A DNA stretch of 64,000 nt from an uncultured Clostridia bacterium (lineage in GTDB: Bacteria; Bacillota; Clostridia; Christensenellales; UBA3700). Below the pieces are notes generated by a model. It was given only the letters and a program-made list of their open reading frames with translations, did no database searches and was not told where the DNA came from. Both the position numbers and the translations under genes were made by a program. Below, piece after piece: positions 1-64,000 of the stretch (within the stretch, counting starts at the first letter, position 1; every line of letters begins with the position of its first letter). The DNA lies in the NCBI GenBank assembly GCA_947646415.1, contig CANSGN010000002.1:1-64000 (forward strand). The letters are read 5' to 3'.

Positions 1-13
1 CGGAGGTTTTATT

Positions 14-2995
14 ATGGCAAAGATTATTAAAAGAGTTGGAATAGTATTTTTTGTGTCAGTAATATCTTGTCTAATAGCTTTAGGTTGTGTACTTACAATG
101 CAAGTTGCGGAAAGTAACAATAATGGTATTGTAAATGCTGACACACAAAATAACATTTATACTAGCCAAAATAATGAGGACGGTAGTTATACTGTGCCAA
201 AGGCAGAGATGCCAGAAGTGCCAAAGTCAGACTATGAGTTTGAATTGGGACATAAGGCGAACTGTACAGAGCAAACAACTTGCACCTGTATGCAAGATAT
301 ATGGAACAGTGCGGTACAAAAATCTTTGGATACAGGCAAAAATGTAAAAGTAACTTTATTAAACGATTGGATTGCCTATAACGATAGCAAACATTCTTTT
401 GGAGTAGGTGTTGGGTTTGGCACTCAAACTAAAACGATTTACATACCTAATTATGCGAATGTTACGCTTGACTTGAATGGTTTTACTATTGATAAATTAT
501 TAGCTGATGAAAATAGCAATTCGGATGGTAATGTAATAATTATCCATAAAGGCGTGTTAAATATCGTAGATAGCAGTTTTGACGAAAATGTTATAGATAG
601 CAGCAATGTTGAAAATTTAAATGACTTGCCTTTTGGCAAAATAAAAGGTGCAAGCGGGGATGTTAATGGTGGCGCTATACATGTAGGAAGTAATGGTGTT
701 TTAAATTTTTATAGTGGTATGATTACGGGTAACTATGCCGATTTAGGTGCGGGTATTTACGCAAATGGCGGAGAGTTAAACATTTATGGCGGATTAATTT
801 GCGGCAATAAAGTGTCCACAAATGGTGCGGGCATATATGCTTTGGGTAGTAAAGTAAATGTATATAATTGCCATATCATAAACAATCATGCAGGTCAATA
901 TGCAGGCGGAATTTATGTTTCGGACAGCACTAACTTAAATATAGATGCGTATTTTTATATGTACGATGGTGTTATAGCAAATAACAATGGCAACTATGGT
1001 GTAGGTGTTTCAGTGGATTATCATGCCGAAGGTTATATTTATGGTGGTAGCATAATAAATAACAACGCCAACGGAAATTCGGCAGGTATACTTGTTTTCA
1101 ATTCGGGACACTGCGAAATGTATGGCGGAATTATTTCCGAGAATAAAACTGTTGATACCTTGTCAACAGCAAGACCGGGCGGTAGCGGAGTTTTAGTTAG
1201 CAATAAGGCAACGTTTGTTATGCACGGCGGCGAGATATCGAAAAATATTTTTGTAGAGGAGCTAGCAAAAGCTACTTACGGAGCAGGTATTTTTGCCGAC
1301 AACCATAGTCATTTGTTTTTGAAAGCTGGTTCCGTTACCGGAAATCAAATCATATCGCATAGCGAAGTAAAAAGCTATGGCGGAGGTATTAATTGTGACG
1401 AAACCAGCCTATTTGAGTTGCAAGGTCCTGCACATGTATATGATAATACTGAGGATGAAACCGCATCAGATGTTTATTTAAGAAAAGATACACATATCAA
1501 TATATCGGATAGATTGCAAAGAGTTGATAAAATATTGTACATAGGTATAAAATTGGCAGAAAATTATGGCGAAAAAGCTTTTACAAGTAATTATTCGGGT
1601 AGTGTTTTTAATTCTCAAATTCATCCAAGTAGATTGTTTTTTTCTTCAAACACAGATTTTAATGTTGAGAAGAACTCTGACGGAGAAGTAACTTTATCTA
1701 CTACTAATAAACCAACTGTTAACTCAATATGGCAATATACGGGAAATACTCCGGAAGTCAGCGGCACAGTTGATGGTGGAAGTTGTGTGTCGGTACCTTA
1801 TACAGGCGAAAAATATACAATAAGCACTCCAAGTGGTAAATTGCATTATTTTGTCAATAATGCTACACAAAGTATAGAAGCATCGTCGTATGACGTGACC
1901 GATGTAGGAAGTTATGCTGTTACTACAACAAATATAGATTTAAGTCATCAAACCTTTACCTTTACAATATTGCCTGCGGAAGTAGATATAAAATGGGAAA
2001 ACTCGGAGCTAGTATATAACGGCGGCAGTCAAAAACCGACAGCATATATAGCCGAAGACCCTAACTGTAAGGTAATAGTAATAGGCGAGCAAATAAACAG
2101 CGGTAGCGGATATGTAGCAACTGCAACAGGGTTGAGTAACAAAAACTATAAGATAAATACTTCAACAATGAACAAAATGTTTAGCATATCAAAAGCCAAG
2201 TTGGAAAAGCCAAAGGGCAGTGGCACATTTGAGTATGACGGAAGCGAAAAAGAATATATCCCAAACGGCTATAATAATGTGACAATGAATATAACAGGTA
2301 ATAAAGCTACAGCAGTGGGTAATTACAATGCAACAGTATCACTAAAAGATAAGTATAACTATGTGTGGAATGACGGAGGAGTGGAAGATATAGTACTACC
2401 ATACTCAGTAACATTGACCCCACCTGTAGACGATGATGATAGTGAGTATAAGTTTATCTATATAGATAATGATGACGGAAAGCAAGTAAGAAAGACATAC
2501 AAGCAAGGCGGCTTGGTACACGGTATAAACGATGGCGGAGTTAATGGCGGAAAATTGGTACTAGGCAATGTAAAGCCGAACACAAGTGTAAAAAGCTTTA
2601 TACAAACCTTAGGATTTGAACAAAGCAAAATAACAATAAAGGATAGCAAGGGAAAGGATATATTTAAGGACGGAACCCCTGTTGATGCAAGTAAGTTTGA
2701 TAACGGCAAAGAGCTAGCAGTAGGAACAGGCTGGAGTGTAGAGTACCAAAACAACGGAAATACGGAGACAATCTATATATCGGTATTAGGCGACGTGAAC
2801 GGAGACGGTAGGATAAGTGCAAGCGATGTCTCTTACTTAAGACAAATAGCAAGTGATAACACAATATATGAAAATTTAAGTGTGGAAAAGAAACTCGCAA
2901 GTATGGTAATAAATAAAGGCAACGTGACAAGCGCGGATGCGGAAATAGTAAGGAATGTTGTGGATAAATTGCTTACAATGGACTTATTCTTTTAA
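14..2995 (+). CDS. Beta-helix surface protein with C-terminal dockerin-like module (paralogue A)
   Basis: A 993-aa exported protein. ATG at 14 follows a GGAGG ribosome binding site at the window's left edge. Residues 1 to about 32 are a signal peptide (basic MAKIIKR, then a hydrophobic core). Residues about 150-480 are rich in GG-x-I/Y-x-N-N turns typical of right-handed parallel beta-helices. Residues about 560-800 look like MBG/Ig-like repeats (ILPAEV, YNGGSQKPTA). Residues 925-990 resemble a type I dockerin: the first calcium loop, GDVNGDGRISASD, is well formed and the second (NKGNVTSADAE) is degenerate. No cohesin gene is in the window, so the anchoring partner is unknown. It shares leader, signal peptide, C-terminal module and terminator with the gene at 52073. 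Its promoter lies outside the window. Probable role: adhesin or glycan-binding surface protein (inference). Confidence 0.8.
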   Translation: MAKIIKRVGIVFFVSVISCLIALGCVLTMQVAESNNNGIVNADTQNNIYTSQNNEDGSYTVPKAEMPEVPKSDYEFELGHKANCTEQTTCTCMQDIWNSAVQKSLDTGKNVKVTLLNDWIAYNDSKHSFGVGVGFGTQTKTIYIPNYANVTLDLNGFTIDKLLADENSNSDGNVIIIHKGVLNIVDSSFDENVIDSSNVENLNDLPFGKIKGASGDVNGGAIHVGSNGVLNFYSGMITGNYADLGAGIYANGGELNIYGGLICGNKVSTNGAGIYALGSKVNVYNCHIINNHAGQYAGGIYVSDSTNLNIDAYFYMYDGVIANNNGNYGVGVSVDYHAEGYIYGGSIINNNANGNSAGILVFNSGHCEMYGGIISENKTVDTLSTARPGGSGVLVSNKATFVMHGGEISKNIFVEELAKATYGAGIFADNHSHLFLKAGSVTGNQIISHSEVKSYGGGINCDETSLFELQGPAHVYDNTEDETASDVYLRKDTHINISDRLQRVDKILYIGIKLAENYGEKAFTSNYSGSVFNSQIHPSRLFFSSNTDFNVEKNSDGEVTLSTTNKPTVNSIWQYTGNTPEVSGTVDGGSCVSVPYTGEKYTISTPSGKLHYFVNNATQSIEASSYDVTDVGSYAVTTTNIDLSHQTFTFTILPAEVDIKWENSELVYNGGSQKPTAYIAEDPNCKVIVIGEQINSGSGYVATATGLSNKNYKINTSTMNKMFSISKAKLEKPKGSGTFEYDGSEKEYIPNGYNNVTMNITGNKATAVGNYNATVSLKDKYNYVWNDGGVEDIVLPYSVTLTPPVDDDDSEYKFIYIDNDDGKQVRKTYKQGGLVHGINDGGVNGGKLVLGNVKPNTSVKSFIQTLGFEQSKITIKDSKGKDIFKDGTPVDASKFDNGKELAVGTGWSVEYQNNGNTETIYISVLGDVNGDGRISASDVSYLRQIASDNTIYENLSVEKKLASMVINKGNVTSADAEIVRNVVDKLLTMDLFF

Positions 2996-3018
2996 TAAAA
3001 AGCATAATCAGTACAAAC

Positions 3019-3054
3019 AAAACAAGGTCAAATATTTGACCTTGTTTTGTTATT
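3019..3054 (+). terminator. Rho-independent terminator of surface protein A
   Basis: Perfect 30-bp palindrome at 3019-3048 (AAAACAAGGTC as the outer arm) followed by a T-rich tail. A near-identical hairpin follows the paralogue at 54881. Stop codon to hairpin is about 24 bp. Confidence 0.85.
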
Positions 3055-3067
3055 TTGCAACAAAAAC

Positions 3068-3088
3068 CCTCGCGAAAATCGAGGGTAA
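3068..3088 (+). repeat. Short interspersed palindrome, copy 1
   Basis: CCCTCG-CGAAAAT-CGAGGG hairpin followed by TAA. It belongs to a family with core GAAAATCGGGGGTAA that recurs at 12892 (minus strand), 17760, 23992, 30192, 36653 and 46807, with weaker copies at 48166, 51823, 54934 and 56303. Nearly all lie just after genes. Confidence 0.5.
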
Positions 3089-3208
3089 ATGGCGTTTTTT
3101 CAAGGTTTTTATAAATTTTCAAGATTTGTTATTATATGTTTAAAGTCAACTTTTGGTAATAAGTTTATAAAAAAAATTACTAATATAAAAATATTTGTGC
3201 AATATATA

Positions 3209-3237
3209 TTGAAAAATTGTGAAAATTGGTGTATTAT
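3209..3237 (+). promoter_or_regulatory. Sigma-A promoter of the recJ operon
   Basis: TTGAAA (3209-3214), 17-bp spacer, TATTAT (3232-3237), 45 bp before the recJ start codon. The spacing is ideal. Nothing else of note lies in the gap after surface protein A's terminator. Confidence 0.6.
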
Positions 3238-3281
3238 TTAATATATAGTTTATAAATTTATAACGCAAGGGAGTATATTTA

Positions 3282-5663
3282 ATGAGCAATTTTGTCCAAA
3301 AGAAAAAGGTGGATAAAAATTTAATAGATAAATTGGCTGAATTATTAAATTGCGGTAAAGATTTAGCCGAGGTTTTGGCAATTCGCGGATATGAAGATTT
3401 GCCAAGTATTCAATCCTTTTTACAAGCGGATATTAAAAATTTGACTCCTGTCTTTTTATATAGCGGTATGAGTGAGGCTTGTGCAAGAATCAAGCAAGCT
3501 ATAGACTATGGCGAAAGTATTGTGATTTATGGCGATTATGACTGTGACGGAGTTTGCAGTACAGCAATTTTGTATATGTTTTTATCTTCGCTTGGTGTGG
3601 AGGTAAATTACTATATCCCAAACAGAAAAAAAGAAGGCTACGGCATTAATCGCGAGGCGTTGGAAGAGATTGCCGATACATTTTATCCCGACCTTATCAT
3701 AACTGTGGATTGTGGTATAACCGCAAAGGAAGATATAGAGTATGCGATAAACGAGTTGGGCATTGACTTTGTGATAACCGACCATCACGAGCCACCACAA
3801 GATTTACCGGATTGCATAGTGGTTAACCCTAAAGTAGACCGAAAAACTGAAACATTCAACGAGTTGTGCGGTGCAGGCATTGCTTTAAGGCTTTGCGAAG
3901 CCGTCGGCGGGGGAAAGGCACTTATGTACTATATGGATTTATGTGCCATTGCTACTATCGGGGATATTGTGCCGTTGCAAGGGGATAATCGTATTATAGT
4001 GAGTTACGGTATGGAAATATTAAATTCCCGTGCAAGACTTGCTGTCAAACTTTTGCTAGAAGTTGCAGGTGTTAAGCCTGAGGAGAAATTTACAGCCACT
4101 GATGTAGCTTTTAAAATTGTTCCGCGTATAAATGCTATCGGCAGATTGTCCGATAGTAAAAAAGCGGTAAGTATGCTTGTGGACAGCGATTATTTTTACG
4201 TAAAAAGCTTGGCAGAACAGGCAAATAGTTATAATATCGAAAGGCAGCAGTTTACTGATGATTTGGTGGAAAACTGCTTGCAAATGCTTGAGAGTTACGA
4301 TTTGGTAAATAACCGCATTATTGTGCTTGCAAGTGATAAGTGGGAGGCAGGCGTGCTAGGCATTGCGGCTGCTAAAATTACAAATTTATTTAATAGACCT
4401 ACTATTTTAATGACAGGGGACGGGGAATTTTACAAGGGCTCTGCAAGGAGTGTGAGCGGAGTAAATATTTACGAATGTGTAAATGCTTGCAAGAGTTTTT
4501 TGGAGGCTTTTGGCGGGCACGCCATGGCTTGCGGTGTAACTTGTAAGAAAGAAAGTTTGGAAAGTTTTTGTTTTGCAATAAATGAATACGCAAGAAATTT
4601 GGACGAAAACTTGTTTGTACCAAAGGTGGAATATGACCTTTGTCGTGATTTTGAGGATATAGATTTTGAGAGTATTTCCGAGCTTTCAAGGCTTGAGCCG
4701 TATGGTATGGAAAACCCTAAGGTAAAATACAATATTAGTATAACTACCCCGAATTTCGCAAGGATTTCTACCTCAAAACATATTAAATTTGCCAAAAATA
4801 ATCAAGTGGAAATGGTATATTTCGACGGGTTTAGCAACTTGAAAAATATCAATAGCAGCAAGCATATAAATATGATTTGCGATTTTGGCGTAAGGACATT
4901 TGCAAATAGGCTTTACGCTCAAGGCATTGTGCAGGATACTGATTTTGATTGGACGGATTTCAGCATAAACGAAAAATATCTTGCAATAAAATATGCCTAC
5001 TATGCAAAGTATGACGACAGCAGTGTTTTTAATGTTAAATATATCGAGGAAGAGGGAGTATTGCCCGAGGTTGAAAACGATTTGTATGGGACGTGTTTTA
5101 TTGCTTACTCTAAGGAGACATTTGACAAATATTCGGAAATACTAAAAGACAAGGTAAAAGTAATTGATTGCAATGTTACCTCAAGTATCAATCCTTTAAA
5201 CAGATTGGTATTGGATTTGGATATAAGTCAAAATTTGGCTTACTATAAAAAAATTGTTATACTTGACACTTTGCCAAGCCTTGGGGTAATAGACTATTAT
5301 AAGCTTAATATGAACGCCCAAGTAGTTATGGTGCAAAACAAAATTGCACAAGAATATTTGCAAATGGTAAAAAGCGAGTTTCCTGATATTGACGGAATGA
5401 GGGAGATATTTGCTCAAATCAAAAAATTGCTTGCAGTAAAAACAAAAATTACAAGTTTTGCTGAGCTTTTAGGCGAGTATGAAAAGCAAGGCGGCAACAA
5501 TACAATAGCTTTTTATATGGCAATGTTTGTTTTTTACGAACTTAAAATAATAAAATCCAAAGGCGGTTTTTTTGTGGACGGCACAGTAAAAACAAGCTTG
5601 GATAACAGTGTAATTTATCAAAGGATTAAGGAGTTAATTTATGCAGGACGCAATACTAGATAA
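3282..5663 (+). CDS. recJ: Single-stranded-DNA-specific exonuclease RecJ
   Basis: A 793-aa DHH-family 5'-to-3' ssDNA exonuclease for recombination and mismatch or base-excision repair. The DHH catalytic motifs are clear: DYDCDG at 85-90 (motif I), VDCG near 142-145, TDHH at 166-169, and the GAGIALRL helix. The DHHA1 region follows (GGHAMACG near 405). The last 200 or so residues form the longer C-terminal extension seen in Firmicutes RecJ. The start is supported by a GGGAG about 10 bp upstream. The 3' end overlaps rel by 23 bp, so the two are translationally coupled. The order recJ-rel-hydrolase-hemZ is common in Clostridia. Confidence 0.95.
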   Translation: MSNFVQKKKVDKNLIDKLAELLNCGKDLAEVLAIRGYEDLPSIQSFLQADIKNLTPVFLYSGMSEACARIKQAIDYGESIVIYGDYDCDGVCSTAILYMFLSSLGVEVNYYIPNRKKEGYGINREALEEIADTFYPDLIITVDCGITAKEDIEYAINELGIDFVITDHHEPPQDLPDCIVVNPKVDRKTETFNELCGAGIALRLCEAVGGGKALMYYMDLCAIATIGDIVPLQGDNRIIVSYGMEILNSRARLAVKLLLEVAGVKPEEKFTATDVAFKIVPRINAIGRLSDSKKAVSMLVDSDYFYVKSLAEQANSYNIERQQFTDDLVENCLQMLESYDLVNNRIIVLASDKWEAGVLGIAAAKITNLFNRPTILMTGDGEFYKGSARSVSGVNIYECVNACKSFLEAFGGHAMACGVTCKKESLESFCFAINEYARNLDENLFVPKVEYDLCRDFEDIDFESISELSRLEPYGMENPKVKYNISITTPNFARISTSKHIKFAKNNQVEMVYFDGFSNLKNINSSKHINMICDFGVRTFANRLYAQGIVQDTDFDWTDFSINEKYLAIKYAYYAKYDDSSVFNVKYIEEEGVLPEVENDLYGTCFIAYSKETFDKYSEILKDKVKVIDCNVTSSINPLNRLVLDLDISQNLAYYKKIVILDTLPSLGVIDYYKLNMNAQVVMVQNKIAQEYLQMVKSEFPDIDGMREIFAQIKKLLAVKTKITSFAELLGEYEKQGGNNTIAFYMAMFVFYELKIIKSKGGFFVDGTVKTSLDNSVIYQRIKELIYAGRNTR

Positions 5664-7788
5664 GTTAAAAAACCAATATCCGCAAGAGCAATATGAGATA
5701 ATAAAAAAAGCTTATGATTTTGCAAAAGAGGCACACGCAGGGCAAAAACGCCAATCGGGTGAGGATTATTTTGTTCATCCCGTAGCAGTAAGCGAGATTT
5801 TGATTGATATGGGGCTTGACTGTGAAACAGTTATGGCAGCTTTTTTGCATGATGTTATCGAGGATACTCCGCATACGGGGGAAGAACTTGAAAATCTTTT
5901 TGGTAAAACGGTGGTTATGCTTGTCAACGGCGTTACCAAGCTTAATAAATTGCAGTTTAAGTCAAGCGTGGACGAACAAGCCGAAAATTTAAGAAAAATG
6001 CTGTTTGCAATGAGCGATGATATAAGGGTAATTATCATAAAACTTGCGGACAGATTGCATAATATGAGGACATTGCTTTTCAAGTCTAGCGACAGACAAA
6101 AGGAAATTTCCCGCGAGACACTTGAAATATACGCCCCTATAGCCGAAAGACTTGGTATGGGTACTATCAAAGGCGAGCTTGAAGACTTGGCAATGCGATA
6201 TTTAAACCCAGACGATTACTATGCTTTGGTACAAAAGATATCCGCTAAAAAGGTGGAAAGACAAGAGTTTGTGCAAAATGTAGTAAAAGATATTCAAGCC
6301 AAACTTGCCGAAATGAAAGTGGAGGGGGAAGTAAACGGCAGACCTAAGCATTTTTACAGCATTTACAAAAAAATGCAAAGCGGTAAGGAGTTCGAACAAA
6401 TTTATGACTTGATAGCAGTAAGAATTATCGTGGATACGATAAAAGATTGCTACGCCGTATTAGGTGCTATTCATACAATGTGGAAACCTTTGCCTGGCAG
6501 ATTTAAAGATTATATCGCTATGCCCAAGGCAAATAACTATCAATCGTTGCATACAACTGTTATATCGCAATACGGCTCGCCGTTTGAAATTCAAATAAGA
6601 ACACACGAAATGCACGATATTGCAGAATTTGGTATCGCCGCCCATTGGAAATATAAAGAGGGTCGATTGACTTCCGACCAAAGTATTATGGATGACCGTA
6701 TGCAATGGATAAGAAGTATAATGGAAGTTCAAAAGGACTTGCGGGATAATGCAGAGTTTTTGCAGTCGTTAAAAGTCGATTTGTATCCTGATGAGGTGTT
6801 TGTAATAACGCCAAAAGGCAAGGTAGTAAGTTTGCCTAAAGGTGCTACAGGCATTGATTTTGCCTATGCCGTACATACGGAAGTAGGAAATAAATGCGTA
6901 GGCATAAAAGTAGATGGCAAAATAGTTCCTATAAATACACGTCTTTCCAACAACTCTATTGTAGAGGTTATAACTTCCAACGCATCCAAAGGTCCAAGCA
7001 GAGATTGGCTTAAATTTGTCGCAACCGCAGGCGCTCGCAATAAAATCCGCGCATACTTTAAAAAGGAAATGCGCGAGGAAAATATTAAGCGTGGCAGAGA
7101 AATGCTTGAAAGGGAAGCAAAGCACAGGGGATATAGCCTGTCGGAGCTTTTAAATAATGAGGAGTGGATAAAATACTTTAAAAACCACTACGGCACTTCA
7201 AGTAATATGGAAGATATTTATGCCGAGTTAGGCTATGGTAATATAACTACTAACAAAATAATATTCAAATTGATTGACTGCTTTAAAAAGTCTGCGGATA
7301 ATCTTACACCGATAATCAGTAGCACAAAAGCAAGCAGAATGTCCAACAAAAAAGGCAACGGTGTTTTGATTCGTGGGTATGACGACTTTTTGATAAGATT
7401 ATCCCATTGCTGTAACCCTGTTCCAGGGGATAAAATTGTGGGATATGTCAGCCGTGGTAGGGGTGTTTCCATTCACAGGGCAGATTGTCCTAACATGAAA
7501 AATATTGAGGCGGAAAGGATTATCGAAGCGGATTGGTCGCAAAACATGACTTGTAACTTTACTGCAACGCTTGAAATACTTTGTATTAATCGCTCTAATT
7601 TACTTGTGGATATAACAACTTTTTTTGCAAACAGAAAAAAGCTTTTAACCCAAGTAAATGCAAAAGTGGATGATAAATTACAAGCGATAATAACCATTGG
7701 GGTGCAAATAACCAATATAAACGAGCTTGACGAAATGATAAGTAAATTAAAGGGTATCGAAGGAGTGCTTAATGTACACAGAATTTGA
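5641..7788 (+). CDS. rel: Bifunctional (p)ppGpp synthetase/hydrolase
   Basis: A 715-aa long RelA/SpoT homologue that makes and degrades the alarmone (p)ppGpp in the stringent response. Domain order: HD hydrolase domain with HD at 70-71 and the HDVIEDTP motif; synthetase domain with GRPKHFYSIYKKM near 233; TGS domain about 385-445; conserved CC-NPVPGD region about 590; C-terminal ACT about 640-715. Hydrolase and synthetase motifs both look intact, as expected for the single Rel of a Firmicute. The ATG at 5641 lies inside the recJ 3' end with AAGGAG 7 bp before it. The 3' end overlaps the next gene by 17 bp. Confidence 0.95.
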   Translation: MQDAILDKLKNQYPQEQYEIIKKAYDFAKEAHAGQKRQSGEDYFVHPVAVSEILIDMGLDCETVMAAFLHDVIEDTPHTGEELENLFGKTVVMLVNGVTKLNKLQFKSSVDEQAENLRKMLFAMSDDIRVIIIKLADRLHNMRTLLFKSSDRQKEISRETLEIYAPIAERLGMGTIKGELEDLAMRYLNPDDYYALVQKISAKKVERQEFVQNVVKDIQAKLAEMKVEGEVNGRPKHFYSIYKKMQSGKEFEQIYDLIAVRIIVDTIKDCYAVLGAIHTMWKPLPGRFKDYIAMPKANNYQSLHTTVISQYGSPFEIQIRTHEMHDIAEFGIAAHWKYKEGRLTSDQSIMDDRMQWIRSIMEVQKDLRDNAEFLQSLKVDLYPDEVFVITPKGKVVSLPKGATGIDFAYAVHTEVGNKCVGIKVDGKIVPINTRLSNNSIVEVITSNASKGPSRDWLKFVATAGARNKIRAYFKKEMREENIKRGREMLEREAKHRGYSLSELLNNEEWIKYFKNHYGTSSNMEDIYAELGYGNITTNKIIFKLIDCFKKSADNLTPIISSTKASRMSNKKGNGVLIRGYDDFLIRLSHCCNPVPGDKIVGYVSRGRGVSIHRADCPNMKNIEAERIIEADWSQNMTCNFTATLEILCINRSNLLVDITTFFANRKKLLTQVNAKVDDKLQAIITIGVQITNINELDEMISKLKGIEGVLNVHRI

Positions 7789-8398
7789 CGGTTTTAGCGT
7801 AAAAAAAATAGTAAACGGCGGGTTGCAAAACAACAGCTATATTGTAAAAATAGGTAGTCAATGTATTGTTATCGACCCTGCCTCAAAAATAGTCAAGGCG
7901 GAAGTTGAAAAGGACTGTTTGCAAGTTTTGGCGGTTTTGTTGACTCACGGACACTTTGACCACATAAAAGGAGTAAGTCCATTTATGGATGAGCAAGTGC
8001 CTATTTATATCCACAAGTCGGACAACCCTAAATGCACAGGCGAAGTTATGCTTGATTGGTTAAAAAGGTTTAGGATAGAGCCTTTCTCTTGCAGCAATTT
8101 TGTAGTGGATGGGGAGGTTTTGAACTTTGATGATTTGCAAGTTAAAGTAATTCATACTCCGGGGCACTCTTCGGGCGGAGTAAGCTATGTTATAAAAAAT
8201 GTAGTATTTTCTGGAGACACACTGTTTTTGGGTAGCTATGGCAGATATGATTTTGAGGATAGTTCTTTTAACGATTTAAAAAATTCCATAGTGGTAAAAC
8301 TGTTTGGATTAAACGGCGATTACGTTGTTTATCCGGGGCACGGCGACAGTACTACTATGGATTACGAACGAGAAGGAAATATGATTTTATGGAGCTGA
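7772..8398 (+). CDS. Metallo-beta-lactamase-fold hydrolase (glyoxalase II-like)
   Basis: A 208-aa cytoplasmic hydrolase. The THGHFDH motif at 58-64 is the dinuclear metal site, followed by TPGHSSGG (second His) and FSGDTLF (bridging Asp), with a C-terminal YPGHG. The length fits short glyoxalase-II-like proteins, which usually follow rel in this operon type. The natural substrate cannot be told from sequence. The ATG at 7772 is served by AAGGAG inside rel. It overlaps rel by 17 bp and hemZ by 10 bp, so the four genes form one tight operon. Confidence 0.85.
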   Translation: MYTEFDGFSVKKIVNGGLQNNSYIVKIGSQCIVIDPASKIVKAEVEKDCLQVLAVLLTHGHFDHIKGVSPFMDEQVPIYIHKSDNPKCTGEVMLDWLKRFRIEPFSCSNFVVDGEVLNFDDLQVKVIHTPGHSSGGVSYVIKNVVFSGDTLFLGSYGRYDFEDSSFNDLKNSIVVKLFGLNGDYVVYPGHGDSTTMDYEREGNMILWS

Positions 8399-9786
8399 AA
8401 ATAGTTACAAACAGCGAGTTTTTGCCAGATTTAATGGATGTTGTAAGGGCGTTTTCCCCATTGGTCACAATAGACGAAAACGAGCAGAAAAATATTGTTT
8501 ATATTGATATACAAAATGATACTGTAACTTTAAAATTCAATCAAAAAACCGTCGAAAATCGGTGCGAAATACAAAATTTGCCTCCGATAAAGCAAAAAAG
8601 CGAGTTGAAAAGGCTTGCAAAAATAATGCTTTATGATTTGCTTTCGGAGTGCACGGGAAAAAGGTTGCCTTACGGCTCGCTTACAGGTATAAGACCTACC
8701 AAGTTTTATCACGAACTTACGGAGAGTGGCAAGGATGCAAAAAGCTATTTTGAAGAGTATTTGCGTGTACCACAACAAGGTGCGAATTGGATAGCAAGGA
8801 TTTGCGGTAATCAAAAAGGCATTTACTCACACAATGATAAACAAGTTGATTTTTTTGTAAATATACCTATTTGCGTATCAAGGTGTAGCTACTGTTCGTT
8901 TATTTCAGCGGAACTCGGGAAAATAAAAAAATGGATTGCCCCTTATGTCGGACAAGTTGTACGGGAGATAAAGCATGGTGTAGCTTTGGTTGAAAGTTTA
9001 GGGGTGCAAGTACGTTCGATTTATGTTGGCGGAGGTACACCTACAAGTTTATGTGAGCAAGATTTTGAAAAAATAATCGTGGAACTTGGCAAAATCAAAT
9101 GCAAAGAGTTTACCGTAGAGGCAGGCAGACCAGACACGATAAGCAAAGAAAAACTAAAAATTATGTCTGACAATGGAGTTACAAGAATAAGTATTAACCC
9201 ACAAACTTTTAACGATAAAACCCTAGCTTTGATAGGACGAAATCATACCAAACAAGATATTTTTAAAGTTTACGATATGGCGAGGGAGTTTGATTTTGAT
9301 ATAAATATGGATTTGATTGCAATGTTGCCAAACGAGAGTTTTGAGGACTTTAAATATTCCGTCGACCAAGCAATCTCACTTAATCCCGAAAATATTACTA
9401 TACATACACTAGCAATCAAAAAAGGCAGCAATTTGAAACTTCAAGAGTATAACAACAAAATTGAATTGTTGCCCGAAAAAATGATTGAGTACTCAAGAAA
9501 TGCAATTATTTCAAGCGGTTTTGAGCCATACTATATGTACAGACAAAAATATATGAGCGGCAATTTGGACAATACAGGTTACGCAAAACAAAATAAAGCT
9601 TGTATATACAATATTGACATTATGGAAGAAACACACAGCATAATTGCATGCGGTGCAGGGGCGATATCCAAAAGAGTTTGGAGCGAGCAAAACAGATTGG
9701 AAAGGCTAGCAAACCCTAAAGGCATAGATGTTTATTTGGAAAGGGAAGAAAAAATACTTGCGGATAAGGAAGATTTTTTCAAATAA
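8389..9786 (+). CDS. hemZ: HemZ-like coproporphyrinogen dehydrogenase, radical SAM
   Basis: A 465-aa radical SAM enzyme of the HemN/HemZ group. Residues about 158-170 hold the CxxxCxxC cluster motif (NIPICVSRCSYCSF), preceded by an N-terminal extension of about 150 aa that contains LTGIRPTK, a HemZ hallmark. GGGTPTSL, the SAM-binding GGG motif, follows about 45 residues later. The family acts on coproporphyrinogen III, or is annotated so. Many HemZ-like proteins in anaerobes have no proven haem role, and no other haem genes are visible here. It is the last gene of the recJ-rel operon. Confidence 0.85.
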   Translation: MELKIVTNSEFLPDLMDVVRAFSPLVTIDENEQKNIVYIDIQNDTVTLKFNQKTVENRCEIQNLPPIKQKSELKRLAKIMLYDLLSECTGKRLPYGSLTGIRPTKFYHELTESGKDAKSYFEEYLRVPQQGANWIARICGNQKGIYSHNDKQVDFFVNIPICVSRCSYCSFISAELGKIKKWIAPYVGQVVREIKHGVALVESLGVQVRSIYVGGGTPTSLCEQDFEKIIVELGKIKCKEFTVEAGRPDTISKEKLKIMSDNGVTRISINPQTFNDKTLALIGRNHTKQDIFKVYDMAREFDFDINMDLIAMLPNESFEDFKYSVDQAISLNPENITIHTLAIKKGSNLKLQEYNNKIELLPEKMIEYSRNAIISSGFEPYYMYRQKYMSGNLDNTGYAKQNKACIYNIDIMEETHSIIACGAGAISKRVWSEQNRLERLANPKGIDVYLEREEKILADKEDFFK

Positions 9787-9997
9787 ATTGAGTTGTTATT
9801 TTTAGTCAAATAATGTCTTAATAGGCAAACTTTTATATTAAAATCAAAAAATATAAAATAATTTAGATAAAAATACCAAAAATCAGTTTACACCAAAAAA
9901 AAATTATGCTATGATTAGATAGTACCTTTGACTATGTTTATCAACACTCCGATGATTTACTTGGTTTTAGGAATAAATATTTATTAGGAGATTGAAA

Positions 9998-10270
9998 ATG
10001 GAAGATTTAACAAAACTTACTAAACAAGAAATTATTGAGAAATTTGCTCAATCAGAAGGTGACACAGGTTCTCCTGAAGTTCAAATTGCTTTGCTAACTG
10101 CAAGAATCGAAACTTTAAAAGCACACTTTGCAGTGCACAAAAAGGACCACCACAGCCGTCGCGGTTTGTTGCAAATGGTAGGTAAAAGAAGAAACTTGCT
10201 TACTTATCTAAAAAATAAGGATATCGAAAGATACAGAGCAGTTATCGCTAAATTAAACCTAAGAAAGTAA
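9998..10270 (+). CDS. rpsO: 30S ribosomal protein S15
   Basis: A 90-aa protein of normal S15 length. It carries the diagnostic stretches [23 protein letters not shown] and RRNLLTYLK, which contact 16S rRNA helices 20-22. A TTG two codons earlier (9992) is possible, but AGGAG at 9986-9990 is spaced best for ATG 9998, which also gives the family N-terminus. The 211-bp leader upstream may hold the S15 autoregulatory element, but I could not fold it with confidence. Paired with pnp downstream, as in most bacteria. Confidence 0.97.
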
Positions 10271-10278
10271 TAAAAATA

Positions 10279-10309
10279 ACCCGAATAGTAAGTGTTCGGG
10301 TAATTTTTT
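10279..10309 (+). terminator. Terminator after rpsO
   Basis: ACCCGAA-9 nt-TTCGGGT stem (10279-10301) followed by a T run. It starts 9 bp after the rpsO stop and probably limits read-through into pnp. Confidence 0.8.
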
Positions 10310-10404
10310 ATTATACAAACAAATTCGGTAACAAAAACATTTTATATATATCATCAACCGGTTGGTTGAAAATCTTTGGATGACCAAAGATATAGGAGGA
10401 GAAA

Positions 10405-12489
10405 ATGATAGATAGAAAAATTTACAAAACTTCAATAGGCGGAAGAGAAGTTGAGGTAGAAACAGGTGCATATTGCGGTATGACAAATGGTACTTGCTTT
10501 GTAAAGTGCGAGGAAACTGTAGTGATGGTTAACGCAACCATGTCAAAAGAGCCAAGAGACGGCGTTGACTTTTTCCCTTTGAACGTTGATTACGAAGAGA
10601 AAATGTATTCTGTCGGCAAAATACCAGGTGGCTTTAAAAAGAGAGAGGGACGTCCAAGCGATAAAGGTATTCTTGTTTGCCGTTTGATTGACAGACCTTT
10701 AAGACCTTTGTTCCCTAAGGGCTTTTACAATGACGTATCCGTTGTTGCAACTTGCCTATCGGTAAACCCTGACGTTCCACCTGAAATTTATGCTATGATT
10801 GGTAGCTCGGTTGCACTTTCCATTTCGGATATTCCGTTTGCAGGACCTACAGGCTCTGTTGTTGTTGGGTATATTGATGGCGAGTACATTATCAACCCAA
10901 GTGCAGAACAAAGAGAAAAGAGCAGACTTCACTTGAGCTTGAGCGGTACAAAGGATGCTATTTTGATGGTTGAGGCAGGCGCTAACGAGCTTACTGAAGA
11001 GGAAATGATTGGTGCAATCCTGTTCGGTCACGAAGAGATTAAGAAAATCGTTGCATTTATCGAGGGTATTCAAGCAGAAATCGGTAAAGAAAAAATAGTT
11101 CCTAACATCTATCATGCAGAGTCCGCTATCGAAGAGCAAGTAAGAGCTTATGCAAACGATATGATGGACAAGGCATTGGAAGAGTTTAACAGACAAGCAC
11201 GCGAAAAATTGGAAGAGGCTTTGGAGCAAGATGTATTTGCTCACTTTGCAGAGATTTTCCCTGATGGTAAAAAAGATATTGCAGAAGTGCTTTATAATAT
11301 GAAAAAGGAAAAAGTTCGTGCTAAAATTTTGGAACAAGGTATTCGTCCTGACGGCAGAACTTTAAAGGAAATCAGACCAATTTGGTGCGAGCACGGCATT
11401 TTGCCAAGAGTACACGGTAGCGGTGTGTTCACTCGTGGACAAACTCAAGTTTTGACTACAGCAACTTTGGGCACTATAAGCGAAGTTCAAAAATTGGAAG
11501 GTTTGGATGACGAAGTATTTAAGAGATATATCCATCACTATAACTTCCCGGGATACAGCGTTGGCGAGGCAAAACCTGCAAAGAGTCCTGGCCGTCGTGA
11601 AATCGGTCATGGTGCATTGGCAGAAAGAGCTTTGGAGCCTGTACTTCCAAGTGAGGAGGTATTCCCATACGCTATCCGTACAGTAAGCGAGGTTTTAAGT
11701 TCTAACGGCTCAACATCTCAAGCAAGCGTTTGCGGTAGCACATTGGCATTGATGGATGCAGGGGTACCTATCAAAGCGCCTGTAGCAGGTGTAGCAATGG
11801 GCTTAATCAGTACTCCTGACAAAAGCAATGTTAAAATTTTAACAGATATTCAAGGTTTGGAAGATTTCCTTGGAGATATGGACTTTAAGGTTGCAGGTAC
11901 CGAGGCCGGTATTACAGCAATCCAAATGGATATTAAGATAAAAGGTATCAACGAGCAAATTTTGCGTACTGCTTTGGCTCAAGCTAGAGAGGGAAGACTT
12001 GAAATTTTGGGTAAAATGCTTGCAGTTCTTCCAAAAGCAAACGAAAAACTATCCAAATACGCTCCAAAGATTATATCTTTTGATATCGACCCTGACAAGA
12101 TTCGTGAGGTTATCGGTAGCGGCGGTAAAGTAATCAACAAGATTATCGAGGATACAGGCGTTAAAATCGATATCAGCGATAACGGTACTGTATTTATCGC
12201 AAGCAATGACGAGCAAATGGCAGAAAAAGCTAAGAAAATCGTTTTGGCTATTGCAAAAGACCCTGAAGTAGGCGACGAAATCGAGGGTGCTGTTGTAAGA
12301 ATTATGGACTTTGGTGCTTTTGTTGAAATCGCTCCCGGCAAAGATGGTATGATTCATATCAGCAAACTTGCTAAAGAAAGAGTGGAAAAAGTTACCGACG
12401 TTGTAAATATCGACGATAAAGTTTTGGTAAAAGTTATCAAAATAGACGACAAGGGTAGGATTGATTTAAAACTTATCAAAAAGCTTTAA
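10405..12489 (+). CDS. pnp: Polyribonucleotide nucleotidyltransferase (PNPase)
   Basis: A 694-aa phosphorolytic 3'-to-5' exoribonuclease that acts in mRNA decay. Two RNase PH cores (about 1-230 and 310-550) are separated by an alpha-helical domain. The KH domain at about 555-610 shows the GxxG loop as IGSGGK, and the S1 domain at about 620-690 has [14 protein letters not shown]. The length is typical. Start ATG 10405 has a strong AGGAGG 7 bp upstream. Lies 134 bp after rpsO, beyond its terminator. Confidence 0.97.
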
Positions 12490-12550
12490 TTTGCAATAAA
12501 GCCTGGATAAATTTAATTAAATATGCTAATAAAATTTAGTAATAAAACAA

Positions 12551-12584
12551 AAAATAATGCACTTTCAGGTGCATTATTTTTTGT
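12551..12584 (+). terminator. Terminator after pnp
   Basis: AAAATAATGCAC-6 nt-GTGCATTATTTT, a perfect 12-bp stem ending in T's. Its 3' side overlaps the end of a degraded XRE gene on the other strand. Confidence 0.85.
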
Positions 12585-12732
12585 TGATACAAAGTATTTC
12601 GTTGGCATCTAAATCCAAAACGTAACATAAATTAGCAAAAACATTTAATGACGGAAAACAATCTCCGTTTTTATATCTTGATATAGTTGTTTTGGAAACA
12701 ATTAAAGAAATTGCCAATTTTATTTGCGACAT
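12574..12732 (-). pseudogene. Fragment of an XRE-type helix-turn-helix regulator
   Basis: On the minus strand, 52 codons from ATG 12732 encode a helix-turn-helix core: SQIKLAISLIVSKTTISRYK, then NGDCFPSL and a DLDANEIL tail. That is the middle and end of a Cro/C1-type domain. The usual first helix is missing. The frame continues upstream about 15 codons to a stop without a good start or ribosome binding site. The end runs through the pnp terminator. Probably a decayed remnant rather than a working regulator. The rest of the 12585-13033 gap shows only a palindrome at 12892 and AT-rich DNA. Confidence 0.45.
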
Positions 12733-12891
12733 TCCGCTTAACTTAATTTCCGTGGAAATGTTTTTTGTATTTTAGTGCTATTTATCAGTTATACCTCATT
12801 TTTAATAATTGTAGCATTAATTATGTAACAAATAACTAATGATTAAAAAAAATAATCTAAAAATTAAAAATAATCAGTAAATTTAATCAAA

Positions 12892-12907
12892 TACCCCCGA
12901 TTTTCGG
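12892..12907 (-). repeat. Short interspersed palindrome, copy 2 (inverted orientation)
   Basis: ACCCCCGATTTTCGG, the reverse complement of the GAAAATCGGGGGTA core. The only copy found on the opposite strand. It forms a small hairpin with GGAGGT just downstream. Confidence 0.45.
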
Positions 12908-13033
12908 AGGTGTTTGGTATTTTTGGGAAATCTAAATGTGATTAAATTTTATTAATTAAAGTGTTTATCGTATTTATTAAAGTATTTTGGGAAAAATATA
13001 AGTATATTAAAAAAATATTTTAAGGAGATAAAT

Positions 13034-14311
13034 ATGAATCCATTTAATGAAAAACCGATTTCGTTAATCAATGCGTTTGAAAATTGGAAAGGGTTATATC
13101 CAAAGTCATACAATAAAAATGATGTTGACCCTTATACAAAAACACGTATTATTTTGATGAACGGTACTGAATTTGAAGCAAATTGGTTTTCACACCAATT
13201 TTCAAGGCATGTAGCTTGTACTGATATTCGCAGAGACTTAGCCTTGGTAAGAGCACAAGAAAAACAACAACAATTAAAAATTTCTTTGCTAAAGCCTGCC
13301 GACGAAACTCAACTTGAGCAAACTATCGGTTACGAGCAACTTGCAGTTGACCTTACTGCAGAACTTGCAAAAAGGGAAAAAGACTTTTACGTGAAAAAAG
13401 CTTTGGATTTTGCGTTGCTTGAGGACTTTGACCATTTGTACAGATATTCCGATTTACTTTATATGAATCAAGGTGTGATTGCCGAAAGATTGGTAGGTAA
13501 GTATACGGAGATTATGCCTGCAAGACCTACAATTTCGCATCACAGATTCCCTAAAGACAATGTAAGACGTTGTATTAATTCCAAGACCGCGGATTTACAA
13601 ACTATTTTGGGTACAATGATTATTACCGCAGCAGAGCAACAAACAATGAACTACTATATGAATGTAGCTACTTTGGCAACAGACGATTTAAGCCGTAAGT
13701 TGTACGAGGAAATCGCACTTGTGGAAGAGGAGCACGTAACTCAATACGAAGATTTGATGGATGCCAACGGCAGTTGGTTTGAAATGAATTTGTGGCATGA
13801 GTATGTAGAGTGTTATTTGTATTGGTCTTGTATGATGACGGAAACCGACAAATGTATTAAAGCGTTATGGGAGGAAAACCTTGCAATCGAAATCGCGCAT
13901 TTGCACGAGGCTGCAAAACTATTGCAAAAGCACGAGAACAAAACTTGGCAGCAAGTTATCCCAAATGCAGAGTTCCCTGCGCCGCTTTCTTTACACGAGA
14001 ATATCGATTATGTAAGAAATATAATCAAAAATACCGCTCAATTTACTTCCGTATTGGAGGAGTATGAAAATATAAACGGTCTTGCAAAAGATAGCGACTT
14101 CTTTAAATATCAAGCGATTATCAATCCAACAGTTGACAATACTCCGTCACATATAGTTATTGACGAGTATATCAAAAAGTTCGGGGAAGATTATCGTTTT
14201 GAAACTGCAAAAAATCCATTATCGGAATTGCAATGCAGAAAGTGTGATAACACCGAAGTCGGCAGAATTAAAGACGCCGCAGATGGTAAGGGTTTTACTC
14301 CAAACAAGTAA
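13034..14311 (+). CDS. Ferritin-like-fold protein with repeated Glu/His helices
   Basis: A 425-aa soluble protein with no signal peptide. Several long helices carry ferritin-like acidic/His spacing: EDFDHLY near 135, AAEQQTMNYY near 200, IALVEEEHVTQYEDL near 222-236 and ENLAIEIAHLHEAA near 280. This suggests a helical bundle with one or two metal sites, possibly di-iron. Near the C-terminus is a CRKC pair (LQCRKCDNTE) that could bind metal. ATG 13034 follows AAGGAG. It is monocistronic, with its own terminator. Function unknown; oxidative-stress or metal handling would fit the fold but is inference. Confidence 0.55.
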   Translation: MNPFNEKPISLINAFENWKGLYPKSYNKNDVDPYTKTRIILMNGTEFEANWFSHQFSRHVACTDIRRDLALVRAQEKQQQLKISLLKPADETQLEQTIGYEQLAVDLTAELAKREKDFYVKKALDFALLEDFDHLYRYSDLLYMNQGVIAERLVGKYTEIMPARPTISHHRFPKDNVRRCINSKTADLQTILGTMIITAAEQQTMNYYMNVATLATDDLSRKLYEEIALVEEEHVTQYEDLMDANGSWFEMNLWHEYVECYLYWSCMMTETDKCIKALWEENLAIEIAHLHEAAKLLQKHENKTWQQVIPNAEFPAPLSLHENIDYVRNIIKNTAQFTSVLEEYENINGLAKDSDFFKYQAIINPTVDNTPSHIVIDEYIKKFGEDYRFETAKNPLSELQCRKCDNTEVGRIKDAADGKGFTPNK

Positions 14312-14327
14312 AACAACTTTTATAGAT

Positions 14328-14354
14328 AAAAAAACACCCTTTTGGGTGTTTTTT
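14328..14354 (+). terminator. Terminator of the ferritin-like gene
   Basis: AAAACACCC-TTTT-GGGTGTTTT stem-loop with a long T run, 17 bp after the stop codon. Confidence 0.85.
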
Positions 14355-14511
14355 GTTTATTATGAGTTATTAATATAGTAAATAATATTTTATAACATAT
14401 TTATTACATATTGTCATTAATAGATATTGTTTGCAAATTACTACTGCCGAATAGTTTAGTATTTAATATATATTTTTTTGAGTGCAACTTTAAACTTTAT
14501 ACATTTATAGA

Positions 14512-15372
14512 TTACTTTTTATCGCAAGTTGTGTCCTCGGATTCGTGGAAATATTTTAAATATGATTTTTTGCAATAGTTGCATATCTCGTCATCGGTTG
14601 CGGGAGTAGTGTTAAAGTTGTAAGCACCATTTACCCTCCAGCCGTCAAGCATTGCAATGCGAATGGCATCGTGTGGGCAGTGGAATGAGCAACCCATACA
14701 ACCTACACATTGGTTGCCAAAAACAGGTTTTCCATCCTTAAGAGTAATATTGCCTACGGGACAAACCTTTTCACACACACCGCAGGAAGTGCATAAGTCG
14801 GTTACTTTATAGTGTTTTCCGAACATTGGCATTGCAGGGTGTTCAATCTTGCAAATAAAGGAAACCAATCTGTTAAAAATATTGTTTTTAAACAATTTTA
14901 CGTTATTATTAATTATTGTTTGAACATCTTTTTTAGCTCTTAATCTAGCTGCATTTTCCATACGGGTAGCCATATTATCCGTATGACGAAAAATAATATT
15001 GTAAGGCATAACATAGGCAAATTCACCCATTACTTTGTAGCCTTTAGTTTTTAGTATTCGTTTTGGCACAATGCTTGCAGCGTGGTTTATGCTTAATGGC
15101 TCGCCTGAAACTCTTACAATATATACACATTTGTTATTAGTGCTGTTTGGCAAGCTTTTTATAAAGTCGAGCATAGGCATTGGTGTATTAAAGCCGTGTA
15201 CAGGGTAGGCGATAATAATTTTATCGTAGTCATTTATCACTTGCAAGTCGGTAACTTGTTTAATAAGTTTGATATCGCATACCAAATCATTTTGCTCAAG
15301 TTCCTTTGCAAGTATTTTGCATACTCTTAAAGTATTGCCTGTCCCCGTAAAGGCAAAAAAACCTATTTTCAT
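14512..15372 (-). CDS. EFR1-type flavodoxin/ferredoxin fusion protein
   Basis: A 286-aa cytoplasmic electron-transfer protein. The N-terminus (GFFAFTGTGNTLRV) is the flavodoxin FMN-phosphate loop. Residues about 190-245 hold two 4Fe-4S motifs: CTSCGVCEKVCP and CVGCMGCSFHCP. This is the arrangement of the EFR1 family (flavodoxin plus ferredoxin) common in anaerobic Firmicutes. A C-terminal CNYCKKSYL adds two cysteines. The start overlaps the upstream SDR gene by 4 bp (ATGA), so both are co-expressed. It may feed electrons to, or be regulated with, that dehydrogenase-like partner. Confidence 0.85.
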   Translation of the reverse strand: MKIGFFAFTGTGNTLRVCKILAKELEQNDLVCDIKLIKQVTDLQVINDYDKIIIAYPVHGFNTPMPMLDFIKSLPNSTNNKCVYIVRVSGEPLSINHAASIVPKRILKTKGYKVMGEFAYVMPYNIIFRHTDNMATRMENAARLRAKKDVQTIINNNVKLFKNNIFNRLVSFICKIEHPAMPMFGKHYKVTDLCTSCGVCEKVCPVGNITLKDGKPVFGNQCVGCMGCSFHCPHDAIRIAMLDGWRVNGAYNFNTTPATDDEICNYCKKSYLKYFHESEDTTCDKK

Positions 15373-16916
15373 ATTGTATCCTTTTTAATCTGTTGATTGC
15401 CTTGTTCGTCAATAAAGTATAAACAATCTTCGTCTTTATCGTGTGAATCGTACCATAGTTGTGCAATAAACGGACTTTTTTTAGCTAATATATCAAATCT
15501 CCAACAAATTGGATTTTCCGGCATAGTGCAAGCAGGACACCAATGTCCACCACCAAGCACGGTGTAAACTGAACTTTCAAATATGTGTCCCTCAGAGCAT
15601 TGCCACTTTATTTTAATATACTCATTTTCAGGCTTTTTATCCGCCAAGCACTTGCCACCGCGGAACTCAGCTGCCTTTTGCAAATCCTCAAGAGTAAGTT
15701 CGCTAAGCTTTTTGCTCTCGTCATATCCGTGCGATAAAAGATTTTCGGAAGTCGCAGCACGCAATTTGTCAAAATCGCCGAAATCATTTTTGCAAAGCAG
15801 CTTTATATCATTCCAATTACCGGAAATACTTTTTGCTGCCTCCATGCCATTAAAATATGCTTTAACTTTAGGCAAATCTTGATTTTTAACCCAAGTAGTA
15901 GGAGAGTTTTCGTCATTTATCAAGCGATTGAATAAAAATAAATTTAATAAAAATTTAGGGACAATCTTACCTAAAACAAATATAGGGTGGTCTTTTGCCA
16001 CATCAAGCCAAAATTGTTTGTGTCCGCCGTCACGTTGATAGCCGAACAATTCGTTCAATTTGTCTCCGTCCGACATCCAAATACCATGAAAGTTGCGTGC
16101 GGAAAAATGGTAAGGCTTAAAAAACTTTTCAATATTGCCGCCTATTATTCCAAATCCGTCATTCATTGTATCGTAACCGGTACAACGGCCGTTATAGCCG
16201 CCGCCGATATTGTAAATTTTATGCCAAAAGTCGGATATTTCGTTGGCACTGTCTCTTTTAAAAATGTTTTTGATAAGATAACCGCTGTCTCGCGAAGAAA
16301 CCCATTCAAGCGGAGAGTTTAATGCAGTGTGAAACATTAAACCGTCGGAAATATTGTCCTTAAACAAGTTAGGATGTAGCATTGCCGTTTGGCGAAGTAC
16401 TACCCAATTTTCAAGTTGTGCTTCCAACACATATCTCTCTGCAAATAATTTGTCTTTAGCATACGCATCAAACGGACTGATAAGCAACGGGTCTCCCACA
16501 CGTCCGAAAGGGTGTTTTTCGTTTCGGTTACCATATACTGCAATGGTGGAAATATGTATGTATTTTACCATAGGGTTTTGCTTTTTGATAGCTTTAACCA
16601 AAGCGACTGTACCACACCTGTTGCAATCATAACTGCGTTGAGGGGAGTTGTCGGATAGTGGCGGAATAACTGCAGCCATGTGCAAAACATAATCTACATT
16701 AGTGACCAACTGCTCGCAAGCCTCTTGATTGTCGATTGAGCTGAAAATTATATCTATTTTATTTTTATAAAGTTTTATTAATCTTTTTGCTAGTTTTTGG
16801 TTTTTGTTCGTGTTTCGTAATATAATGCGAATAAATTCCACATTAGGCAGTTCAAACGTTTGTTTAAGTGCCTCACTGCCCATATTACCACTAACACCTG
16901 TCATGGCAATTTTCAT
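15369..16916 (-). CDS. NAD-dependent epimerase/dehydratase fused to a zinc-ribbon domain
   Basis: A 515-aa two-part protein. Residues 1 to about 340 are an extended SDR: GVSGNMGS near the N-terminus is the NAD(P)-binding glycine motif, and YAKDK is the YxxxK catalytic pair. The C-terminal 120 or so residues form a cysteine-rich module: GGKCL, then CSEGHIFE and HWCPAC, a likely zinc ribbon of the kind that binds nucleic acid or protein. The fusion is unusual. It is transcribed divergently from a TetR-family gene and overlaps the flavodoxin-ferredoxin gene. The substrate is not evident. Confidence 0.7.
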   Translation of the reverse strand: MKIAMTGVSGNMGSEALKQTFELPNVEFIRIILRNTNKNQKLAKRLIKLYKNKIDIIFSSIDNQEACEQLVTNVDYVLHMAAVIPPLSDNSPQRSYDCNRCGTVALVKAIKKQNPMVKYIHISTIAVYGNRNEKHPFGRVGDPLLISPFDAYAKDKLFAERYVLEAQLENWVVLRQTAMLHPNLFKDNISDGLMFHTALNSPLEWVSSRDSGYLIKNIFKRDSANEISDFWHKIYNIGGGYNGRCTGYDTMNDGFGIIGGNIEKFFKPYHFSARNFHGIWMSDGDKLNELFGYQRDGGHKQFWLDVAKDHPIFVLGKIVPKFLLNLFLFNRLINDENSPTTWVKNQDLPKVKAYFNGMEAAKSISGNWNDIKLLCKNDFGDFDKLRAATSENLLSHGYDESKKLSELTLEDLQKAAEFRGGKCLADKKPENEYIKIKWQCSEGHIFESSVYTVLGGGHWCPACTMPENPICWRFDILAKKSPFIAQLWYDSHDKDEDCLYFIDEQGNQQIKKDTI

Positions 16917-16950
16917 GATTTCTCCTTTGCAAAAATTTTACTTGTTATTT

Positions 16951-17001
16951 TTGACATTTAGCTATAAAAATGATATAATAATTATAATAAAACTAAATGT
17001 C
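16951..17001. promoter_or_regulatory. Overlapping divergent promoters with an inverted repeat (probable TetR operator region)
   Basis: Plus strand: TTGACA (16951-16956)-17-TATAAT (16974-16979), directed to the TetR gene. Minus strand: TAGACA-17-TATTAT, directed to the SDR gene. GACATTTAG (16953-16961) and CTAAATGTC (16993-17001) form a perfect 9-bp inverted repeat, one arm on each -35 box. Binding at either arm would block that promoter. Confidence 0.6.
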
Positions 17002-17106
17002 TATGAGTAAATAATATCATAAAATTACTTTTTTAGTCAATAGTACAATTTATAAAAATACATTTGCCGGTTATATTTTGCGACAAATAAAGGGAGTGTG
17101 TTGCTA

Positions 17107-17616
17107 ATGTCAACAAAAAATTTTTCTCAGGAGTGTTTTTACGATGCTTTGATTTCTTTAAGCAATTCCTGCGACATTAATGAGATAAATATCAAACAAA
17201 TATGCAAAAAAGCCGGCTATAACCGTAGTACTTTTTATAGACATTTTTCATCTAAGGAAGATATTGTAATACAAAAAGTAAATAATTTGATTATAAATTG
17301 GCACAGCAGTTTAAATTTGGAGCTTGGTTACGAGTTTGATAATTTTGTTAGGTTATTTGAATATTTTCGCAAAAACAGCGATGCGTTTGTGCTTTTGCAC
17401 AAAATGAATTTGGATGACGAGCTGTTGCGTTTGAGTCACAAATATTTATATACCAATTTCGAAGTTAGCGACTATGATATAGTATTTATAAACAATGGTA
17501 TTTTGTCGGTAATTTACAAATGGGTAGATAGCGGTATGAATGAAAGTAACGAATATATGGCAACGCTGCTTTTAAAATACTTAACATTTGACAAGGTATT
17601 ATTAAATAATCTATAA
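17107..17616 (+). CDS. TetR/AcrR-family transcriptional regulator
   Basis: A 169-aa DNA-binding protein. The N-terminal helix-turn-helix ends in the typical TetR signature NRSTFYRHFSSKEDI; the rest is an all-helical ligand-binding or dimerization part. ATG 17107 is preferred over the in-frame GTG at 17098 because GGGAG sits the right distance before it. Divergent from the SDR/zinc-ribbon operon, with the shared operator-like region between them, so it probably controls that operon and itself. The ligand is unknown. Confidence 0.85.
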   Translation: MSTKNFSQECFYDALISLSNSCDINEINIKQICKKAGYNRSTFYRHFSSKEDIVIQKVNNLIINWHSSLNLELGYEFDNFVRLFEYFRKNSDAFVLLHKMNLDDELLRLSHKYLYTNFEVSDYDIVFINNGILSVIYKWVDSGMNESNEYMATLLLKYLTFDKVLLNNL

Positions 17617-17759
17617 AATACATATTTTGATTTGTAATCATTGGAAATTGATTAGTATTAAAAAACAGTTTAAAAGTTGCAATGCTAAAATAAAAAACAC
17701 TTATGAAATAAGTTGATAGTTTTTTTAATTAAAATAAGTGTTTTTGTTAAAATCAGTAC

Positions 17760-17863
17760 GAAAATCGTGGGTAAAAACAAAAACTACTGAGTTTATTCAG
17801 TAGTTTTTGTTTTTTATAATTATATATTTGCAAGTTTCCTTTTATAAGCTTGTTGTGCTTTTT
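17760..17863. repeat. Left island boundary: direct repeat carrying the 3' end of the transketolase gene
   Basis: About 103 bp nearly identical (roughly 6 differences) to 30192-30294. It includes the GAAAATCG element, a terminator hairpin (17779-17808) and, on the minus strand, a remnant of the transketolase C-terminus that reads KKAQQAYKRKLANI-stop. Similarity continues weakly inward for about 5 codons (QDFI versus QDIV). This is the pattern left when DNA inserts at a gene's 3' end and duplicates the site. An alternative is decay of a formerly duplicated transketolase gene. Confidence 0.75.
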
Positions 17864-17873
17864 TAATAAAATC

Positions 17874-17902
17874 TTGACATACTATGGCAAGTAAGATATA
17901 AT
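17874..17902 (+). promoter_or_regulatory. Consensus sigma-A promoter of the island sigma-factor gene
   Basis: TTGACA (17874-17879), 17-bp spacer, TATAAT (17897-17902), a perfect match to the housekeeping consensus, 40 bp before the sigma-factor start. It lies within or directly against the boundary repeat. Confidence 0.8.
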
Positions 17903-17942
17903 ATTTTTATATTTAATAGCCGTTGGCAAAGGATAAGTTTTT

Positions 17943-18467
17943 TTGAAACAATTAGATTATAAAAAAATAAATCATTATATCAAGCAGGTTGCAAATGGAA
18001 ATGAGCATGCCTTTGATAAATTGTTTAAATATACATATAAAAATATGGAAAGCATTGCAAAATACTATTTGAAGAATAAGAATAGTGTTGAAGATGTTTT
18101 GCTTGAACTATATAAAAAAATTTTGTTGAAAGCAAGTAGATTCGATATAAAAAAGAATGGATATAATTGGATGTATACAATCATAAAAAATTTAGCAATA
18201 GATGAAAACAAAAAGGATATAAAAGTAGAATATATAAGTAATAGTTATTATGAAATTGAAGACAAAAGTTTTCAGCCGTTGAAAACACTAATTGTTGAAG
18301 AATTAATGTCAATACTAAATGATAAAGAAAAAGAATTGTTATATCGTATGTTTTGGGAAGGATATACAATTAAAGAAATAGCAGAAATGGATAATGTCCC
18401 TATAGCTACAATATATACGCAAAGAACACGAATTTATAAAAAAATGAAAAATTTTTATCAAAATTGA
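17943..18467 (+). CDS. ECF-type RNA polymerase sigma factor
   Basis: A 174-aa small sigma-70-family protein. Residues about 20-85 are region 2 (AFDKLFKYTYKNMESIAKYY, then the YNWMYTIIKNLAIDE promoter-melting part). Residues about 115-170 are region 4 (EEGYTIKEIAEMDNV-like helix-turn-helix, then TIYTQRTRIYKKMK). There is no region 1 or 3, as in ECF factors. The start is a TTG at 17943 with only a weak AAGGA upstream, so the N-terminus is uncertain. First gene of the island. A membrane protein resembling an anti-sigma factor lies two genes downstream, and matching ECF-like promoters precede both secreted-protein units. Confidence 0.8.
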   Translation: MKQLDYKKINHYIKQVANGNEHAFDKLFKYTYKNMESIAKYYLKNKNSVEDVLLELYKKILLKASRFDIKKNGYNWMYTIIKNLAIDENKKDIKVEYISNSYYEIEDKSFQPLKTLIVEELMSILNDKEKELLYRMFWEGYTIKEIAEMDNVPIATIYTQRTRIYKKMKNFYQN

Positions 18468-18502
18468 ATAAAAATTGTAAAGTTGTTCGTATATATAGTG
18501 GA
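18464..18502 (+). promoter_or_regulatory. Putative ECF-sigma promoter, copy A
   Basis: TGAATA (18465-18470), 17-bp spacer, CGTATA (18488-18493). The whole 39-bp stretch recurs at 20111-20149 with few changes. The form resembles ECF promoters (TGAAAC-type -35, CGTA-type -10). It overlaps the end of the sigma gene and drives the secreted-protein gene at 18512. Confidence 0.6.
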
Positions 18503-18511
18503 GGCTAGGAT

Positions 18512-19360
18512 ATGAACACAAAAAAATTATATGTAGTAACATTAAGTATTGTAGCAATTATGATTGCTTTTGTAATGGGTTTTACATTTATGCCATTAGA
18601 AGTTTTTGCAGAAGAAACAGGAGAAATATATTATAACTCAGAGCTTCGACCATCTTTATTTTCTGCTAGAAATGAAACATTGAACTATACAAGAAAAGAA
18701 GTGCTTATAGACACAACAATGTCGCCAAAGACACCACATTATTATGATAGAGATACTAACTTGAATAATAGTTGTGCAGCAGTTGCAGGTGGAATTGTTG
18801 TTGGTTATTATGATATACAACTTGAAAATATAATACCAAATTATGCTTCTTTTTTAATAAGAGCTGGAAACATTGTTTATAAGCCAGTCGATTCAAACAT
18901 TCAAAACATTATGAATGACTTGTTTGTTCGTATGAAAGTTAACACAACTGGAGCAGGTGCAACAGAAGAGCAATTTAAAAATGGTTTGAATGAATATGTA
19001 GTTGATAAAGGATATAATATAACCTATAGGGGTTATGGGCAAGGTAGCAATATTGACTACAACGCCATAGCAAATAGTTTTAAAAATGGCAAGCCTGTTG
19101 CATTGTTTATTACAATGTCAAGTTTGATAACCAATTTGGAAATAGGGGATACAAACCTAACTATGACAACCACTGCGTATAATGCTAATCATATACTTAT
19201 TGCAAATGGCATAAAAAGAGTTAGGTATTATAATGGTAATAATGTAATTAGGACGGATACATATTTAAGCGTTAGCAGTGGATTAAGACAATTTAATAGT
19301 GGTTATATTTGGTTGGAAGACACGATTGTTAATGATGTAATAGGAGTGGAGATATATTAA
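18512..19360 (+). CDS. Secreted papain-like cysteine-peptidase-fold protein
   Basis: A 282-aa exported protein. Signal peptide 1 to about 31, ending VFAEE. The mature part has NNSCAAVAGGIVVGYYD near residues 89-105, the Cys-containing helix start seen in C39/papain-like folds, and NHILIANGIKR near 230, which would supply the catalytic His. An asparagine or aspartate third residue could not be assigned. ATG 18512 follows GGAGG at 18500. It sits between the ECF sigma gene and the anti-sigma-like gene, 45 bp after the former. It could be an effector, a maturation protease for the neighbouring secreted proteins, or a sensor acting on the anti-sigma factor; which one is open. Confidence 0.5.
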   Translation: MNTKKLYVVTLSIVAIMIAFVMGFTFMPLEVFAEETGEIYYNSELRPSLFSARNETLNYTRKEVLIDTTMSPKTPHYYDRDTNLNNSCAAVAGGIVVGYYDIQLENIIPNYASFLIRAGNIVYKPVDSNIQNIMNDLFVRMKVNTTGAGATEEQFKNGLNEYVVDKGYNITYRGYGQGSNIDYNAIANSFKNGKPVALFITMSSLITNLEIGDTNLTMTTTAYNANHILIANGIKRVRYYNGNNVIRTDTYLSVSSGLRQFNSGYIWLEDTIVNDVIGVEIY

Positions 19361-19361
19361 A

Positions 19362-20048
19362 ATGTTTACAAAAAGAAAATTAGCAAAACTTATGGAAAAG
19401 CAAGATGACAATAAGCAAGAGATAAACTATGAAATTTTGCACAAAGCTAAGGAAGAAACTCATTGGAATGATGCATGCGAAGTAAAAGCAGTTGATAATA
19501 GAAAACAGCAATTAATCATTACTGCTACAATTTGTTGTTTGCTTATTATAATTAGTTTTGGTATTTTTCTTGGAATAACTTTATCAAAACCTAATAATCC
19601 ATTAGAGCCTCCTATTCATTATTCATATTCTGAAGATAATATTTATAAATATGTTTCAGTTGAACAATATAATGAAGATAAAAATTTGGATTTGTTGCGT
19701 TTTAAAAATTATCAAAATATTGATGAGGCTGTAACAATTTATACAGATAATGGCTCTGACGTTTTATTGGAACAAGATTTGATTTTACTTGATACTTATG
19801 AACAAATTAAATTATTTGTGGAACTAAAAAATAATTACATTTTTGAATTTTTATCTAACTATGAAGCACTTTCTAGTGAAATTGTAATCAATGGTGTTAA
19901 AATAAATTATGATACAAAGTTTGATGAAGAAATTTATTTGTATAAAACTTTTACTAAGTTTAGTTATAAAAATCATGTGTACAGAATTTGTTTTGATTTG
20001 GAAGGAGAAACGGATTGGCAAGAAAAAATTAGTAAGTTGTTAGCATAA
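19362..20048 (+). CDS. Single-pass membrane protein, probable anti-sigma factor
   Basis: A 228-aa type II membrane protein. Residues 1-50 are charged and cytoplasmic (KRKLAKLMEKQDD), 51-74 are one hydrophobic span (LIITATICCLLIIISFGIFL), and 75-228 lie outside. This is the layout of ECF anti-sigma factors: the short N-terminus would bind sigma and the outer domain would sense. There is no zinc-binding HxxxCxxC anti-sigma motif, so the call rests on topology and on lying in the sigma operon. It starts 1 bp after the previous stop codon, with GGAG 16 bp upstream. Followed by a strong terminator. Confidence 0.5.
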   Translation: MFTKRKLAKLMEKQDDNKQEINYEILHKAKEETHWNDACEVKAVDNRKQQLIITATICCLLIIISFGIFLGITLSKPNNPLEPPIHYSYSEDNIYKYVSVEQYNEDKNLDLLRFKNYQNIDEAVTIYTDNGSDVLLEQDLILLDTYEQIKLFVELKNNYIFEFLSNYEALSSEIVINGVKINYDTKFDEEIYLYKTFTKFSYKNHVYRICFDLEGETDWQEKISKLLA

Positions 20049-20067
20049 AAACGGCTAAAACATAACG

Positions 20068-20110
20068 AAAAAAGAAGAATTTTTGAGATTTTCAAAAATT
20101 CTTCTTTTTT
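20068..20110 (+). terminator. Strong terminator after the sigma/anti-sigma operon
   Basis: AAAAAAGAAGAATTTTTGA pairs with TCAAAAATTCTTCTTTTTT across a short loop, an almost perfect 19-bp stem. The next ECF-like promoter begins directly at its 3' edge. Confidence 0.85.
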
Positions 20111-20149
20111 TTGAATAAAAATTGCCAAGTTATTCGTATACAAAGTAGA
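20111..20149 (+). promoter_or_regulatory. Putative ECF-sigma promoter, copy B
   Basis: TGAATA (20112-20117)-17-CGTATA (20135-20140), within a 39-bp stretch matching copy A at 18464. It precedes a 200-bp leader of the secreted-protein/ABC unit. The leader has a GGGAGG at 20171 but no convincing small coding frame behind it. Confidence 0.6.
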
Positions 20150-20250
20150 AAGGGGGAAATCTAATATCTTAGGGAGGTGGTAAAAGAAAGTTTTTTAAAA
20201 ATGTAGCAACAAAAAATGCGAACATTGAAAAATTAATTTGATTTTTCATA

Positions 20251-20316
20251 TTGAAAAACGAGTAAAACTATGTTAAAATACTTATGATGAAAACTGCTTA
20301 TGATATAGTTTTACTC
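20251..20316 (+). promoter_or_regulatory. Second, sigma-A-type promoter overlapped by a 12-bp inverted repeat
   Basis: TTGAAA (20251-20256)-17-TAAAAT (20274-20279). GAGTAAAACTAT (20260-20271, in the spacer) and ATAGTTTTACTC (20305-20316) are perfect inverted repeats, and CTTATGAT occurs twice between them. This looks like an operator or a leader hairpin controlling the gene at 20354. No protein gene was found in 20049-20353. Confidence 0.5.
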
Positions 20317-20353
20317 CAAAATTAAAATTTATATTAATTTGGGAGGACTAGAT

Positions 20354-21220
20354 ATGGTCAAAAGTAAAAGTTTATGTAGCAAAATTACAATAATATCAAT
20401 TTTGATAATTATGACTTTAATTATTGCATTAAGCAGTATATTTTTAACTAACAATGTATATGCAGAGGAAGCAGGTGCCGTAGCTACAAGCGAAACGAAC
20501 AAGGAATATGGAATATATGCATCTGCAAGTTATAATATCTTGGCAAATGGTGGACATCAAATTGGCACCGTAACAATGAAACTTTCAACTTGTTTAAGAG
20601 AAACAGGTGATGGAATGATACTTATGCAACTAGAAGTGGCACCAAGAGTTGATGATGGAGCAAATGATTATAAAGTAATTCAATTCAATACAAATCTTGC
20701 TTATGGGGCTGATAATGGTGGCATAACCTATACTTCATGGAAAGATAATAGCTCTGCGAAACTTGTTGATAGTTCAGGAAATGTAGTTTCAAATAGAGGC
20801 GTGACATTTAATGTTGGCTCAAACTTTTCATCTTCGTATGGGGTTAGAAATGTGAATGTCTTTAATAAAGATGACCCGTCAAATAGTTATTCTTTGAATA
20901 AAATAAGCTATATTTCTTTAGAAAATCCAGCTAAAGATATGACATATACTTATCAAATTGCATTCTTTTTCAAGGCTAAGCCAAAAGATTTGACTATTTT
21001 TTATGCGGAAATGTATAATCTTCAAGTGGATGGAATATTCTTGGCACCTGATTATGGTGCAAATAATAATGAGAATATATTCTTATGGGGACTTTATAGT
21101 ACAGAAAAAAAGGAGTTTGGCATAGAAAATAATTCATCTACACATACTGGTAAAGACGATGGTAGTCCAAACGATACTTTATCATTAGTAAATTTTGATA
21201 CAGTTCCATTTGTACGATAA
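20354..21220 (+). CDS. Secreted protein of unknown function (island cargo 1)
   Basis: A 288-aa protein. Signal peptide 1 to about 40 with a long hydrophobic core, ending NVYAEEAGA. The mature 245 aa are rich in Asn, Ser, Thr and Tyr, and look like beta-sandwich material with no cysteine after the signal region except one (STCLRE). ATG 20354 is chosen over the TTG at 20339 because GGGAGG lies 8 bp before it. The ABC/FtsX gene follows after 68 bp without a terminator, so the two are probably one operon. Not recognised; possibly a substrate of, or an outer partner for, the exporter. The ...AEE signal end is shared with the proteins at 18512 and 24042. Confidence 0.6.
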   Translation: MVKSKSLCSKITIISILIIMTLIIALSSIFLTNNVYAEEAGAVATSETNKEYGIYASASYNILANGGHQIGTVTMKLSTCLRETGDGMILMQLEVAPRVDDGANDYKVIQFNTNLAYGADNGGITYTSWKDNSSAKLVDSSGNVVSNRGVTFNVGSNFSSSYGVRNVNVFNKDDPSNSYSLNKISYISLENPAKDMTYTYQIAFFFKAKPKDLTIFYAEMYNLQVDGIFLAPDYGANNNENIFLWGLYSTEKKEFGIENNSSTHTGKDDGSPNDTLSLVNFDTVPFVR

Positions 21221-21288
21221 TATTTTATGTTTACCAATTTTTAGGTTGGGTAAGACTTTTAATCTAAATATAAGGAGTGCAACAAATA

Positions 21289-23805
21289 ATGCTAAGAGTT
21301 AAAGATTTAACAAAAACTTACGAAAATGGAGTTGAAGCCTTAAGAGGAGTGTCTTTTGACACTCCTAATTATGGTATGATAGCAGTTGTAGGAAGTAGTG
21401 GTTGTGGAAAGTCTACTTTGCTAAATGTTTTGTCAGGCATTGATGAAAAAAGTGATGGCGAAATATTTATTTTTGGAGAAAAGTGCAATCCTAGAGAGAT
21501 TAAGTCAACTTTTGCTACAATATATCAAGACTATAAATTAATTGAAAACCTTAGTGTTATAGATAATATTTTGGTCGCAAAGGAATTGGTTGCTAGTGAC
21601 TATAGTATAGAGCAAATTGACGCTTTGCTAGATAAACTTGGCATTTTTGAGTGTAAAAATGAAAAAGTACTTAGTTTGTCTGGTGGACAAAAACAAAGAG
21701 TTGCTATAGCAAGAGCATTAGTACAAAAGCCAAAAATTATTTTTGCAGATGAGCCTACAGGCAATCTTGACAGCAAAAACAGCAAAAATATCTTTGGTTT
21801 ACTTCAAGAATTAGCAAAAGATATTCTAATAATTGTTGTTACACATGATGTTGAAACTATAAAAAATTATGCTAATCGAATGTTAAGGTTGCAAGATGGC
21901 GTAATTGTAGAAGATAAAGTACTTACTGAGGTAGCCGTTTGTAAAAATGTAGAAAAACCACAGAATATCGGCGTGCAAAAGGCTAAAAAAGTTGGTTTAA
22001 GTTTTAAAACATCTATGTCAGTAGCGATTGCTTTTAATAAAGCAAAGGTAGGCAGACGAATTGCTTTTATGGTTATTTCTACTCTTTTATTGCTAGTTAT
22101 GATGGTATGTTGTAACTGGGCAATGATTGATTATCAAACAATGGTAAGTGCTACATATGACAAAAGAAATGCTAGCAATATGGCTAAATCACAATACGAA
22201 AAATATCAAACTATTGAGAAATCAGATGGTACAATACAAGTAAGAACATATTGTGATTTGACTCCTATCCAAGAATATTTAAAAACTAAAAAGGGTATAA
22301 CAAGTGCAAAAATTTATAACAAAAGTATTGCTCCAAGCATATTTGATATTCCTTTTTCTTACGAATTTAATAGTTTGCATACAGAAGGGGCAAAAGGCAA
22401 ACTGACAATGCAAGAAATCGCATATGGAAGTGCTGGAACGTCCAGTTATATTGTAATAAATGACATTGAAAGTTTAGGTATAAAATTACTTGAAGGCAGG
22501 TCCCCAAAATATTTGGGTGAGGTAGCTATACCAAAAAGCAAACAAATTTATTTTAATGCTTTAGGTGGATATTATGATAGCAATATAGAGGAATATATAG
22601 AAATTGCACCAGATGAATTATTAGGATACGACTTTTTTGGCGTCAAGATTGTTGGTGTTTTTGATGATGGTGTTGAGGTGCCAAAAAAATTTGCAAAGCC
22701 TTTCACAAGTTGGGAAGATAAAGAATATATAGAGGCACAATCTTTTGTGAGTAATAAAGTCTTGTCACAAGTTGTAATTGTTCCAACATGTTATAGTGAG
22801 ATTTGGGATGCAGCATTTTATATGAAAGGAACTCAAAATGCTAAAAGCAGTCAAGGACAATATATTAACACATCAATGATAGTGAAAGATGAAATCTATA
22901 ACAATATCGGTGTTGCTCCCGCTAATAAACTGACAGAATATTACACCGGTATTTCAAGGGTGGAACAAGGTAGTGTATTATTAAGTAAAATGTTTGCAAC
23001 ACAGCATAATATGAAAGATGGCGATACAATTATATTATCAACTGCTTTAGTAAGGGGTGATATAAACCCAATGTCAACAAATTTTGTTATTGACAAAAAT
23101 ATTCAGTCTCTGAAAAAATTTAAGGTTAATGTTGATAGCAGAATAAGTAGTGGTTGGGATATTTTGTACAATGAAGAAGATTACAAAATGATGATGGATA
23201 ATGTGATGCCTCAAGCTAACCAAATTATTTATAATATAGATGGTTTAAGCACTGGTGAATTAAAAGAATTAAATAGACAATGCCAAAAAATATTTGGGGT
23301 GTCAAATTGGGACTTTTTGCATTCAATGTTAAGTTTTGAAATTGATGATAGTAGAGACCTATTAGGTAAATATTTTGAAATGAGAATGATTGGCGATTAC
23401 GTAATGATAATCGCAAGCGTTATTTTGGCATGTATAATTGCAATCTTGTTATATAATTCAATTAGCATAATTATAAACTCAAAAGCAAACGATTTACTTA
23501 TTTTGAAATCATTAGGAGCGAAAAAACTTGATTATTTAAAAATCTATGGTATATTTACTATTGTGCAGCTATTTATTGAACTTGTTGTAGGAATAGGACT
23601 CGGTATTGGCGGGGTGTTCTTGCTTAATGCATTTATAACAAAAGTTGCTAGTATGGAATTTATTGTTCAATTACCATTGATACCTATGGCGCTACTGACA
23701 ACAATAGCTATTGCTATAGTTGCAAGTGTAATGTCTTTGACAATTAACATTTGTAGAATAAGCGACAAAAATCTTCGCAAAGCTTTTCAAAAAACTAAAG
23801 AGTAA
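21289..23805 (+). CDS. Fused ABC ATPase-FtsX permease (MacB-like), copy 1
   Basis: An 838-aa protein. Residues 1 to about 225 are an ABC ATPase: Walker [10 protein letters not shown], signature LSGGQKQR, Walker B IIFADEPT, switch His in VTHD. A first membrane span lies near 262-285, then a large outer domain of about 400 residues, then three C-terminal spans of FtsX type (700-830). This is the MacB/LolC-E mechanotransmission layout, used for export or extraction of peptides and lipoproteins. ATG 21289 with AAGGAG; an in-frame GTG at 21277 overlaps that site and is less likely. A 569-bp stretch of the ATPase part (21322-21890) reads identical to 27519-28087, while the outer domains differ strongly. 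Confidence 0.85.
21322..21890. repeat. Identical ATPase-coding repeat, copy 1
   Basis: I find no difference between this 569-bp stretch and 27519-28087. Divergence begins abruptly on both sides. This suggests recent duplication or gene conversion confined to the ATPase domain. Confidence 0.8.
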
Positions 23806-24039
23806 TTTAGAAAACATAAATTATAGACAAAAAAAACAGTTAAAAATATTGTTAAACTAGGTTTTTCTATATATAATAAATTTTTTATTGTCACTATAAT
23901 TGAAAAGTGCCATTAAATTTACTTTAATCATCTACTTGCTTAAATTAATTTTGTCTAAAATTAAAAAATGCATAATTAATAAAAATTAATTGAAAATCGG
24001 GGGTAAAAACAAAAACTACTGCGTTTAAACAGTAGTTTT
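23746..24039. repeat. Module-end repeat, copy 1 (gene tail, element and terminator)
   Basis: About 294 bp matching 29946-30239. It contains the last 20 codons of the ABC/FtsX gene, 185 bp of AT-rich spacer, the GAAAATCGGGGGTAA element (23992) and the terminator hairpin (24011-24039). The terminator also occurs at 17779. It ends exactly where the truncated gene at 24042 begins. Confidence 0.85.
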
Positions 24040-24041
24040 CA

Positions 24042-24530
24042 ATGATAAGTGTTTTTGCATTCACTAACGTAGCTAGTGCTGAGGAAGCTCAACCATATGG
24101 TGATGTAAAAGTAGGAGATGTTGAGGGGGATGGTACTTATGAAAATCCTTATCATGAGAAACCATGGCATGGAAGAATTACAACAAAAGAAAATATTTAT
24201 GACAATTATTACATAGAAATAAATGTTGACCCTAGGGATAGTATGTTTGGTGATGATATTATAATAGAATATAAATACTTTTATATTGATTCTTCAAATA
24301 AAAGACAACCTGTTAAGTTACAAAAATTCGAAGCAGAGATTCAATTCCGTGAAACGCACAAGGGTGTAATAAAATATTTTGACCCTATTTATATATCAAA
24401 AGCCAATGATAATGAAGCTGGATTTACAAAACATTCAGGGACATTATATGCTGACCAAGTTACTGTAAAAGTTACGGTTACAGCAAGCGCAAGTCTAGTT
24501 AAAGACTTTTACTACAAATTTACTAACTAA
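24042..24530 (+). pseudogene. 5'-truncated secreted-protein gene (island cargo 2)
   Basis: 162 codons. The N-terminus reads MISVFAFTNVASAEEAQ, which is only the end of a signal peptide: the basic part and most of the hydrophobic core are missing. The ATG lies 2 bp after the terminator repeat, with no ribosome binding site. The rest (about 145 aa, a beta-rich body with PRDSMFGDD and DPIYISKAND) is intact. So a recombination event joined a terminator copy to the middle of the signal sequence. Without expression it is a pseudogene; rescue from another start is not visible. It was probably the cargo of the ABC unit behind it. Not otherwise recognised. Confidence 0.6.
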
Positions 24531-24545
24531 AGGACTAAAAAGGCA

Positions 24546-25616
24546 TTGAAAAAGCGATTTGAAGTTTTTATGGATAGCCTAAAGCAGTCGGCTTTGCACA
24601 AGCCGGCGGCTTTAGCTATGTTTATTTTGATGATTATTATGGCGACAGTAGCGTGTGGGTTTTCCTCACGCACTTTAGTCGGCGAGATTGAAAGGGAATT
24701 TTATCCGGAAAAACCCAATATTACTTTTCAAGACACATCAAAATATGTGCAAGTTGGCGACTATATGAGAAACATAAAAGACGAATATTTTGATTATTAT
24801 TATAACTTGGGTAATATTGAAGGATTTAAGATGGTCGAAGATATTGAAGTAAATGGTGAAAAAAAAGAATTGGGGCGGGTAGAAATAAACTTTGAAGTTT
24901 TTGCAAATAAATTGGCGGAAAACGATATTAAAAAATGCAAGAAAGTTATGTATATTAACAAATTGTTCAGTGACAAAACAGGCTTGCATAAAGGTGATAC
25001 AATTACATTTTGTGGTACGGACTTTGTGATTGTTGGTATAGATAGCAGTGGTGACGATGGTTGGGAAAGCAAAATAACTATTCCATATTCTGTACAATTT
25101 GAAGATTCAAGCAATATTCAATTAGAATATTTAAGTTTTTATGGTTTGAAGAAAAATTTTAATAAAAAAATATATGATGACCTAGAAAAAATCGGTGTAA
25201 TAAAAGGTAAGAAATATTTAAACAGTGTTATATTTCAGTCAGTCTTTATGTTATTAGCTTTTCTTGTAGCATCAGGACTAGCTGTTATAACTGTCACTAA
25301 CTATTGGCAAAGCGTAAATATGCGAAAATATAAATTGTACAAGGCAATGGGGGCGTCACCAAAGGTTGTCAGTGGAATAATGTTTTTTGAGACAGGTGTT
25401 ATTTCGGCATTGGCAGTGGCTATTGGTTTATTGTTTGATTTTATCATAAATTTGATAGTAGAAATTGGTTCAATTTCCAGAATGTTGTGGTTGCATTATT
25501 TGATACTTTTCTTTGCGACATTGTTTGTTGTAATGATAATGGTAGGTATCAAGATAGTTAAGATTGCAAAAGCTTTGCCAATGGAACAGCCATCTGATAA
25601 AAAGGTGAGAAAATGA
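24546..25616 (+). CDS. FtsX-like ABC permease subunit A
   Basis: A 356-aa membrane protein. One N-terminal span at about 20-40 (LAMFILMIIMATVACGF), an outer domain of about 180 residues, then three spans between about 230 and 340 (FMLLAFLVASGLAVITVTNY and two more). This is the FtsX/LolC fold. The start is a TTG at 24546 with AAAGGA 10 bp upstream; ATG 24570 is an alternative. Overlaps the next gene by 4 bp (ATGA). With 25613 and 26770 it forms a complete MacB-type transporter: two permease halves and one ATPase. Confidence 0.75.
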   Translation: MKKRFEVFMDSLKQSALHKPAALAMFILMIIMATVACGFSSRTLVGEIEREFYPEKPNITFQDTSKYVQVGDYMRNIKDEYFDYYYNLGNIEGFKMVEDIEVNGEKKELGRVEINFEVFANKLAENDIKKCKKVMYINKLFSDKTGLHKGDTITFCGTDFVIVGIDSSGDDGWESKITIPYSVQFEDSSNIQLEYLSFYGLKKNFNKKIYDDLEKIGVIKGKKYLNSVIFQSVFMLLAFLVASGLAVITVTNYWQSVNMRKYKLYKAMGASPKVVSGIMFFETGVISALAVAIGLLFDFIINLIVEIGSISRMLWLHYLILFFATLFVVMIMVGIKIVKIAKALPMEQPSDKKVRK

Positions 25617-26722
25617 AGAAAAAAATACATTTGTTTTTATATAATCTCAAAAACTCGTGGTTGTTTTTGACAGTAATATTTGTTGAACTGATAATTTGTA
25701 TGAGTTTGCTAGCCGTTGCTTTGACTAACTATTTAGGCGTTAACAGCAAGTTTTCTTATTATAATGCAAAGATAGCTGACAAAAGCTTTGTAATGTTTGA
25801 AAACTTCAGTTCGGAAGTGAACTCAACGGCAGAGAATGTTTCCAAATGGCTTAATGATGATTTGAAAAGCTTAGTTACTTCCGTTAATATTGGTGAAATA
25901 CAGGTAAATGATGATTGGAGAAAAAGTATACCTAGACTTACTATTGCGACTCCTGCATTGTGCACAAATTTGAATAACAAAGGCTTGAAATTTTCATTCA
26001 ACAGCGATAGCGATTACAGAGAAGCATACGTTTCGGCTATATTTAAAGATGTATATAAACAAAATCGGATATACGACATATCTGTTGATTGTGATGACAA
26101 TGTTTACGATACAAAAATCAAGGTTATAGGATATTTTGATTACAAAGAATATTATAGTTTTTCAGGTAGCGATATTTATTACGCAAATGTAGATATGGTT
26201 GTATGCGATGAGTTGCCTCCATTTGTAAGTCTGTCAAGTGGAATATTTATAAATGATAAGCAGCCGACTCATTATAAGGATTTAGGGTTCAAATCTTTGA
26301 CAGTGAAAGAGTATTACGAGTATTCAAGAGACGGCTCGCCGTATGAGGTATATTTGTACTTTGCAATGATTGTAATATTATTCACTTTTGTTACGATTTT
26401 GTGCAACTATATATTGAGCGTGGACAATATGACTAAGCGAAATGCTTTGCTTTATGCGTGTGGAAATACAAATGTTGCAGGCATAATGATTGAAGGTGTA
26501 AAAATGCTATTTGCATTTTTGATGGCTTTTGTGGTTAGCATTTGCATCGCAGAACTCACAATGTTTATTGGATTGGAAAGACAAAATATTGTTATGACAA
26601 GAGAAAATTTTTATCTGTCAGCTTTAATAGTGTTTGGACTATATATTGTAGCGATTACTATAGGATTTGTCAAGTTTGTTAAGGCAAAGCCATTAAAAGT
26701 AATTAGCCTTGAGAAAAAGTAG
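25613..26722 (+). CDS. FtsX-like ABC permease subunit B
   Basis: A 369-aa membrane protein with the same topology as its neighbour: span near 13-38, outer domain, then three spans from about 245 to 360 (MIVILFTFVTILCNYIL; LFAFLMAFVVSICIAEL; LIVFGLYIVAITIGFV). It ends in AKPLKVISLEKK, the typical FtsX tail of coupling-helix residues. Coupled by ATGA overlap to subunit A, and followed after 47 bp by its ATPase. Confidence 0.75.
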   Translation: MKKKIHLFLYNLKNSWLFLTVIFVELIICMSLLAVALTNYLGVNSKFSYYNAKIADKSFVMFENFSSEVNSTAENVSKWLNDDLKSLVTSVNIGEIQVNDDWRKSIPRLTIATPALCTNLNNKGLKFSFNSDSDYREAYVSAIFKDVYKQNRIYDISVDCDDNVYDTKIKVIGYFDYKEYYSFSGSDIYYANVDMVVCDELPPFVSLSSGIFINDKQPTHYKDLGFKSLTVKEYYEYSRDGSPYEVYLYFAMIVILFTFVTILCNYILSVDNMTKRNALLYACGNTNVAGIMIEGVKMLFAFLMAFVVSICIAELTMFIGLERQNIVMTRENFYLSALIVFGLYIVAITIGFVKFVKAKPLKVISLEKK

Positions 26723-26769
26723 TAAAGTGACTTTGATTTAGTTAAATTTAAGAAAAAGGAAATAAAATT

Positions 26770-27441
26770 ATGAGCATAATTGAACTTATTCAAATTGATA
26801 AAAAATACAACGAAGGTAGAGACAATGAAGTACACGCGTTACGTGGTATTGATTTAATGATTGAAAAAGGGGATAGCTTGGCTATTATGGGTGTTTCTGG
26901 CTCAGGAAAGTCTACTTTGCTAAATATCTTAGGTTGCCTTGATAAACCAACTTCAGGTAGTTATAAATTAAATGACCATAATGTCGCACATAAAAATGCC
27001 AGTGAACTAGCAAAAATTAGAAATCAAACAATAGGCTTTGTTTTTCAGTCTTTTGGTTTGATTGAAAGCGACACGGTATATTCAAATGTGAAACTACCAT
27101 TGTTATTCAGTGATAAATACAAAGGTAAAGAAGTCAAAAATAGAGTTTTAGACATAATTAAACAAGTGGGGTTGGAAGGGAACGAAAATAAAAAAGTGAA
27201 AGATATGTCAGGTGGTCAGCAACAAAGAGTTGCAATAGCAAGGGCAATGGTAAATGACCCAGATATAATACTAGCTGACGAACCAACAAGTGCTTTGGAT
27301 AGCAATACATCAGATGAAATTATGAAAGTATTGTTAGATTTGCAAAAGAAAGAAAAAACAATAATAGTTGTAACTCACGACATAAATGTAGCAAAAAAGA
27401 TGGATAAAATAGTATCAATACAAGATGGTATTATTATATAA
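26770..27441 (+). CDS. ABC transporter ATPase (MacB/LolD type)
   Basis: A 223-aa ATPase of usual LolD/MacB length. Walker A GVSGSGKST near 42-50, Q-loop FVFQSFGL, signature MSGGQQQR near 143, Walker B IILADEPTSALD, and H-loop VTHD. Serves the two FtsX-like permeases just upstream. Such three-gene units export peptides or give resistance to them in Firmicutes. AAGGAAATAAAATT precedes the ATG. It is followed by the second fused ABC/FtsX gene after 44 bp. Confidence 0.9.
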   Translation: MSIIELIQIDKKYNEGRDNEVHALRGIDLMIEKGDSLAIMGVSGSGKSTLLNILGCLDKPTSGSYKLNDHNVAHKNASELAKIRNQTIGFVFQSFGLIESDTVYSNVKLPLLFSDKYKGKEVKNRVLDIIKQVGLEGNENKKVKDMSGGQQQRVAIARAMVNDPDIILADEPTSALDSNTSDEIMKVLLDLQKKEKTIIVVTHDINVAKKMDKIVSIQDGIII

Positions 27442-27485
27442 ATTTGAGAAAACTAATAATTTAAATATAAGGAGCGCAACAAATA

Positions 27486-30005
27486 ATGCTTAGTGTTAAA
27501 GATTTGACAAAAGTGTATGAAAATGGAGTTGAAGCCTTAAGAGGAGTGTCTTTTGACACTCCTAATTATGGTATGATAGCAGTTGTAGGAAGTAGTGGTT
27601 GTGGAAAGTCTACTTTGCTAAATGTTTTGTCAGGCATTGATGAAAAAAGTGATGGCGAAATATTTATTTTTGGAGAAAAGTGCAATCCTAGAGAGATTAA
27701 GTCAACTTTTGCTACAATATATCAAGACTATAAATTAATTGAAAACCTTAGTGTTATAGATAATATTTTGGTCGCAAAGGAATTGGTTGCTAGTGACTAT
27801 AGTATAGAGCAAATTGACGCTTTGCTAGATAAACTTGGCATTTTTGAGTGTAAAAATGAAAAAGTACTTAGTTTGTCTGGTGGACAAAAACAAAGAGTTG
27901 CTATAGCAAGAGCATTAGTACAAAAGCCAAAAATTATTTTTGCAGATGAGCCTACAGGCAATCTTGACAGCAAAAACAGCAAAAATATCTTTGGTTTACT
28001 TCAAGAATTAGCAAAAGATATTCTAATAATTGTTGTTACACATGATGTTGAAACTATAAAAAATTATGCTAATCGAATGTTAAGGTTACAAGATGGTGTA
28101 ATTGTAGAAGATAAAGTACTTACTGAGTTATCAGTTTGTCAAAATGTAGAAAAAACACAAAATATCGGCGTGCAAAAGGCTAAAAAAATTGGTTTGAGTT
28201 TTAAAACAACTATGTCAGTAGCGATTGCTTTTAACAAAGCAAAGATAGGTAGACGAATTGCGTTTATAGTTATGACAACTATTCTACTTATGATACTTAT
28301 GTTCTGCTGTAATTGGGCATCAATTGATTACGAGACTATGGTTCGTGCTACTTACGACCAGAGAAATGTAAGTAATATGGTTATATCTGAATACTCAAAG
28401 TATGAAAGAGTATCCAGAGTAATTGGTAATGGTACTTTTACTGCGACTACGCATAATGATTTGACTGAAATAAGTAAATATCTTAAAGATAAAAAGGGGA
28501 TAAACAGTGCAAAGGTATATACTAATGTAACAGATATTTTTGGTATTGATACTGAGTTTACTGGCACGCTGACTTATGATATAAATGAAAAAATGCTTAA
28601 TTTGCAAGATGTAGCATACGGATATGCATTTATAGATAAATATATAGTGACAAATGACTTGGAAAGCCTAGGTATTTCTCTTATAAAAGGAAGACAACCT
28701 GAGAAGTTAGGTGAAATTGCTATTCCTAAAAGTAAATTAATATATTTTAATGCTGTAGGTGGTTATCAAGACAAAGATACTCATAAATTTGTTGCAGTAG
28801 AGAATATTTTTGAACATAACTTTTATGGCATTAATATTGTTGGTGTATTTGATGATGGTGTTGTTGTTCCAGAAAAATTTGCAAAACCAATAAGCGAGTT
28901 TGAAAGTGAGGATGAGCAAGAGGCATATTCTTATGTTATAGATAAGATTTTGGCGCAATCAGTAATTGTTTCAACTGCTTGGAGTGATGTGTGGGATGCT
29001 ACAATGTATATTGAAAGCCCTGGAAAAGTTAAAAATAATCAAGGACAATATGTACATACCTTAATGACAACAGATAATGCAAAATACAATAACATTGGTG
29101 TAGCACCTGCTAATTCATTGACTGCACATATTACGGGTGTTGATAGTGTGGAAAAAGGTACTGTGTTAATGAGCAATCATTATGCGATGTTTAAAAATTT
29201 AAACGATGGTGATGCAATACTGCTTTCAACTATGCTAGTGAGGGGTGATGTTCAAGATTTAGGTGGAGAATATACCATTGACAGAAATATCCGAATGAAC
29301 ATAAAGTTTAAAGTTAAAATTGATGCTCGATTAAATGATATAAATAATTTAGGAATTTTGTATAATGAAGAAGATTATAAAATGATGATGGGTGGATATG
29401 AAAAATCACAATTAAATAAAATCATTTTCAATATGGATAGTTTAAGTGCAGGCGAACTTAAACAATTAAATGCACAAGCAAAGAAACTATATGGTGGGAA
29501 AAGTTATGATAACTATTATCAATCAATGTTAGATTTTATTATTGATGATGGCATACTAATAACAAGTGAATATGCTGAAATGCGAATGATTGGTAATTAT
29601 GTTTTCATTGTGGCAAGTATTATACTTGCAGCTGTTGTAGGAGTACTTATATATAATTCTATTGGTATTATTATAACATCAAAGGCAAACGATTTGCTTA
29701 TACTTAAGTCACTTGGTGCAAAAAAATTAGATTATTTCAAAATCTATGGAATATTCACAATAATACAACTTTTAATTGAACTAATTATTGGTATAGGGGG
29801 TGGTATAGGAATAATATTCTTGTTTAATTTTCTTATGACTACTATAATTGGTCAGACATTAATAGTTAAGTTGCCATTGATACCAGTATCTATAATTATT
29901 TCAATATTGATTGCAGCAGCCACTGCTGTATTGGCACTGACTTTCAACATTTGTAGAATAAGCGACAAAAATCTTCGCAAAGCTTTTCAAAAAACTAAAG
30001 AGTAA
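27486..30005 (+). CDS. Fused ABC ATPase-FtsX permease (MacB-like), copy 2
   Basis: An 839-aa paralogue of the gene at 21289. The ATPase part (1-225) is near-identical to that of copy 1. The first span (255-285), the outer domain (about 290-690) and the last three spans are diverged, but the last 20 codons are again identical. This mosaic suggests conversion or recombination at both ends with selection for difference in the outer domain, which would meet the substrate. ATG 27486 with AAGGAG. Last gene of the island before the boundary repeat. Confidence 0.85.
27519..28087. repeat. Identical ATPase-coding repeat, copy 2
   Basis: Partner of 21322-21890, in direct orientation and 6197 bp away. 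Recombination between the two would delete or duplicate a 6.2-kb module. Confidence 0.8.
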
Positions 30006-30239
30006 TTTAGAAAACATAAATTATAGACAAAAAAAACAGTTAAAAATATTGTTAAACTAGGTTTTTCTATATATAATAAATTTTTTATTGTCACTATAAT
30101 TGAAAAGTGCCATTAAATTTACTTTAATCATCTACTTGCTTAAATTAATTTTGTCTAAAATTAAAAAATGCATAATTAATAAAAATTAATTGAAAATCGG
30201 GGGTAAAAACAAAAACTACTGCGTTTAAACAGTAGTTTT
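29946..30239. repeat. Module-end repeat, copy 2
   Basis: Partner of 23746-24039, 6200 bp away. It merges at its right end into the island boundary repeat (30192-30294). Confidence 0.85.
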
Positions 30240-30294
30240 TGTTTTTATAATTATATATTTGCAAGTTTCCTTTTGTAAGCTTGTTGTGCTTTTT
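30192..30294. repeat. Right island boundary direct repeat
   Basis: Matches 17760-17863. It holds the GAAAATCGGGGGTAA element, the terminator (30211-30241, which can serve both converging operons) and the last 14 codons of the intact transketolase C-subunit gene. Confidence 0.75.
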
Positions 30295-31210
30295 CCACAA
30301 TGTCTTGCTCGGTTAGGTGCATAATTTCCGCAAGGTAAGCTTCCTTACCGACTTCGCCGTATCTGTCACCGATACCAACCCTAGTCATAGGGATAAGTAC
30401 GTCATTTTGCATAAGTAGTGCAGCAACTTCCGAGCCCAAGCCACCTATCAAATGGTGGTTTTCGCAAACTACTACGGCACCTGTTTCGCGACAAGCATTA
30501 AGTATTGTTTCGCTATCCAAAGGTTTGTAAGTGTGAAGTGCAATTACTCTTGCATTAATACCTTGGTTTTTCAATGCCATAGATGCTGCTATAGCACGGT
30601 GTACCATGATGCCGCAAGCTATAATGGTTAGGCTATCTCCGTCCACAACAGTGTTAGCTTTAAAAAGGTCGATTTTAGCGTTGTCATCATAGATTGGCGG
30701 GGTCTTTTTCCTTTGCAATCTGATATACATTGGTTTATCGCATTTTAAAATTTGAGGGAATAGCTTGTCAAGGCAAACACAATCGCAAGGCTCAACAACA
30801 ATCATATCGGGTACTTGAGTCATAAGAGCAACGTCCTCAAAGCTCATGTGAGTACCGCCGTTTACTTGTGCCATAATGCCGGGGTCTGTTCCGACGATTT
30901 TTACATTTTGTTTAGTATATCCAACGCTAACTGCAATTTGGTCATAGCATCTTCTTGTAGCAAATGGTGTAAAAGAGGAGCAGAAAGGCAATTTACCGCA
31001 ACTTGCAAGACCTGCTGCCACACCTATCATATTACTTTCCGCAATTCCGCAGTTTATAAAACGTCTTGGAAAAGCTTCCTTAAACTTTCCGGTGCCAATG
31101 CAGTTCATAAGGTCTGCCTCAAGCACGACTATTCTTCTGTCGAGTTTAGAGTATTTAATCAAATTGTCAACATAAACTTGACGCATTTCTTTATTGTGTA
31201 ATTCGCTCAT
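30251..31210 (-). CDS. Transketolase, C-terminal subunit
   Basis: A 319-aa half of a split transketolase: the pyrimidine-binding domain (MNCIGTGKFKEAFPRRFINCGIAESNMIG, with the catalytic Glu in GIAE) plus the C-terminal domain. It transfers two-carbon units in the pentose phosphate pathway together with the N-terminal subunit. ATG 31210 is preferred over 31231 since GGGAGG lies before it and it overlaps the N-subunit stop as ATGA. The 3' end, including the LANI tail, lies in the boundary repeat, so the island may have replaced the last codons. Confidence 0.9.
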   Translation of the reverse strand: MSELHNKEMRQVYVDNLIKYSKLDRRIVVLEADLMNCIGTGKFKEAFPRRFINCGIAESNMIGVAAGLASCGKLPFCSSFTPFATRRCYDQIAVSVGYTKQNVKIVGTDPGIMAQVNGGTHMSFEDVALMTQVPDMIVVEPCDCVCLDKLFPQILKCDKPMYIRLQRKKTPPIYDDNAKIDLFKANTVVDGDSLTIIACGIMVHRAIAASMALKNQGINARVIALHTYKPLDSETILNACRETGAVVVCENHHLIGGLGSEVAALLMQNDVLIPMTRVGIGDRYGEVGKEAYLAEIMHLTEQDIVEKAQQAYKRKLANI

Positions 31211-32028
31211 TTTAAAACTCCTCCCGTACATTCTGCAGCAAACATTTCAGGAGTGAAGTTGACACTGTGTGATTTGTAGTGTCCCTCACAGCATTTTAAA
31301 CCTTTGCCTTTGATAGTATTTAAAATAATTGCCGTTGGCATACGGGAGCGTTTGCATTTTTCGATAGTGTCGACAATAGCTTCCATATCGTGGCCGTCAA
31401 TAGTGTATGTTTTAAAACGGAAAGCACGCAATTTAGACTCAAAAGGCTCTACCTTGCAAACATCTGCTGTCATACCGTCAATTTGCATTTTGTTGTTATC
31501 GATAACTACTGTAAAGTTGTGCAAATGTCTTGAGCCGGCAAGCATTAATGCCTCCCAAACTTGACCTTCTTGACTTTCTCCGTCGCCGACAATAGCAAAA
31601 GTATGATATTTTCTTCTGTCCATAATGGCGTTAATTGCCATACCAACTGCAGCGGAAATACCTTGTCCCAACGAGCCCGCAGTAAAATCAACACCGCTGA
31701 CTTTCAACATATCCGCATGAGATGGAAGTTGAGTGCCGTTTTGATTTAGTGTAAGCAATAATTTTTTGTCAAAATAACCCCTTGCAGCAAGTGTAGCGTA
31801 AAGTCCCGGTGCAGCGTGGCCTTTAGAAAGTACAATCCTGTCACGGTCGGGATTTTTCGGGTCATTTGGGTCAATGTTAGCCATCTTAAAGTATAGTGCA
31901 GTTAAAAACTCGATTATACTTGAAGAGCCGCCGATATGACCAACACCAAATGTTGCTATACATTCAATACACATTTTGCGTATCAAATCAGCTTGTTTGT
32001 AAAGGGTGCTGATAGTATTAGATTCCAT
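31207..32028 (-). CDS. Transketolase, N-terminal (thiamine-diphosphate) subunit
   Basis: A 273-aa half carrying the thiamine diphosphate-binding domain: GHIGGSSSIIEFLTALY, SKGHAAPGLYATLA, and GDGESQEGQVWEAL then VVIDNNKMQ, the GDG-N metal/ThDP motif. First gene of the two-gene operon. Start ATG 32028 has AGGAG nearby, with a sigma-A promoter 52 bp upstream. Confidence 0.92.
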   Translation of the reverse strand: MESNTISTLYKQADLIRKMCIECIATFGVGHIGGSSSIIEFLTALYFKMANIDPNDPKNPDRDRIVLSKGHAAPGLYATLAARGYFDKKLLLTLNQNGTQLPSHADMLKVSGVDFTAGSLGQGISAAVGMAINAIMDRRKYHTFAIVGDGESQEGQVWEALMLAGSRHLHNFTVVIDNNKMQIDGMTADVCKVEPFESKLRAFRFKTYTIDGHDMEAIVDTIEKCKRSRMPTAIILNTIKGKGLKCCEGHYKSHSVNFTPEMFAAECTGGVLK

Positions 32029-32079
32029 TTTGAACTCCTATAACTAAATAATGTTTTGTGTAAACAATCTCTAGCGATT

Positions 32080-32108
32080 ATTATACTATAAAAAACTTTT
32101 TATTTCAA
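32080..32108 (-). promoter_or_regulatory. Promoter of the transketolase operon
   Basis: Read on the minus strand: TTGAAA (32108-32103), 17-bp spacer, TATAAT (32085-32080). Confidence 0.65.
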
Positions 32109-32305
32109 GTTATTTCATATTATTTTTATAAAAAGATATATTTTTTGTTATATAGTGGAAAATTGTCGAATTAAGCAACAATCGGTGGTTGCTTTGCCGT
32201 TTTTTTTGCAATATAAATTGCATTAAAGGCGTTGATAAACTTTATTTTTAGTTAAAAACAAATAATTTGCCTAAAATTATAAATACTAAAAGTAAGGAGA
32301 GTATT

Positions 32306-33256
32306 ATGGCAAAAAATAATGGAAAGTTTACTTTGTTTTTAATGTTATGTATGCTGATTTTTGCAATTTGCTTTATTGTCGGTATGGATAAATGCGAGTA
32401 TGCAGCCAAACAAGTTAATTTTACCGATAAGCATAATATGAGTACGGCTTATGATAGACAAACAGTAAGCGACAGAGTGCAAAATACAAGCAAAAGTGTC
32501 AAAGCTAACGGCGGAAAGATAGAACTTTTGTGTTTAATGTATCACAATATCGTAGGGAATAATCAAAAGCAAGGAGATTACGAAGTAAGAGTAAATATGT
32601 TGGAACAGGATTTTGCGGAAATTAAAAAATTAGGTTATACCTGCGTAAACAGAAAAAAGCTTTTGGAGGTTGTGGATAATAAAAAGTATGGCAAATATGT
32701 CATGATTACTTTTGACGACGGGTTTTACGGTGTTTATAAATATGTACCTAAATTGCTTGAAAAATACGATATGAGCTGTATTGTCTCAGTAGTAGGGGAG
32801 TTTATGGACAGGCAGGATAAAATAGAATATAAAACCCGTTGCAGTTATATGAACACTAACGAAGTAAAAGAACTTGCAAGAAATCCACGAGTGGAGATTG
32901 CTCAACACTCTTACGATTACCATCATATTAAAAATGGTAGAAAAGGCGTTAAAATAAAAAACGGAGAAACATCCGATAAATATATACAAACTTTTAAATC
33001 GGATACTCAAAAGTTGACGGATAAATTAAAAAGCATAGGGGTAAAAACAAAAACTTATTGTTACCCTTATGGCGAATACTGTAAAGAAAGCGAAAGCGTG
33101 CTTAAAAATTTGAAGTATCAAATGACTATGACTTGTAATGAGCATTTGAACTATGTAAAAGGCAGGGAGTCTTTATATTTACTCGGCAGACTTAATCGTT
33201 CGGCAAACTGCCAAAATATAAACAATTTAATTGCCAAGGCTTGCAATAAAAAATAA
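32306..33256 (+). CDS. Membrane-anchored polysaccharide deacetylase
   Basis: A 316-aa NodB-fold enzyme. An uncleaved signal/anchor at residues 7-27 (FTLFLMLCMLIFAICFIVG), then the catalytic domain: TFDDGF (catalytic Asp plus metal Asp), QHSYDYHH (metal His pair), and CYPYGEYC, the late motif. It removes N- or O-acetyl groups from peptidoglycan or another cell-wall glycan. ATG 32306 with AAGGAG; the earlier TTG at 32267 has no ribosome binding site. Confidence 0.85.
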   Translation: MAKNNGKFTLFLMLCMLIFAICFIVGMDKCEYAAKQVNFTDKHNMSTAYDRQTVSDRVQNTSKSVKANGGKIELLCLMYHNIVGNNQKQGDYEVRVNMLEQDFAEIKKLGYTCVNRKKLLEVVDNKKYGKYVMITFDDGFYGVYKYVPKLLEKYDMSCIVSVVGEFMDRQDKIEYKTRCSYMNTNEVKELARNPRVEIAQHSYDYHHIKNGRKGVKIKNGETSDKYIQTFKSDTQKLTDKLKSIGVKTKTYCYPYGEYCKESESVLKNLKYQMTMTCNEHLNYVKGRESLYLLGRLNRSANCQNINNLIAKACNKK

Positions 33257-33275
33257 AATATGTTATTGTTTTGGT

Positions 33276-34169
33276 ATGGAAAGAATTTTCGAGTATACCG
33301 CTACGGAAGATGGTACAGTTCAAAACCTTTTAAAAAGTAAAGGCTTTTCCGAGCGGATTTGCAACTTACTAAAAAAAGAATTAGGCTTGGTTTGTGTAAA
33401 CGGCGAGCCTGTTTTTGTAGTTGCAAAAGTTAATGCCGGGGATAAAATAAAAGTGATTTTAAAAGAAAAGCCTCCGAAAATCGCCCCATTTGACTATCCT
33501 ATTGATTTTGTTTATCAAGATTATGATATTGCGGTAATAAATAAAAGTGCGGATATTGCAGTGCTTGCAACTAATGCACATTACGGCAAAAGTCTTATGA
33601 ATGCACTTGCTGCTGTTTGGGGAGATTTTGTTTATCATCCTGTAAACAGGCTTGATAAGGGGACAAGCGGGCTTATGATAGTTGCAAAAAATAGTCTTGC
33701 TCACAGTATACTGTCTGCACAAATTGCACAGGATAAACAAAATGCAGTCAAAAATGTGCAAAGGGAATACCTTGCAATAGTACATAATAATAAGGATAAT
33801 ATTTTGACAGGCGAGGGGGATATAATAGCGGATATAGGTATTCCTACGGGTAATAGTTTGGTACGCGGGGTTGTGCAATCGGGCGGCAAATACGCAAAAA
33901 CTCATTATAAAGTATTGTCCTCTTGTCCCGATTACAGCTTGGTACAACTTGTATTGGCAACAGGCAGAACGCACCAAATAAGGGTACATTTATCCTATAT
34001 CGGGCACCCATTGCTAGGCGATGATTTGTATGGTGGTAGCAAAAGTATGATTGAAAGACCTGCACTTCATAGCAGTAAAATCAAATTTCGTCATCCTATA
34101 ACAAATGAACAGTTGGAATTTTGTGCACCGCTGCCAAAAGATATGCAGGATATTTTAGCAAAAAAGTAA
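33276..34169 (+). CDS. RluA-family RNA pseudouridine synthase
   Basis: A 297-aa enzyme. The N-terminal S4-like part (SERICNLLKKELGLVCVNGE) is followed by the catalytic domain with HPVNRLDKGTSGLMIVAK, where the Asp is the nucleophile, then TGRTHQIRVHLSYIGHPLLGD. It isomerises uridine in rRNA or tRNA; the exact position cannot be told. Starts 19 bp after the deacetylase stop, with a weak ribosome binding site. An in-frame TTG at 33231 would overlap the deacetylase and is less likely. Confidence 0.9.
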   Translation: MERIFEYTATEDGTVQNLLKSKGFSERICNLLKKELGLVCVNGEPVFVVAKVNAGDKIKVILKEKPPKIAPFDYPIDFVYQDYDIAVINKSADIAVLATNAHYGKSLMNALAAVWGDFVYHPVNRLDKGTSGLMIVAKNSLAHSILSAQIAQDKQNAVKNVQREYLAIVHNNKDNILTGEGDIIADIGIPTGNSLVRGVVQSGGKYAKTHYKVLSSCPDYSLVQLVLATGRTHQIRVHLSYIGHPLLGDDLYGGSKSMIERPALHSSKIKFRHPITNEQLEFCAPLPKDMQDILAKK

Positions 34170-34183
34170 AAAATACATATTAG

Positions 34184-34216
34184 AAAACAGCGACTTTTAC
34201 GGTTGTTGTTTTTTTT
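34184..34216 (+). terminator. Terminator of the deacetylase/RluA operon
   Basis: AAAACAGCGAC pairs with GGTTGTTGTTTT (G-U pairs allowed) around a short loop, followed by T's. Confidence 0.65.
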
Positions 34217-34384
34217 GTTTGCAGAATTTTTAAATTTCAATAAACCGTTGACATTAAATTTTTAATGACATATAATAGCTATTAGATTGTTTTAATCCAC
34301 AATAAATAAAGATTTTATTTTAAAATAATCATACTTGAATTTGACAAATACTTTAAAATAATTTAATTTTATCTCAAAATATGA

Positions 34385-34434
34385 TTGACATAAAAATCAA
34401 AAAATGTTAGAATACTAACAGTTAGCATACTAAC
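34385..34434 (+). promoter_or_regulatory. MarR-type operator/promoter of the ABC exporter operon
   Basis: TTGACA (34385-34390)-17-TAGAAT (34408-34413). Two 14-bp palindromes follow in tandem, GTTAGAATACTAAC (34406-34419) and GTTAGCATACTAAC (34421-34434), 1 bp apart; the first covers the -10 box. Two adjacent dimer sites indicate tight repression by the regulator that follows. Confidence 0.8.
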
Positions 34435-34459
34435 AAAATTGTGAACAGGAAACGGAATA

Positions 34460-34894
34460 ATGGTAAAGTATTTTCAAGACGATATTTTGGTAATTGTAAA
34501 TTTGATTAGGCATAAAATCAACGGTTCGGAAAAATTGAGTGTTGTGCAAAAGGAAATTTCCAGAAGGCAAGCGGCGGTAATTGGTATTATTGACGAGTAT
34601 CAAGGCAAGCCTGTATTTCAAAAGGATATAAGCAGGATTTTAAAAATCAGGCGTTCGACCGCAACAAGCATGTTACAAGATATGGAAAGGGATGACCTTA
34701 TCAAAAGGGTGCCTGTCGGTGGAGATATGCGCTTAAAACAACTTTTGCTTACCGAAAAGTCAATGAGGTTTGCAATGTTGATAAGGGAAGAATTTACGAT
34801 GATAGAGGAAACTATCATTCGCGGTTTTAGCGAAGACGAAAAAAAACAATTCAGAAATTACTTGGAAAGAATAAAAGAAAATCTGACAGAATAA
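34460..34894 (+). CDS. MarR-family transcriptional repressor
   Basis: A 144-aa winged-helix regulator. The DNA-binding part reads FQKDISRILKIRRSTATSMLQDMERDDLIKR followed by a wing (PVGGDMRLKQLLLTEK), exactly the MarR pattern. It probably binds the twin palindromes 25-50 bp upstream and so controls itself and the two ABC genes that follow 11 bp later. The inducer is unknown. Confidence 0.9.
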   Translation: MVKYFQDDILVIVNLIRHKINGSEKLSVVQKEISRRQAAVIGIIDEYQGKPVFQKDISRILKIRRSTATSMLQDMERDDLIKRVPVGGDMRLKQLLLTEKSMRFAMLIREEFTMIEETIIRGFSEDEKKQFRNYLERIKENLTE

Positions 34895-34905
34895 AGGAGG
34901 CTTAA

Positions 34906-36645
34906 ATGATAAAAGAACTTTTAAAACATGCAAAAAGCTCTTTAAAATATACTTTGATAACGCCGTGCCTTGTGGCATTGGAGGTTATTATCGATGTTAT
35001 GATACCGTATATTACTCAAGCCTTGATAGATAACGGAATAAGTCAAGGCAATATGCGTTATGTCGGCATCGCAAGTGTTATTTTGTTGGCTTTTGCAGCT
35101 ATGGCAATGATATTAGGTGTACTATCAGGTTGGTCGGCAACCAAGGGCAGTACGGGCTTTGCAAAAAATTTAATGGATGATATGTATGCTAACATACAAA
35201 ACTTTTCTTTTGCTAATATAGATAAGTTTTCTACTTCCAGCTTAATAACAAGACTTACAACAGATATTATGAATGTAAGACAATCTTATCAAATGGTTTC
35301 AAGACTTGCTACAAGATGTCCTATTATGCTTATCGCATCTATTATAATGGCATTTACCGTAAGCCCTAAAATCGCACTTATTTATTTGGGCGTTGCACCT
35401 GTACTTGCAATAGGTTTAATACTTATTATAAGATTTGCATTCCCGCTTTTCGAAAAAGTGTTTAAAAGCTACGATAAGATGAACAAAGTTGTGCGTGAAA
35501 ATGTAAAAGGCGTAAGAGTGGTAAAGTCTTTTAACTCTCAAGGTAAGGAGATTGATAAATTTGAAGACACCTCAGGCGAAATTTACAAAAACTACAGCAG
35601 GGCGGAAAGATTGCTTGCACTAAACACTCCGCTTATGCAGTTTTGCATTTACACTTGTATGTTGCTTATCAGTTGGCTATGTTCAAAATCAATCGTTAAC
35701 GGAACTTTGGGCGTAGGTGCACTTACTTCCTTAATGTCCTATACAATGTCAATACTTATGAGTTTGATGATGTTTTCAATGGTGTTTGTTTTGATAACAA
35801 TTTCAAGAGCAAGTGCCGAGCGTATTGTTGAGGTTTTAAAGGAAGAGCCTAGTATAGTAAATCCCGAAAATCCTATTTATAATGTGGAAAACGGAGATAT
35901 CGAATTTAAAAATGTGGGTTTCAGTTATGTTGGTGACAGCAATAAGGAATGTATGAAAAATATCAATCTTTCAATAAAAAGGGGCGAAATGATTGGTATT
36001 TTAGGTGGTACGGGTAGCGGTAAAACCACTTTGGTAAGCTTGCTTCCAAGGCTTTACGATGCTACAAGCGGCGAGGTAATTGTAGGCGGACATAATGTAA
36101 AAGAATACGACATAAAATCATTGAGAGACAGCGTAAGCGTAGTGCTTCAAAAGAATGTTTTGTTTAGCGGAACGTTACGCGACAATATGAAATGGGGTAA
36201 CCCCGACGTTACAGATGAGCAGATTGCAGAGGCATTGGAAATTGCATCGGCAACGGATTTTGTATGCGGTTTCCCTAACGGCTACGATTATCACATAGAG
36301 CAAGGCGGTGCAAACTTGTCAGGCGGACAAAGACAAAGGTTATGTATCGCAAGAGCACTAATCAAAGACCCTAAAATTTTGATTTTGGACGACTCTACAA
36401 GTGCGGTAGATACTGCGACTGACAGAAAGATAAAACAAGGTTTGCGGGAAACAAAAGCAAGTACTACAAAACTTATAATCGCACAAAGGATATCTTCCGT
36501 ACAAGATGCGGATAAAATTATAGTTATAGATAACGGTAAGATAAACGGTATAGGCACTCATGACGAATTGATGGCTACAAATACTATTTATCAAGAGGTT
36601 TATCAATCACAAGTAAAAGGAGGGGATGACAATGACAACAACTAA
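34906..36645 (+). CDS. ABC multidrug-type exporter, subunit 1 (degenerate ATP site)
   Basis: A 579-aa protein. Six membrane spans (about 15-300), then an ATPase: Walker A GGTGSGKTT, signature LSGGQRQR, and Walker B ILILDDSTSAVD. The usual catalytic Glu after Walker B is Asp. That marks the non-catalytic partner in heterodimeric exporters of the TM287/288, LmrCD and BmrCD type. A strong AAAGGAGG precedes it. Overlaps the second subunit by 14 bp. Likely exports drugs or peptides under MarR control. Confidence 0.9.
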   Translation: MIKELLKHAKSSLKYTLITPCLVALEVIIDVMIPYITQALIDNGISQGNMRYVGIASVILLAFAAMAMILGVLSGWSATKGSTGFAKNLMDDMYANIQNFSFANIDKFSTSSLITRLTTDIMNVRQSYQMVSRLATRCPIMLIASIIMAFTVSPKIALIYLGVAPVLAIGLILIIRFAFPLFEKVFKSYDKMNKVVRENVKGVRVVKSFNSQGKEIDKFEDTSGEIYKNYSRAERLLALNTPLMQFCIYTCMLLISWLCSKSIVNGTLGVGALTSLMSYTMSILMSLMMFSMVFVLITISRASAERIVEVLKEEPSIVNPENPIYNVENGDIEFKNVGFSYVGDSNKECMKNINLSIKRGEMIGILGGTGSGKTTLVSLLPRLYDATSGEVIVGGHNVKEYDIKSLRDSVSVVLQKNVLFSGTLRDNMKWGNPDVTDEQIAEALEIASATDFVCGFPNGYDYHIEQGGANLSGGQRQRLCIARALIKDPKILILDDSTSAVDTATDRKIKQGLRETKASTTKLIIAQRISSVQDADKIIVIDNGKINGIGTHDELMATNTIYQEVYQSQVKGGDDNDNN

Positions 36646-38539
36646 AACCCTTCGAAAATCGGGAGTAACAAACAAAAAATCATCTCAAAAACAACCTAAT
36701 ACCATTGCGTTGATATTCAAAACAATCTTCAAAAAGTATAGAACTTTGTTTATATTTGTGGTGGGAGGTATTTTGATTTCGGCACTTGCATCCGTTGCGG
36801 GAACGATGTTTATCAAAACCTTGCTTACCGATTATGTCAATCCGTTAATCGGGACGGAAAACCCTGACTTTAGCAATGTTATAACTGCAATTTGCTATAT
36901 GGCGGGCATTTACGCTGCGGGTATGTTAAGTGCTTTGGTATACAATCAATTAATGATTATCATTTCACAAAACACAATGCGTTCTATAAGAAACGATATG
37001 TTTATCAAAATGCAAAAATTGCCTGTTAAGTATTTCGATAGGAAAAATAACGGCGATATAATGAGCTATTTTTCCAACGATACGGATACTATGATGCAGT
37101 TATTGTCGCAAGGTATACCTCAGCTTATAAATTTGATTACAACTTTAATCGCGGTTGTGGTGTCCATGTTCATATTAAGTCCTATTTTGGCAGGTTGCAC
37201 ACTTGCTTACGGCGGTATAATGTTGTTTGTGGCACAGTTTATCGGCAAACGCTCGGTAAAATACTTTGCGGGACAACAAAAAGCAATTAGCGAAGTAAAC
37301 AGCTATGTAGAGGAAATGATAGGCGGTCAAAGAGTAGTTAAAGTATTTAATCACGAGGAAGTTTGCAAAAATGAATTTGCTCAAATCAACGATAATTGGC
37401 GTGACGCCAGCTTTAGGGCAGTTAAACTTGCTTGCACGATTATGCCTATTATGATGGGTATGGGACATTTGCTTTATGTGTTGATAGCTTTGATTGGCGG
37501 TGCTTTGGTAATATCAGGCGTAGGCGGCACATCACTTGCTGCGGTTGTAACATTCTTGCCATTATCCAAGTCTTTCACAATGCCAATCAACCAATTTGCA
37601 GAGCAAATCAACAACTTTGCTATGGCAACTGCGGGGTCAAAACGTATTTTCCAACTGCTTTCGGAAGAGGAGGAAGTAGATAACGGTTATGTTACCCTTG
37701 TCAAAGGTAAGCAAGTAAACGGTGAGTTTGTAGAGTGCGAAGAAGGCGATTGGGCTTGGAAACATCCTCATGGCGATGGTACTTTGACTTATGCAAAGCT
37801 TGAAGGCAATGTGGAACTAGACCATGTAGACTTTGGTTACGTGGAAGATAAGTTAGTCCTAAAGGATATAACAATAAACGCACAACCGGGCGAAAAAATT
37901 GCATTGGTCGGCTCTACGGGTGCGGGTAAAACCACTATCACAAATTTGATTAACAGGTTTTACGATATTGACGACGGCAAAATCAGATATGACGGCATCA
38001 ATATAAACAAGATTAAAAAGGAAGATTTAAGAAAATCTTTGGGCATAGTTTTGCAGGATGTAAATTTGTTTAGCGGTACCATTGCGGAAAATATAAGATA
38101 CGGCAGACCAAACGCGACCGACGAGGAAGTGGTAAGTGCTTGCAAGCGTGGCGGCGCTCATGAATTTATAGAGATGTTGCCTGACAAATACGATACGATT
38201 ATTGACGGCGACGGCTCGTCACTATCCCAAGGTCAAAGACAGTTACTTTCTATAAGCCGTGCGATACTTGCGGATACTCCACTTATGATTTTGGATGAGG
38301 CTACAAGCAGTATAGATACAAGAACGGAAATTTTAGTACAAAAAGGTATGGATAGCTTAATGCAAGGCAGAACGTGTTTTGTAATTGCACACAGGCTTTC
38401 GACCATTCAAAACTCCGACTGTATTATGGTTTTGGAACACGGCGAAATTATCGAGCGTGGCAATCATGAACAACTAATTGCAAAACGCGGCAGATATTAT
38501 GAACTTTACAACGGCAAAAAAGCCGAAGAAATTGCATAA
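36632..38539 (+). CDS. ABC multidrug-type exporter, subunit 2 (catalytic)
   Basis: A 635-aa partner of the previous gene. Six spans (about 30-320); an insert at about 345-395 before the ATPase (EEGDWAWKHPHGDG), common in this subfamily; Walker A GSTGAGKTT; signature LSQGQRQL; Walker B LMILDEATSSID with the catalytic Glu. Start ATG 36632 is 8 bp after AGGAGG; ATG 36626 is too close to it. Residues about 5-15 (TLRKSGVTN) are encoded by a copy of the interspersed GAAAATCGGG element, so this part of the N-terminus may be an insertion. Confidence 0.9.
   Translation: MTTTKTLRKSGVTNKKSSQKQPNTIALIFKTIFKKYRTLFIFVVGGILISALASVAGTMFIKTLLTDYVNPLIGTENPDFSNVITAICYMAGIYAAGMLSALVYNQLMIIISQNTMRSIRNDMFIKMQKLPVKYFDRKNNGDIMSYFSNDTDTMMQLLSQGIPQLINLITTLIAVVVSMFILSPILAGCTLAYGGIMLFVAQFIGKRSVKYFAGQQKAISEVNSYVEEMIGGQRVVKVFNHEEVCKNEFAQINDNWRDASFRAVKLACTIMPIMMGMGHLLYVLIALIGGALVISGVGGTSLAAVVTFLPLSKSFTMPINQFAEQINNFAMATAGSKRIFQLLSEEEEVDNGYVTLVKGKQVNGEFVECEEGDWAWKHPHGDGTLTYAKLEGNVELDHVDFGYVEDKLVLKDITINAQPGEKIALVGSTGAGKTTITNLINRFYDIDDGKIRYDGININKIKKEDLRKSLGIVLQDVNLFSGTIAENIRYGRPNATDEEVVSACKRGGAHEFIEMLPDKYDTIIDGDGSSLSQGQRQLLSISRAILADTPLMILDEATSSIDTRTEILVQKGMDSLMQGRTCFVIAHRLSTIQNSDCIMVLEHGEIIERGNHEQLIAKRGRYYELYNGKKAEEIA
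36653..36669 (+). repeat. Short interspersed palindrome, copy inside a coding region
   Basis: CGAAAATCGGGAGTAAC, preceded by ACCCTT, inside codons about 8-13 of the second ABC subunit. The only family member seen within a gene. It keeps the frame. Confidence 0.5.
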
Positions 38540-38620
38540 TTTTAGTATTGTATTTTTGTAAAAAATGTAGTATAATAGGTTATAATTCATTTATTATCTT
38601 TATAAATTGAGGAGTAAGTT

Positions 38621-39724
38621 ATGTTGATAGATAAAAGGATAGAAAAATTGGCTCACGGATTGGTAGATTTCAGCTGTGATGTTCAAAAAGGCGAAAATGT
38701 GCTTATTGAGGCAACGGGCGTGGATTATCAGCTAGTAGCTAGCCTTGTTAAGGAAGTTTATGCAAAGGGAGCTTATCCGTTTGTTAATCTAACCGATTTG
38801 CGTATCAAGCGTGAATGGATGAAAGGAATGAGTGCGGAGCTTGCCAAAAAGTATGCGGATATGGAAATGTACCGTATGAAAGATATGCAAGCTTATATAG
38901 CAATCCGTGGCGGCGGCAACAATCAAGAACTTTCGGATGTTGATTTGGCAGAGTATAACCGCATTATGCGACCTGTGCTTAATCAAAGGGTGGACCATAC
39001 AAAATGGGTTGTTTTAAGGTATCCTACCGAGTCAATGAGTCAGCAAGCGGGTATGAGTACAGAGGCTTTTGAAGATTTTTATTTTGATGTGTGTACTTTG
39101 GATTACAGCAAAATGGATAAGGCTATGACTCCGCTTGTAGAGCTTATGAACAGAACGGACAAGGTAAGAATTGTTGCCAAAGATACCGATTTGACTTTTT
39201 CTATAAAAGATATACCTGCCATCAAATGCAGTGGACTTAGAAATATCCCGGACGGAGAAGTTTATACCGCACCTGTGAAAAATAGCGTAAACGGTTACAT
39301 TACTTACAATGTTCCGTCGGTGGAAGAGGGGATAAAGTTTGAAAATGTTCGTTTGGAGTTTAAGGACGGCAAGATTGTAAATGCTACTGCAAATAATACC
39401 GAGGCAATAAACAAAATATTCAATACCGATGATGGTGCAAGATATGTAGGCGAGTTTGCTTTGGGTGTAAATCCTTATATAACAAAAGCTATGGGAGATA
39501 TTTTGTTTGACGAGAAGATTAGCGGCTCTATTCACTTTACTCCGGGACAAAGTTACGAGGACGCACCAAATGGCAACAAATCCGCTATTCATTGGGATTT
39601 GGTACAAGTTCAAACACCGGAATACGGTGGTGGCGAAATTTATTTTGATGACGTTTTGGTACGTAAGGACGGTTTGTTTGTACTAGACGAATTAAAGTGC
39701 CTAAATCCCGAAAACTTAAAGTAA
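38621..39724 (+). CDS. M29-family aminopeptidase
   Basis: A 367-aa cytoplasmic metallo-aminopeptidase (AmpS/PepS type). Seen: the family N-terminus (LAHGLVDFSCDVQKGENVLIEA), EFALGVNPYI, then LFDEKISGSIHF and NKSAIHWDLV, which supply the Glu, His and Asp ligands of the dinuclear centre. Slightly shorter than the usual 400-410 aa. Removes N-terminal residues from peptides. AGGAG before the ATG; monocistronic. Confidence 0.88.
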   Translation: MLIDKRIEKLAHGLVDFSCDVQKGENVLIEATGVDYQLVASLVKEVYAKGAYPFVNLTDLRIKREWMKGMSAELAKKYADMEMYRMKDMQAYIAIRGGGNNQELSDVDLAEYNRIMRPVLNQRVDHTKWVVLRYPTESMSQQAGMSTEAFEDFYFDVCTLDYSKMDKAMTPLVELMNRTDKVRIVAKDTDLTFSIKDIPAIKCSGLRNIPDGEVYTAPVKNSVNGYITYNVPSVEEGIKFENVRLEFKDGKIVNATANNTEAINKIFNTDDGARYVGEFALGVNPYITKAMGDILFDEKISGSIHFTPGQSYEDAPNGNKSAIHWDLVQVQTPEYGGGEIYFDDVLVRKDGLFVLDELKCLNPENLK

Positions 39725-39845
39725 AATTTATGTTGTAAATTATTTTAAATTTATAATAAATGACAAGTAATTACAATAAAAACTAATATTGTAAAAAATT
39801 ACGGTCGGTTTTATAAAAAAAGATAACTTAAAATGTAAAAAAGAC

Positions 39846-39874
39846 TAGACAAACCGACTTATTTTTGGTAAAAT
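39846..39874 (+). promoter_or_regulatory. Promoter of the GAPDH gene
   Basis: TAGACA (39846-39851)-17-TAAAAT (39869-39874), 54 bp before the start codon. The gap between aminopeptidase and GAPDH is otherwise plain AT-rich DNA. Confidence 0.6.
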
Positions 39875-39928
39875 AAATACAAACAATAATAATTATGCCT
39901 ATATTAGGCAATTTTGGAGGATAAATAA

Positions 39929-40951
39929 ATGGCTAAAAAGACTGTAAAAGTAGCTATTAACGGCTTTGGCCGTATCGGTCGTCTTGCATTCAGACAAATG
40001 TTTGGTGCTGAGGGTTTTGAAGTAGTAGCAATCAACGATTTGACAAGCCCTAAAATGCTTGCTCACCTTTTGAAGTATGATTCATCTCAAGGTAAATATG
40101 CTTTGGCTGATACTGTTTCTGCTACTGAGGATTCTATCATTGTTGATGGAAAAGAGATTAAAATTTACGCTAAAGCAAACGCTGCTGAGCTTCCTTGGGG
40201 AGAAATCGGTGTTGACGTTGTTTTAGAGTGCACAGGTTTCTATACTGCTAAAGCAAAAGCTCAAGCTCACATCGATGCTGGTGCTAAGAAAGTTGTTATT
40301 TCTGCTCCTGCAGGTAATGACCTTCCAACTATCGTTTACAATGTTAACCATGACAAGATTACTGCTGATGACCACATCATCTCTGCGGCATCTTGCACAA
40401 CTAACTGCTTAGCTCCTATGGCTAAAGCTCTAAATGATAATTGGGCTGTTCAATCTGGTATCATGAGCACTATTCACGCTTACACAGGTGACCAAATGAC
40501 TTTGGACGGACCTCAAAGAAAGGGCGACCTTCGTCGTTCAAGAGCTGCTGCTGTTAACATCGTTCCTAACTCTACAGGTGCTGCTAAAGCTATCGGTTTG
40601 GTTATCCCAGAGTTAAACGGCAAACTTATCGGTTCTGCTCAAAGAGTTCCAACTCCAACAGGTTCTACAACTATTTTGGTTGCTGTTGTTAAAGGTACTC
40701 CTACTAAGGACGAAATCAATGCTGCTATGAAAGCTCAATCTAACGAGTCTTTTGGTTATACTGAGGATGAAATCGTTTCTAGCGACGTTATCGGTATGAG
40801 ATTCGGTAGCTTGTTCGATGCTACTCAAACTATGGTTATGGATATGGGTAATGGTTACTCTCAAGTACAAGTTGTATCTTGGTATGATAACGAAAACTCT
40901 TATACAAGCCAAATGGTTAGAACAATTAAGCACTTCGCTAAATTCTTCTAA
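39929..40951 (+). CDS. gap: Glyceraldehyde-3-phosphate dehydrogenase
   Basis: A 340-aa glycolytic enzyme. NAD-binding [12 protein letters not shown] at the N-terminus; active site [12 protein letters not shown] with the nucleophilic Cys near residue 155; HAYTGDQ with the catalytic His; SWYDNENSY at the end. Codons are strongly biased towards GCT, GTT and other U-ending choices, unlike its neighbours, as expected for very high expression. GGAGG before the ATG. Monocistronic with a strong terminator. Confidence 0.98.
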
Positions 40952-40995
40952 GATTATCATTTGAGTAATTAAACTTTAAAATTAGATATTAAACA

Positions 40996-41029
40996 AAAAA
41001 ATGGACTAACTTAGTTTAGTCCATTTTTT
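40996..41029 (+). terminator. Terminator of the GAPDH gene
   Basis: AAAAAATGGACTAA-5 nt-TTAGTCCATTTTTT, a perfect 14-bp stem ending in T's. Confidence 0.9.
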
Positions 41030-41120
41030 GTTATAAAATAAATTCCAAGATACTCTGCTATTGTTTTATCTTTTTAAATTAATAAATTTTAATAACAATA
41101 ATAATATTATTATAAGTTTA

Positions 41121-41729
41121 TTAATCTAAATATTTTTTTAGGAATTGGTCAAAGTGTTCAACTAATAGTGCACCTGATTGACTAGGTCGCCACATGAAAT
41201 AATTTTTATCGTACACATCAAACCAAAATGCAATTTCCCGCACTCTTTTAGGATCTCGAGTTATATCACCTTCAAAAACTACCCAAAAAGGTAAAATACT
41301 TTGGTCATCTATTTTACCTGCTTCTCGATAAGCTTTTAATAATCCAGGTGTAAATAGTTTACATAGTCGTTCGTGTGCATTGCCTCTTCCTGCACTTGGT
41401 TGTTTATCTTCTACCCAACCATCTTGTCTTTTGATTTCTCCAAACAAAATTTTTTTTGTTTCTGTATTTTCAATAGCAAAATCGGGCGAAATACCCCATT
41501 TTGTTTTAGTTAAATCTATTTCAGGATTATAAATTTCAGCTAATATACTATCATTTAAACTTACATTAGCATATAAGTTTTTTAAATGCTTTGGTTTCCG
41601 ATGTAAAATATATTTTGTACCAGAAAAGGCTGCATCAAATACTTTATAAAGATTTTGTTCAGCATTTGCAGCTTTTTCTCCACTCAATTTTTCCCAATTT
41701 AAACGTTTGCTTAATTCTTGTTTTCCCAT
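41121..41729 (-). CDS. Type II restriction endonuclease, MunI-like
   Basis: A 202-aa protein, the same length as MunI. The PD-ExK site is clear: PDF with Asp83, then GEIK with Glu98 and Lys100. These positions equal the catalytic residues described for MunI (D83, E98, K100), so it probably cuts C/AATTG. The site itself is inference from this match. It lies behind the small regulator gene, 9 bp apart, in an operon divergent from the methyltransferase. AT-rich and poor in the codons of neighbouring core genes, so probably acquired. Confidence 0.8.
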   Translation of the reverse strand: MGKQELSKRLNWEKLSGEKAANAEQNLYKVFDAAFSGTKYILHRKPKHLKNLYANVSLNDSILAEIYNPEIDLTKTKWGISPDFAIENTETKKILFGEIKRQDGWVEDKQPSAGRGNAHERLCKLFTPGLLKAYREAGKIDDQSILPFWVVFEGDITRDPKRVREIAFWFDVYDKNYFMWRPSQSGALLVEHFDQFLKKYLD

Positions 41730-41738
41730 AATTTCTCC

Positions 41739-41945
41739 TTATAATCCTTTGAACAAATCAGAAAGTGGTATATCTAGTCCATCTGCAATTTTTTTAATAT
41801 TTTTTAATGAAATGTTGTGTTTGCCACTTTCTACAGAGGCATAGTAAGTTCTATCCATGTCAATTTTATAAGCAAATTTTTCTTGACTTAATCCAGTCTT
41901 TTTACGTAATTCTTTTAATTTTTTTCCAAAAAGTTCTAATATCAT
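41739..41945 (-). CDS. Controller (C) protein of the restriction-modification system, XRE type
   Basis: A 68-aa helix-turn-helix protein: LSQEKFAYKIDMDRTYYASVES and a DIPLSDLFKGL tail. Size and place (just before the endonuclease gene, divergent from the methyltransferase) fit C proteins, which delay nuclease expression when the system enters a new cell. AAGGAG upstream. The likely promoter is TTGTTT-17-TAAAAT on the minus strand. Confidence 0.8.
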   Translation of the reverse strand: MILELFGKKLKELRKKTGLSQEKFAYKIDMDRTYYASVESGKHNISLKNIKKIADGLDIPLSDLFKGL

Positions 41946-41980
41946 ATTGTTCTCCTTAAATATATTTTAAATAATAACTT

Positions 41981-42007
41981 GATATAAAACAACGGGATAT
42001 AGACAAC
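41981..42007. promoter_or_regulatory. Possible C-protein operator (direct repeat)
   Basis: GATATAAAACAAC (41981-41993) and GATATAGACAAC (41996-42007), 15 bp apart start to start, in the divergent gap. They overlap the -35 region of the C-protein/endonuclease promoter. Suited to two C-protein dimers; inferred from position and repeat only. Confidence 0.4.
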
Positions 42008-42033
42008 ATATAAATATTTTTTTCTTGACATAT

Positions 42034-42062
42034 TGTTAATATTGTGATATATTATTTATGTT
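42034..42062 (+). promoter_or_regulatory. Promoter of the methyltransferase gene
   Basis: TTGACA followed by a 17-bp spacer and TATATT, ending about 25 bp before the start codon (positions approximate to a few bases). Confidence 0.6.
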
Positions 42063-42082
42063 GAAAACAAAGGAGTAGTTAA

Positions 42083-42760
42083 ATGAGTGTGTCAGCATAT
42101 TCAATTTATAATTTAAAAGCAAAAGCGAAGACGAAAACGAATCCACTTGCGGAAATTTATCCTGTTTTACCACATGATAAATTTCAAGTAATTTATGCAG
42201 ACCCACCTTGGGATTATGGTGGAAAAATGCAATATGATAAATCAACTATAAAATCAGAAAATAAAAATTTTGAAAAAGATATTTTTATTAGCTCCGCAAC
42301 ATTTAAGTATCCTACTTTAAAATTAAAAGACTTAATGAAATTAGACATAAAATCTATTTCAGATGATGATTGTATTTTATTTATGTGGACAACGGGACCA
42401 CAAATGGAAAATGCAATAAAACTTGGAAATGCTTGGGGATTTGAATATAAGACAATAGCTTTTGTTTGGGATAAAAAGGTTCATAATCCAGGACGATATA
42501 CCTTATCGCAAACAGAATTTGTTCTTGCATTTAAAAAAGGAAAAATTCCTACTCCAAGAGGAGCTAGAAATATTCATCAACTAGTATCTGTTCATAGAAG
42601 TTCTCATAGCGTTAAACCATATCAAGTAATTGATGGAATAACTAAAATGTTTCCTATGCAAAAAAAGATTGAATTATTTGCAAGAAATAAGTATACTGGA
42701 TGGGAAAGATGGGGACTTGAAATTCCAGATAGTAATATTGTAATTCCAACGGGAATTTAA
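42083..42760 (+). CDS. DNA adenine-N6 methyltransferase, MT-A70 type (MunI-like)
   Basis: A 225-aa methyltransferase. The catalytic DPPW motif (YADPPWDYGG) is near residue 40-45. Further MT-A70 landmarks: LFMWTTGPQ, FVWDKKVHNPG and a KPYQVIDG/ELFARN end. It should protect the partner nuclease's site by methylating adenine. It is divergent from the controller/endonuclease pair. AAAGGAG precedes the ATG. Confidence 0.88.
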   Translation: MSVSAYSIYNLKAKAKTKTNPLAEIYPVLPHDKFQVIYADPPWDYGGKMQYDKSTIKSENKNFEKDIFISSATFKYPTLKLKDLMKLDIKSISDDDCILFMWTTGPQMENAIKLGNAWGFEYKTIAFVWDKKVHNPGRYTLSQTEFVLAFKKGKIPTPRGARNIHQLVSVHRSSHSVKPYQVIDGITKMFPMQKKIELFARNKYTGWERWGLEIPDSNIVIPTGI

Positions 42761-42998
42761 AATATAATTTTATAATTATTTGATAATAATTATAAGTAAA
42801 TTACATAACTTACTTTAAATATCGATTTTTTATTAAATAATAAATTTTATTACTCAAATTCGTAATATCAAAACGAAATTATATCGATATTTTTGAATTT
42901 ATTTTGTTATTATGAATATAATATAAGTGGTAATAATTTTCAATATTATCATATCTAATATTGTTACTTTTATATATTTTTTGCAATCAAACTTTCTT

Positions 42999-43349
42999 GG
43001 GGCTGTTACGGATTCGACAAGTGGGTGTGAGGTTGTGTAAGCGTGCCGTAGGTTCGACTACGTAAAAACGAACGTTAAATATAAACGCAAAAAATAATAA
43101 TCAATTAGCTTTCGCTGCTTAATTAGCGAGCTTGTCACTCCTATAGTCCTATCGGATAGGTAAGTGGCATCATTTAGATAGGAAGGTATGCCTATTTTTG
43201 GTGTGAGATAGGTAGATAAACTAACACCTTATCAAAATGTAGCCTGTGCAAAAGGCGACATTGCGAAAAATTCAAAATTTGCACTGCGCACGAAGAAAGC
43301 ATAGTCAATCCCCGTTTGGACACGGGTTCAACTCCCGTCAGTTCCACCA
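42999..43349 (+). ncRNA. ssrA: tmRNA
   Basis: Starts GGGGCUGUUACGGAUUCGAC and ends in the tRNA-like half with GGGUUCAACUCCCGUC and encoded CCA (43347-43349). The first seven bases pair with CAGUUCC to form the acceptor stem. The tag reading frame runs from GCA 43087 to TAA 43120-43122: AKNNNQLAFAA. It rescues stalled ribosomes and tags the broken protein for ClpXP. Located between the restriction-modification system and a minus-strand gene. Confidence 0.97.
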
Positions 43350-43463
43350 AAAAATCGGCACATGCATTAGCATTTGTCGATTTTTAATTTTACGTATACA
43401 TTTTATATTAAATTACACGCTAAATATCTATAATTCGATTATTTTACATAAGTAAGAACAACT

Positions 43464-45269
43464 TTAATATTGTATTAAATTTTTAATATATTCATATATC
43501 ATTACATCTGCAATTGGATGAAGACAAATATGTTTTTTCTTTAACTTGCAATGTACATTTTTGTAAAAATCGCTACATTCTGCTAATATTGTTAATTTTA
43601 AATGAGAATTTTTCCGTTTAACAGATGAATTTACATTGCGTATAAGATTTATTAGAAGCACAATTGAAGATAATGTAGTGAAAATTATGCTAAAAATACT
43701 TGATAAAATATTAATTGTAAATTCTGCGTTTATTAGTTCATTCAATCCCATAAAAAATATTGCAAGAGCAAAAATCGAAGTTATCAAATCTTTGCTTTTT
43801 AATATCAAAGTTAATGAAGAAATAACAGAACTCATAATTTGAAAGAAAATATTTTTGTGTCGTTTGATTTTAATACCGATTATTCTGCTATTTTCAAATT
43901 TTTCAGTAGAATATTTTTGCGCATTAATTACTTGTGACAAGTTGTATTCAGTGTGGCACTCTCCCAAAATATTAAAATGGAATCTTCTTCGTGACGCCTC
44001 TTCGCTATTCGAATTCAATATTGATAAAAATGAAATTCCTTGCAATGACCAGTGGTTTGAAGGACAAATAATATTTAACTCGGCTTCTGTTTCTCTTTCA
44101 AGTTCACCCATAAAGTCTATACGGGAATTATTATCAATATGTAACGTTGGCATATCTTCATAAACAGATTGTTTATAAAAGCTGACATTTTTATCATATA
44201 TTTCACTTTGCCCATTTATTGAACAATAGTAAGTATTATTATCAATTGTTTTTTGTCCTCGTTTGCCTAAAATCAAATACCCGTCAGCAGTTACAATATT
44301 GCCAGATACAGCTAAATTATGAGCAGAATACGATTGTTCGAGGAACTTGTTTACTTTAGCCAGAATGTCTTCATTTGATCCTATAAAATCTTGCAAATTA
44401 TTGATAAGAATATCTTCGTGCTCATCGAGTTTCTCAAGAAGCTCTTTATATTTTTTAAGCAGTCTATGATTTTTAATATATGAACTATCAAAAGCATCCA
44501 TTGTGGCAAAGGTTGAGCGACCAAACTTAATTCCTAAACTCATTACTTCTGCATTTGAGTATTCAAGTTTAAGCCAGGAAAAATTTTTGACTCGTGGGAG
44601 TACTCCAGAATAGTAGCTTTTACCTTGTACTAATGCAAGACAGTCGGCAGACAATTTTTCATTTAAATTTCCTTTTTCTGTATTGCTTTTTAAAATCAAT
44701 TTCCCTTGCGGATTAATTAAAAACCTATTATCCAAATCTTTAATAAATTCTTCGCTCAATTGTCCAAGCAAACGAATACTAAATGTTTGCTCATTAACAT
44801 CATAATCAATATTTTTTATTGCAATATTTGCCGCAATATCACAGAATTTATTATAACACTCTAAATCATTACATACAAAATTATATCCAAACATCGTTGA
44901 CATTTTGATTAATGTTTTGGCAAATAATGCTCTAGCATATTCAGCCATTGTCGATGGAACTGTAAAAAGCAGTGCATTATCGTCAATAAATTTTTCAAAT
45001 ACTTCACTATTTTTGAAATTGCCATTTTTTAATGCTAGGCATATTTCATCAGCACCGAATTTAGGTGTTAAACCATAGTAATAGTCGCTTTCAACAAAAG
45101 GTATATTCTCCCCGTTTCCATTTACTATTGAACTTTCATTGTTATCGTATATGCCGACGATAGAAAGTTTTTTATTAGGATGTACTTCCACAAACGGATA
45201 AATTATATTTACATCTCCGGATTTTGCATTAGATTTAATGTTTTTACTTATTTCTGCGAACTCTCTCAT
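43464..45269 (-). CDS. Large Nudix-like protein with C-terminal membrane spans
   Basis: A 601-aa protein. Residues about 310-400 look like a Nudix fold: TADGYLILGKRGQ, then NGQSEI, and after an insert of about 40 residues GELERETEAELNI, a degenerate Nudix box with R-E-x-x-x-E kept. Residues about 480-560 form two to three membrane spans (SIFALAIFFMGLNELI; IIFTTLSSIVLLINLI). The N-terminal 300 residues are not recognised. The start at 45269 is favoured by AAGGTG 6 bp before it. AT-rich, alone, beside tmRNA and a restriction-modification system: a place where defence genes collect. A sensor/effector role is possible but unproven. Confidence 0.45.
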   Translation of the reverse strand: MREFAEISKNIKSNAKSGDVNIIYPFVEVHPNKKLSIVGIYDNNESSIVNGNGENIPFVESDYYYGLTPKFGADEICLALKNGNFKNSEVFEKFIDDNALLFTVPSTMAEYARALFAKTLIKMSTMFGYNFVCNDLECYNKFCDIAANIAIKNIDYDVNEQTFSIRLLGQLSEEFIKDLDNRFLINPQGKLILKSNTEKGNLNEKLSADCLALVQGKSYYSGVLPRVKNFSWLKLEYSNAEVMSLGIKFGRSTFATMDAFDSSYIKNHRLLKKYKELLEKLDEHEDILINNLQDFIGSNEDILAKVNKFLEQSYSAHNLAVSGNIVTADGYLILGKRGQKTIDNNTYYCSINGQSEIYDKNVSFYKQSVYEDMPTLHIDNNSRIDFMGELERETEAELNIICPSNHWSLQGISFLSILNSNSEEASRRRFHFNILGECHTEYNLSQVINAQKYSTEKFENSRIIGIKIKRHKNIFFQIMSSVISSLTLILKSKDLITSIFALAIFFMGLNELINAEFTINILSSIFSIIFTTLSSIVLLINLIRNVNSSVKRKNSHLKLTILAECSDFYKNVHCKLKKKHICLHPIADVMIYEYIKNLIQY

Positions 45270-45381
45270 ATTTGCACCTTGCATATAACATTTAATGAGT
45301 TTATTATAACAAAATATCTATAATAAATCAACCCTTAATTCTTAATTAGATTTCGTTTTAGGTTACTAATGTTCCCCAATA

Positions 45382-45412
45382 ACAAACAACACTTTGCATA
45401 AGTGTTGTTTGT
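45382..45412. other. Perfect 12-bp hairpin
   Basis: ACAAACAACACT-7 nt-AGTGTTGTTTGT without a T run on either strand. It lies in the 280-bp gap upstream of the membrane-Nudix gene. Could be an operator or a processing site; not a typical terminator. Confidence 0.4.
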
Positions 45413-45535
45413 ATAAAGATTTTAAGTAGTTACATTTGTTATAGTAAAATAATTTTACCCTTAATAAGCGTGATTTTTTTGTAATTACCTGCTAAATAGC
45501 TGCTTTCAAATTGCATTGATAAATTTAAGCCTAAT

Positions 45536-45758
45536 TTGATAAATGATTATTACATAGTAGAACTTATTGTTGAAAAAGAAAGATATGCAGAAGATGGAAT
45601 CCATAAAGGTGCTATTGGTTGTGTTATGGATTTTAATGCTGTTATTGATTATATTTTGGCAGATTTTTTCTTGGACTGATGAAAATGGCGAATATTTTGG
45701 CGATTGTATTGCTGCAAAAATTGATGATTTAGAAGTAGTGAGTAATAAGGTCGGTTAA
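45536..45758 (+). pseudogene. Frameshifted small gene (DUF4926/KOW-like)
   Basis: Two overlapping frames make one protein when joined. The frame from TTG 45536 reads NDYYIVELIVEKERYAED, then GIHKGAIGCVMD and YILADF. The second frame, to the stop at 45758, continues SWTDENGEYFGDCIAAKIDD. The break falls in a run of six T's at 45664-45669; with five T's the frame is open (GAT-TTT-TCT-TGG). The product resembles small DUF4926-type SH3/KOW-like proteins. It may be a real mutation, a phase-variable tract or a sequencing error. The 63-aa frame starting at 45567 that looks like a small membrane protein is probably only the shifted reading. Confidence 0.6.
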
Positions 45759-45950
45759 TGATTTTATCTGAATAACATTACAAAAACCGCATCTATAGGG
45801 GTGCGTTTTTTAATTTTATAGTATATATTGCAGATAATATTAATTTGCGCCTATTGTAAAATTTTGTATATTGACATTGACAAAGGTAAAAAATAGTTTA
45901 TAATTAAAATAGACATATAGTTATAGATTGAATACAAATGAGGTATGCTA

Positions 45951-46778
45951 ATGAAATTTAAGAGGAAAGATGATGCAAAAAGACCGGATAAAAACAAAAA
46001 AATGTTGATTTCTTTTTCGGTTGTGTCCGTAATTGTTTTGTTTATCAACATTATTGCAATTACAGTATGTAGTTTTTTTAAGGAAATAGACTATGTTTAC
46101 GATGCGTTATCTATTTCTTCATTGATTATTGCTTTTTTAAGTTTAATGTCAAGCGTGTTTTTCTCAATGGGGATTTATCGCCAAAGCGAAAGACAAAATG
46201 AGATAAACGATACGTTGTTTAAAAAAGATGATGTTTATATTACAAACAACTATTCGCTAATAGATATAGGCAATAGGATTACCACTTTTGATTCGGACGA
46301 TAGTATTGACTATGCCAATGTCTTAAAGCAAAATGAGAGCAACAATTATTTTAGATTTGTGATGAAAGTAAGTGACTATATAAATAAGCCTATGTATAAG
46401 GCGGACATTTATTCTGTAATAGCAAAGGACAAAAACAATGAAGTTTTGCTTGACATAAGCAGCGAAAAGCCTGTTACTACCGATTATGCCTCCAATATAT
46501 TGGATAGAGGATATAATTGCGTGTCATTTGACATAGGATTGAAAGATTGTGATATCGGCGATATACTTGCACATACTGATAAACTTTATATTACAATGGA
46601 TATAACATCCATATTTAATGTAATATTTACGGTAATGTTTACTATCAAATTGGATGGAGAGAAAATATCTTCGCCTAATGTAATTGACGAGGATGCTCAA
46701 AAATACAACAATTTAAGAAGATTTATTAAACATTCTTCTGTTTTTAAAATTATAAATAAACAAATTGACCAAGATTAG
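45951..46778 (+). CDS. Membrane protein of unknown function, two spans
   Basis: A 275-aa protein: basic N-terminus (KRKDDAKRPDKNKK), then two membrane spans near 18-40 and 50-75, then a soluble part of about 200 residues with no motif I recognise. ATG 45951 is chosen over 45945 because GAGG (45940-45943) sits 7 bp before it. Followed by the interspersed palindrome at 46807. Function unknown. Confidence 0.6.
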   Translation: MKFKRKDDAKRPDKNKKMLISFSVVSVIVLFINIIAITVCSFFKEIDYVYDALSISSLIIAFLSLMSSVFFSMGIYRQSERQNEINDTLFKKDDVYITNNYSLIDIGNRITTFDSDDSIDYANVLKQNESNNYFRFVMKVSDYINKPMYKADIYSVIAKDKNNEVLLDISSEKPVTTDYASNILDRGYNCVSFDIGLKDCDIGDILAHTDKLYITMDITSIFNVIFTVMFTIKLDGEKISSPNVIDEDAQKYNNLRRFIKHSSVFKIINKQIDQD

Positions 46779-46801
46779 AATTTAATAAAATTTTAATTTT
46801 G

Positions 46802-46821
46802 CCCCTGAAAATCGGGGGTAA
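46802..46821 (+). repeat. Short interspersed palindrome, copy 7
   Basis: CCCCTGAAAATCGGGGGTAA. The CCCC and GGGG arms form a hairpin. It lies 24 bp after the membrane-protein stop codon. Confidence 0.5.
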
Positions 46822-46896
46822 TTTTAATATTATGAAAATAATTGTAACAAAAAGTTGTTTTTGTTATATAATGTTATTATACAACAAAGGTGGGTT

Positions 46897-47367
46897 ATGA
46901 AAGTTATATTTTTGGATATTGACGGGGTTTTAAATAGTATAAAGTTTGACAGATTGCGTATGCGGGATGGCAGGAGCGACTTTATTGACGAGAGCAGATT
47001 GCCTTTGCTTAAGCAAATTGTAGACAGCACAGGTGCAGTTATTGTTTTAAGCACTACATGGCGTGTTCATTGGGAGAAAGACGAAAATCTGTGCGACAAC
47101 TTTGGAAAGTACATGGTTGATACTTTTGCTAAATACGGGCTTGCTATTTATGATAAAACACCATATTTGGGGATTATGGCAGAGCGATATAACGAAATAA
47201 AAGATTGGCTTGAGTATGCGGACGAAGTAGAAAGCTTTGTGATAATAGATGATTACCAATATGGTTGGGGAGATTTGCAGGCAAATTACGTTAAAACCGA
47301 GCCGTATTTTAGGTTTGGACTAGAAGAGGAACATGTGAAAAAAGCGATAGAAATACTTAATAAATAA
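46897..47367 (+). CDS. HAD-like phosphatase-fold protein (Swiss Army Knife RNA repair type)
   Basis: A 156-aa protein. FLDIDGVLNS at the N-terminus is HAD motif I (DxDGV); VLSTTWR is motif II; FVIIDDYQ is motif IV. It resembles the HAD domain family found in SAK-type RNA repair proteins, but stands alone. Substrate unknown. ATG 46897 with AAGGTGG; an earlier frame start at 46855 lies in the promoter. An imperfect inverted repeat (GTTATATAAT-GTT-ATTATACAAC, 46862-46884) just upstream may be an operator. Confidence 0.7.
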   Translation: MKVIFLDIDGVLNSIKFDRLRMRDGRSDFIDESRLPLLKQIVDSTGAVIVLSTTWRVHWEKDENLCDNFGKYMVDTFAKYGLAIYDKTPYLGIMAERYNEIKDWLEYADEVESFVIIDDYQYGWGDLQANYVKTEPYFRFGLEEEHVKKAIEILNK

Positions 47368-47495
47368 TGCTGAATTGCTTAGATTGAAATAAATATTTAA
47401 ATAACTAAAAAAATAGTTTTATATGATTTTTGTAAATAGAATTGTTAAAATTTAACAAACCAATGGTTATATGTGTAAATATTAAGACAAAATGT

Positions 47496-47535
47496 TTGAC
47501 AATTTTCGATAAATTATGTATAATGATAATCATCC
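47496..47535 (+). promoter_or_regulatory. Consensus promoter with Fur-box-like sequence
   Basis: TTGACA (47496-47501)-17-TATAAT (47519-47524). The -10 box runs into ATAATGATAATCAT, which matches 14 of the 19 positions of the classical Fur box. This suggests iron-dependent repression of the lipoprotein gene at 47569. Confidence 0.5.
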
Positions 47536-47568
47536 AATATAATTCAATTTTTTAAGGAGTTTAATTTT

Positions 47569-48075
47569 ATGAAAAAATTTAGTTTGTTTACAATAGTAAT
47601 TTTGGTAGTAATATTAGCGACTTGCTTAGTTGGTTGTGTAAAAGGTACCCCTATCGAATTTACTGATGAAGAAGTTGCTGTTTTTTCCAATGACGATCAT
47701 GGAAGAGCAGAAGATTATACAGCTGCAACACTTGTTAGAAGCAGAGACGAGTTGATAACTTTCTTGGCTGGAGAAAAAACAGACTATGAAATTGAAGAGA
47801 TAGCAAAATTTACAGAAGAGTTTTTTGAAGAAAGAGCAGTGCTAGTTTTAAGCCATAGTGTAATAGATTTCGAAACTTATGAAATTAAGAAGGTTGCTGT
47901 TGACGGAGATAAACTTACTCTTCAACTTTCAAGAAATCGTGAAAATGAAGATTTAGCAGAGTGGTATTCAGTTCGTCAAACTCTTTTATCTGTAAGTAAG
48001 AGCGATGTTGAAAATGTAACAAAATGTTCGGTTGTAACCTCTACAGTATCTTCAAGCTTTAGTTTTGGATTTTAA
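47569..48075 (+). CDS. Small lipoprotein, possibly iron-regulated
   Basis: A 168-aa protein with a clear lipoprotein signal: MKKFSLFTIV start, hydrophobic core and lipobox LVGC with Cys at about 23. The mature part (about 145 aa, no further cysteines except one near the end) has no motif I recognise. AAGGAG before the ATG. The Fur-like box at its promoter hints at iron control. Followed by a terminator. Function unknown. Confidence 0.65.
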   Translation: MKKFSLFTIVILVVILATCLVGCVKGTPIEFTDEEVAVFSNDDHGRAEDYTAATLVRSRDELITFLAGEKTDYEIEEIAKFTEEFFEERAVLVLSHSVIDFETYEIKKVAVDGDKLTLQLSRNRENEDLAEWYSVRQTLLSVSKSDVENVTKCSVVTSTVSSSFSFGF

Positions 48076-48083
48076 TTAATAAT

Positions 48084-48116
48084 AAAAAAGGCTCTATTAA
48101 ATTAGGGCTTTTTTTA
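48084..48116 (+). terminator. Terminator of the lipoprotein gene
   Basis: AAAAAAGGCTCT and AGGGCTTTTTT pair with one bulged G; T run follows. Confidence 0.65.
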
Positions 48117-48255
48117 TTGTTTATTAATAAAGTTAATGTAAAGAAGAAAGATTGCAAAAAACAGTCAAAAATCGTGACTAAACTTTATTTGTGTGTAAAA
48201 AAGTGGTTGTTTTGCAGACGAAAAATCACTTAAATGTTACAATATATTGCAATTC

Positions 48256-48284
48256 TTGACAAAAGCAAATAAATTTGCTAAAAT
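48256..48284 (+). promoter_or_regulatory. Promoter of the DUF3137-like/LemA genes
   Basis: TTGACA (48256-48261)-17-TAAAAT (48279-48284), 47 bp before the start codon. Confidence 0.65.
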
Positions 48285-48330
48285 AAAATATATTATATAA
48301 AGGCTTTATTTAAAAATTTGCGAGGCGAAA

Positions 48331-50235
48331 ATGAAAGAGATATTAGAGCCATTAAAAGAATATTCAAGGTATCAAAAACAGTTTGACGATTCTGTGGATA
48401 AAACTTTTGAAGACTTAGTGAAAAAAAGTAATATCGATGTAGAAAAAAACAGAAATACTGTCAAAATGTATGACGAGGCAGATGTCGAATATAAAAAGGA
48501 AAAGAAGAAACTACATACTTTAAGAGGATGGAGAAGTTTTCTTATATTTTTGAGCAGTACATGTGTAATTGCCACGGCCATCGGCGGGTTTATGATTTAT
48601 ATCGCTAAGACAATAGGGGCATCTATGCTTGCGGGAATTTTGACCGTAGTTATAGCACCTGTTATTTTGATTGCTTCCATATTGATTATCACTTTAGTAC
48701 TTAACAAAAAAATAAAGTTAATTAAGGAAACGGTAAAAGTTTTAAAACAAAATGCGGATTTGATATTGGAAGAGGCGTGGAAACAAATGGCACCGCTTAA
48801 CAAATTATTTAATAGCGATATAACAAATAATTTGGTAAATGAGTTGGATACGGTAATTCAAGTGGATAGATATTACAGTGTTTTGCACGAAGTATATCTG
48901 CACAAGTACTATAAATTTCCATACTTTTCAAATGACAATAGTTCCACAATTAATATGGTAGTAGGAACTATCACGGGTAACCCTTTTGTTATTTCAAGAG
49001 AACTTGAAGTGGAAATGGGTATGAAGACATACGAAGGTAGCTTGGTTGTTACTTGGACGGAAACCAGACGTGACTCACAAGGCAAAACTTATACCGTAAC
49101 GCACAGTCAAACATTGATTGCTACAGTTACCAAGCCATGTCCTTTTTATGATACCGAAACATTTTTGGTATATTGCAATGAGTCTGCGCCTGACTTGAAT
49201 TTTTCAAGAAAACCGCAAGCTCATGGTAAAGACGACAAGCAGATTGAGCGAATGGTAAAACGCGGCGAGAAAAAACTTGCCAAAATTGCCGAAGACGATA
49301 TGAAACACGGCGATGGCTCGTTTGTTGCAATGTCGGATACCGAGTTTGATGTGTTATTTGGGGCATTTGACAGAGACAACGAAAATCAATTTAGATTGTT
49401 GTTTACTCCGCTTGCACAAAGGAATACTATCGATTTGGTTAAGGACAGCCCTTACGGAGATGATTTTTATTTTGTAAAGCAAGGCAAACTAAATACTATA
49501 TATTCCCATCACGGGGATACATGGGATATGCTTGCAGGCAGAAATATTTCGTCTTACAGTATGGATTTGGCAAAACAAATGTTTACCAATTATAACTGCA
49601 ATTTCTTTAAAAATATGTATTTTATGCTTGCTCCGTTGCTTAGCATACCGCTTTACCAACAGTTCAAACCAAATGATATGGATATTGATTTGAGCAGTGA
49701 AACTAACATTGCTGCAAGAGAGGCGGAAATGATAGTAAACATTTTGCCTGACAATTATATCGGTGCAAAAGGCAGTGCTACAAGGGTTATCCCTAAAGTT
49801 AAGTTTATATCCAGCATAGGCGAAGTAGATTGCATTATGATTTACGCATATTCTTACAGCATTACCACAAGGACGGATTTTGTGCCTCGTGTTGCAGGTA
49901 ATGGAAGAATGTATAGTGTACCTGTTAATTGGGACGAATATAACCCGCTTATGAAAACTACCGAGGCTTTGATTTTTGATGCAAACGGTTTAAGTCATGA
50001 AACTTATACACAATTAATTGAAATGTTAAAGCTATATGATAATATTGTAGGGGAAGAATTTTCCGCAATAGCAGACTGCTCGGGTGTGGTTGTGGTTATC
50101 CCTAAAAAGGCTACTAAAGACGAACTTATCCAAAAAATCAACGAAATTTTGAAAAAGAGGGATAAAGATTTTGTAAAAAGCAGCAGAGAAAAATTTATGA
50201 ATGCTGTGCAAAATATTTTGACAAATAACAAATAA
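48331..50235 (+). CDS. DUF3137-like membrane protein
   Basis: A 634-aa protein. Coiled N-terminus (about 1-65), two membrane spans near 72-92 and 98-125, then a large soluble part with beta-rich stretches (GTITGNPFVISRELEVEMGM near 210-230) and a helical end. Its layout and its LemA neighbour fit the DUF3137 family, which is commonly paired with LemA. Role unknown. It is followed by lemA after 85 bp. Confidence 0.55.
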   Translation: MKEILEPLKEYSRYQKQFDDSVDKTFEDLVKKSNIDVEKNRNTVKMYDEADVEYKKEKKKLHTLRGWRSFLIFLSSTCVIATAIGGFMIYIAKTIGASMLAGILTVVIAPVILIASILIITLVLNKKIKLIKETVKVLKQNADLILEEAWKQMAPLNKLFNSDITNNLVNELDTVIQVDRYYSVLHEVYLHKYYKFPYFSNDNSSTINMVVGTITGNPFVISRELEVEMGMKTYEGSLVVTWTETRRDSQGKTYTVTHSQTLIATVTKPCPFYDTETFLVYCNESAPDLNFSRKPQAHGKDDKQIERMVKRGEKKLAKIAEDDMKHGDGSFVAMSDTEFDVLFGAFDRDNENQFRLLFTPLAQRNTIDLVKDSPYGDDFYFVKQGKLNTIYSHHGDTWDMLAGRNISSYSMDLAKQMFTNYNCNFFKNMYFMLAPLLSIPLYQQFKPNDMDIDLSSETNIAAREAEMIVNILPDNYIGAKGSATRVIPKVKFISSIGEVDCIMIYAYSYSITTRTDFVPRVAGNGRMYSVPVNWDEYNPLMKTTEALIFDANGLSHETYTQLIEMLKLYDNIVGEEFSAIADCSGVVVVIPKKATKDELIQKINEILKKRDKDFVKSSREKFMNAVQNILTNNK

Positions 50236-50320
50236 TTTAATTTATAGGTTGATATTGTATAGCGTGCTATGCAATTAAAATAAAAAACAAAAGGCGTTAA
50301 TGCTTAGGAGGTAAAATTTT

Positions 50321-50992
50321 ATGGCAAATGAATTGGATGAAATGAACTATGTCCCAATGGAAGAAGGACGTGAAGTTAATGTAATCGCAAAACAAATTTC
50401 GCCGAAAGTAGGTTTAGGCTCAAAAATATTTGAAATTATGCTTTGGGTTTTGGCTATTATTCCGGGTGTTGTTTTTATGATTATGAAAAAGAATGCCGAT
50501 AACAAATTAAAGCGTATCGAGCAACAAATTAACAAGCAAGCTTCTACTATCGACAACTATTTGGAGCAAAGGGTTATCGTTCTTCAAAACTGTGCACAAC
50601 TTGTAAACAAATCTATCGATTTGGATAAAGATACATTTACTCAAATCGCAGCTTTGCGTTCGGGCGTTCACCCAGAGACAGGCGAGGAGAGAAACGAGAT
50701 TTCTCAAAAGGTAGACGGATTTGCTGCTAACTTGCGTTTTGCAATGGAAAATTATCCTGAATTGCAAGCACACGAAAGTATTCAAAGTGCTATGCAACAA
50801 AACAACTACTTGCAAAGGGAAGTTACTGCTGCAAGGGATACTTATAACGATTTAATCAACAGTTGGAATATGGCTATCTTCAAATGGCCTACAAACCAAA
50901 TCGTTGCAGCAAAACAAGGCTACACAACTAAAATTCCGTTTATTGCATCTAGAGAAATTAAAGAGCAAGCAAAAGGAACTTTCTTTGGTTGA
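50321..50992 (+). CDS. lemA: LemA family protein
   Basis: A 223-aa protein. One membrane span at about 36-55 (FEIMLWVLAIIPGVVFMIM), then a long helical bundle with the family pattern RIEQQINKQASTIDNYLEQR, NYPELQAHES and a YNDLINSWN stretch. AGGAGG before the ATG. LemA function is unclear in bacteria; pairing with a DUF3137-like protein suggests a shared membrane task. Confidence 0.85.
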   Translation: MANELDEMNYVPMEEGREVNVIAKQISPKVGLGSKIFEIMLWVLAIIPGVVFMIMKKNADNKLKRIEQQINKQASTIDNYLEQRVIVLQNCAQLVNKSIDLDKDTFTQIAALRSGVHPETGEERNEISQKVDGFAANLRFAMENYPELQAHESIQSAMQQNNYLQREVTAARDTYNDLINSWNMAIFKWPTNQIVAAKQGYTTKIPFIASREIKEQAKGTFFG

Positions 50993-51247
50993 GCTTAAAT
51001 ACCATTTATCTTTTAACTAGTTTAAAGGTTGTGGCTTTTTAAAAATAACAATTAAGCAGGCTTATTTTAGGCTTGCTTTTTGTATGCAAACAGTTAGCTG
51101 TGATATTAAAATATTTTGATATTTTTTTACAGACAAAAATATAGTATAAATTTGCAGATATGCGGTAATTAAATTTGTTATTGCATTTTAAACAAAAATA
51201 TGTTAAAATAAATGTAATGTTACAATAGCAAAGGTTTGGGAATTGGT

Positions 51248-51613
51248 ATGAGAGTTTATGAGTCTGAAGAAATGTATTTGGAAACAATACTAAATTTAAA
51301 AAATAAAAAAAGTTTAGTCCGCTCGGTAGATATTGTGGAGGAGTTGGGATATGCTAAATCAAGTGTATCCAAAGCTGTCAATCTGCTTGCAAAAAAGGGG
51401 TTCGTAGAAATTAAAAATAAAGGAGAACTCGTGCTTACCGATGTGGGAAGACAAAAGGCTGAAAATATTTTTGAAAGACACAAGGTACTTATGCAAGCTT
51501 TGATAAAACTAGGTGCAGAGGAGGAAAGCGCGGAAGAAAATGCTTGCCGTATTGAGCATGTTATTACGGATGATATATTTGAAATAGTTAAAAATTTTGT
51601 TGCTAAACAATAA
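51248..51613 (+). CDS. DtxR/MntR-type metal-dependent regulator
   Basis: A 121-aa protein. N-terminal winged helix: SEEMYLETILNL, VRSVDIVEELGYAKSSVSKAV, NLLAKKGFVEI. C-terminal part with GRQKAENIFERH, and ENACRIEHVITDD, the metal-ligand helix typical of MntR. It would sense Mn or Fe and repress uptake genes. No target gene is adjacent. ATG 51248 is preferred over TTG 51236. A terminator at 51736 ends it. Confidence 0.85.
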   Translation: MRVYESEEMYLETILNLKNKKSLVRSVDIVEELGYAKSSVSKAVNLLAKKGFVEIKNKGELVLTDVGRQKAENIFERHKVLMQALIKLGAEEESAEENACRIEHVITDDIFEIVKNFVAKQ

Positions 51614-51735
51614 ATTTAATGCCTTGCATTTGGTGTAAGGCGATTTTTATTGTTGGACTTACGTCGATTACTCAATAAATAAGCCATTTTTTGTCTTATT
51701 ATTTTAGTAAATTTAAAATATACTAAAATAAAAAT

Positions 51736-51770
51736 ACACCCCGAAACTTAGTGTTTTGGGGTGTTGCTTT
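51736..51770 (+). terminator. Terminator of the MntR-like gene
   Basis: ACACCCCGAAAC-5 nt-GTTTTGGGGTGT stem (51736-51764) then TGCTTTTTG. Confidence 0.8.
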
Positions 51771-51874
51771 TTGTGTAAAGTTCAAAGTAGTCACAAAGTG
51801 GTGTTTACTGCAATAATCCTATCAAAAATCGGGACTATTGGGTTTGAAATTTTGCCTTTAATGTAAAGTTTGAG

Positions 51875-51901
51875 TACATGGAATAAGTATATCTATGTAC
51901 A
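51875..51901 (+). repeat. Invertible element, left inverted repeat
   Basis: 27 bp, matching the reverse complement of 52023-52049 at 26 positions. Core: TACATGGA-9 nt-TCTATGTA (8+9+8). This is a pair of short inverted arms around an asymmetric spacer, as in tyrosine-recombinase crossover sites. Confidence 0.85.
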
Positions 51902-51913
51902 TATTATATATAT

Positions 51914-51943
51914 ATTATAGGGTCAAAAGTAAACTTTTGTCAA
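51914..51943 (-). promoter_or_regulatory. Promoter inside the invertible element, facing away from the gene
   Basis: On the minus strand: TTGACA (51943-51938), 18-bp spacer, TATAAT (51919-51914). Both hexamers match the consensus exactly. In the present orientation it fires leftward, away from the surface-protein gene at 52073. Inversion between the repeats would point it at that gene. No comparable plus-strand promoter is seen in the element. Confidence 0.75.
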
Positions 51944-52022
51944 CGTTTAATTAAACATTTTGTAATTGCTTTACAAAAAGAGTACAAAAACTTTAAAAAA
52001 CTTTTCCGAAAAACCGCGATTT

Positions 52023-52049
52023 TGTACATAGATATACTTATTCTATGTA
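52023..52049 (-). repeat. Invertible element, right inverted repeat
   Basis: Partner of 51875-51901, inverted. Core: TACATAGA-TATACTTAT-TCTATGTA, perfect 8-bp arms. It ends 11 bp before the GGAGG of the surface-protein gene. The invertible segment between the repeats is 121 bp. Confidence 0.85.
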
Positions 52050-52072
52050 AGGTAAAAAACGGAGGTTTTATT

Positions 52073-54871
52073 ATGGCAAAGATTATTAAAAGGGCAGGAA
52101 TAATATTTTTTGTGTCAGTAATATCTTGTCTATTATTAATCGGGATAGTAGTTTTTGCAAATGCGAACAAAAATGTTTTGGAAAGTGCACCTACAAGTAA
52201 TATCAATAATGTTAGCATAGACTCCAAAAATAATATCACAAAAAGTACTGTCGGTAAAATAGATAAGGAAGTAACTTTTAAAGGAACTACTTGCGAAGAG
52301 ATTGCCGAAGAGTGGAATGACGTAATTGTCGAGTCCTTGGAAGGCGTGCATATCAAAGTTGTATTGTCAAGGGATTGGATTGCTCCTACTAGTGATAATA
52401 ACTATTTTGGTAGTTATGAAAATAGCTTTTTCAATGGTAGCATTGCTGTTCCGGAAGGAGCGACAATTACATTGGATTTAAATGGTTTTAAAATTGACAG
52501 AAAATTGACTGTCGCGGTTAATTGGGGTAATGTTATGTATGTAAGGGGCAATTTGATTCTTATGGATAGTAAATACGACGAGCAAAAAGTTTTGGATGCG
52601 TATAATAAAAATCCCGAATCAAATTTACAAAGTTACGGTGCTGGCGGTATAACAGGCGGATATATTACAAATGACGGTGGAGCACTAGTTGTTAGCTACG
52701 AGGGCTACTTTGAGATGAACGGCGGGATGATTTACGGAAATATTGCACAAGGATCGCAAGGAGGAGGTGCTATTTATTCCGGAAGAAACAGCTCGATTAC
52801 AATTAATAGCGGAATGATAATTAATAACCAAGCAACCGGTGTACACAATGGAATAATTTCTGGGGATGGTGGGGCAATAAATTTCCAAGCAAAAAAATTG
52901 CAAATTAACGGAGGAATTATACATAATAATTCTGCCATTGATACGGGTGGAGCCATAAGTGCTTACAATGACAAATCTACGGTTAATATAACCGGAGGAT
53001 TAATATCTAGAAATGCCGCCCATGGATGGGGATGCGCTATGCGTGTTGTTTGTAAAGAGTTCAATATGGACGACGGTATAATAGAAAGAAATTATTTTAT
53101 GAATGATTTGGCTGATAAAAGCGGTGCAGGAGTAGTTTACACGCAAGTGGGTACATTTAATTTTAATGGCGGCGAAATTAGGAATAATAGTTTTGATACA
53201 TACGGAGCTATTACTATTGTGTCAAGTGATGTTATTATAAGAAACTGCAAAATTTACAATAATGTTTCTGCTAAGGACGGAGCAGGTATAAATACACACC
53301 ACGCTTCAACCGGTGCATACGGTACTATTGCAATCGGTGCAGGTGCTCAAATTTATAATAATACAAACTCAAGCGGTGCTGCAGATGTTTTTTTGACAAA
53401 AGGCGAGAGGATTAGGGTAGTAGGAAAATTGGCTACTTCAAGTAGTACAACACATGTCGGTGTTTTGTTGGGTGGCAATTACACCGGAGAATTTACCTAC
53501 GGATATTATACAGGTGGCAATTACGATATCACTCCAAGCAGATATTTCTTTTCAAACAGCAATAAACGAATAGGCACTTCGGGCACAGAGGCTATTTTGA
53601 AAGATGAAGATAATACTGCTACCGACTTGACATGGAAGTGGACAGGTGGTCAAACAAACGGCGGCTCTAATGCGACAGTAAACTATACGGGGCGTGATTA
53701 TGTAATTTCTGCAACAGGCGAAATTTATATGCAAGGGGAAGGTGCTCCATTTACAAGTCGTACATTGAGGGATGCAGGAAGTTATGCTTTTTATTCTGCA
53801 GGTAATTATAAAAATCCTACATTTATGTTTACCATTTTGCCTAAGGAAGTAAATGTAGTATGGAATAATGAAAATATAGTATATAACGGAAAAGTGCAAA
53901 GCCCAACTGCAAGCATAGCGGAGGACAGCGAGTGTACTGTTACCGTACAAGGCGGCAATATAAATGCAGGTAGCGGCTATAAAGCTGTAGCTATTGCCTT
54001 AAGCAACACAAACTATAAGATAAAAGCTTCCTCAAGTACAAAATATTATAGTATTTCAAAAGCAAAATTGACTGCTCCAAGCGGAAGTGCAAGCTATATT
54101 TTGGATGGCGAAGAACACGTATTTACGCCAGATAATTTTGACGATGACAAAATGGAAATTGAGGGAAATAAAGCTAAGACGGCAGGTGTTTATACCTCAA
54201 AAATAACTATTAAAGACACAAGCAATTACGAGTGGGCAACAGGCGGAACAGAAGAGATAAGTTTAACATACACAATCGAAGATAAAAGTATGATTAAAAA
54301 CGGCATTTATGACTTTTTATATTTGGAACAGGACGAAGACAAATTGGTCAGAAAAAGTTATAGGGAAAATGGTATTTATCGATTGGTAAATGATAGCGAA
54401 GTAGTTGCAACAAATAACAACGGCAAATTGATTTTAGGCAATATTGCTCCTAATACAAGTGTAAACGAATTTGTCAATAATTTAATGTTTGATATAACCA
54501 AGTTGCAAATATACAACAGTAAAGGCATGTTAATATACGACAAAGGCAATGCTAATGTGAATGAAAATTTACTGAATAACGGCAAAGAGTTGGCTATTGG
54601 AACAGGTTGGTATATGGAGTACGAATCGGGCAGTAAAGTGGAAAGAATAACTTTATCTGTATTAGGGGATGTGAACGGAGACGGCAGGATAAGCGCAAGC
54701 GATGTGACATACTTAAGACAACTAGCAAGTGACAAAGCATTATTTGAAAGTTTAAGCACGGAAAAGAAGCTTGCAAGCATGGTAGTCAACAAAGGAGATG
54801 TGACAACCGCCGATGCGGAAATTGTAAGAAACATAATAGATAAATTGCTTACAATAAACTTATTCTTTTAA
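52073..54871 (+). CDS. Beta-helix surface protein with dockerin-like module (paralogue B), phase-variable
   Basis: A 932-aa exported protein. ATG 52073 follows GGAGG; an in-frame TTG at 52022 lies in the inverted repeat and is rejected. Signal peptide 1 to about 32, starting MAKIIKRAGIIFFVS, near-identical to paralogue A. Beta-helix region about 150-430 (GGAI/NNxA turns). MBG/Ig-like repeats at about 510-740 (ILPKEV, YNGKVQSPTA). Dockerin-like end about 864-929 with GDVNGDGRISASD. The N-terminal functional part differs strongly from A while leader and C-terminus are kept. Expression should depend on the upstream invertible promoter, which is OFF here. Confidence 0.85.
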   Translation: MAKIIKRAGIIFFVSVISCLLLIGIVVFANANKNVLESAPTSNINNVSIDSKNNITKSTVGKIDKEVTFKGTTCEEIAEEWNDVIVESLEGVHIKVVLSRDWIAPTSDNNYFGSYENSFFNGSIAVPEGATITLDLNGFKIDRKLTVAVNWGNVMYVRGNLILMDSKYDEQKVLDAYNKNPESNLQSYGAGGITGGYITNDGGALVVSYEGYFEMNGGMIYGNIAQGSQGGGAIYSGRNSSITINSGMIINNQATGVHNGIISGDGGAINFQAKKLQINGGIIHNNSAIDTGGAISAYNDKSTVNITGGLISRNAAHGWGCAMRVVCKEFNMDDGIIERNYFMNDLADKSGAGVVYTQVGTFNFNGGEIRNNSFDTYGAITIVSSDVIIRNCKIYNNVSAKDGAGINTHHASTGAYGTIAIGAGAQIYNNTNSSGAADVFLTKGERIRVVGKLATSSSTTHVGVLLGGNYTGEFTYGYYTGGNYDITPSRYFFSNSNKRIGTSGTEAILKDEDNTATDLTWKWTGGQTNGGSNATVNYTGRDYVISATGEIYMQGEGAPFTSRTLRDAGSYAFYSAGNYKNPTFMFTILPKEVNVVWNNENIVYNGKVQSPTASIAEDSECTVTVQGGNINAGSGYKAVAIALSNTNYKIKASSSTKYYSISKAKLTAPSGSASYILDGEEHVFTPDNFDDDKMEIEGNKAKTAGVYTSKITIKDTSNYEWATGGTEEISLTYTIEDKSMIKNGIYDFLYLEQDEDKLVRKSYRENGIYRLVNDSEVVATNNNGKLILGNIAPNTSVNEFVNNLMFDITKLQIYNSKGMLIYDKGNANVNENLLNNGKELAIGTGWYMEYESGSKVERITLSVLGDVNGDGRISASDVTYLRQLASDKALFESLSTEKKLASMVVNKGDVTTADAEIVRNIIDKLLTINLFF

Positions 54872-54880
54872 CAGCTAAAA

Positions 54881-54914
54881 AAAACAAGGTCAAAGTTTTG
54901 ACCTTGTTTTTAAT
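54881..54914 (+). terminator. Terminator of surface protein B
   Basis: AAAACAAGGTCAAA-2 nt-TTTGACCTTGTTTT stem with T's; near-copy of the hairpin at 3019. Confidence 0.85.
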
Positions 54915-54995
54915 TATAAAATAAAAAACGCTGCGAAAATCGGGTTGTTTTTATAAAATTAGTAATAATTTTAATAAAATGTACAAACTAACTAT

Positions 54996-56294
54996 ATGGA
55001 TAAAAGTTTATGGAGCGAGTTTTCGCAAAAAAAGGAATTTGAACAGTTAAACAGAGATATAAACTGCGATATATTGGTTATCGGTGGCGGAATGGCAGGT
55101 GTATTGACCGCGTATTATTTGATGCGTGAGGGTAAAAATGTTGTTTTGGTTGAGGGTGCGCAAATAGGCAGCGGTATGACGGCAAACACCACTGCCGTAA
55201 TTACAGCACAACATGACACTCCGTATAAAGATTTGATAAAGTATTACGGAGAGGAAAAGGCTAAAAATTATTTACGAGCAAATTTATCCGCTGTAGAGGA
55301 GTTTAAACAAATTATAAACAATGAGCAAATCGATTGCGATTTTGAAATAACCCCGTCGTACATGTATTCCAAAGATTACAACTTGAATGACGAGGTAAAG
55401 GCATTGAAAAAACTTGGATATGATGCCGAGCTTGTTTTTGAAACGGAATTGCCTTATGAGATAAGGAGTGCTGTTAAATTTAACGATATGGCACAGTTTC
55501 ATCCGTTAAAATTTTTGTACCAACTTGCCGAAAAACTAAAAATATACGAAAACACATTTGTAAAAAAGATTGACGGAGACATAGCATTTACCGATAAAGG
55601 TAATATAAAATTTAAACAGGCTATTGTTGCAAGTCACTTTCCGTTTATCAATACACATGGGTGGTTTTTTATAAAAATGCACCAAAAACGTTCGTATGTT
55701 ATGGCTTTACAAGTAGAAAGTAAATTAAACGGCACTTTTATAGACGATAAGGAAGAGGGCTTCTATTTTAGGAATTACAATGATTTATTGATAGTCGGCA
55801 AAGGAGAACACAGAACGGGTTGCAAAACCAAAGCACTTGAGCAGTTGAAAGACTTTAAGGACAAGTTTTATCCTGATGCGGAAGTCAAATATTTGTGGGC
55901 AAATCAAGATTGTGTAACCCTTGACGATATGCCATATATAGGTAGATACGGCAATCTTAAAAACGTGTTTGTAACCACAGGTTTTAACTTGTGGGGAATG
56001 ACAGGCTCTATGGTAGGAGCTATGATTTTAAAAGACATTGTTTGCGGCAAGGATAATGAATTTGCAAAAACTTTTGCGACAAAAAGACGTGTTTTAAGAA
56101 TGCAGTTGTTTGCTAATATAGGCGCTGTTTTGGCAAATATGCTGTACCCGACAATTAAACGTTGTCCGCATTTAGGATGTGCATTAAAGTATAACAAAAG
56201 GGAACATAGTTGGGATTGTAGTTGCCATGGCTCAAGGTTTGAGAGTAACGGAAAAATGATAAATAACCCTGCTACTAAAAATGCAAAATTATAA
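54996..56294 (+). CDS. FAD-dependent oxidoreductase with C-terminal Rieske domain
   Basis: A 432-aa protein. The N-terminus has the FAD-binding ILVIGGGMAGVLTAYYL motif of the DAO (amino-acid oxidase) family. The end is a Rieske [2Fe-2S] module: CPHLGC, then CSCHGSRF, giving Cys/His pairs for both irons. Such fusions are widespread in Firmicutes, with unknown substrates. No ribosome binding site is visible. A TAAAAT box only about 20 bp before the ATG suggests a very short leader or leaderless mRNA. Confidence 0.85.
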   Translation: MDKSLWSEFSQKKEFEQLNRDINCDILVIGGGMAGVLTAYYLMREGKNVVLVEGAQIGSGMTANTTAVITAQHDTPYKDLIKYYGEEKAKNYLRANLSAVEEFKQIINNEQIDCDFEITPSYMYSKDYNLNDEVKALKKLGYDAELVFETELPYEIRSAVKFNDMAQFHPLKFLYQLAEKLKIYENTFVKKIDGDIAFTDKGNIKFKQAIVASHFPFINTHGWFFIKMHQKRSYVMALQVESKLNGTFIDDKEEGFYFRNYNDLLIVGKGEHRTGCKTKALEQLKDFKDKFYPDAEVKYLWANQDCVTLDDMPYIGRYGNLKNVFVTTGFNLWGMTGSMVGAMILKDIVCGKDNEFAKTFATKRRVLRMQLFANIGAVLANMLYPTIKRCPHLGCALKYNKREHSWDCSCHGSRFESNGKMINNPATKNAKL

Positions 56295-56413
56295 AAATAG
56301 TTCAAAAATCGTTATTAAATTGTCTGTTTAATAAAAACGGGCAATTTTTTGCTGTTTTAAGGTAATATAAATAATTAGATATATAAGATAAATTACGGAA
56401 ATAAAAAAAGGTA

Positions 56414-56442
56414 TTGAAATATTTTTAGATATATGGTATAAT
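56414..56442 (+). promoter_or_regulatory. Promoter of the DUF4091 gene
   Basis: TTGAAA (56414-56419)-17-TATAAT (56437-56442), 35 bp before the start codon. Confidence 0.65.
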
Positions 56443-56476
56443 TATTACAATATATCAGTAATTTCAGGAGGAAGTT

Positions 56477-58102
56477 ATGTTAAAAATTATTCCTTTAAGT
56501 TCACTTATAAAAGTGTTTTCGGACGAAGAGCCTACCGCTCAACCATTTACAAAGCTAAGCTGTTTGAGCAATGAAAGAGTGCAACTCCAAGTGGCTTTTT
56601 GCAGCGATACCGATTGTGAGGTAAATGTAAAAGTCGATTGTAAATTTAAAGATTGCATAAATATTTATTATGTGGAGGAGATATATTCTAAAAATCCTGT
56701 ACACGCTTTGCAAGATAACTATACATTAAGGAAAAAATCCGGTTATTTCCCTGAGTTGTTACGTCCGTTTGAGGGTAGCTTTAATGCAAAAGCAAACAAG
56801 TGGAATAGCATTTGGCTAGAGGTTGTACCAAACCCTAAGCTTGTGGCAGGGGAGCAAAAAATAAATATTACTTTAACTTGCGGGGAGGATGTACAAACTG
56901 CCGATTTCACTTTGGATGTGATTGATGCGCAACTACCTGCTCAAACATTGATAAATACAAATTGGTTTCATACAGATTGTATCGCAACACATTATAATGT
57001 AGAAGTTTTTTCCGATAAATATTGGGAGTATGTTAAAAACTTTTTGAAAGTTGCCGTAGACCACGGCATGAATATGGTTTTAACTCCGTTATTTACACCG
57101 CCGCTTGATACAAAGGTTGGTGGAGAGCGACCAACTGTTCAATTAGTTGGGGTAAAAGTTACAGGCGGAGAGTATAAATTTGATTTTACCAATCTTGATA
57201 AATGGATAGCAATTTGCGATGAAGTGGGCATAAAATATTTGGAGTTATCACATTTCTTCACTCAATGGGGTGCAAAAAAATGTCCTAAAATTATGGCTGA
57301 AGTAGATGGCGTGCAAAAACGCATTTTCGGTTGGGATACCAAGGCTTCAGGCAAGGCATATCGAAACTTTCTTGCTGCTTTTGCAGAGGTGTTTAAACCT
57401 TATCTTAAGGAAAAAGGCTTGCAAGATAAAGTGTATTTCCATGTATCCGACGAGCCGTTTGCTGCCATTGCAAGGCATTATCGCAAAGCAAGCAATATAG
57501 TAAATGAGTTGTTTGGCGAGTATAAAATTATGGACGCTTTAAGTAACTATAAATTTTACAAAAAAGGTATTGTAAAATTGCCTGTTCCCGCAAATGACCA
57601 TATCGAGCCGTTTATAGGCAATGTTCCCGATTTGTGGACATATTACTGCTGTGTTCAGGTAAAAGGCGTTTCGAACAAGTTTTTCTCTATGCCGTCTCAA
57701 CGTAACAGAGTTTTAGGCTACCAAATGTATAAATTTAATGTAAAAGGTTTTTTGCATTGGGGATATAACTTTTGGTACAAACAGTTTTCTACCGGACCTG
57801 TTGACCCGTTTACTGAGACAGATGCGGGCGGTAGTTTCCCGTCAGGAGATTCGTTTGTTGTATATCCCGGGGATAATGGTACGCCATTGATTTCGTTAAG
57901 ACTTAAAGTTTTTTACGATGCTTTCCAAGATATGAGGGCATTGCAACTACTTGAGAGTTTGATAGGAAAGGAAAAAACAATGCAAATATTGGAGGATGGC
58001 ATTGAGCCTATTACATTCGCCCAATATCCTCATTGTGACGATTGGCAACTTGCAACCCGTGAAAAAATAAACGCTGCGATAAAGCAAGCAATCGCGGAAT
58101 AA
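56477..58102 (+). CDS. DUF4091 glycoside-hydrolase-like protein
   Basis: A 541-aa protein with no signal peptide. An N-terminal beta domain (about 1-150) precedes a TIM-barrel-like part with WFHTDCIATHY, LELSHFFTQWG, YFHVSDEPF (possible catalytic Asp/Glu pair) and GFLHWGYNFWY. The C-terminal stretch (about 430-520) fits DUF4091. Members often lie in carbohydrate-use clusters and are probably glycosidases; the substrate is unknown. AGGAGG before the ATG. Confidence 0.75.
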   Translation: MLKIIPLSSLIKVFSDEEPTAQPFTKLSCLSNERVQLQVAFCSDTDCEVNVKVDCKFKDCINIYYVEEIYSKNPVHALQDNYTLRKKSGYFPELLRPFEGSFNAKANKWNSIWLEVVPNPKLVAGEQKINITLTCGEDVQTADFTLDVIDAQLPAQTLINTNWFHTDCIATHYNVEVFSDKYWEYVKNFLKVAVDHGMNMVLTPLFTPPLDTKVGGERPTVQLVGVKVTGGEYKFDFTNLDKWIAICDEVGIKYLELSHFFTQWGAKKCPKIMAEVDGVQKRIFGWDTKASGKAYRNFLAAFAEVFKPYLKEKGLQDKVYFHVSDEPFAAIARHYRKASNIVNELFGEYKIMDALSNYKFYKKGIVKLPVPANDHIEPFIGNVPDLWTYYCCVQVKGVSNKFFSMPSQRNRVLGYQMYKFNVKGFLHWGYNFWYKQFSTGPVDPFTETDAGGSFPSGDSFVVYPGDNGTPLISLRLKVFYDAFQDMRALQLLESLIGKEKTMQILEDGIEPITFAQYPHCDDWQLATREKINAAIKQAIAE

Positions 58103-58145
58103 AATAGTTTTTAAGTAAAAAAACATTTAAAAATCGATATTAAAT

Positions 58146-58180
58146 AAAAAAACACCGCTTTAATTGCGGTGTTTTTTTAT
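58146..58180 (+). terminator. Terminator of the DUF4091 gene
   Basis: AAAAAAACACCGC-7 nt-GCGGTGTTTTTTT, a perfect stem with T run. Confidence 0.9.
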
Positions 58181-58245
58181 ATTTTAATTTTAAAAGTTGA
58201 TAAATGTAAATAGTAATTTAATCAATTTATATATTTGTAAAATAC

Positions 58246-59817
58246 TCAATTAAACCAAAACTCGTTTTTGATTTCGCCCTTAGCATTGGTAAACTTGACA
58301 TTTATTTTGCCGCCTATTATTTCAATCGCTGTGCCTGTGAACTCGTTTGGAGAAACGCCCTCTTTATTACTGTACTTGTTGCTCCTTAGCGACCCGCGTA
58401 GTACAGGGAAATCGGCAATCTTATTGTCATCTGTACCTGCTTTTATAAAGTCAGTCCTATGGGAGTGTCCGCTTAGCAACAAATCTGTTTTTCCGTTTGT
58501 AAGGCTTACTAATTCTTTTGCCCAACTGCTCCAAGAGTTTTTATCTGCAATATAGCCGGATAGAGGATAAGCCATGTGTGCCACAACAAAACTGAATTGA
58601 TATCCCTTGTTCCAATCGGAATTTTGTTTTATCCATTCCGTTTGTTCTTTGCGTACGATATCAAAGTTGGCTATAGGGCTAAGCAATTTATTGTCGTCCG
58701 CCATATCGTTATTGGTGTCCAATACTAACATGGAAATAGTGTTTCCGATACTGTAGGTATAGTACATTCCGTTATTGGTAGAGCCGACATATTTGCCAAG
58801 GTCTGCTGCCAATTTGCCGTTACATTCGTGATTGCCGCGGGTAAATATAACAGGCCTGCTACCGTTTGTAATTTTGTTTGCTATTTTATATATTATCGCA
58901 ATTTGTGCCTCGCTGGAAATATCGTTTATTATATCTCCGTTTAAAATCAACAAATCTAATTTATCGCCAAAGTAAGATGCCGCATTTACAGGTCCGCCAA
59001 TACATTCGTGAGTATCGGATAGGTTATAAATTTGAATACCATCACTCTCATCAATCGGTCTAAAAGTATAATCGTTTTTAATCACTCTGCCTTTGGATGG
59101 AAGATAAGCGGAGTTGATAGGCACGCTTTGTGTTATTATGGAATATTTTTTGTTGCTATCCAATTTGTCTGTCGGTACACTAATTTTGTGTAGTGTAGAT
59201 ATGTTATTTTGTCCGTCTGTTTGGTCATAGTAAGTTGTTCCGTCTATATCTATAGCCCCCGTTGATTTGTGCGAGGTTGCAAAAGCAATTTGGTACTCGT
59301 CCTCCACGGCAAACACTGTTGCACCCGAACTTATATAAAAAGGTGTTGCATCAAACAAACATATTATACAAATTATCAAAATAATTACAGTCAACCCTGC
59401 AGCGGTTATCTGTTTTAATATTTTTTGAAGTTTAGGAAATACAAAAACAAAAAAGGCAATCAAAGCAAGCAGACCTATAGTGATAAAATAAGGAGTGCCC
59501 GTTATTAAAAAATAACTTAGTTTGGATAACACAAAAGCAAAAAAGATAAAATGCACTAAGCTAAAAACTATGCTTTCCGCAATCACGCAAATATCAAGCC
59601 ACTTGTTTTTCCAAAACAGTAAATTTACCGTTTGCAGTATTATAGGAATAAGTGCAAATACTCCTCCGATAAAAGGAAGGGCGGGCGACGTATTCCACAT
59701 TTTATCAAAAATAATTGCCCCGAGTGCAAAATATAGGATAAACCAAATCACACTGCATATAGTTGCGGCAATTTTTAGTTTGCTGTCAAACACTTCTTTT
59801 AATTTTTCTTTAAACAT
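58246..59817 (-). CDS. Membrane-bound metallophosphoesterase
   Basis: A 523-aa protein. Residues about 15-165 form four or five membrane spans. The outer or soluble part is a calcineurin-like phosphoesterase: LSDTHE (motif I), LNGDI (II), TRGNHE (III), VVAHMAYP (IV) and SGHSHRTD (V), all with metal ligands in place. It hydrolyses a phosphodiester or phosphomonoester of unknown identity, perhaps of a cell-envelope molecule. Faces the DUF4091 gene across its terminator. Confidence 0.85.
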   Translation of the reverse strand: MFKEKLKEVFDSKLKIAATICSVIWFILYFALGAIIFDKMWNTSPALPFIGGVFALIPIILQTVNLLFWKNKWLDICVIAESIVFSLVHFIFFAFVLSKLSYFLITGTPYFITIGLLALIAFFVFVFPKLQKILKQITAAGLTVIILIICIICLFDATPFYISSGATVFAVEDEYQIAFATSHKSTGAIDIDGTTYYDQTDGQNNISTLHKISVPTDKLDSNKKYSIITQSVPINSAYLPSKGRVIKNDYTFRPIDESDGIQIYNLSDTHECIGGPVNAASYFGDKLDLLILNGDIINDISSEAQIAIIYKIANKITNGSRPVIFTRGNHECNGKLAADLGKYVGSTNNGMYYTYSIGNTISMLVLDTNNDMADDNKLLSPIANFDIVRKEQTEWIKQNSDWNKGYQFSFVVAHMAYPLSGYIADKNSWSSWAKELVSLTNGKTDLLLSGHSHRTDFIKAGTDDNKIADFPVLRGSLRSNKYSNKEGVSPNEFTGTAIEIIGGKINVKFTNAKGEIKNEFWFN

Positions 59818-59943
59818 AATTTTCCCTGTAAAATAAATTTATTTATAACTAAAGTATATATTTTTTTTAATTGTATGTCAATACAAAATATTATCAAGCT
59901 GTTTCAATCATGGTAAAAACCGATATAAATTTGTCGTTATTTG

Positions 59944-60981
59944 CTAATTTTTTGTATGGCTTGAAAATAATTCTACGCTGTCCGATTTTATATGGTTTTT
60001 TAGTACATTTAAGTAAAGTACGCTGTTTGTCTTTTCCAAATCACTGCCGATAAAGTCACGCATAATTATATTTATCGCATTAAGATAAGTTTTATTGTCC
60101 CCAATACTTCTTATAAACTTACTCATATTTTCGTTGTGACCGTTTTCCAAATTTTTAAGATTATCCAAGCCTTTTGCCGTAAGTTGTGCTTGAAGTACTG
60201 TCAATCCCTTTTCTTTTGTAATGATATGCTCAAAGTACTTAGGTATTGTTTCCGCAATAAATTTGTCGCTTGGTTTTTTGTTGTCTTCACTAAGGTATAG
60301 CGAGTCCAATACCGCGTTTTCTATAGTACAGTTATCGTTGTTTCTTCTAAAAAGGTAAGGGTAAGTGCTGTCATTTGCTTGGTTGCTACCCCAAATGATT
60401 ATCGCTTTTCCTCGCATATTCTGCACAGTCAAACTATCTGCAAAATCAAGGTTGGACATTGTTGTGTCGTTTTTTATGGCATAATCAATAAGTCCGCTAC
60501 TATTTATAACATCTATAACGGATAGTTGGGAGTCATTGTTAAAGTGTTGAAAATCCAGCACTAAAAACTCGCTTGGATTTTCCTTTAAAAATGCTACAAC
60601 ACCATTTGCTATATCGGTAAATTTTTCGCCCGTAGTATCAATGCTGTGAAATATTGTCAAATCGCCCTTTTTATTTTTGCTTACTCTAATATCAAAATAT
60701 CTGCAACCGTAATTTAATTGCTCTGCAATAGTAAGGTCTTGAGTTTTAGTCATATCCTTAATAATGCTTGTTGTTGTGGATATACCGCTATCGTGTGAGC
60801 CGAGTATCGCTACGTTTTTTATGCGGGTGTTATCCTCTAAATGACTCATCCAACTTTTGTAAAAAGCAACTTTTTCGGGCGTAAGCTCCGCAGGTTGAGT
60901 TTTTGCACAAGCGGAAAGCGATAAAGTCAGTATAGCAACTGCAATAATCAACATAAGCAGTAGTGATTTGTGTTTTTTCAT
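59944..60981 (-). CDS. PI-PLC X-domain lipoprotein
   Basis: A 345-aa protein. Lipoprotein signal starting MKKHKSLL with lipobox LSAC. The catalytic X domain shows ILGSHDSG (first catalytic His), CRYFDIRVSKNKKGD, and IFHSIDT (second His), the bacterial phosphatidylinositol phospholipase C pattern. ATG 60981 is preferred over 61017, since GGGAA lies before it and it begins the normal signal. Probably acts on inositol lipids or GPI-like anchors outside the cell (inference). Confidence 0.85.
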   Translation of the reverse strand: MKKHKSLLLMLIIAVAILTLSLSACAKTQPAELTPEKVAFYKSWMSHLEDNTRIKNVAILGSHDSGISTTTSIIKDMTKTQDLTIAEQLNYGCRYFDIRVSKNKKGDLTIFHSIDTTGEKFTDIANGVVAFLKENPSEFLVLDFQHFNNDSQLSVIDVINSSGLIDYAIKNDTTMSNLDFADSLTVQNMRGKAIIIWGSNQANDSTYPYLFRRNNDNCTIENAVLDSLYLSEDNKKPSDKFIAETIPKYFEHIITKEKGLTVLQAQLTAKGLDNLKNLENGHNENMSKFIRSIGDNKTYLNAINIIMRDFIGSDLEKTNSVLYLNVLKNHIKSDSVELFSSHTKN

Positions 60982-61017
60982 AGTAAAATTCCCATAAAAT
61001 AATTTATTTGTAAGCAT

Positions 61018-61327
61018 TTGTAAAGGAATTTATATTTATTTAATAGATATAAACAATATTTTTTACAAATAGCTTTTTATATGAGTATTATACCTCAATT
61101 TTTGCAATATGTCAAAACAAAACAAATGTATAGTAAAAGTTAAAAGTATTTAAGTAATATGTGAGAAAAAATCTCTAAAATAAAATCAATGTAAAATAAT
61201 TATTAAAAATATATGTAAATTTTCGGAAAAAGTAAAGAAAAAATATTTAAAACTGCCAAATTGTGAATTATAATTAAAGTATCACTTTTTTAAAAGTGAA
61301 ATAAATTTTTTTATGGAGGAACCAATT
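61018..61327. other. Gap before the recombinase gene, with a palindrome at its start
   Basis: AT-rich, no gene. A TATAAT (61269-61274) with a poor -35 is followed by TCACTTTT-TT-AAAAGTGA (61282-61299), a perfect palindrome near the expected start of transcription. It may be an operator for the recombinase gene. Nothing else is seen. Confidence 0.5.
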
Positions 61328-62242
61328 ATGGTTTACAAACAATGGTGCAGTGAGTGGCTTAACTGCTATGTAAAGTCACAAGTAAAGGAAAGGACATACG
61401 AAAAGTATTGTCATTTGGCAAAAGCTCATATTTTGCCTGAGCTAGGTGAATATCACTTGAACGAGTTGTCGACAGCTGTATTACAACAATTTGTCAACAC
61501 AAAAATGTATCAAGGATATGCAAGTGCAACGATTCACGGAATGATTTCGCTATTAAAGTTGTCGCTTGTCAAGGCTGTGGAATTGGATATCATAGACAAG
61601 GAATATTCAAACTATCTTACCCGTCCAAAACAACAGCTAAAACGTGTGGAGTGTTTTTCTATCTATGAGCAACGAAAGCTTGAAAACTTTATCGTCTTTA
61701 TTGACAAACCAAAGTATTTCGGTGTGCTTTTGACACTTTATACAGGTATTCGTTTAGGCGAGTTGTTGGCACTTGAGTGGTCGGATTTGGATATGAGAAA
61801 GTGCGTTATCAAAGTTTCCAAGTCTTGTCACGATAGTTGGGGGGAGAGCGGCTATGTAAAAGTAATCGATACCCCTAAAACACATACTTCTCAAAGGATA
61901 ATACCAATGCCTAAACAGCTTGTGCCTTATCTTAAAGTTATGAGAAGAAATGCAGAGTCCAAGTATGTTATCCCGGGTAGGACAGACTATGGCTCGGGTG
62001 TAAGGACATATCAAAGGTTTTTTGAAAAAATGTTGTTGGATTTGGGCATTGCTCACAAGGGCTTCCACTCCTTAAGACATACTTTCGCAACACGTGCGTT
62101 AGAGTGCGGTATGGATGTTAAAACATTATCGGAAATTTTAGGACATGCAAATCCTACAATTACGCTAAACAGATATGCACACTCGATGTTTGACCACAAA
62201 ACGTCAATGATGAACAGAGTAGGAAAACTACTAAGACGGTAA
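61328..62242 (+). CDS. Tyrosine recombinase (integrase/invertase family)
   Basis: A 304-aa enzyme that cuts and rejoins DNA at specific sites. N-terminal SAM-like DNA-binding domain (about 1-95: WCSEWLNCYVKSQVKERTYEK...). The catalytic part has Arg in TGIRLGELLALEW, the HSLRHTFATR box (His and Arg), GHANPTITLNRYAH with the third His and the Tyr nucleophile. All catalytic residues are present. ATG 61328 lies 7 bp after GGAGGA; the ATG at 61313 overlaps that site. It stands alone, without phage or excisionase genes. Candidate for flipping the promoter at 51875-52049, 9 kb away. Confidence 0.9.
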   Translation: MVYKQWCSEWLNCYVKSQVKERTYEKYCHLAKAHILPELGEYHLNELSTAVLQQFVNTKMYQGYASATIHGMISLLKLSLVKAVELDIIDKEYSNYLTRPKQQLKRVECFSIYEQRKLENFIVFIDKPKYFGVLLTLYTGIRLGELLALEWSDLDMRKCVIKVSKSCHDSWGESGYVKVIDTPKTHTSQRIIPMPKQLVPYLKVMRRNAESKYVIPGRTDYGSGVRTYQRFFEKMLLDLGIAHKGFHSLRHTFATRALECGMDVKTLSEILGHANPTITLNRYAHSMFDHKTSMMNRVGKLLRR

Positions 62243-62352
62243 GATAGGATAAAGACAGCGGCGAGTCGCAATTTTCTAAATTTTTTATAATTTATTGCTA
62301 AAAAGCAATAGAATTTTTAACTTTTTAAATTAATTTTTTTATTAATTCCATA

Positions 62353-62381
62353 TTGACAATATTTTAAATTAAATATATAAT
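62353..62381 (+). promoter_or_regulatory. Promoter of the last metallophosphoesterase gene
   Basis: TTGACA (62353-62358)-17-TATAAT (62376-62381), exact consensus. Confidence 0.75.
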
Positions 62382-62453
62382 TATTACAGAAATATACTCT
62401 ATCTATATAATTTTTAATTGTTTTTTGTGCAATTATCTATTAAGGGAGAAAAA

Positions 62454-63788
62454 ATGTTATCTGTAAAAAACAAAAAATTTATTTGCATTGTAAGCAGTAT
62501 TTGCAGTATTGTTTTGATTGGTCTAATCGTAACTATATGTGTATTGTTTATACCTCTTAAAGGCAAAAAGTACGAAAATTTATGGCTTGGCCCTAACTCT
62601 GCGTACGATATAAACACACATTCGGTTGTTGTGCAAAAAGAGGCGAATAAAGATTTTGTAATAGTTCAACTGACCGATATGCAACTTTGGAGTAGCGGTA
62701 AGGATAATAATTTTGCATTTGAAACAGCGGAAAAAGTTATAATGCAAGCAGAGCCGGATTTGGTTGTTTTTACAGGAGATAATGTTTCGGGCGTGGGTGT
62801 GCCTGAGCTTTTAAAAACTTTTGTTAACAAAATTGAGGAGCTGGCTGTAAAGTATGATTTTTTGTGGGCGCCTGTTTTTGGTAATCACGATAACGAAATG
62901 CGCGCAACTCCTAATTGGTCGGGTGACCAATATTTAAAAGTCTCTCACGAAAACGGCGGACATTGTCTTTTTCAAAAAGGTCCAACTAATTTGGGCGACG
63001 AGTATGGCGATTTGCTTGGCAACTATGTCATAAATGTAAAAGAGGGGGACAAAATAGTTCAGTCACTTTATATGTTGGATAATAGTGCTTATGCAAACTA
63101 TTCAAAGGAATTAAAAAACTCCGTTTACGAAAAAGAGGGCAGAAACAATAAGGAAAGGCCATTCCCTTACGCACAAATTGAGTGGTGCAAATGGCAAGCT
63201 AATAACATAAACAAATTATCGGGCAGTGTTGTGCCAAGTATATTCTTTACACATTGTGCGCCTTACGAAATGGGAAATGTATTGCTTAAATATGTGGCAG
63301 GAGCAAACGGCAGACTTGACGGACAACTCCAAGACAACAGCAGTAGCGATGATTTGCAAAAGCAGGATAGTGAGGGGTATTGGACGATTAGCGGTGCTTA
63401 TAACCCGCCAAGCGGTAACACTCCAGAGTTTAAACCTGCAAGCGATAGCGATAATAGTTATCCTGTTGTTGACGGGAAAGAGTTAAAGGGAATTTTAGGC
63501 AGGTTTGCTTATGTTCCGGGGCACGCGCTATATAATACAGGTATGGTCGGTAGCATGAAAGATTTAGGATTAAAAGGTTGGTTTGTAGGTCACGACCACG
63601 AAAATGACATAGTATTTGAATATGACAATGTGATGTATGGATATGGCTTAAAAGCAGGTCCGTCCCCTAAGCCTTGGAACTCAAGCTACTTTTTTGGCGG
63701 TACAAAAATTGTTATGGATGAGGCGGGTCAAATAACTCCTACACATATTATAACTACAAAGGCGAGTGACTATTGGGGTAAAAGGTAA
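62454..63788 (+). CDS. Exported metallophosphoesterase
   Basis: A 444-aa protein. An N-terminal membrane span or signal (about 8-33: FICIVSSICSIVLIGLIVTI) leads into a calcineurin-like domain: LTDMQL (I), FTGDNVSG (II), FGNHDNE (III), FTHCAPYE (IV) and GHDHEND (V). It has an unusual long insert between III and IV (about 150-290). ATG 62454 follows AAGGGAG; the TTG at 62418 has no such site. Second phosphoesterase within 5 kb, not close in sequence to the first. Substrate unknown. Confidence 0.85.
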   Translation: MLSVKNKKFICIVSSICSIVLIGLIVTICVLFIPLKGKKYENLWLGPNSAYDINTHSVVVQKEANKDFVIVQLTDMQLWSSGKDNNFAFETAEKVIMQAEPDLVVFTGDNVSGVGVPELLKTFVNKIEELAVKYDFLWAPVFGNHDNEMRATPNWSGDQYLKVSHENGGHCLFQKGPTNLGDEYGDLLGNYVINVKEGDKIVQSLYMLDNSAYANYSKELKNSVYEKEGRNNKERPFPYAQIEWCKWQANNINKLSGSVVPSIFFTHCAPYEMGNVLLKYVAGANGRLDGQLQDNSSSDDLQKQDSEGYWTISGAYNPPSGNTPEFKPASDSDNSYPVVDGKELKGILGRFAYVPGHALYNTGMVGSMKDLGLKGWFVGHDHENDIVFEYDNVMYGYGLKAGPSPKPWNSSYFFGGTKIVMDEAGQITPTHIITTKASDYWGKR

Positions 63789-63868
63789 TAATTTAGCAGT
63801 CAATACCATTGATTAAGATTATAATTTTTAGAATAATTGCGACAAGTGTTGTTTTTAATTTAACTAAC

Positions 63869-63908
63869 AAAAAATATCGGAGTGAATCTCACCCCGATAT
63901 TTTTGTTT
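63869..63908 (+). terminator. Terminator of the last metallophosphoesterase gene
   Basis: AAAAATATCGGAGTGA-3 nt-TCACCCCGATATTTTT with one mismatch, then T's. Confidence 0.85.
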
Positions 63909-63935
63909 GGTAACTTATATAGCAATAAATAGTTT

Positions 63936-63963
63936 TTGGTATAAAGATAATTTAATGTATAAT
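63936..63963 (+). promoter_or_regulatory. Possible promoter of a gene beyond the window
   Basis: TTGGTA (63936-63941)-16-TATAAT (63958-63963). No start codon with ribosome binding site before the window ends. Confidence 0.4.
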
Positions 63964-64000
63964 GCAATTTAAGATAAATGTTGATAAGGCAGATAATCAC

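Follow-up and report, generated by a model that had tools for sequence, protein, structure and literature searches.

Two linked ABC-FtsX fusion genes of an uncultured Clostridia bacterium share an identical motor tract and differ in their outer domains

The two fusion genes lie in a 64,000-nucleotide stretch of an uncultured Clostridia bacterium (contig CANSGN010000002.1 of assembly GCA_947646415.1, positions 1 to 64,000), which is called the window here. The genes and edges of the locus are as follows.

17760-17876, no strand: 117-bp repeat, 90.6% identical to 30192-30307, consisting of a terminator and the 3' end of a transketolase-like gene
17943-18467, + strand: ECF-type sigma factor, head of the first unit
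20339-21220, + strand: secreted protein upstream of fusion 1; a distant homologue lies upstream of the sole close relative in G002:C12
21277-23805, + strand: ABC-FtsX fusion 1, 842 aa, with ATPase, TM1, an outer domain of ~425 aa and TM2-4 (ABC_tran, FtsX, four hydrophobic segments)
24042-24530, + strand: secreted-type ORF, first gene of the second unit, with a signal peptide that looks truncated from its sequence
24546-25616, + strand: FtsX-like permease (Pfam FtsX 24.5 bits, slightly below the cut-off of 25.5)
25613-26722, + strand: membrane protein without a Pfam match
26770-27441, + strand: free ABC ATPase, LolD/MacB-like, 40% identical in amino acids to the fused ATPases and not homogenised with them
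27486-30005, + strand: ABC-FtsX fusion 2, 839 aa, with the architecture of fusion 1 (ABC_tran, FtsX, four hydrophobic segments)
30192-30307, no strand: right-hand partner of the repeat at 17760-17876

The left-hand repeat forms the left edge of a low-GC stretch. With regard to a site-specific integrative element, the edge repeats are present, but no recombinase was seen when the ORFs between them were read by eye. A defence system was also considered and rejected, as the PADLOC matches were ATPase matches only.

The family membership of the fusions was tested with domain models. Both scored 107 bits with Pfam ABC_tran and 33-34 bits with FtsX, which is over the cut-off, and contained a Walker A motif and an LSGGQ signature. 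The first two of the four hydrophobic segments are separated by the ~425 residues of the outer domain. Judged by the ATPase, the four-TM layout and the FtsX domain, both are probably Type VII (MacB/FtsX-like) ABC proteins. They share with MacB the fused N-terminal ATPase, TM1, the large outer domain, TM2-4 and the FtsX-like C-terminus, but differ from it by standing in linked arrays with converted motors and without a nearby MacA-type adaptor gene, which was seen neither among ten neighbouring proteins with Pfam nor by eye among the other window ORFs. They did not score as MacB proper, reaching 132.7 and 131.1 bits against the NCBIfam model (PRK10535, cut-off 966), and matched it with the N-terminal part only. 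Similarly, the model of the lactococcin-972-type export ATPase (TIGR03608, cut-off 254.85) gave 227.5 for the free ATPase at 26770-27441 and 161-163 for the fusions. The fused ATPase resembles LolD, FtsE, MacB and BceA chains. For the outer domain and a possible Porter subdomain in it, single-chain structure models were made; that of fusion 2 had a pLDDT of 31 and was unusable, and that of an A-type fusion of the related genus g5 had a pLDDT of 50. The latter matched Type VII ABC chains with low TM-scores, and its best PDB match was MacB 5lil (E 1.3e-8, TM-score only 0.18/0.26).

Aligned with each other, the two fusion genes show the following segments.

21322-21890, + strand: first copy of the identical 569-bp motor tract
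27519-28087, + strand: second copy of the identical 569-bp motor tract
21891-22076, + strand: intermediate shoulder, 8.6% diverged from 28088-28273, covering the linker and the start of TM1
22077-23745, + strand: diverged part, copy 1, 35% nucleotide difference, covering the outer domain and most of TM2-4
28274-29945, + strand: diverged part, copy 2
23746-24039, + strand: first copy of the other identical tract (294 bp), with the last 19 codons, the stop, the 3' intergenic region and a terminator hairpin
29946-30239, + strand: second copy of this 294-bp tract
24040-24041, no strand: sharp junction, where the identity ends directly before the ORF with the truncated-looking signal peptide

The initial annotation had described 569 bp of ATPase coding sequence as identical, and 0 mismatches were indeed found between 21322-21890 and 27519-28087, with the first flanking mismatches at 21321 and 21891 in fusion 1 numbering. 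When the mismatch positions of the pair were shuffled 2000 times, the longest identical run was at most 50 bases, which rules out a chance origin of the 569 observed. The codon-aligned rates that had been proposed as a check showed 0 changes over 189 ATPase codons, which contain 119 synonymous sites. For the remaining 632 codons dS was ~1.0 and dN 0.33, and several blocks of 30 codons were saturated, in agreement with the far divergence expected of the outer part. An even divergence along the gene is excluded by these rates.

The shoulder separates the identical from the diverged part and differs at 16 of its 186 bases; its 8.6% divergence suggests layered conversions. The identity drops sharply inside TM1 (residues ~262-280), and the conserved side therefore includes the linker and some of TM1. 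At the 3' end identity was likewise found, although it comprises 19 codons and the stop rather than the 20 codons first reported. These belong to the 294-base tract, of which 234 bases are non-coding and lie beyond the gene end, terminator included. A genome-wide repeat was rejected as the source of this tail, since a 365-bp query had long matches at only three sites, all in this island. The query also matched the reverse complements of hairpins, and the remaining listed matches were short.

The recurrence of the mosaic was then followed in relatives. Among the adjacent ABC-FtsX pairs and arrays examined in the family, the motor was homogenised in 9 of 11 cases, two of them partial, and not in the other two. 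Including the window, the mosaic was seen in nine arrays of nine genomes, to differing degrees. The longest exact matches in the arrays of g5 were 839 nt in G031, 728 in G027, 620 in G035 and 512 in G033, followed by shorter ones of 291 in G028, 179 in G024 and 95 in G029; G002:C15 had 476 nt. Partly homogenised were G024 (motor pS 0.37) and G029 (motor pS 0.19, no single clade). The adjacent fusions of G009:C12 (motor pS 0.73) and two neighbouring fusions of G002:C12 were not homogenised. The same was observed for the window genes against the dispersed paralogues of their own genome on C9 and C30 (motor pS 0.73-0.80), showing that linkage or prior identity matters for motor homogenisation. 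At least two of the genomes are metagenome assemblies, and repeats this long are hard for short reads.

Close orthologues of the window outer domains were searched in 46 family genomes, where only one relative of 33% identity was found (E 1e-100). No close relative was found in genome_contigs with the fusion 2 query or in viral_contigs with the fusion 1 query, and at E 1e-120 the 391 class genomes gave none apart from the own genome. Outside the family, a g5 fusion was matched in 9 of 391 class genomes at E 1e-75. All nine fetched loci had one complete fusion each and no array, in a search that scored two candidates per genome and may have missed arrays.

For the seven arrays of g5, trees were made for the motor and for the rest of the protein. 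In the motor tree, six of the seven multi-copy genomes formed one clade each with a bootstrap of at least 97%. In the tree of the rest, none of the eight multi-row genomes formed one clade, and the proteins grouped by orthologous position across genomes. The median motor pS was 0.035 within a genome (16 pairs) and 0.678 between genomes (194 pairs), whereas the rest of the protein had a pS of 0.61-0.80 within a genome. The g5 pattern is domain-limited concerted evolution: in six of seven genomes the motors resemble one another more than they resemble their orthologues, and outside the motor the reverse holds. All seven arrays had the order A (one to three copies) followed by exactly one B as the last gene, with motors 91-100% identical within the A/B sets and A and B only ~29-35% identical outside the motor. 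A giant secreted protein was encoded upstream in 6 of 6 testable arrays.

Taken together, these results make it probable that linked copies recombine with each other, which keeps their cytosolic motors uniform, and that the outer domains persist as separate types. The fusions would be two linked paralogues of Type VII (MacB/FtsX-like) ABC machines, and homologous recombination between them, by gene conversion or unequal exchange and presumably with a RecA-type agent, would recently have replaced the motor of one copy, comprising the ATPase, the linker and a portion of TM1, together with its 3' tail by the sequence of the other. The outer domains would already have been too diverged or too specialised for overwriting. 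The gene order suggests that an ATP-driven movement of the outer domain may act on the secreted partner encoded next door and not in solute transport. Since different secreted-protein genes lie upstream of each fusion, it is plausible that they are exporters or sensors with different partners, as had been suggested. Of the gene conversion with diversification put forward in the initial annotation, the family gives strong support for a conversion of the motor or an equivalent recombination, but an adaptive change of the outer part is not shown, because the dN/dS of ~0.32 in the diverged part points to net constraint plus age. As the window pair is without close orthologues, a recent duplication in which one outer domain was then replaced would look the same there. 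Also against the main reading are the two adjacent pairs without homogenisation, the arrays of G024 and G029 with only a partial one, and the difficulty of such long repeats in metagenome assemblies.

Three further explanations each account in a different way for the escape of the outer part, and they are compatible with recombination between linked motors. In the first, to which we give slightly less than an even chance, conversion hits all linked copies and stops at high divergence, and the slow evolution of the motor keeps it open to conversion without a benefit for the cell. In line with this, already-diverged motors stay unhomogenised, as in G009:C12, the divergence climbs over the shoulder in the window, and PKS/NRPS domains have been explained by the same argument (PMC4256081). 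The initial divergence of the outer domains and the fixed A..A-B order are left unexplained by it.

In the second, which is possible but rather unlikely, neighbours would pair as A/B halves with a common motor, and conversion would be favoured because the halves of the ATP sandwich must match; the model for this is LolC/LolE on a LolD homodimer. The fixed order in all g5 arrays, with the single B last, and the contrast between the A/B identities inside and outside the motor are consistent with such pairing. According to the available text of a MacB review, Type VII permeases may be homodimers or, like LolCE, heterodimers (PMC5985334). Against it, the predicted models are weak (pLDDT 31 and 50) and single-chain, the window genes resemble two separate units, and a heterodimer needs no shared motor. 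Many heterodimers have unequal ATPases.

The third, which we regard as doubtful, takes the identical flanks of the outer domain as recombination handles for its in-frame gain, loss or exchange. In the window, identical sequence borders the diverged part on either side, the junction at 24040 is recombination-like, G031 has an identical 731-nt block from the tail of one gene via the spacer into the next motor, and the arrays contain 2, 3 or 4 genes in different species. However, the classes keep their order across species, wholesale shuffling was not seen, and the 3' tail is not identical in A/B pairs.

It is very improbable that the motor was duplicated only in metagenome assembly, through a mixture of strains or the threading of repeats. 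The own genome is in 31 contigs, contigs end in or beside such genes in G034 and G025, and a signal peptide looks cut off at the 24040 junction, but nine arrays in nine genomes show the pattern, one of them (G033) in a 9-contig assembly. Although ABC motors are conserved, strong purifying selection alone is practically ruled out by the absence of synonymous changes in 119 synonymous sites, the identical non-coding tail and the median pS of 0.68 between motors of different species.

Related patterns are known from other systems. Tlp2, Tlp3 and Tlp4 of Campylobacter jejuni are paralogues with identical signalling domains and sensory regions of ~30% identity; unlike the fusions, these are chemoreceptors and are described by duplication and drift of the sensory region (PMC9769880, in part). 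In the accessible text of that paper, the sole mention of gene conversion concerns pseudogenes. Domain-limited homogenisation within a gene cluster, shown by cluster-specific branching, is reported for PKS/NRPS domains in the portion of PMC4256081 at hand, but those are catalytic assembly-line domains and not motors of membrane proteins. Mammalian TLR1/TLR6 are tandem membrane-receptor paralogues whose divergence is limited by gene conversion, as stated in an excerpt of PMC2077338; they are vertebrate receptors. Among the papers listed in a literature search with most subscription papers outside it, none dealt with homogenised motors of ABC or FtsX proteins.

Domain-limited concerted evolution is thus known for assembly-line enzymes, with a similar pattern for chemoreceptors, and is found here in ABC membrane machines, where the mosaic parts the motor from the outer part at the membrane. 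Trees based on the ATPase and short-read assemblies will misplace such genes. The arrays are natural experiments on a single motor that drives widely different outer domains. They also make it possible to test directly whether the motors need to be identical, as in heterodimers, or are so as a by-product of recombination. Tentatively, and with a rather low probability, the tandem A..A-B fusions might form a recurring kind of Type VII ABC machine in which several outer parts use the same motor sequence. Ongoing recombination would keep the motors identical so that any A half could pair with B, and all would work for a single giant secreted protein or, in the window, for small secreted ones. If true, this would be a heteromeric, combinatorial MacB/FtsX machinery in which gene conversion is part of how the system stays assembled.

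The two ABC-FtsX fusions of the window have the same order of parts, with an N-terminal ATPase (the motor), a hydrophobic segment at residues ~260-280, ~425 outside residues and three C-terminal hydrophobic segments.

21277-23805, + strand: fusion 1, ABC ATPase joined to FtsX-type permease, 842 aa
27486-30005, + strand: fusion 2, ABC ATPase joined to FtsX-type permease, 839 aa

This four-TM layout is common to the MacB type, as set out in the accessible part of a MacB review (PMC5985334), but both fusions score far under the NCBIfam MacB cut-off. LolD, FtsE, MacB and BceA were among the solved-structure relatives of the ATPase. The predicted structure of a window fusion had a pLDDT of 31; that of a fusion from g5, another genus of the family (pLDDT 50), gave chains of MacB, FtsE, LolCDE and BceAB as top PDB matches with low TM-scores. 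The C-terminal tail NLRKxFQK also occurs in distant subfamily members at the loci L088, L026 and L037, whose middle part is 24-29% identical. The L088 member, an ABC-FtsX fusion with the same C-terminal type (7989-10619, G000:C9), lies immediately 3' of an operon that resembles spoIIIA.

The initial annotation had proposed that the ATPase part is unchanged between the two genes and the outer part far diverged. The stretches 21322-21890 and 27519-28087 were equal at 569/569 bases, with mismatches flanking them on either side, and 2000 shuffles gave no identical run longer than 50. When the aligned DNA was segmented by likelihood, blind to domain borders, four segments resulted (fusion 1 coordinates).

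21322-21890: segment 1, 0/569 differ
21891-22076: segment 2, the shoulder, 16/186 differ
22077-23745: segment 3, diverged, 578/1651 differ
23746-24039: segment 4, second identical tract, 0/294 differ

Zero change was found in 189 motor codons, versus a dS of ~1.0 and a dN of 0.33 in the other 632. The codon-rate check proposed in the initial annotation therefore gave the predicted outcome. Since the shoulder shows intermediate divergence, the data point to more than one conversion event. The second tract extends 234 bases beyond the stop, across the terminator hairpin, to 24039; an ORF (24042-24530) begins right after it, and from its sequence its signal peptide appears to lack its start.

For the recurrence of this pattern, 46 family genomes (one per species, probably all metagenome assemblies) were searched with fusion 1. 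This revealed more linked fusions, which were retrieved together with later sets so that neighbouring copies could be compared. Homogenised motors were found in 9 of the 11 adjacent pairs or arrays examined: the window pair, G002:C15 from the window's genus (aa identity 98% in the motor and 31% in the rest, exact matches of up to 476 nt) and seven g5 genomes (G024, G027, G028, G029, G031, G033, G035), G024 and G029 only in part (motor pS 0.37 and 0.19). The adjacent fusions of G009:C12 (pS 0.73) and G002:C12 (38% aa identity) were not homogenised in their motors. G034, whose two fusions sit on two short contigs, was left out of the count. A neighbour screen of 27 more loci gave a single complete fusion at 26 of them; the remaining locus was the G002:C15 pair.

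In the g5 motor DNA tree (21 rows, omitting a cut G034 row of 255 motor bases), 6 of 7 multi-copy genomes each formed one clade (bootstrap 97-100), and G029 was unresolved beside its sister G027. The rest-of-protein tree (22 rows) split all eight multi-row genomes and joined genes across genomes, for instance, with 100% bootstrap each, G033 with G031 (B type, one of the two classes of g5 fusions), G035 with G028 and G027 with G029. Motor pS had a median of 0.035 within genomes (0-0.368, 16 pairs) versus 0.678 between genomes (0.234-0.853, 194 pairs), and rest-of-protein pS within genomes was 0.61-0.80. Thus, the g5 outer types predate these species, and the motors were rewritten within each genome. 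This is shown for g5 and not for the window pair, because no close orthologue of the latter was found in the sets searched, which included the 46 family genomes and 391 class genomes.

In 30-codon blocks, most pairs were at or near 100% identity up to block 7-9 and collapsed by block 8-10, between codons ~210 and 280, which correspond to the linker and TM1. In G031, the A versus A block reached codon 280, whereas A versus B ended at 223. The 3' end holds a further homogenised stretch, less complete than the first, in the window, the G031 A-type genes and one G027 A pair (last 30 codons 81-90% versus 53-62% in the middle); the same block comparison showed none in A versus B pairs.

Secreted partners were matched to the fusions by gene order alone. 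Fusion 1 is preceded by a secreted-protein gene (20339-21220), whose sole clear homologue in the 46 family genomes lies directly 5' of the fusion's nearest relative, at G002:C12; two more matches were short (E ~1e-3). Upstream of fusion 2 lie a secreted-type ORF and the genes of two membrane proteins and a free ATPase; this ATPase is 40% identical to the fusions and not homogenised with them. Several further features were observed around these genes. A 72% repeat (18405-18502 and 20054-20149) with the common stretch TTGAATAAAAATTG..AAGTT.TTCGTATA lies 5' of a secreted C39-like ORF and, in its other copy, 5' of the secreted protein and fusion 1, possibly as promoters for the ECF sigma factor at 17943. 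A 90.6% repeat (17760-17876 and 30192-30307), comprising a terminator and the 3' end of a transketolase-like gene, encloses a 12.4-kb low-GC stretch and resembles the edges of an inserted element; past the transketolase-like gene, G001 and G002 have a different gene order. Compared by eye, the secreted proteins at 14-2995 and 52022-54871, ~50 kb apart, are alike in start, repeats and end. In G002:C12 (L037 2192-14405), genes that by their reading resemble AgrB (twice), AgrC and AgrA adjoin the fusion relative and look like a peptide quorum-sensing system.

For the divergence of the outer part, we favour a passive escape from conversion combined with retained outer-domain specialisation. Selection for different partners would be an alternative. 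Across the diverged region of the two window genes, dN/dS averages ~0.32, which does not point to positive selection. In all seven g5 arrays, 1-3 A-type genes come first and a single B-type gene closes the array. Because of this order, a heterodimer of A and B halves that would require equal motors is an attractive but hypothetical reading. Directly 5' of the array, an orthologous gene for a giant secreted glycine-rich protein was found in 6/6 testable cases (37-73% identity, 874-1628 aa, some incomplete); the G035 array begins at a contig end and is outside these six. G002:C15 has a weakly similar 989-aa counterpart (22-27% over 116-303 residues). The giant proteins include L092 15458-19780, L104 451-5109 and orthologues, and a Pfam scan of three gave no match save one weak Listeria-Bacteroides repeat.

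An identical domain beside a diverged one, comparable to the split between motor and outer part, is described in the accessible text on Campylobacter Tlp2/3/4, with identical signalling domains and ~30% identical sensory regions (PMC9769880). Domain-limited concerted evolution, as in the ABC-FtsX arrays, is already known from PKS/NRPS clusters (PMC4256081); our literature search found no report of such homogenisation for ABC or FtsX proteins. The best-supported reading is that linked fusion copies recombine, by which the motor, and sometimes the tail, would be converted.
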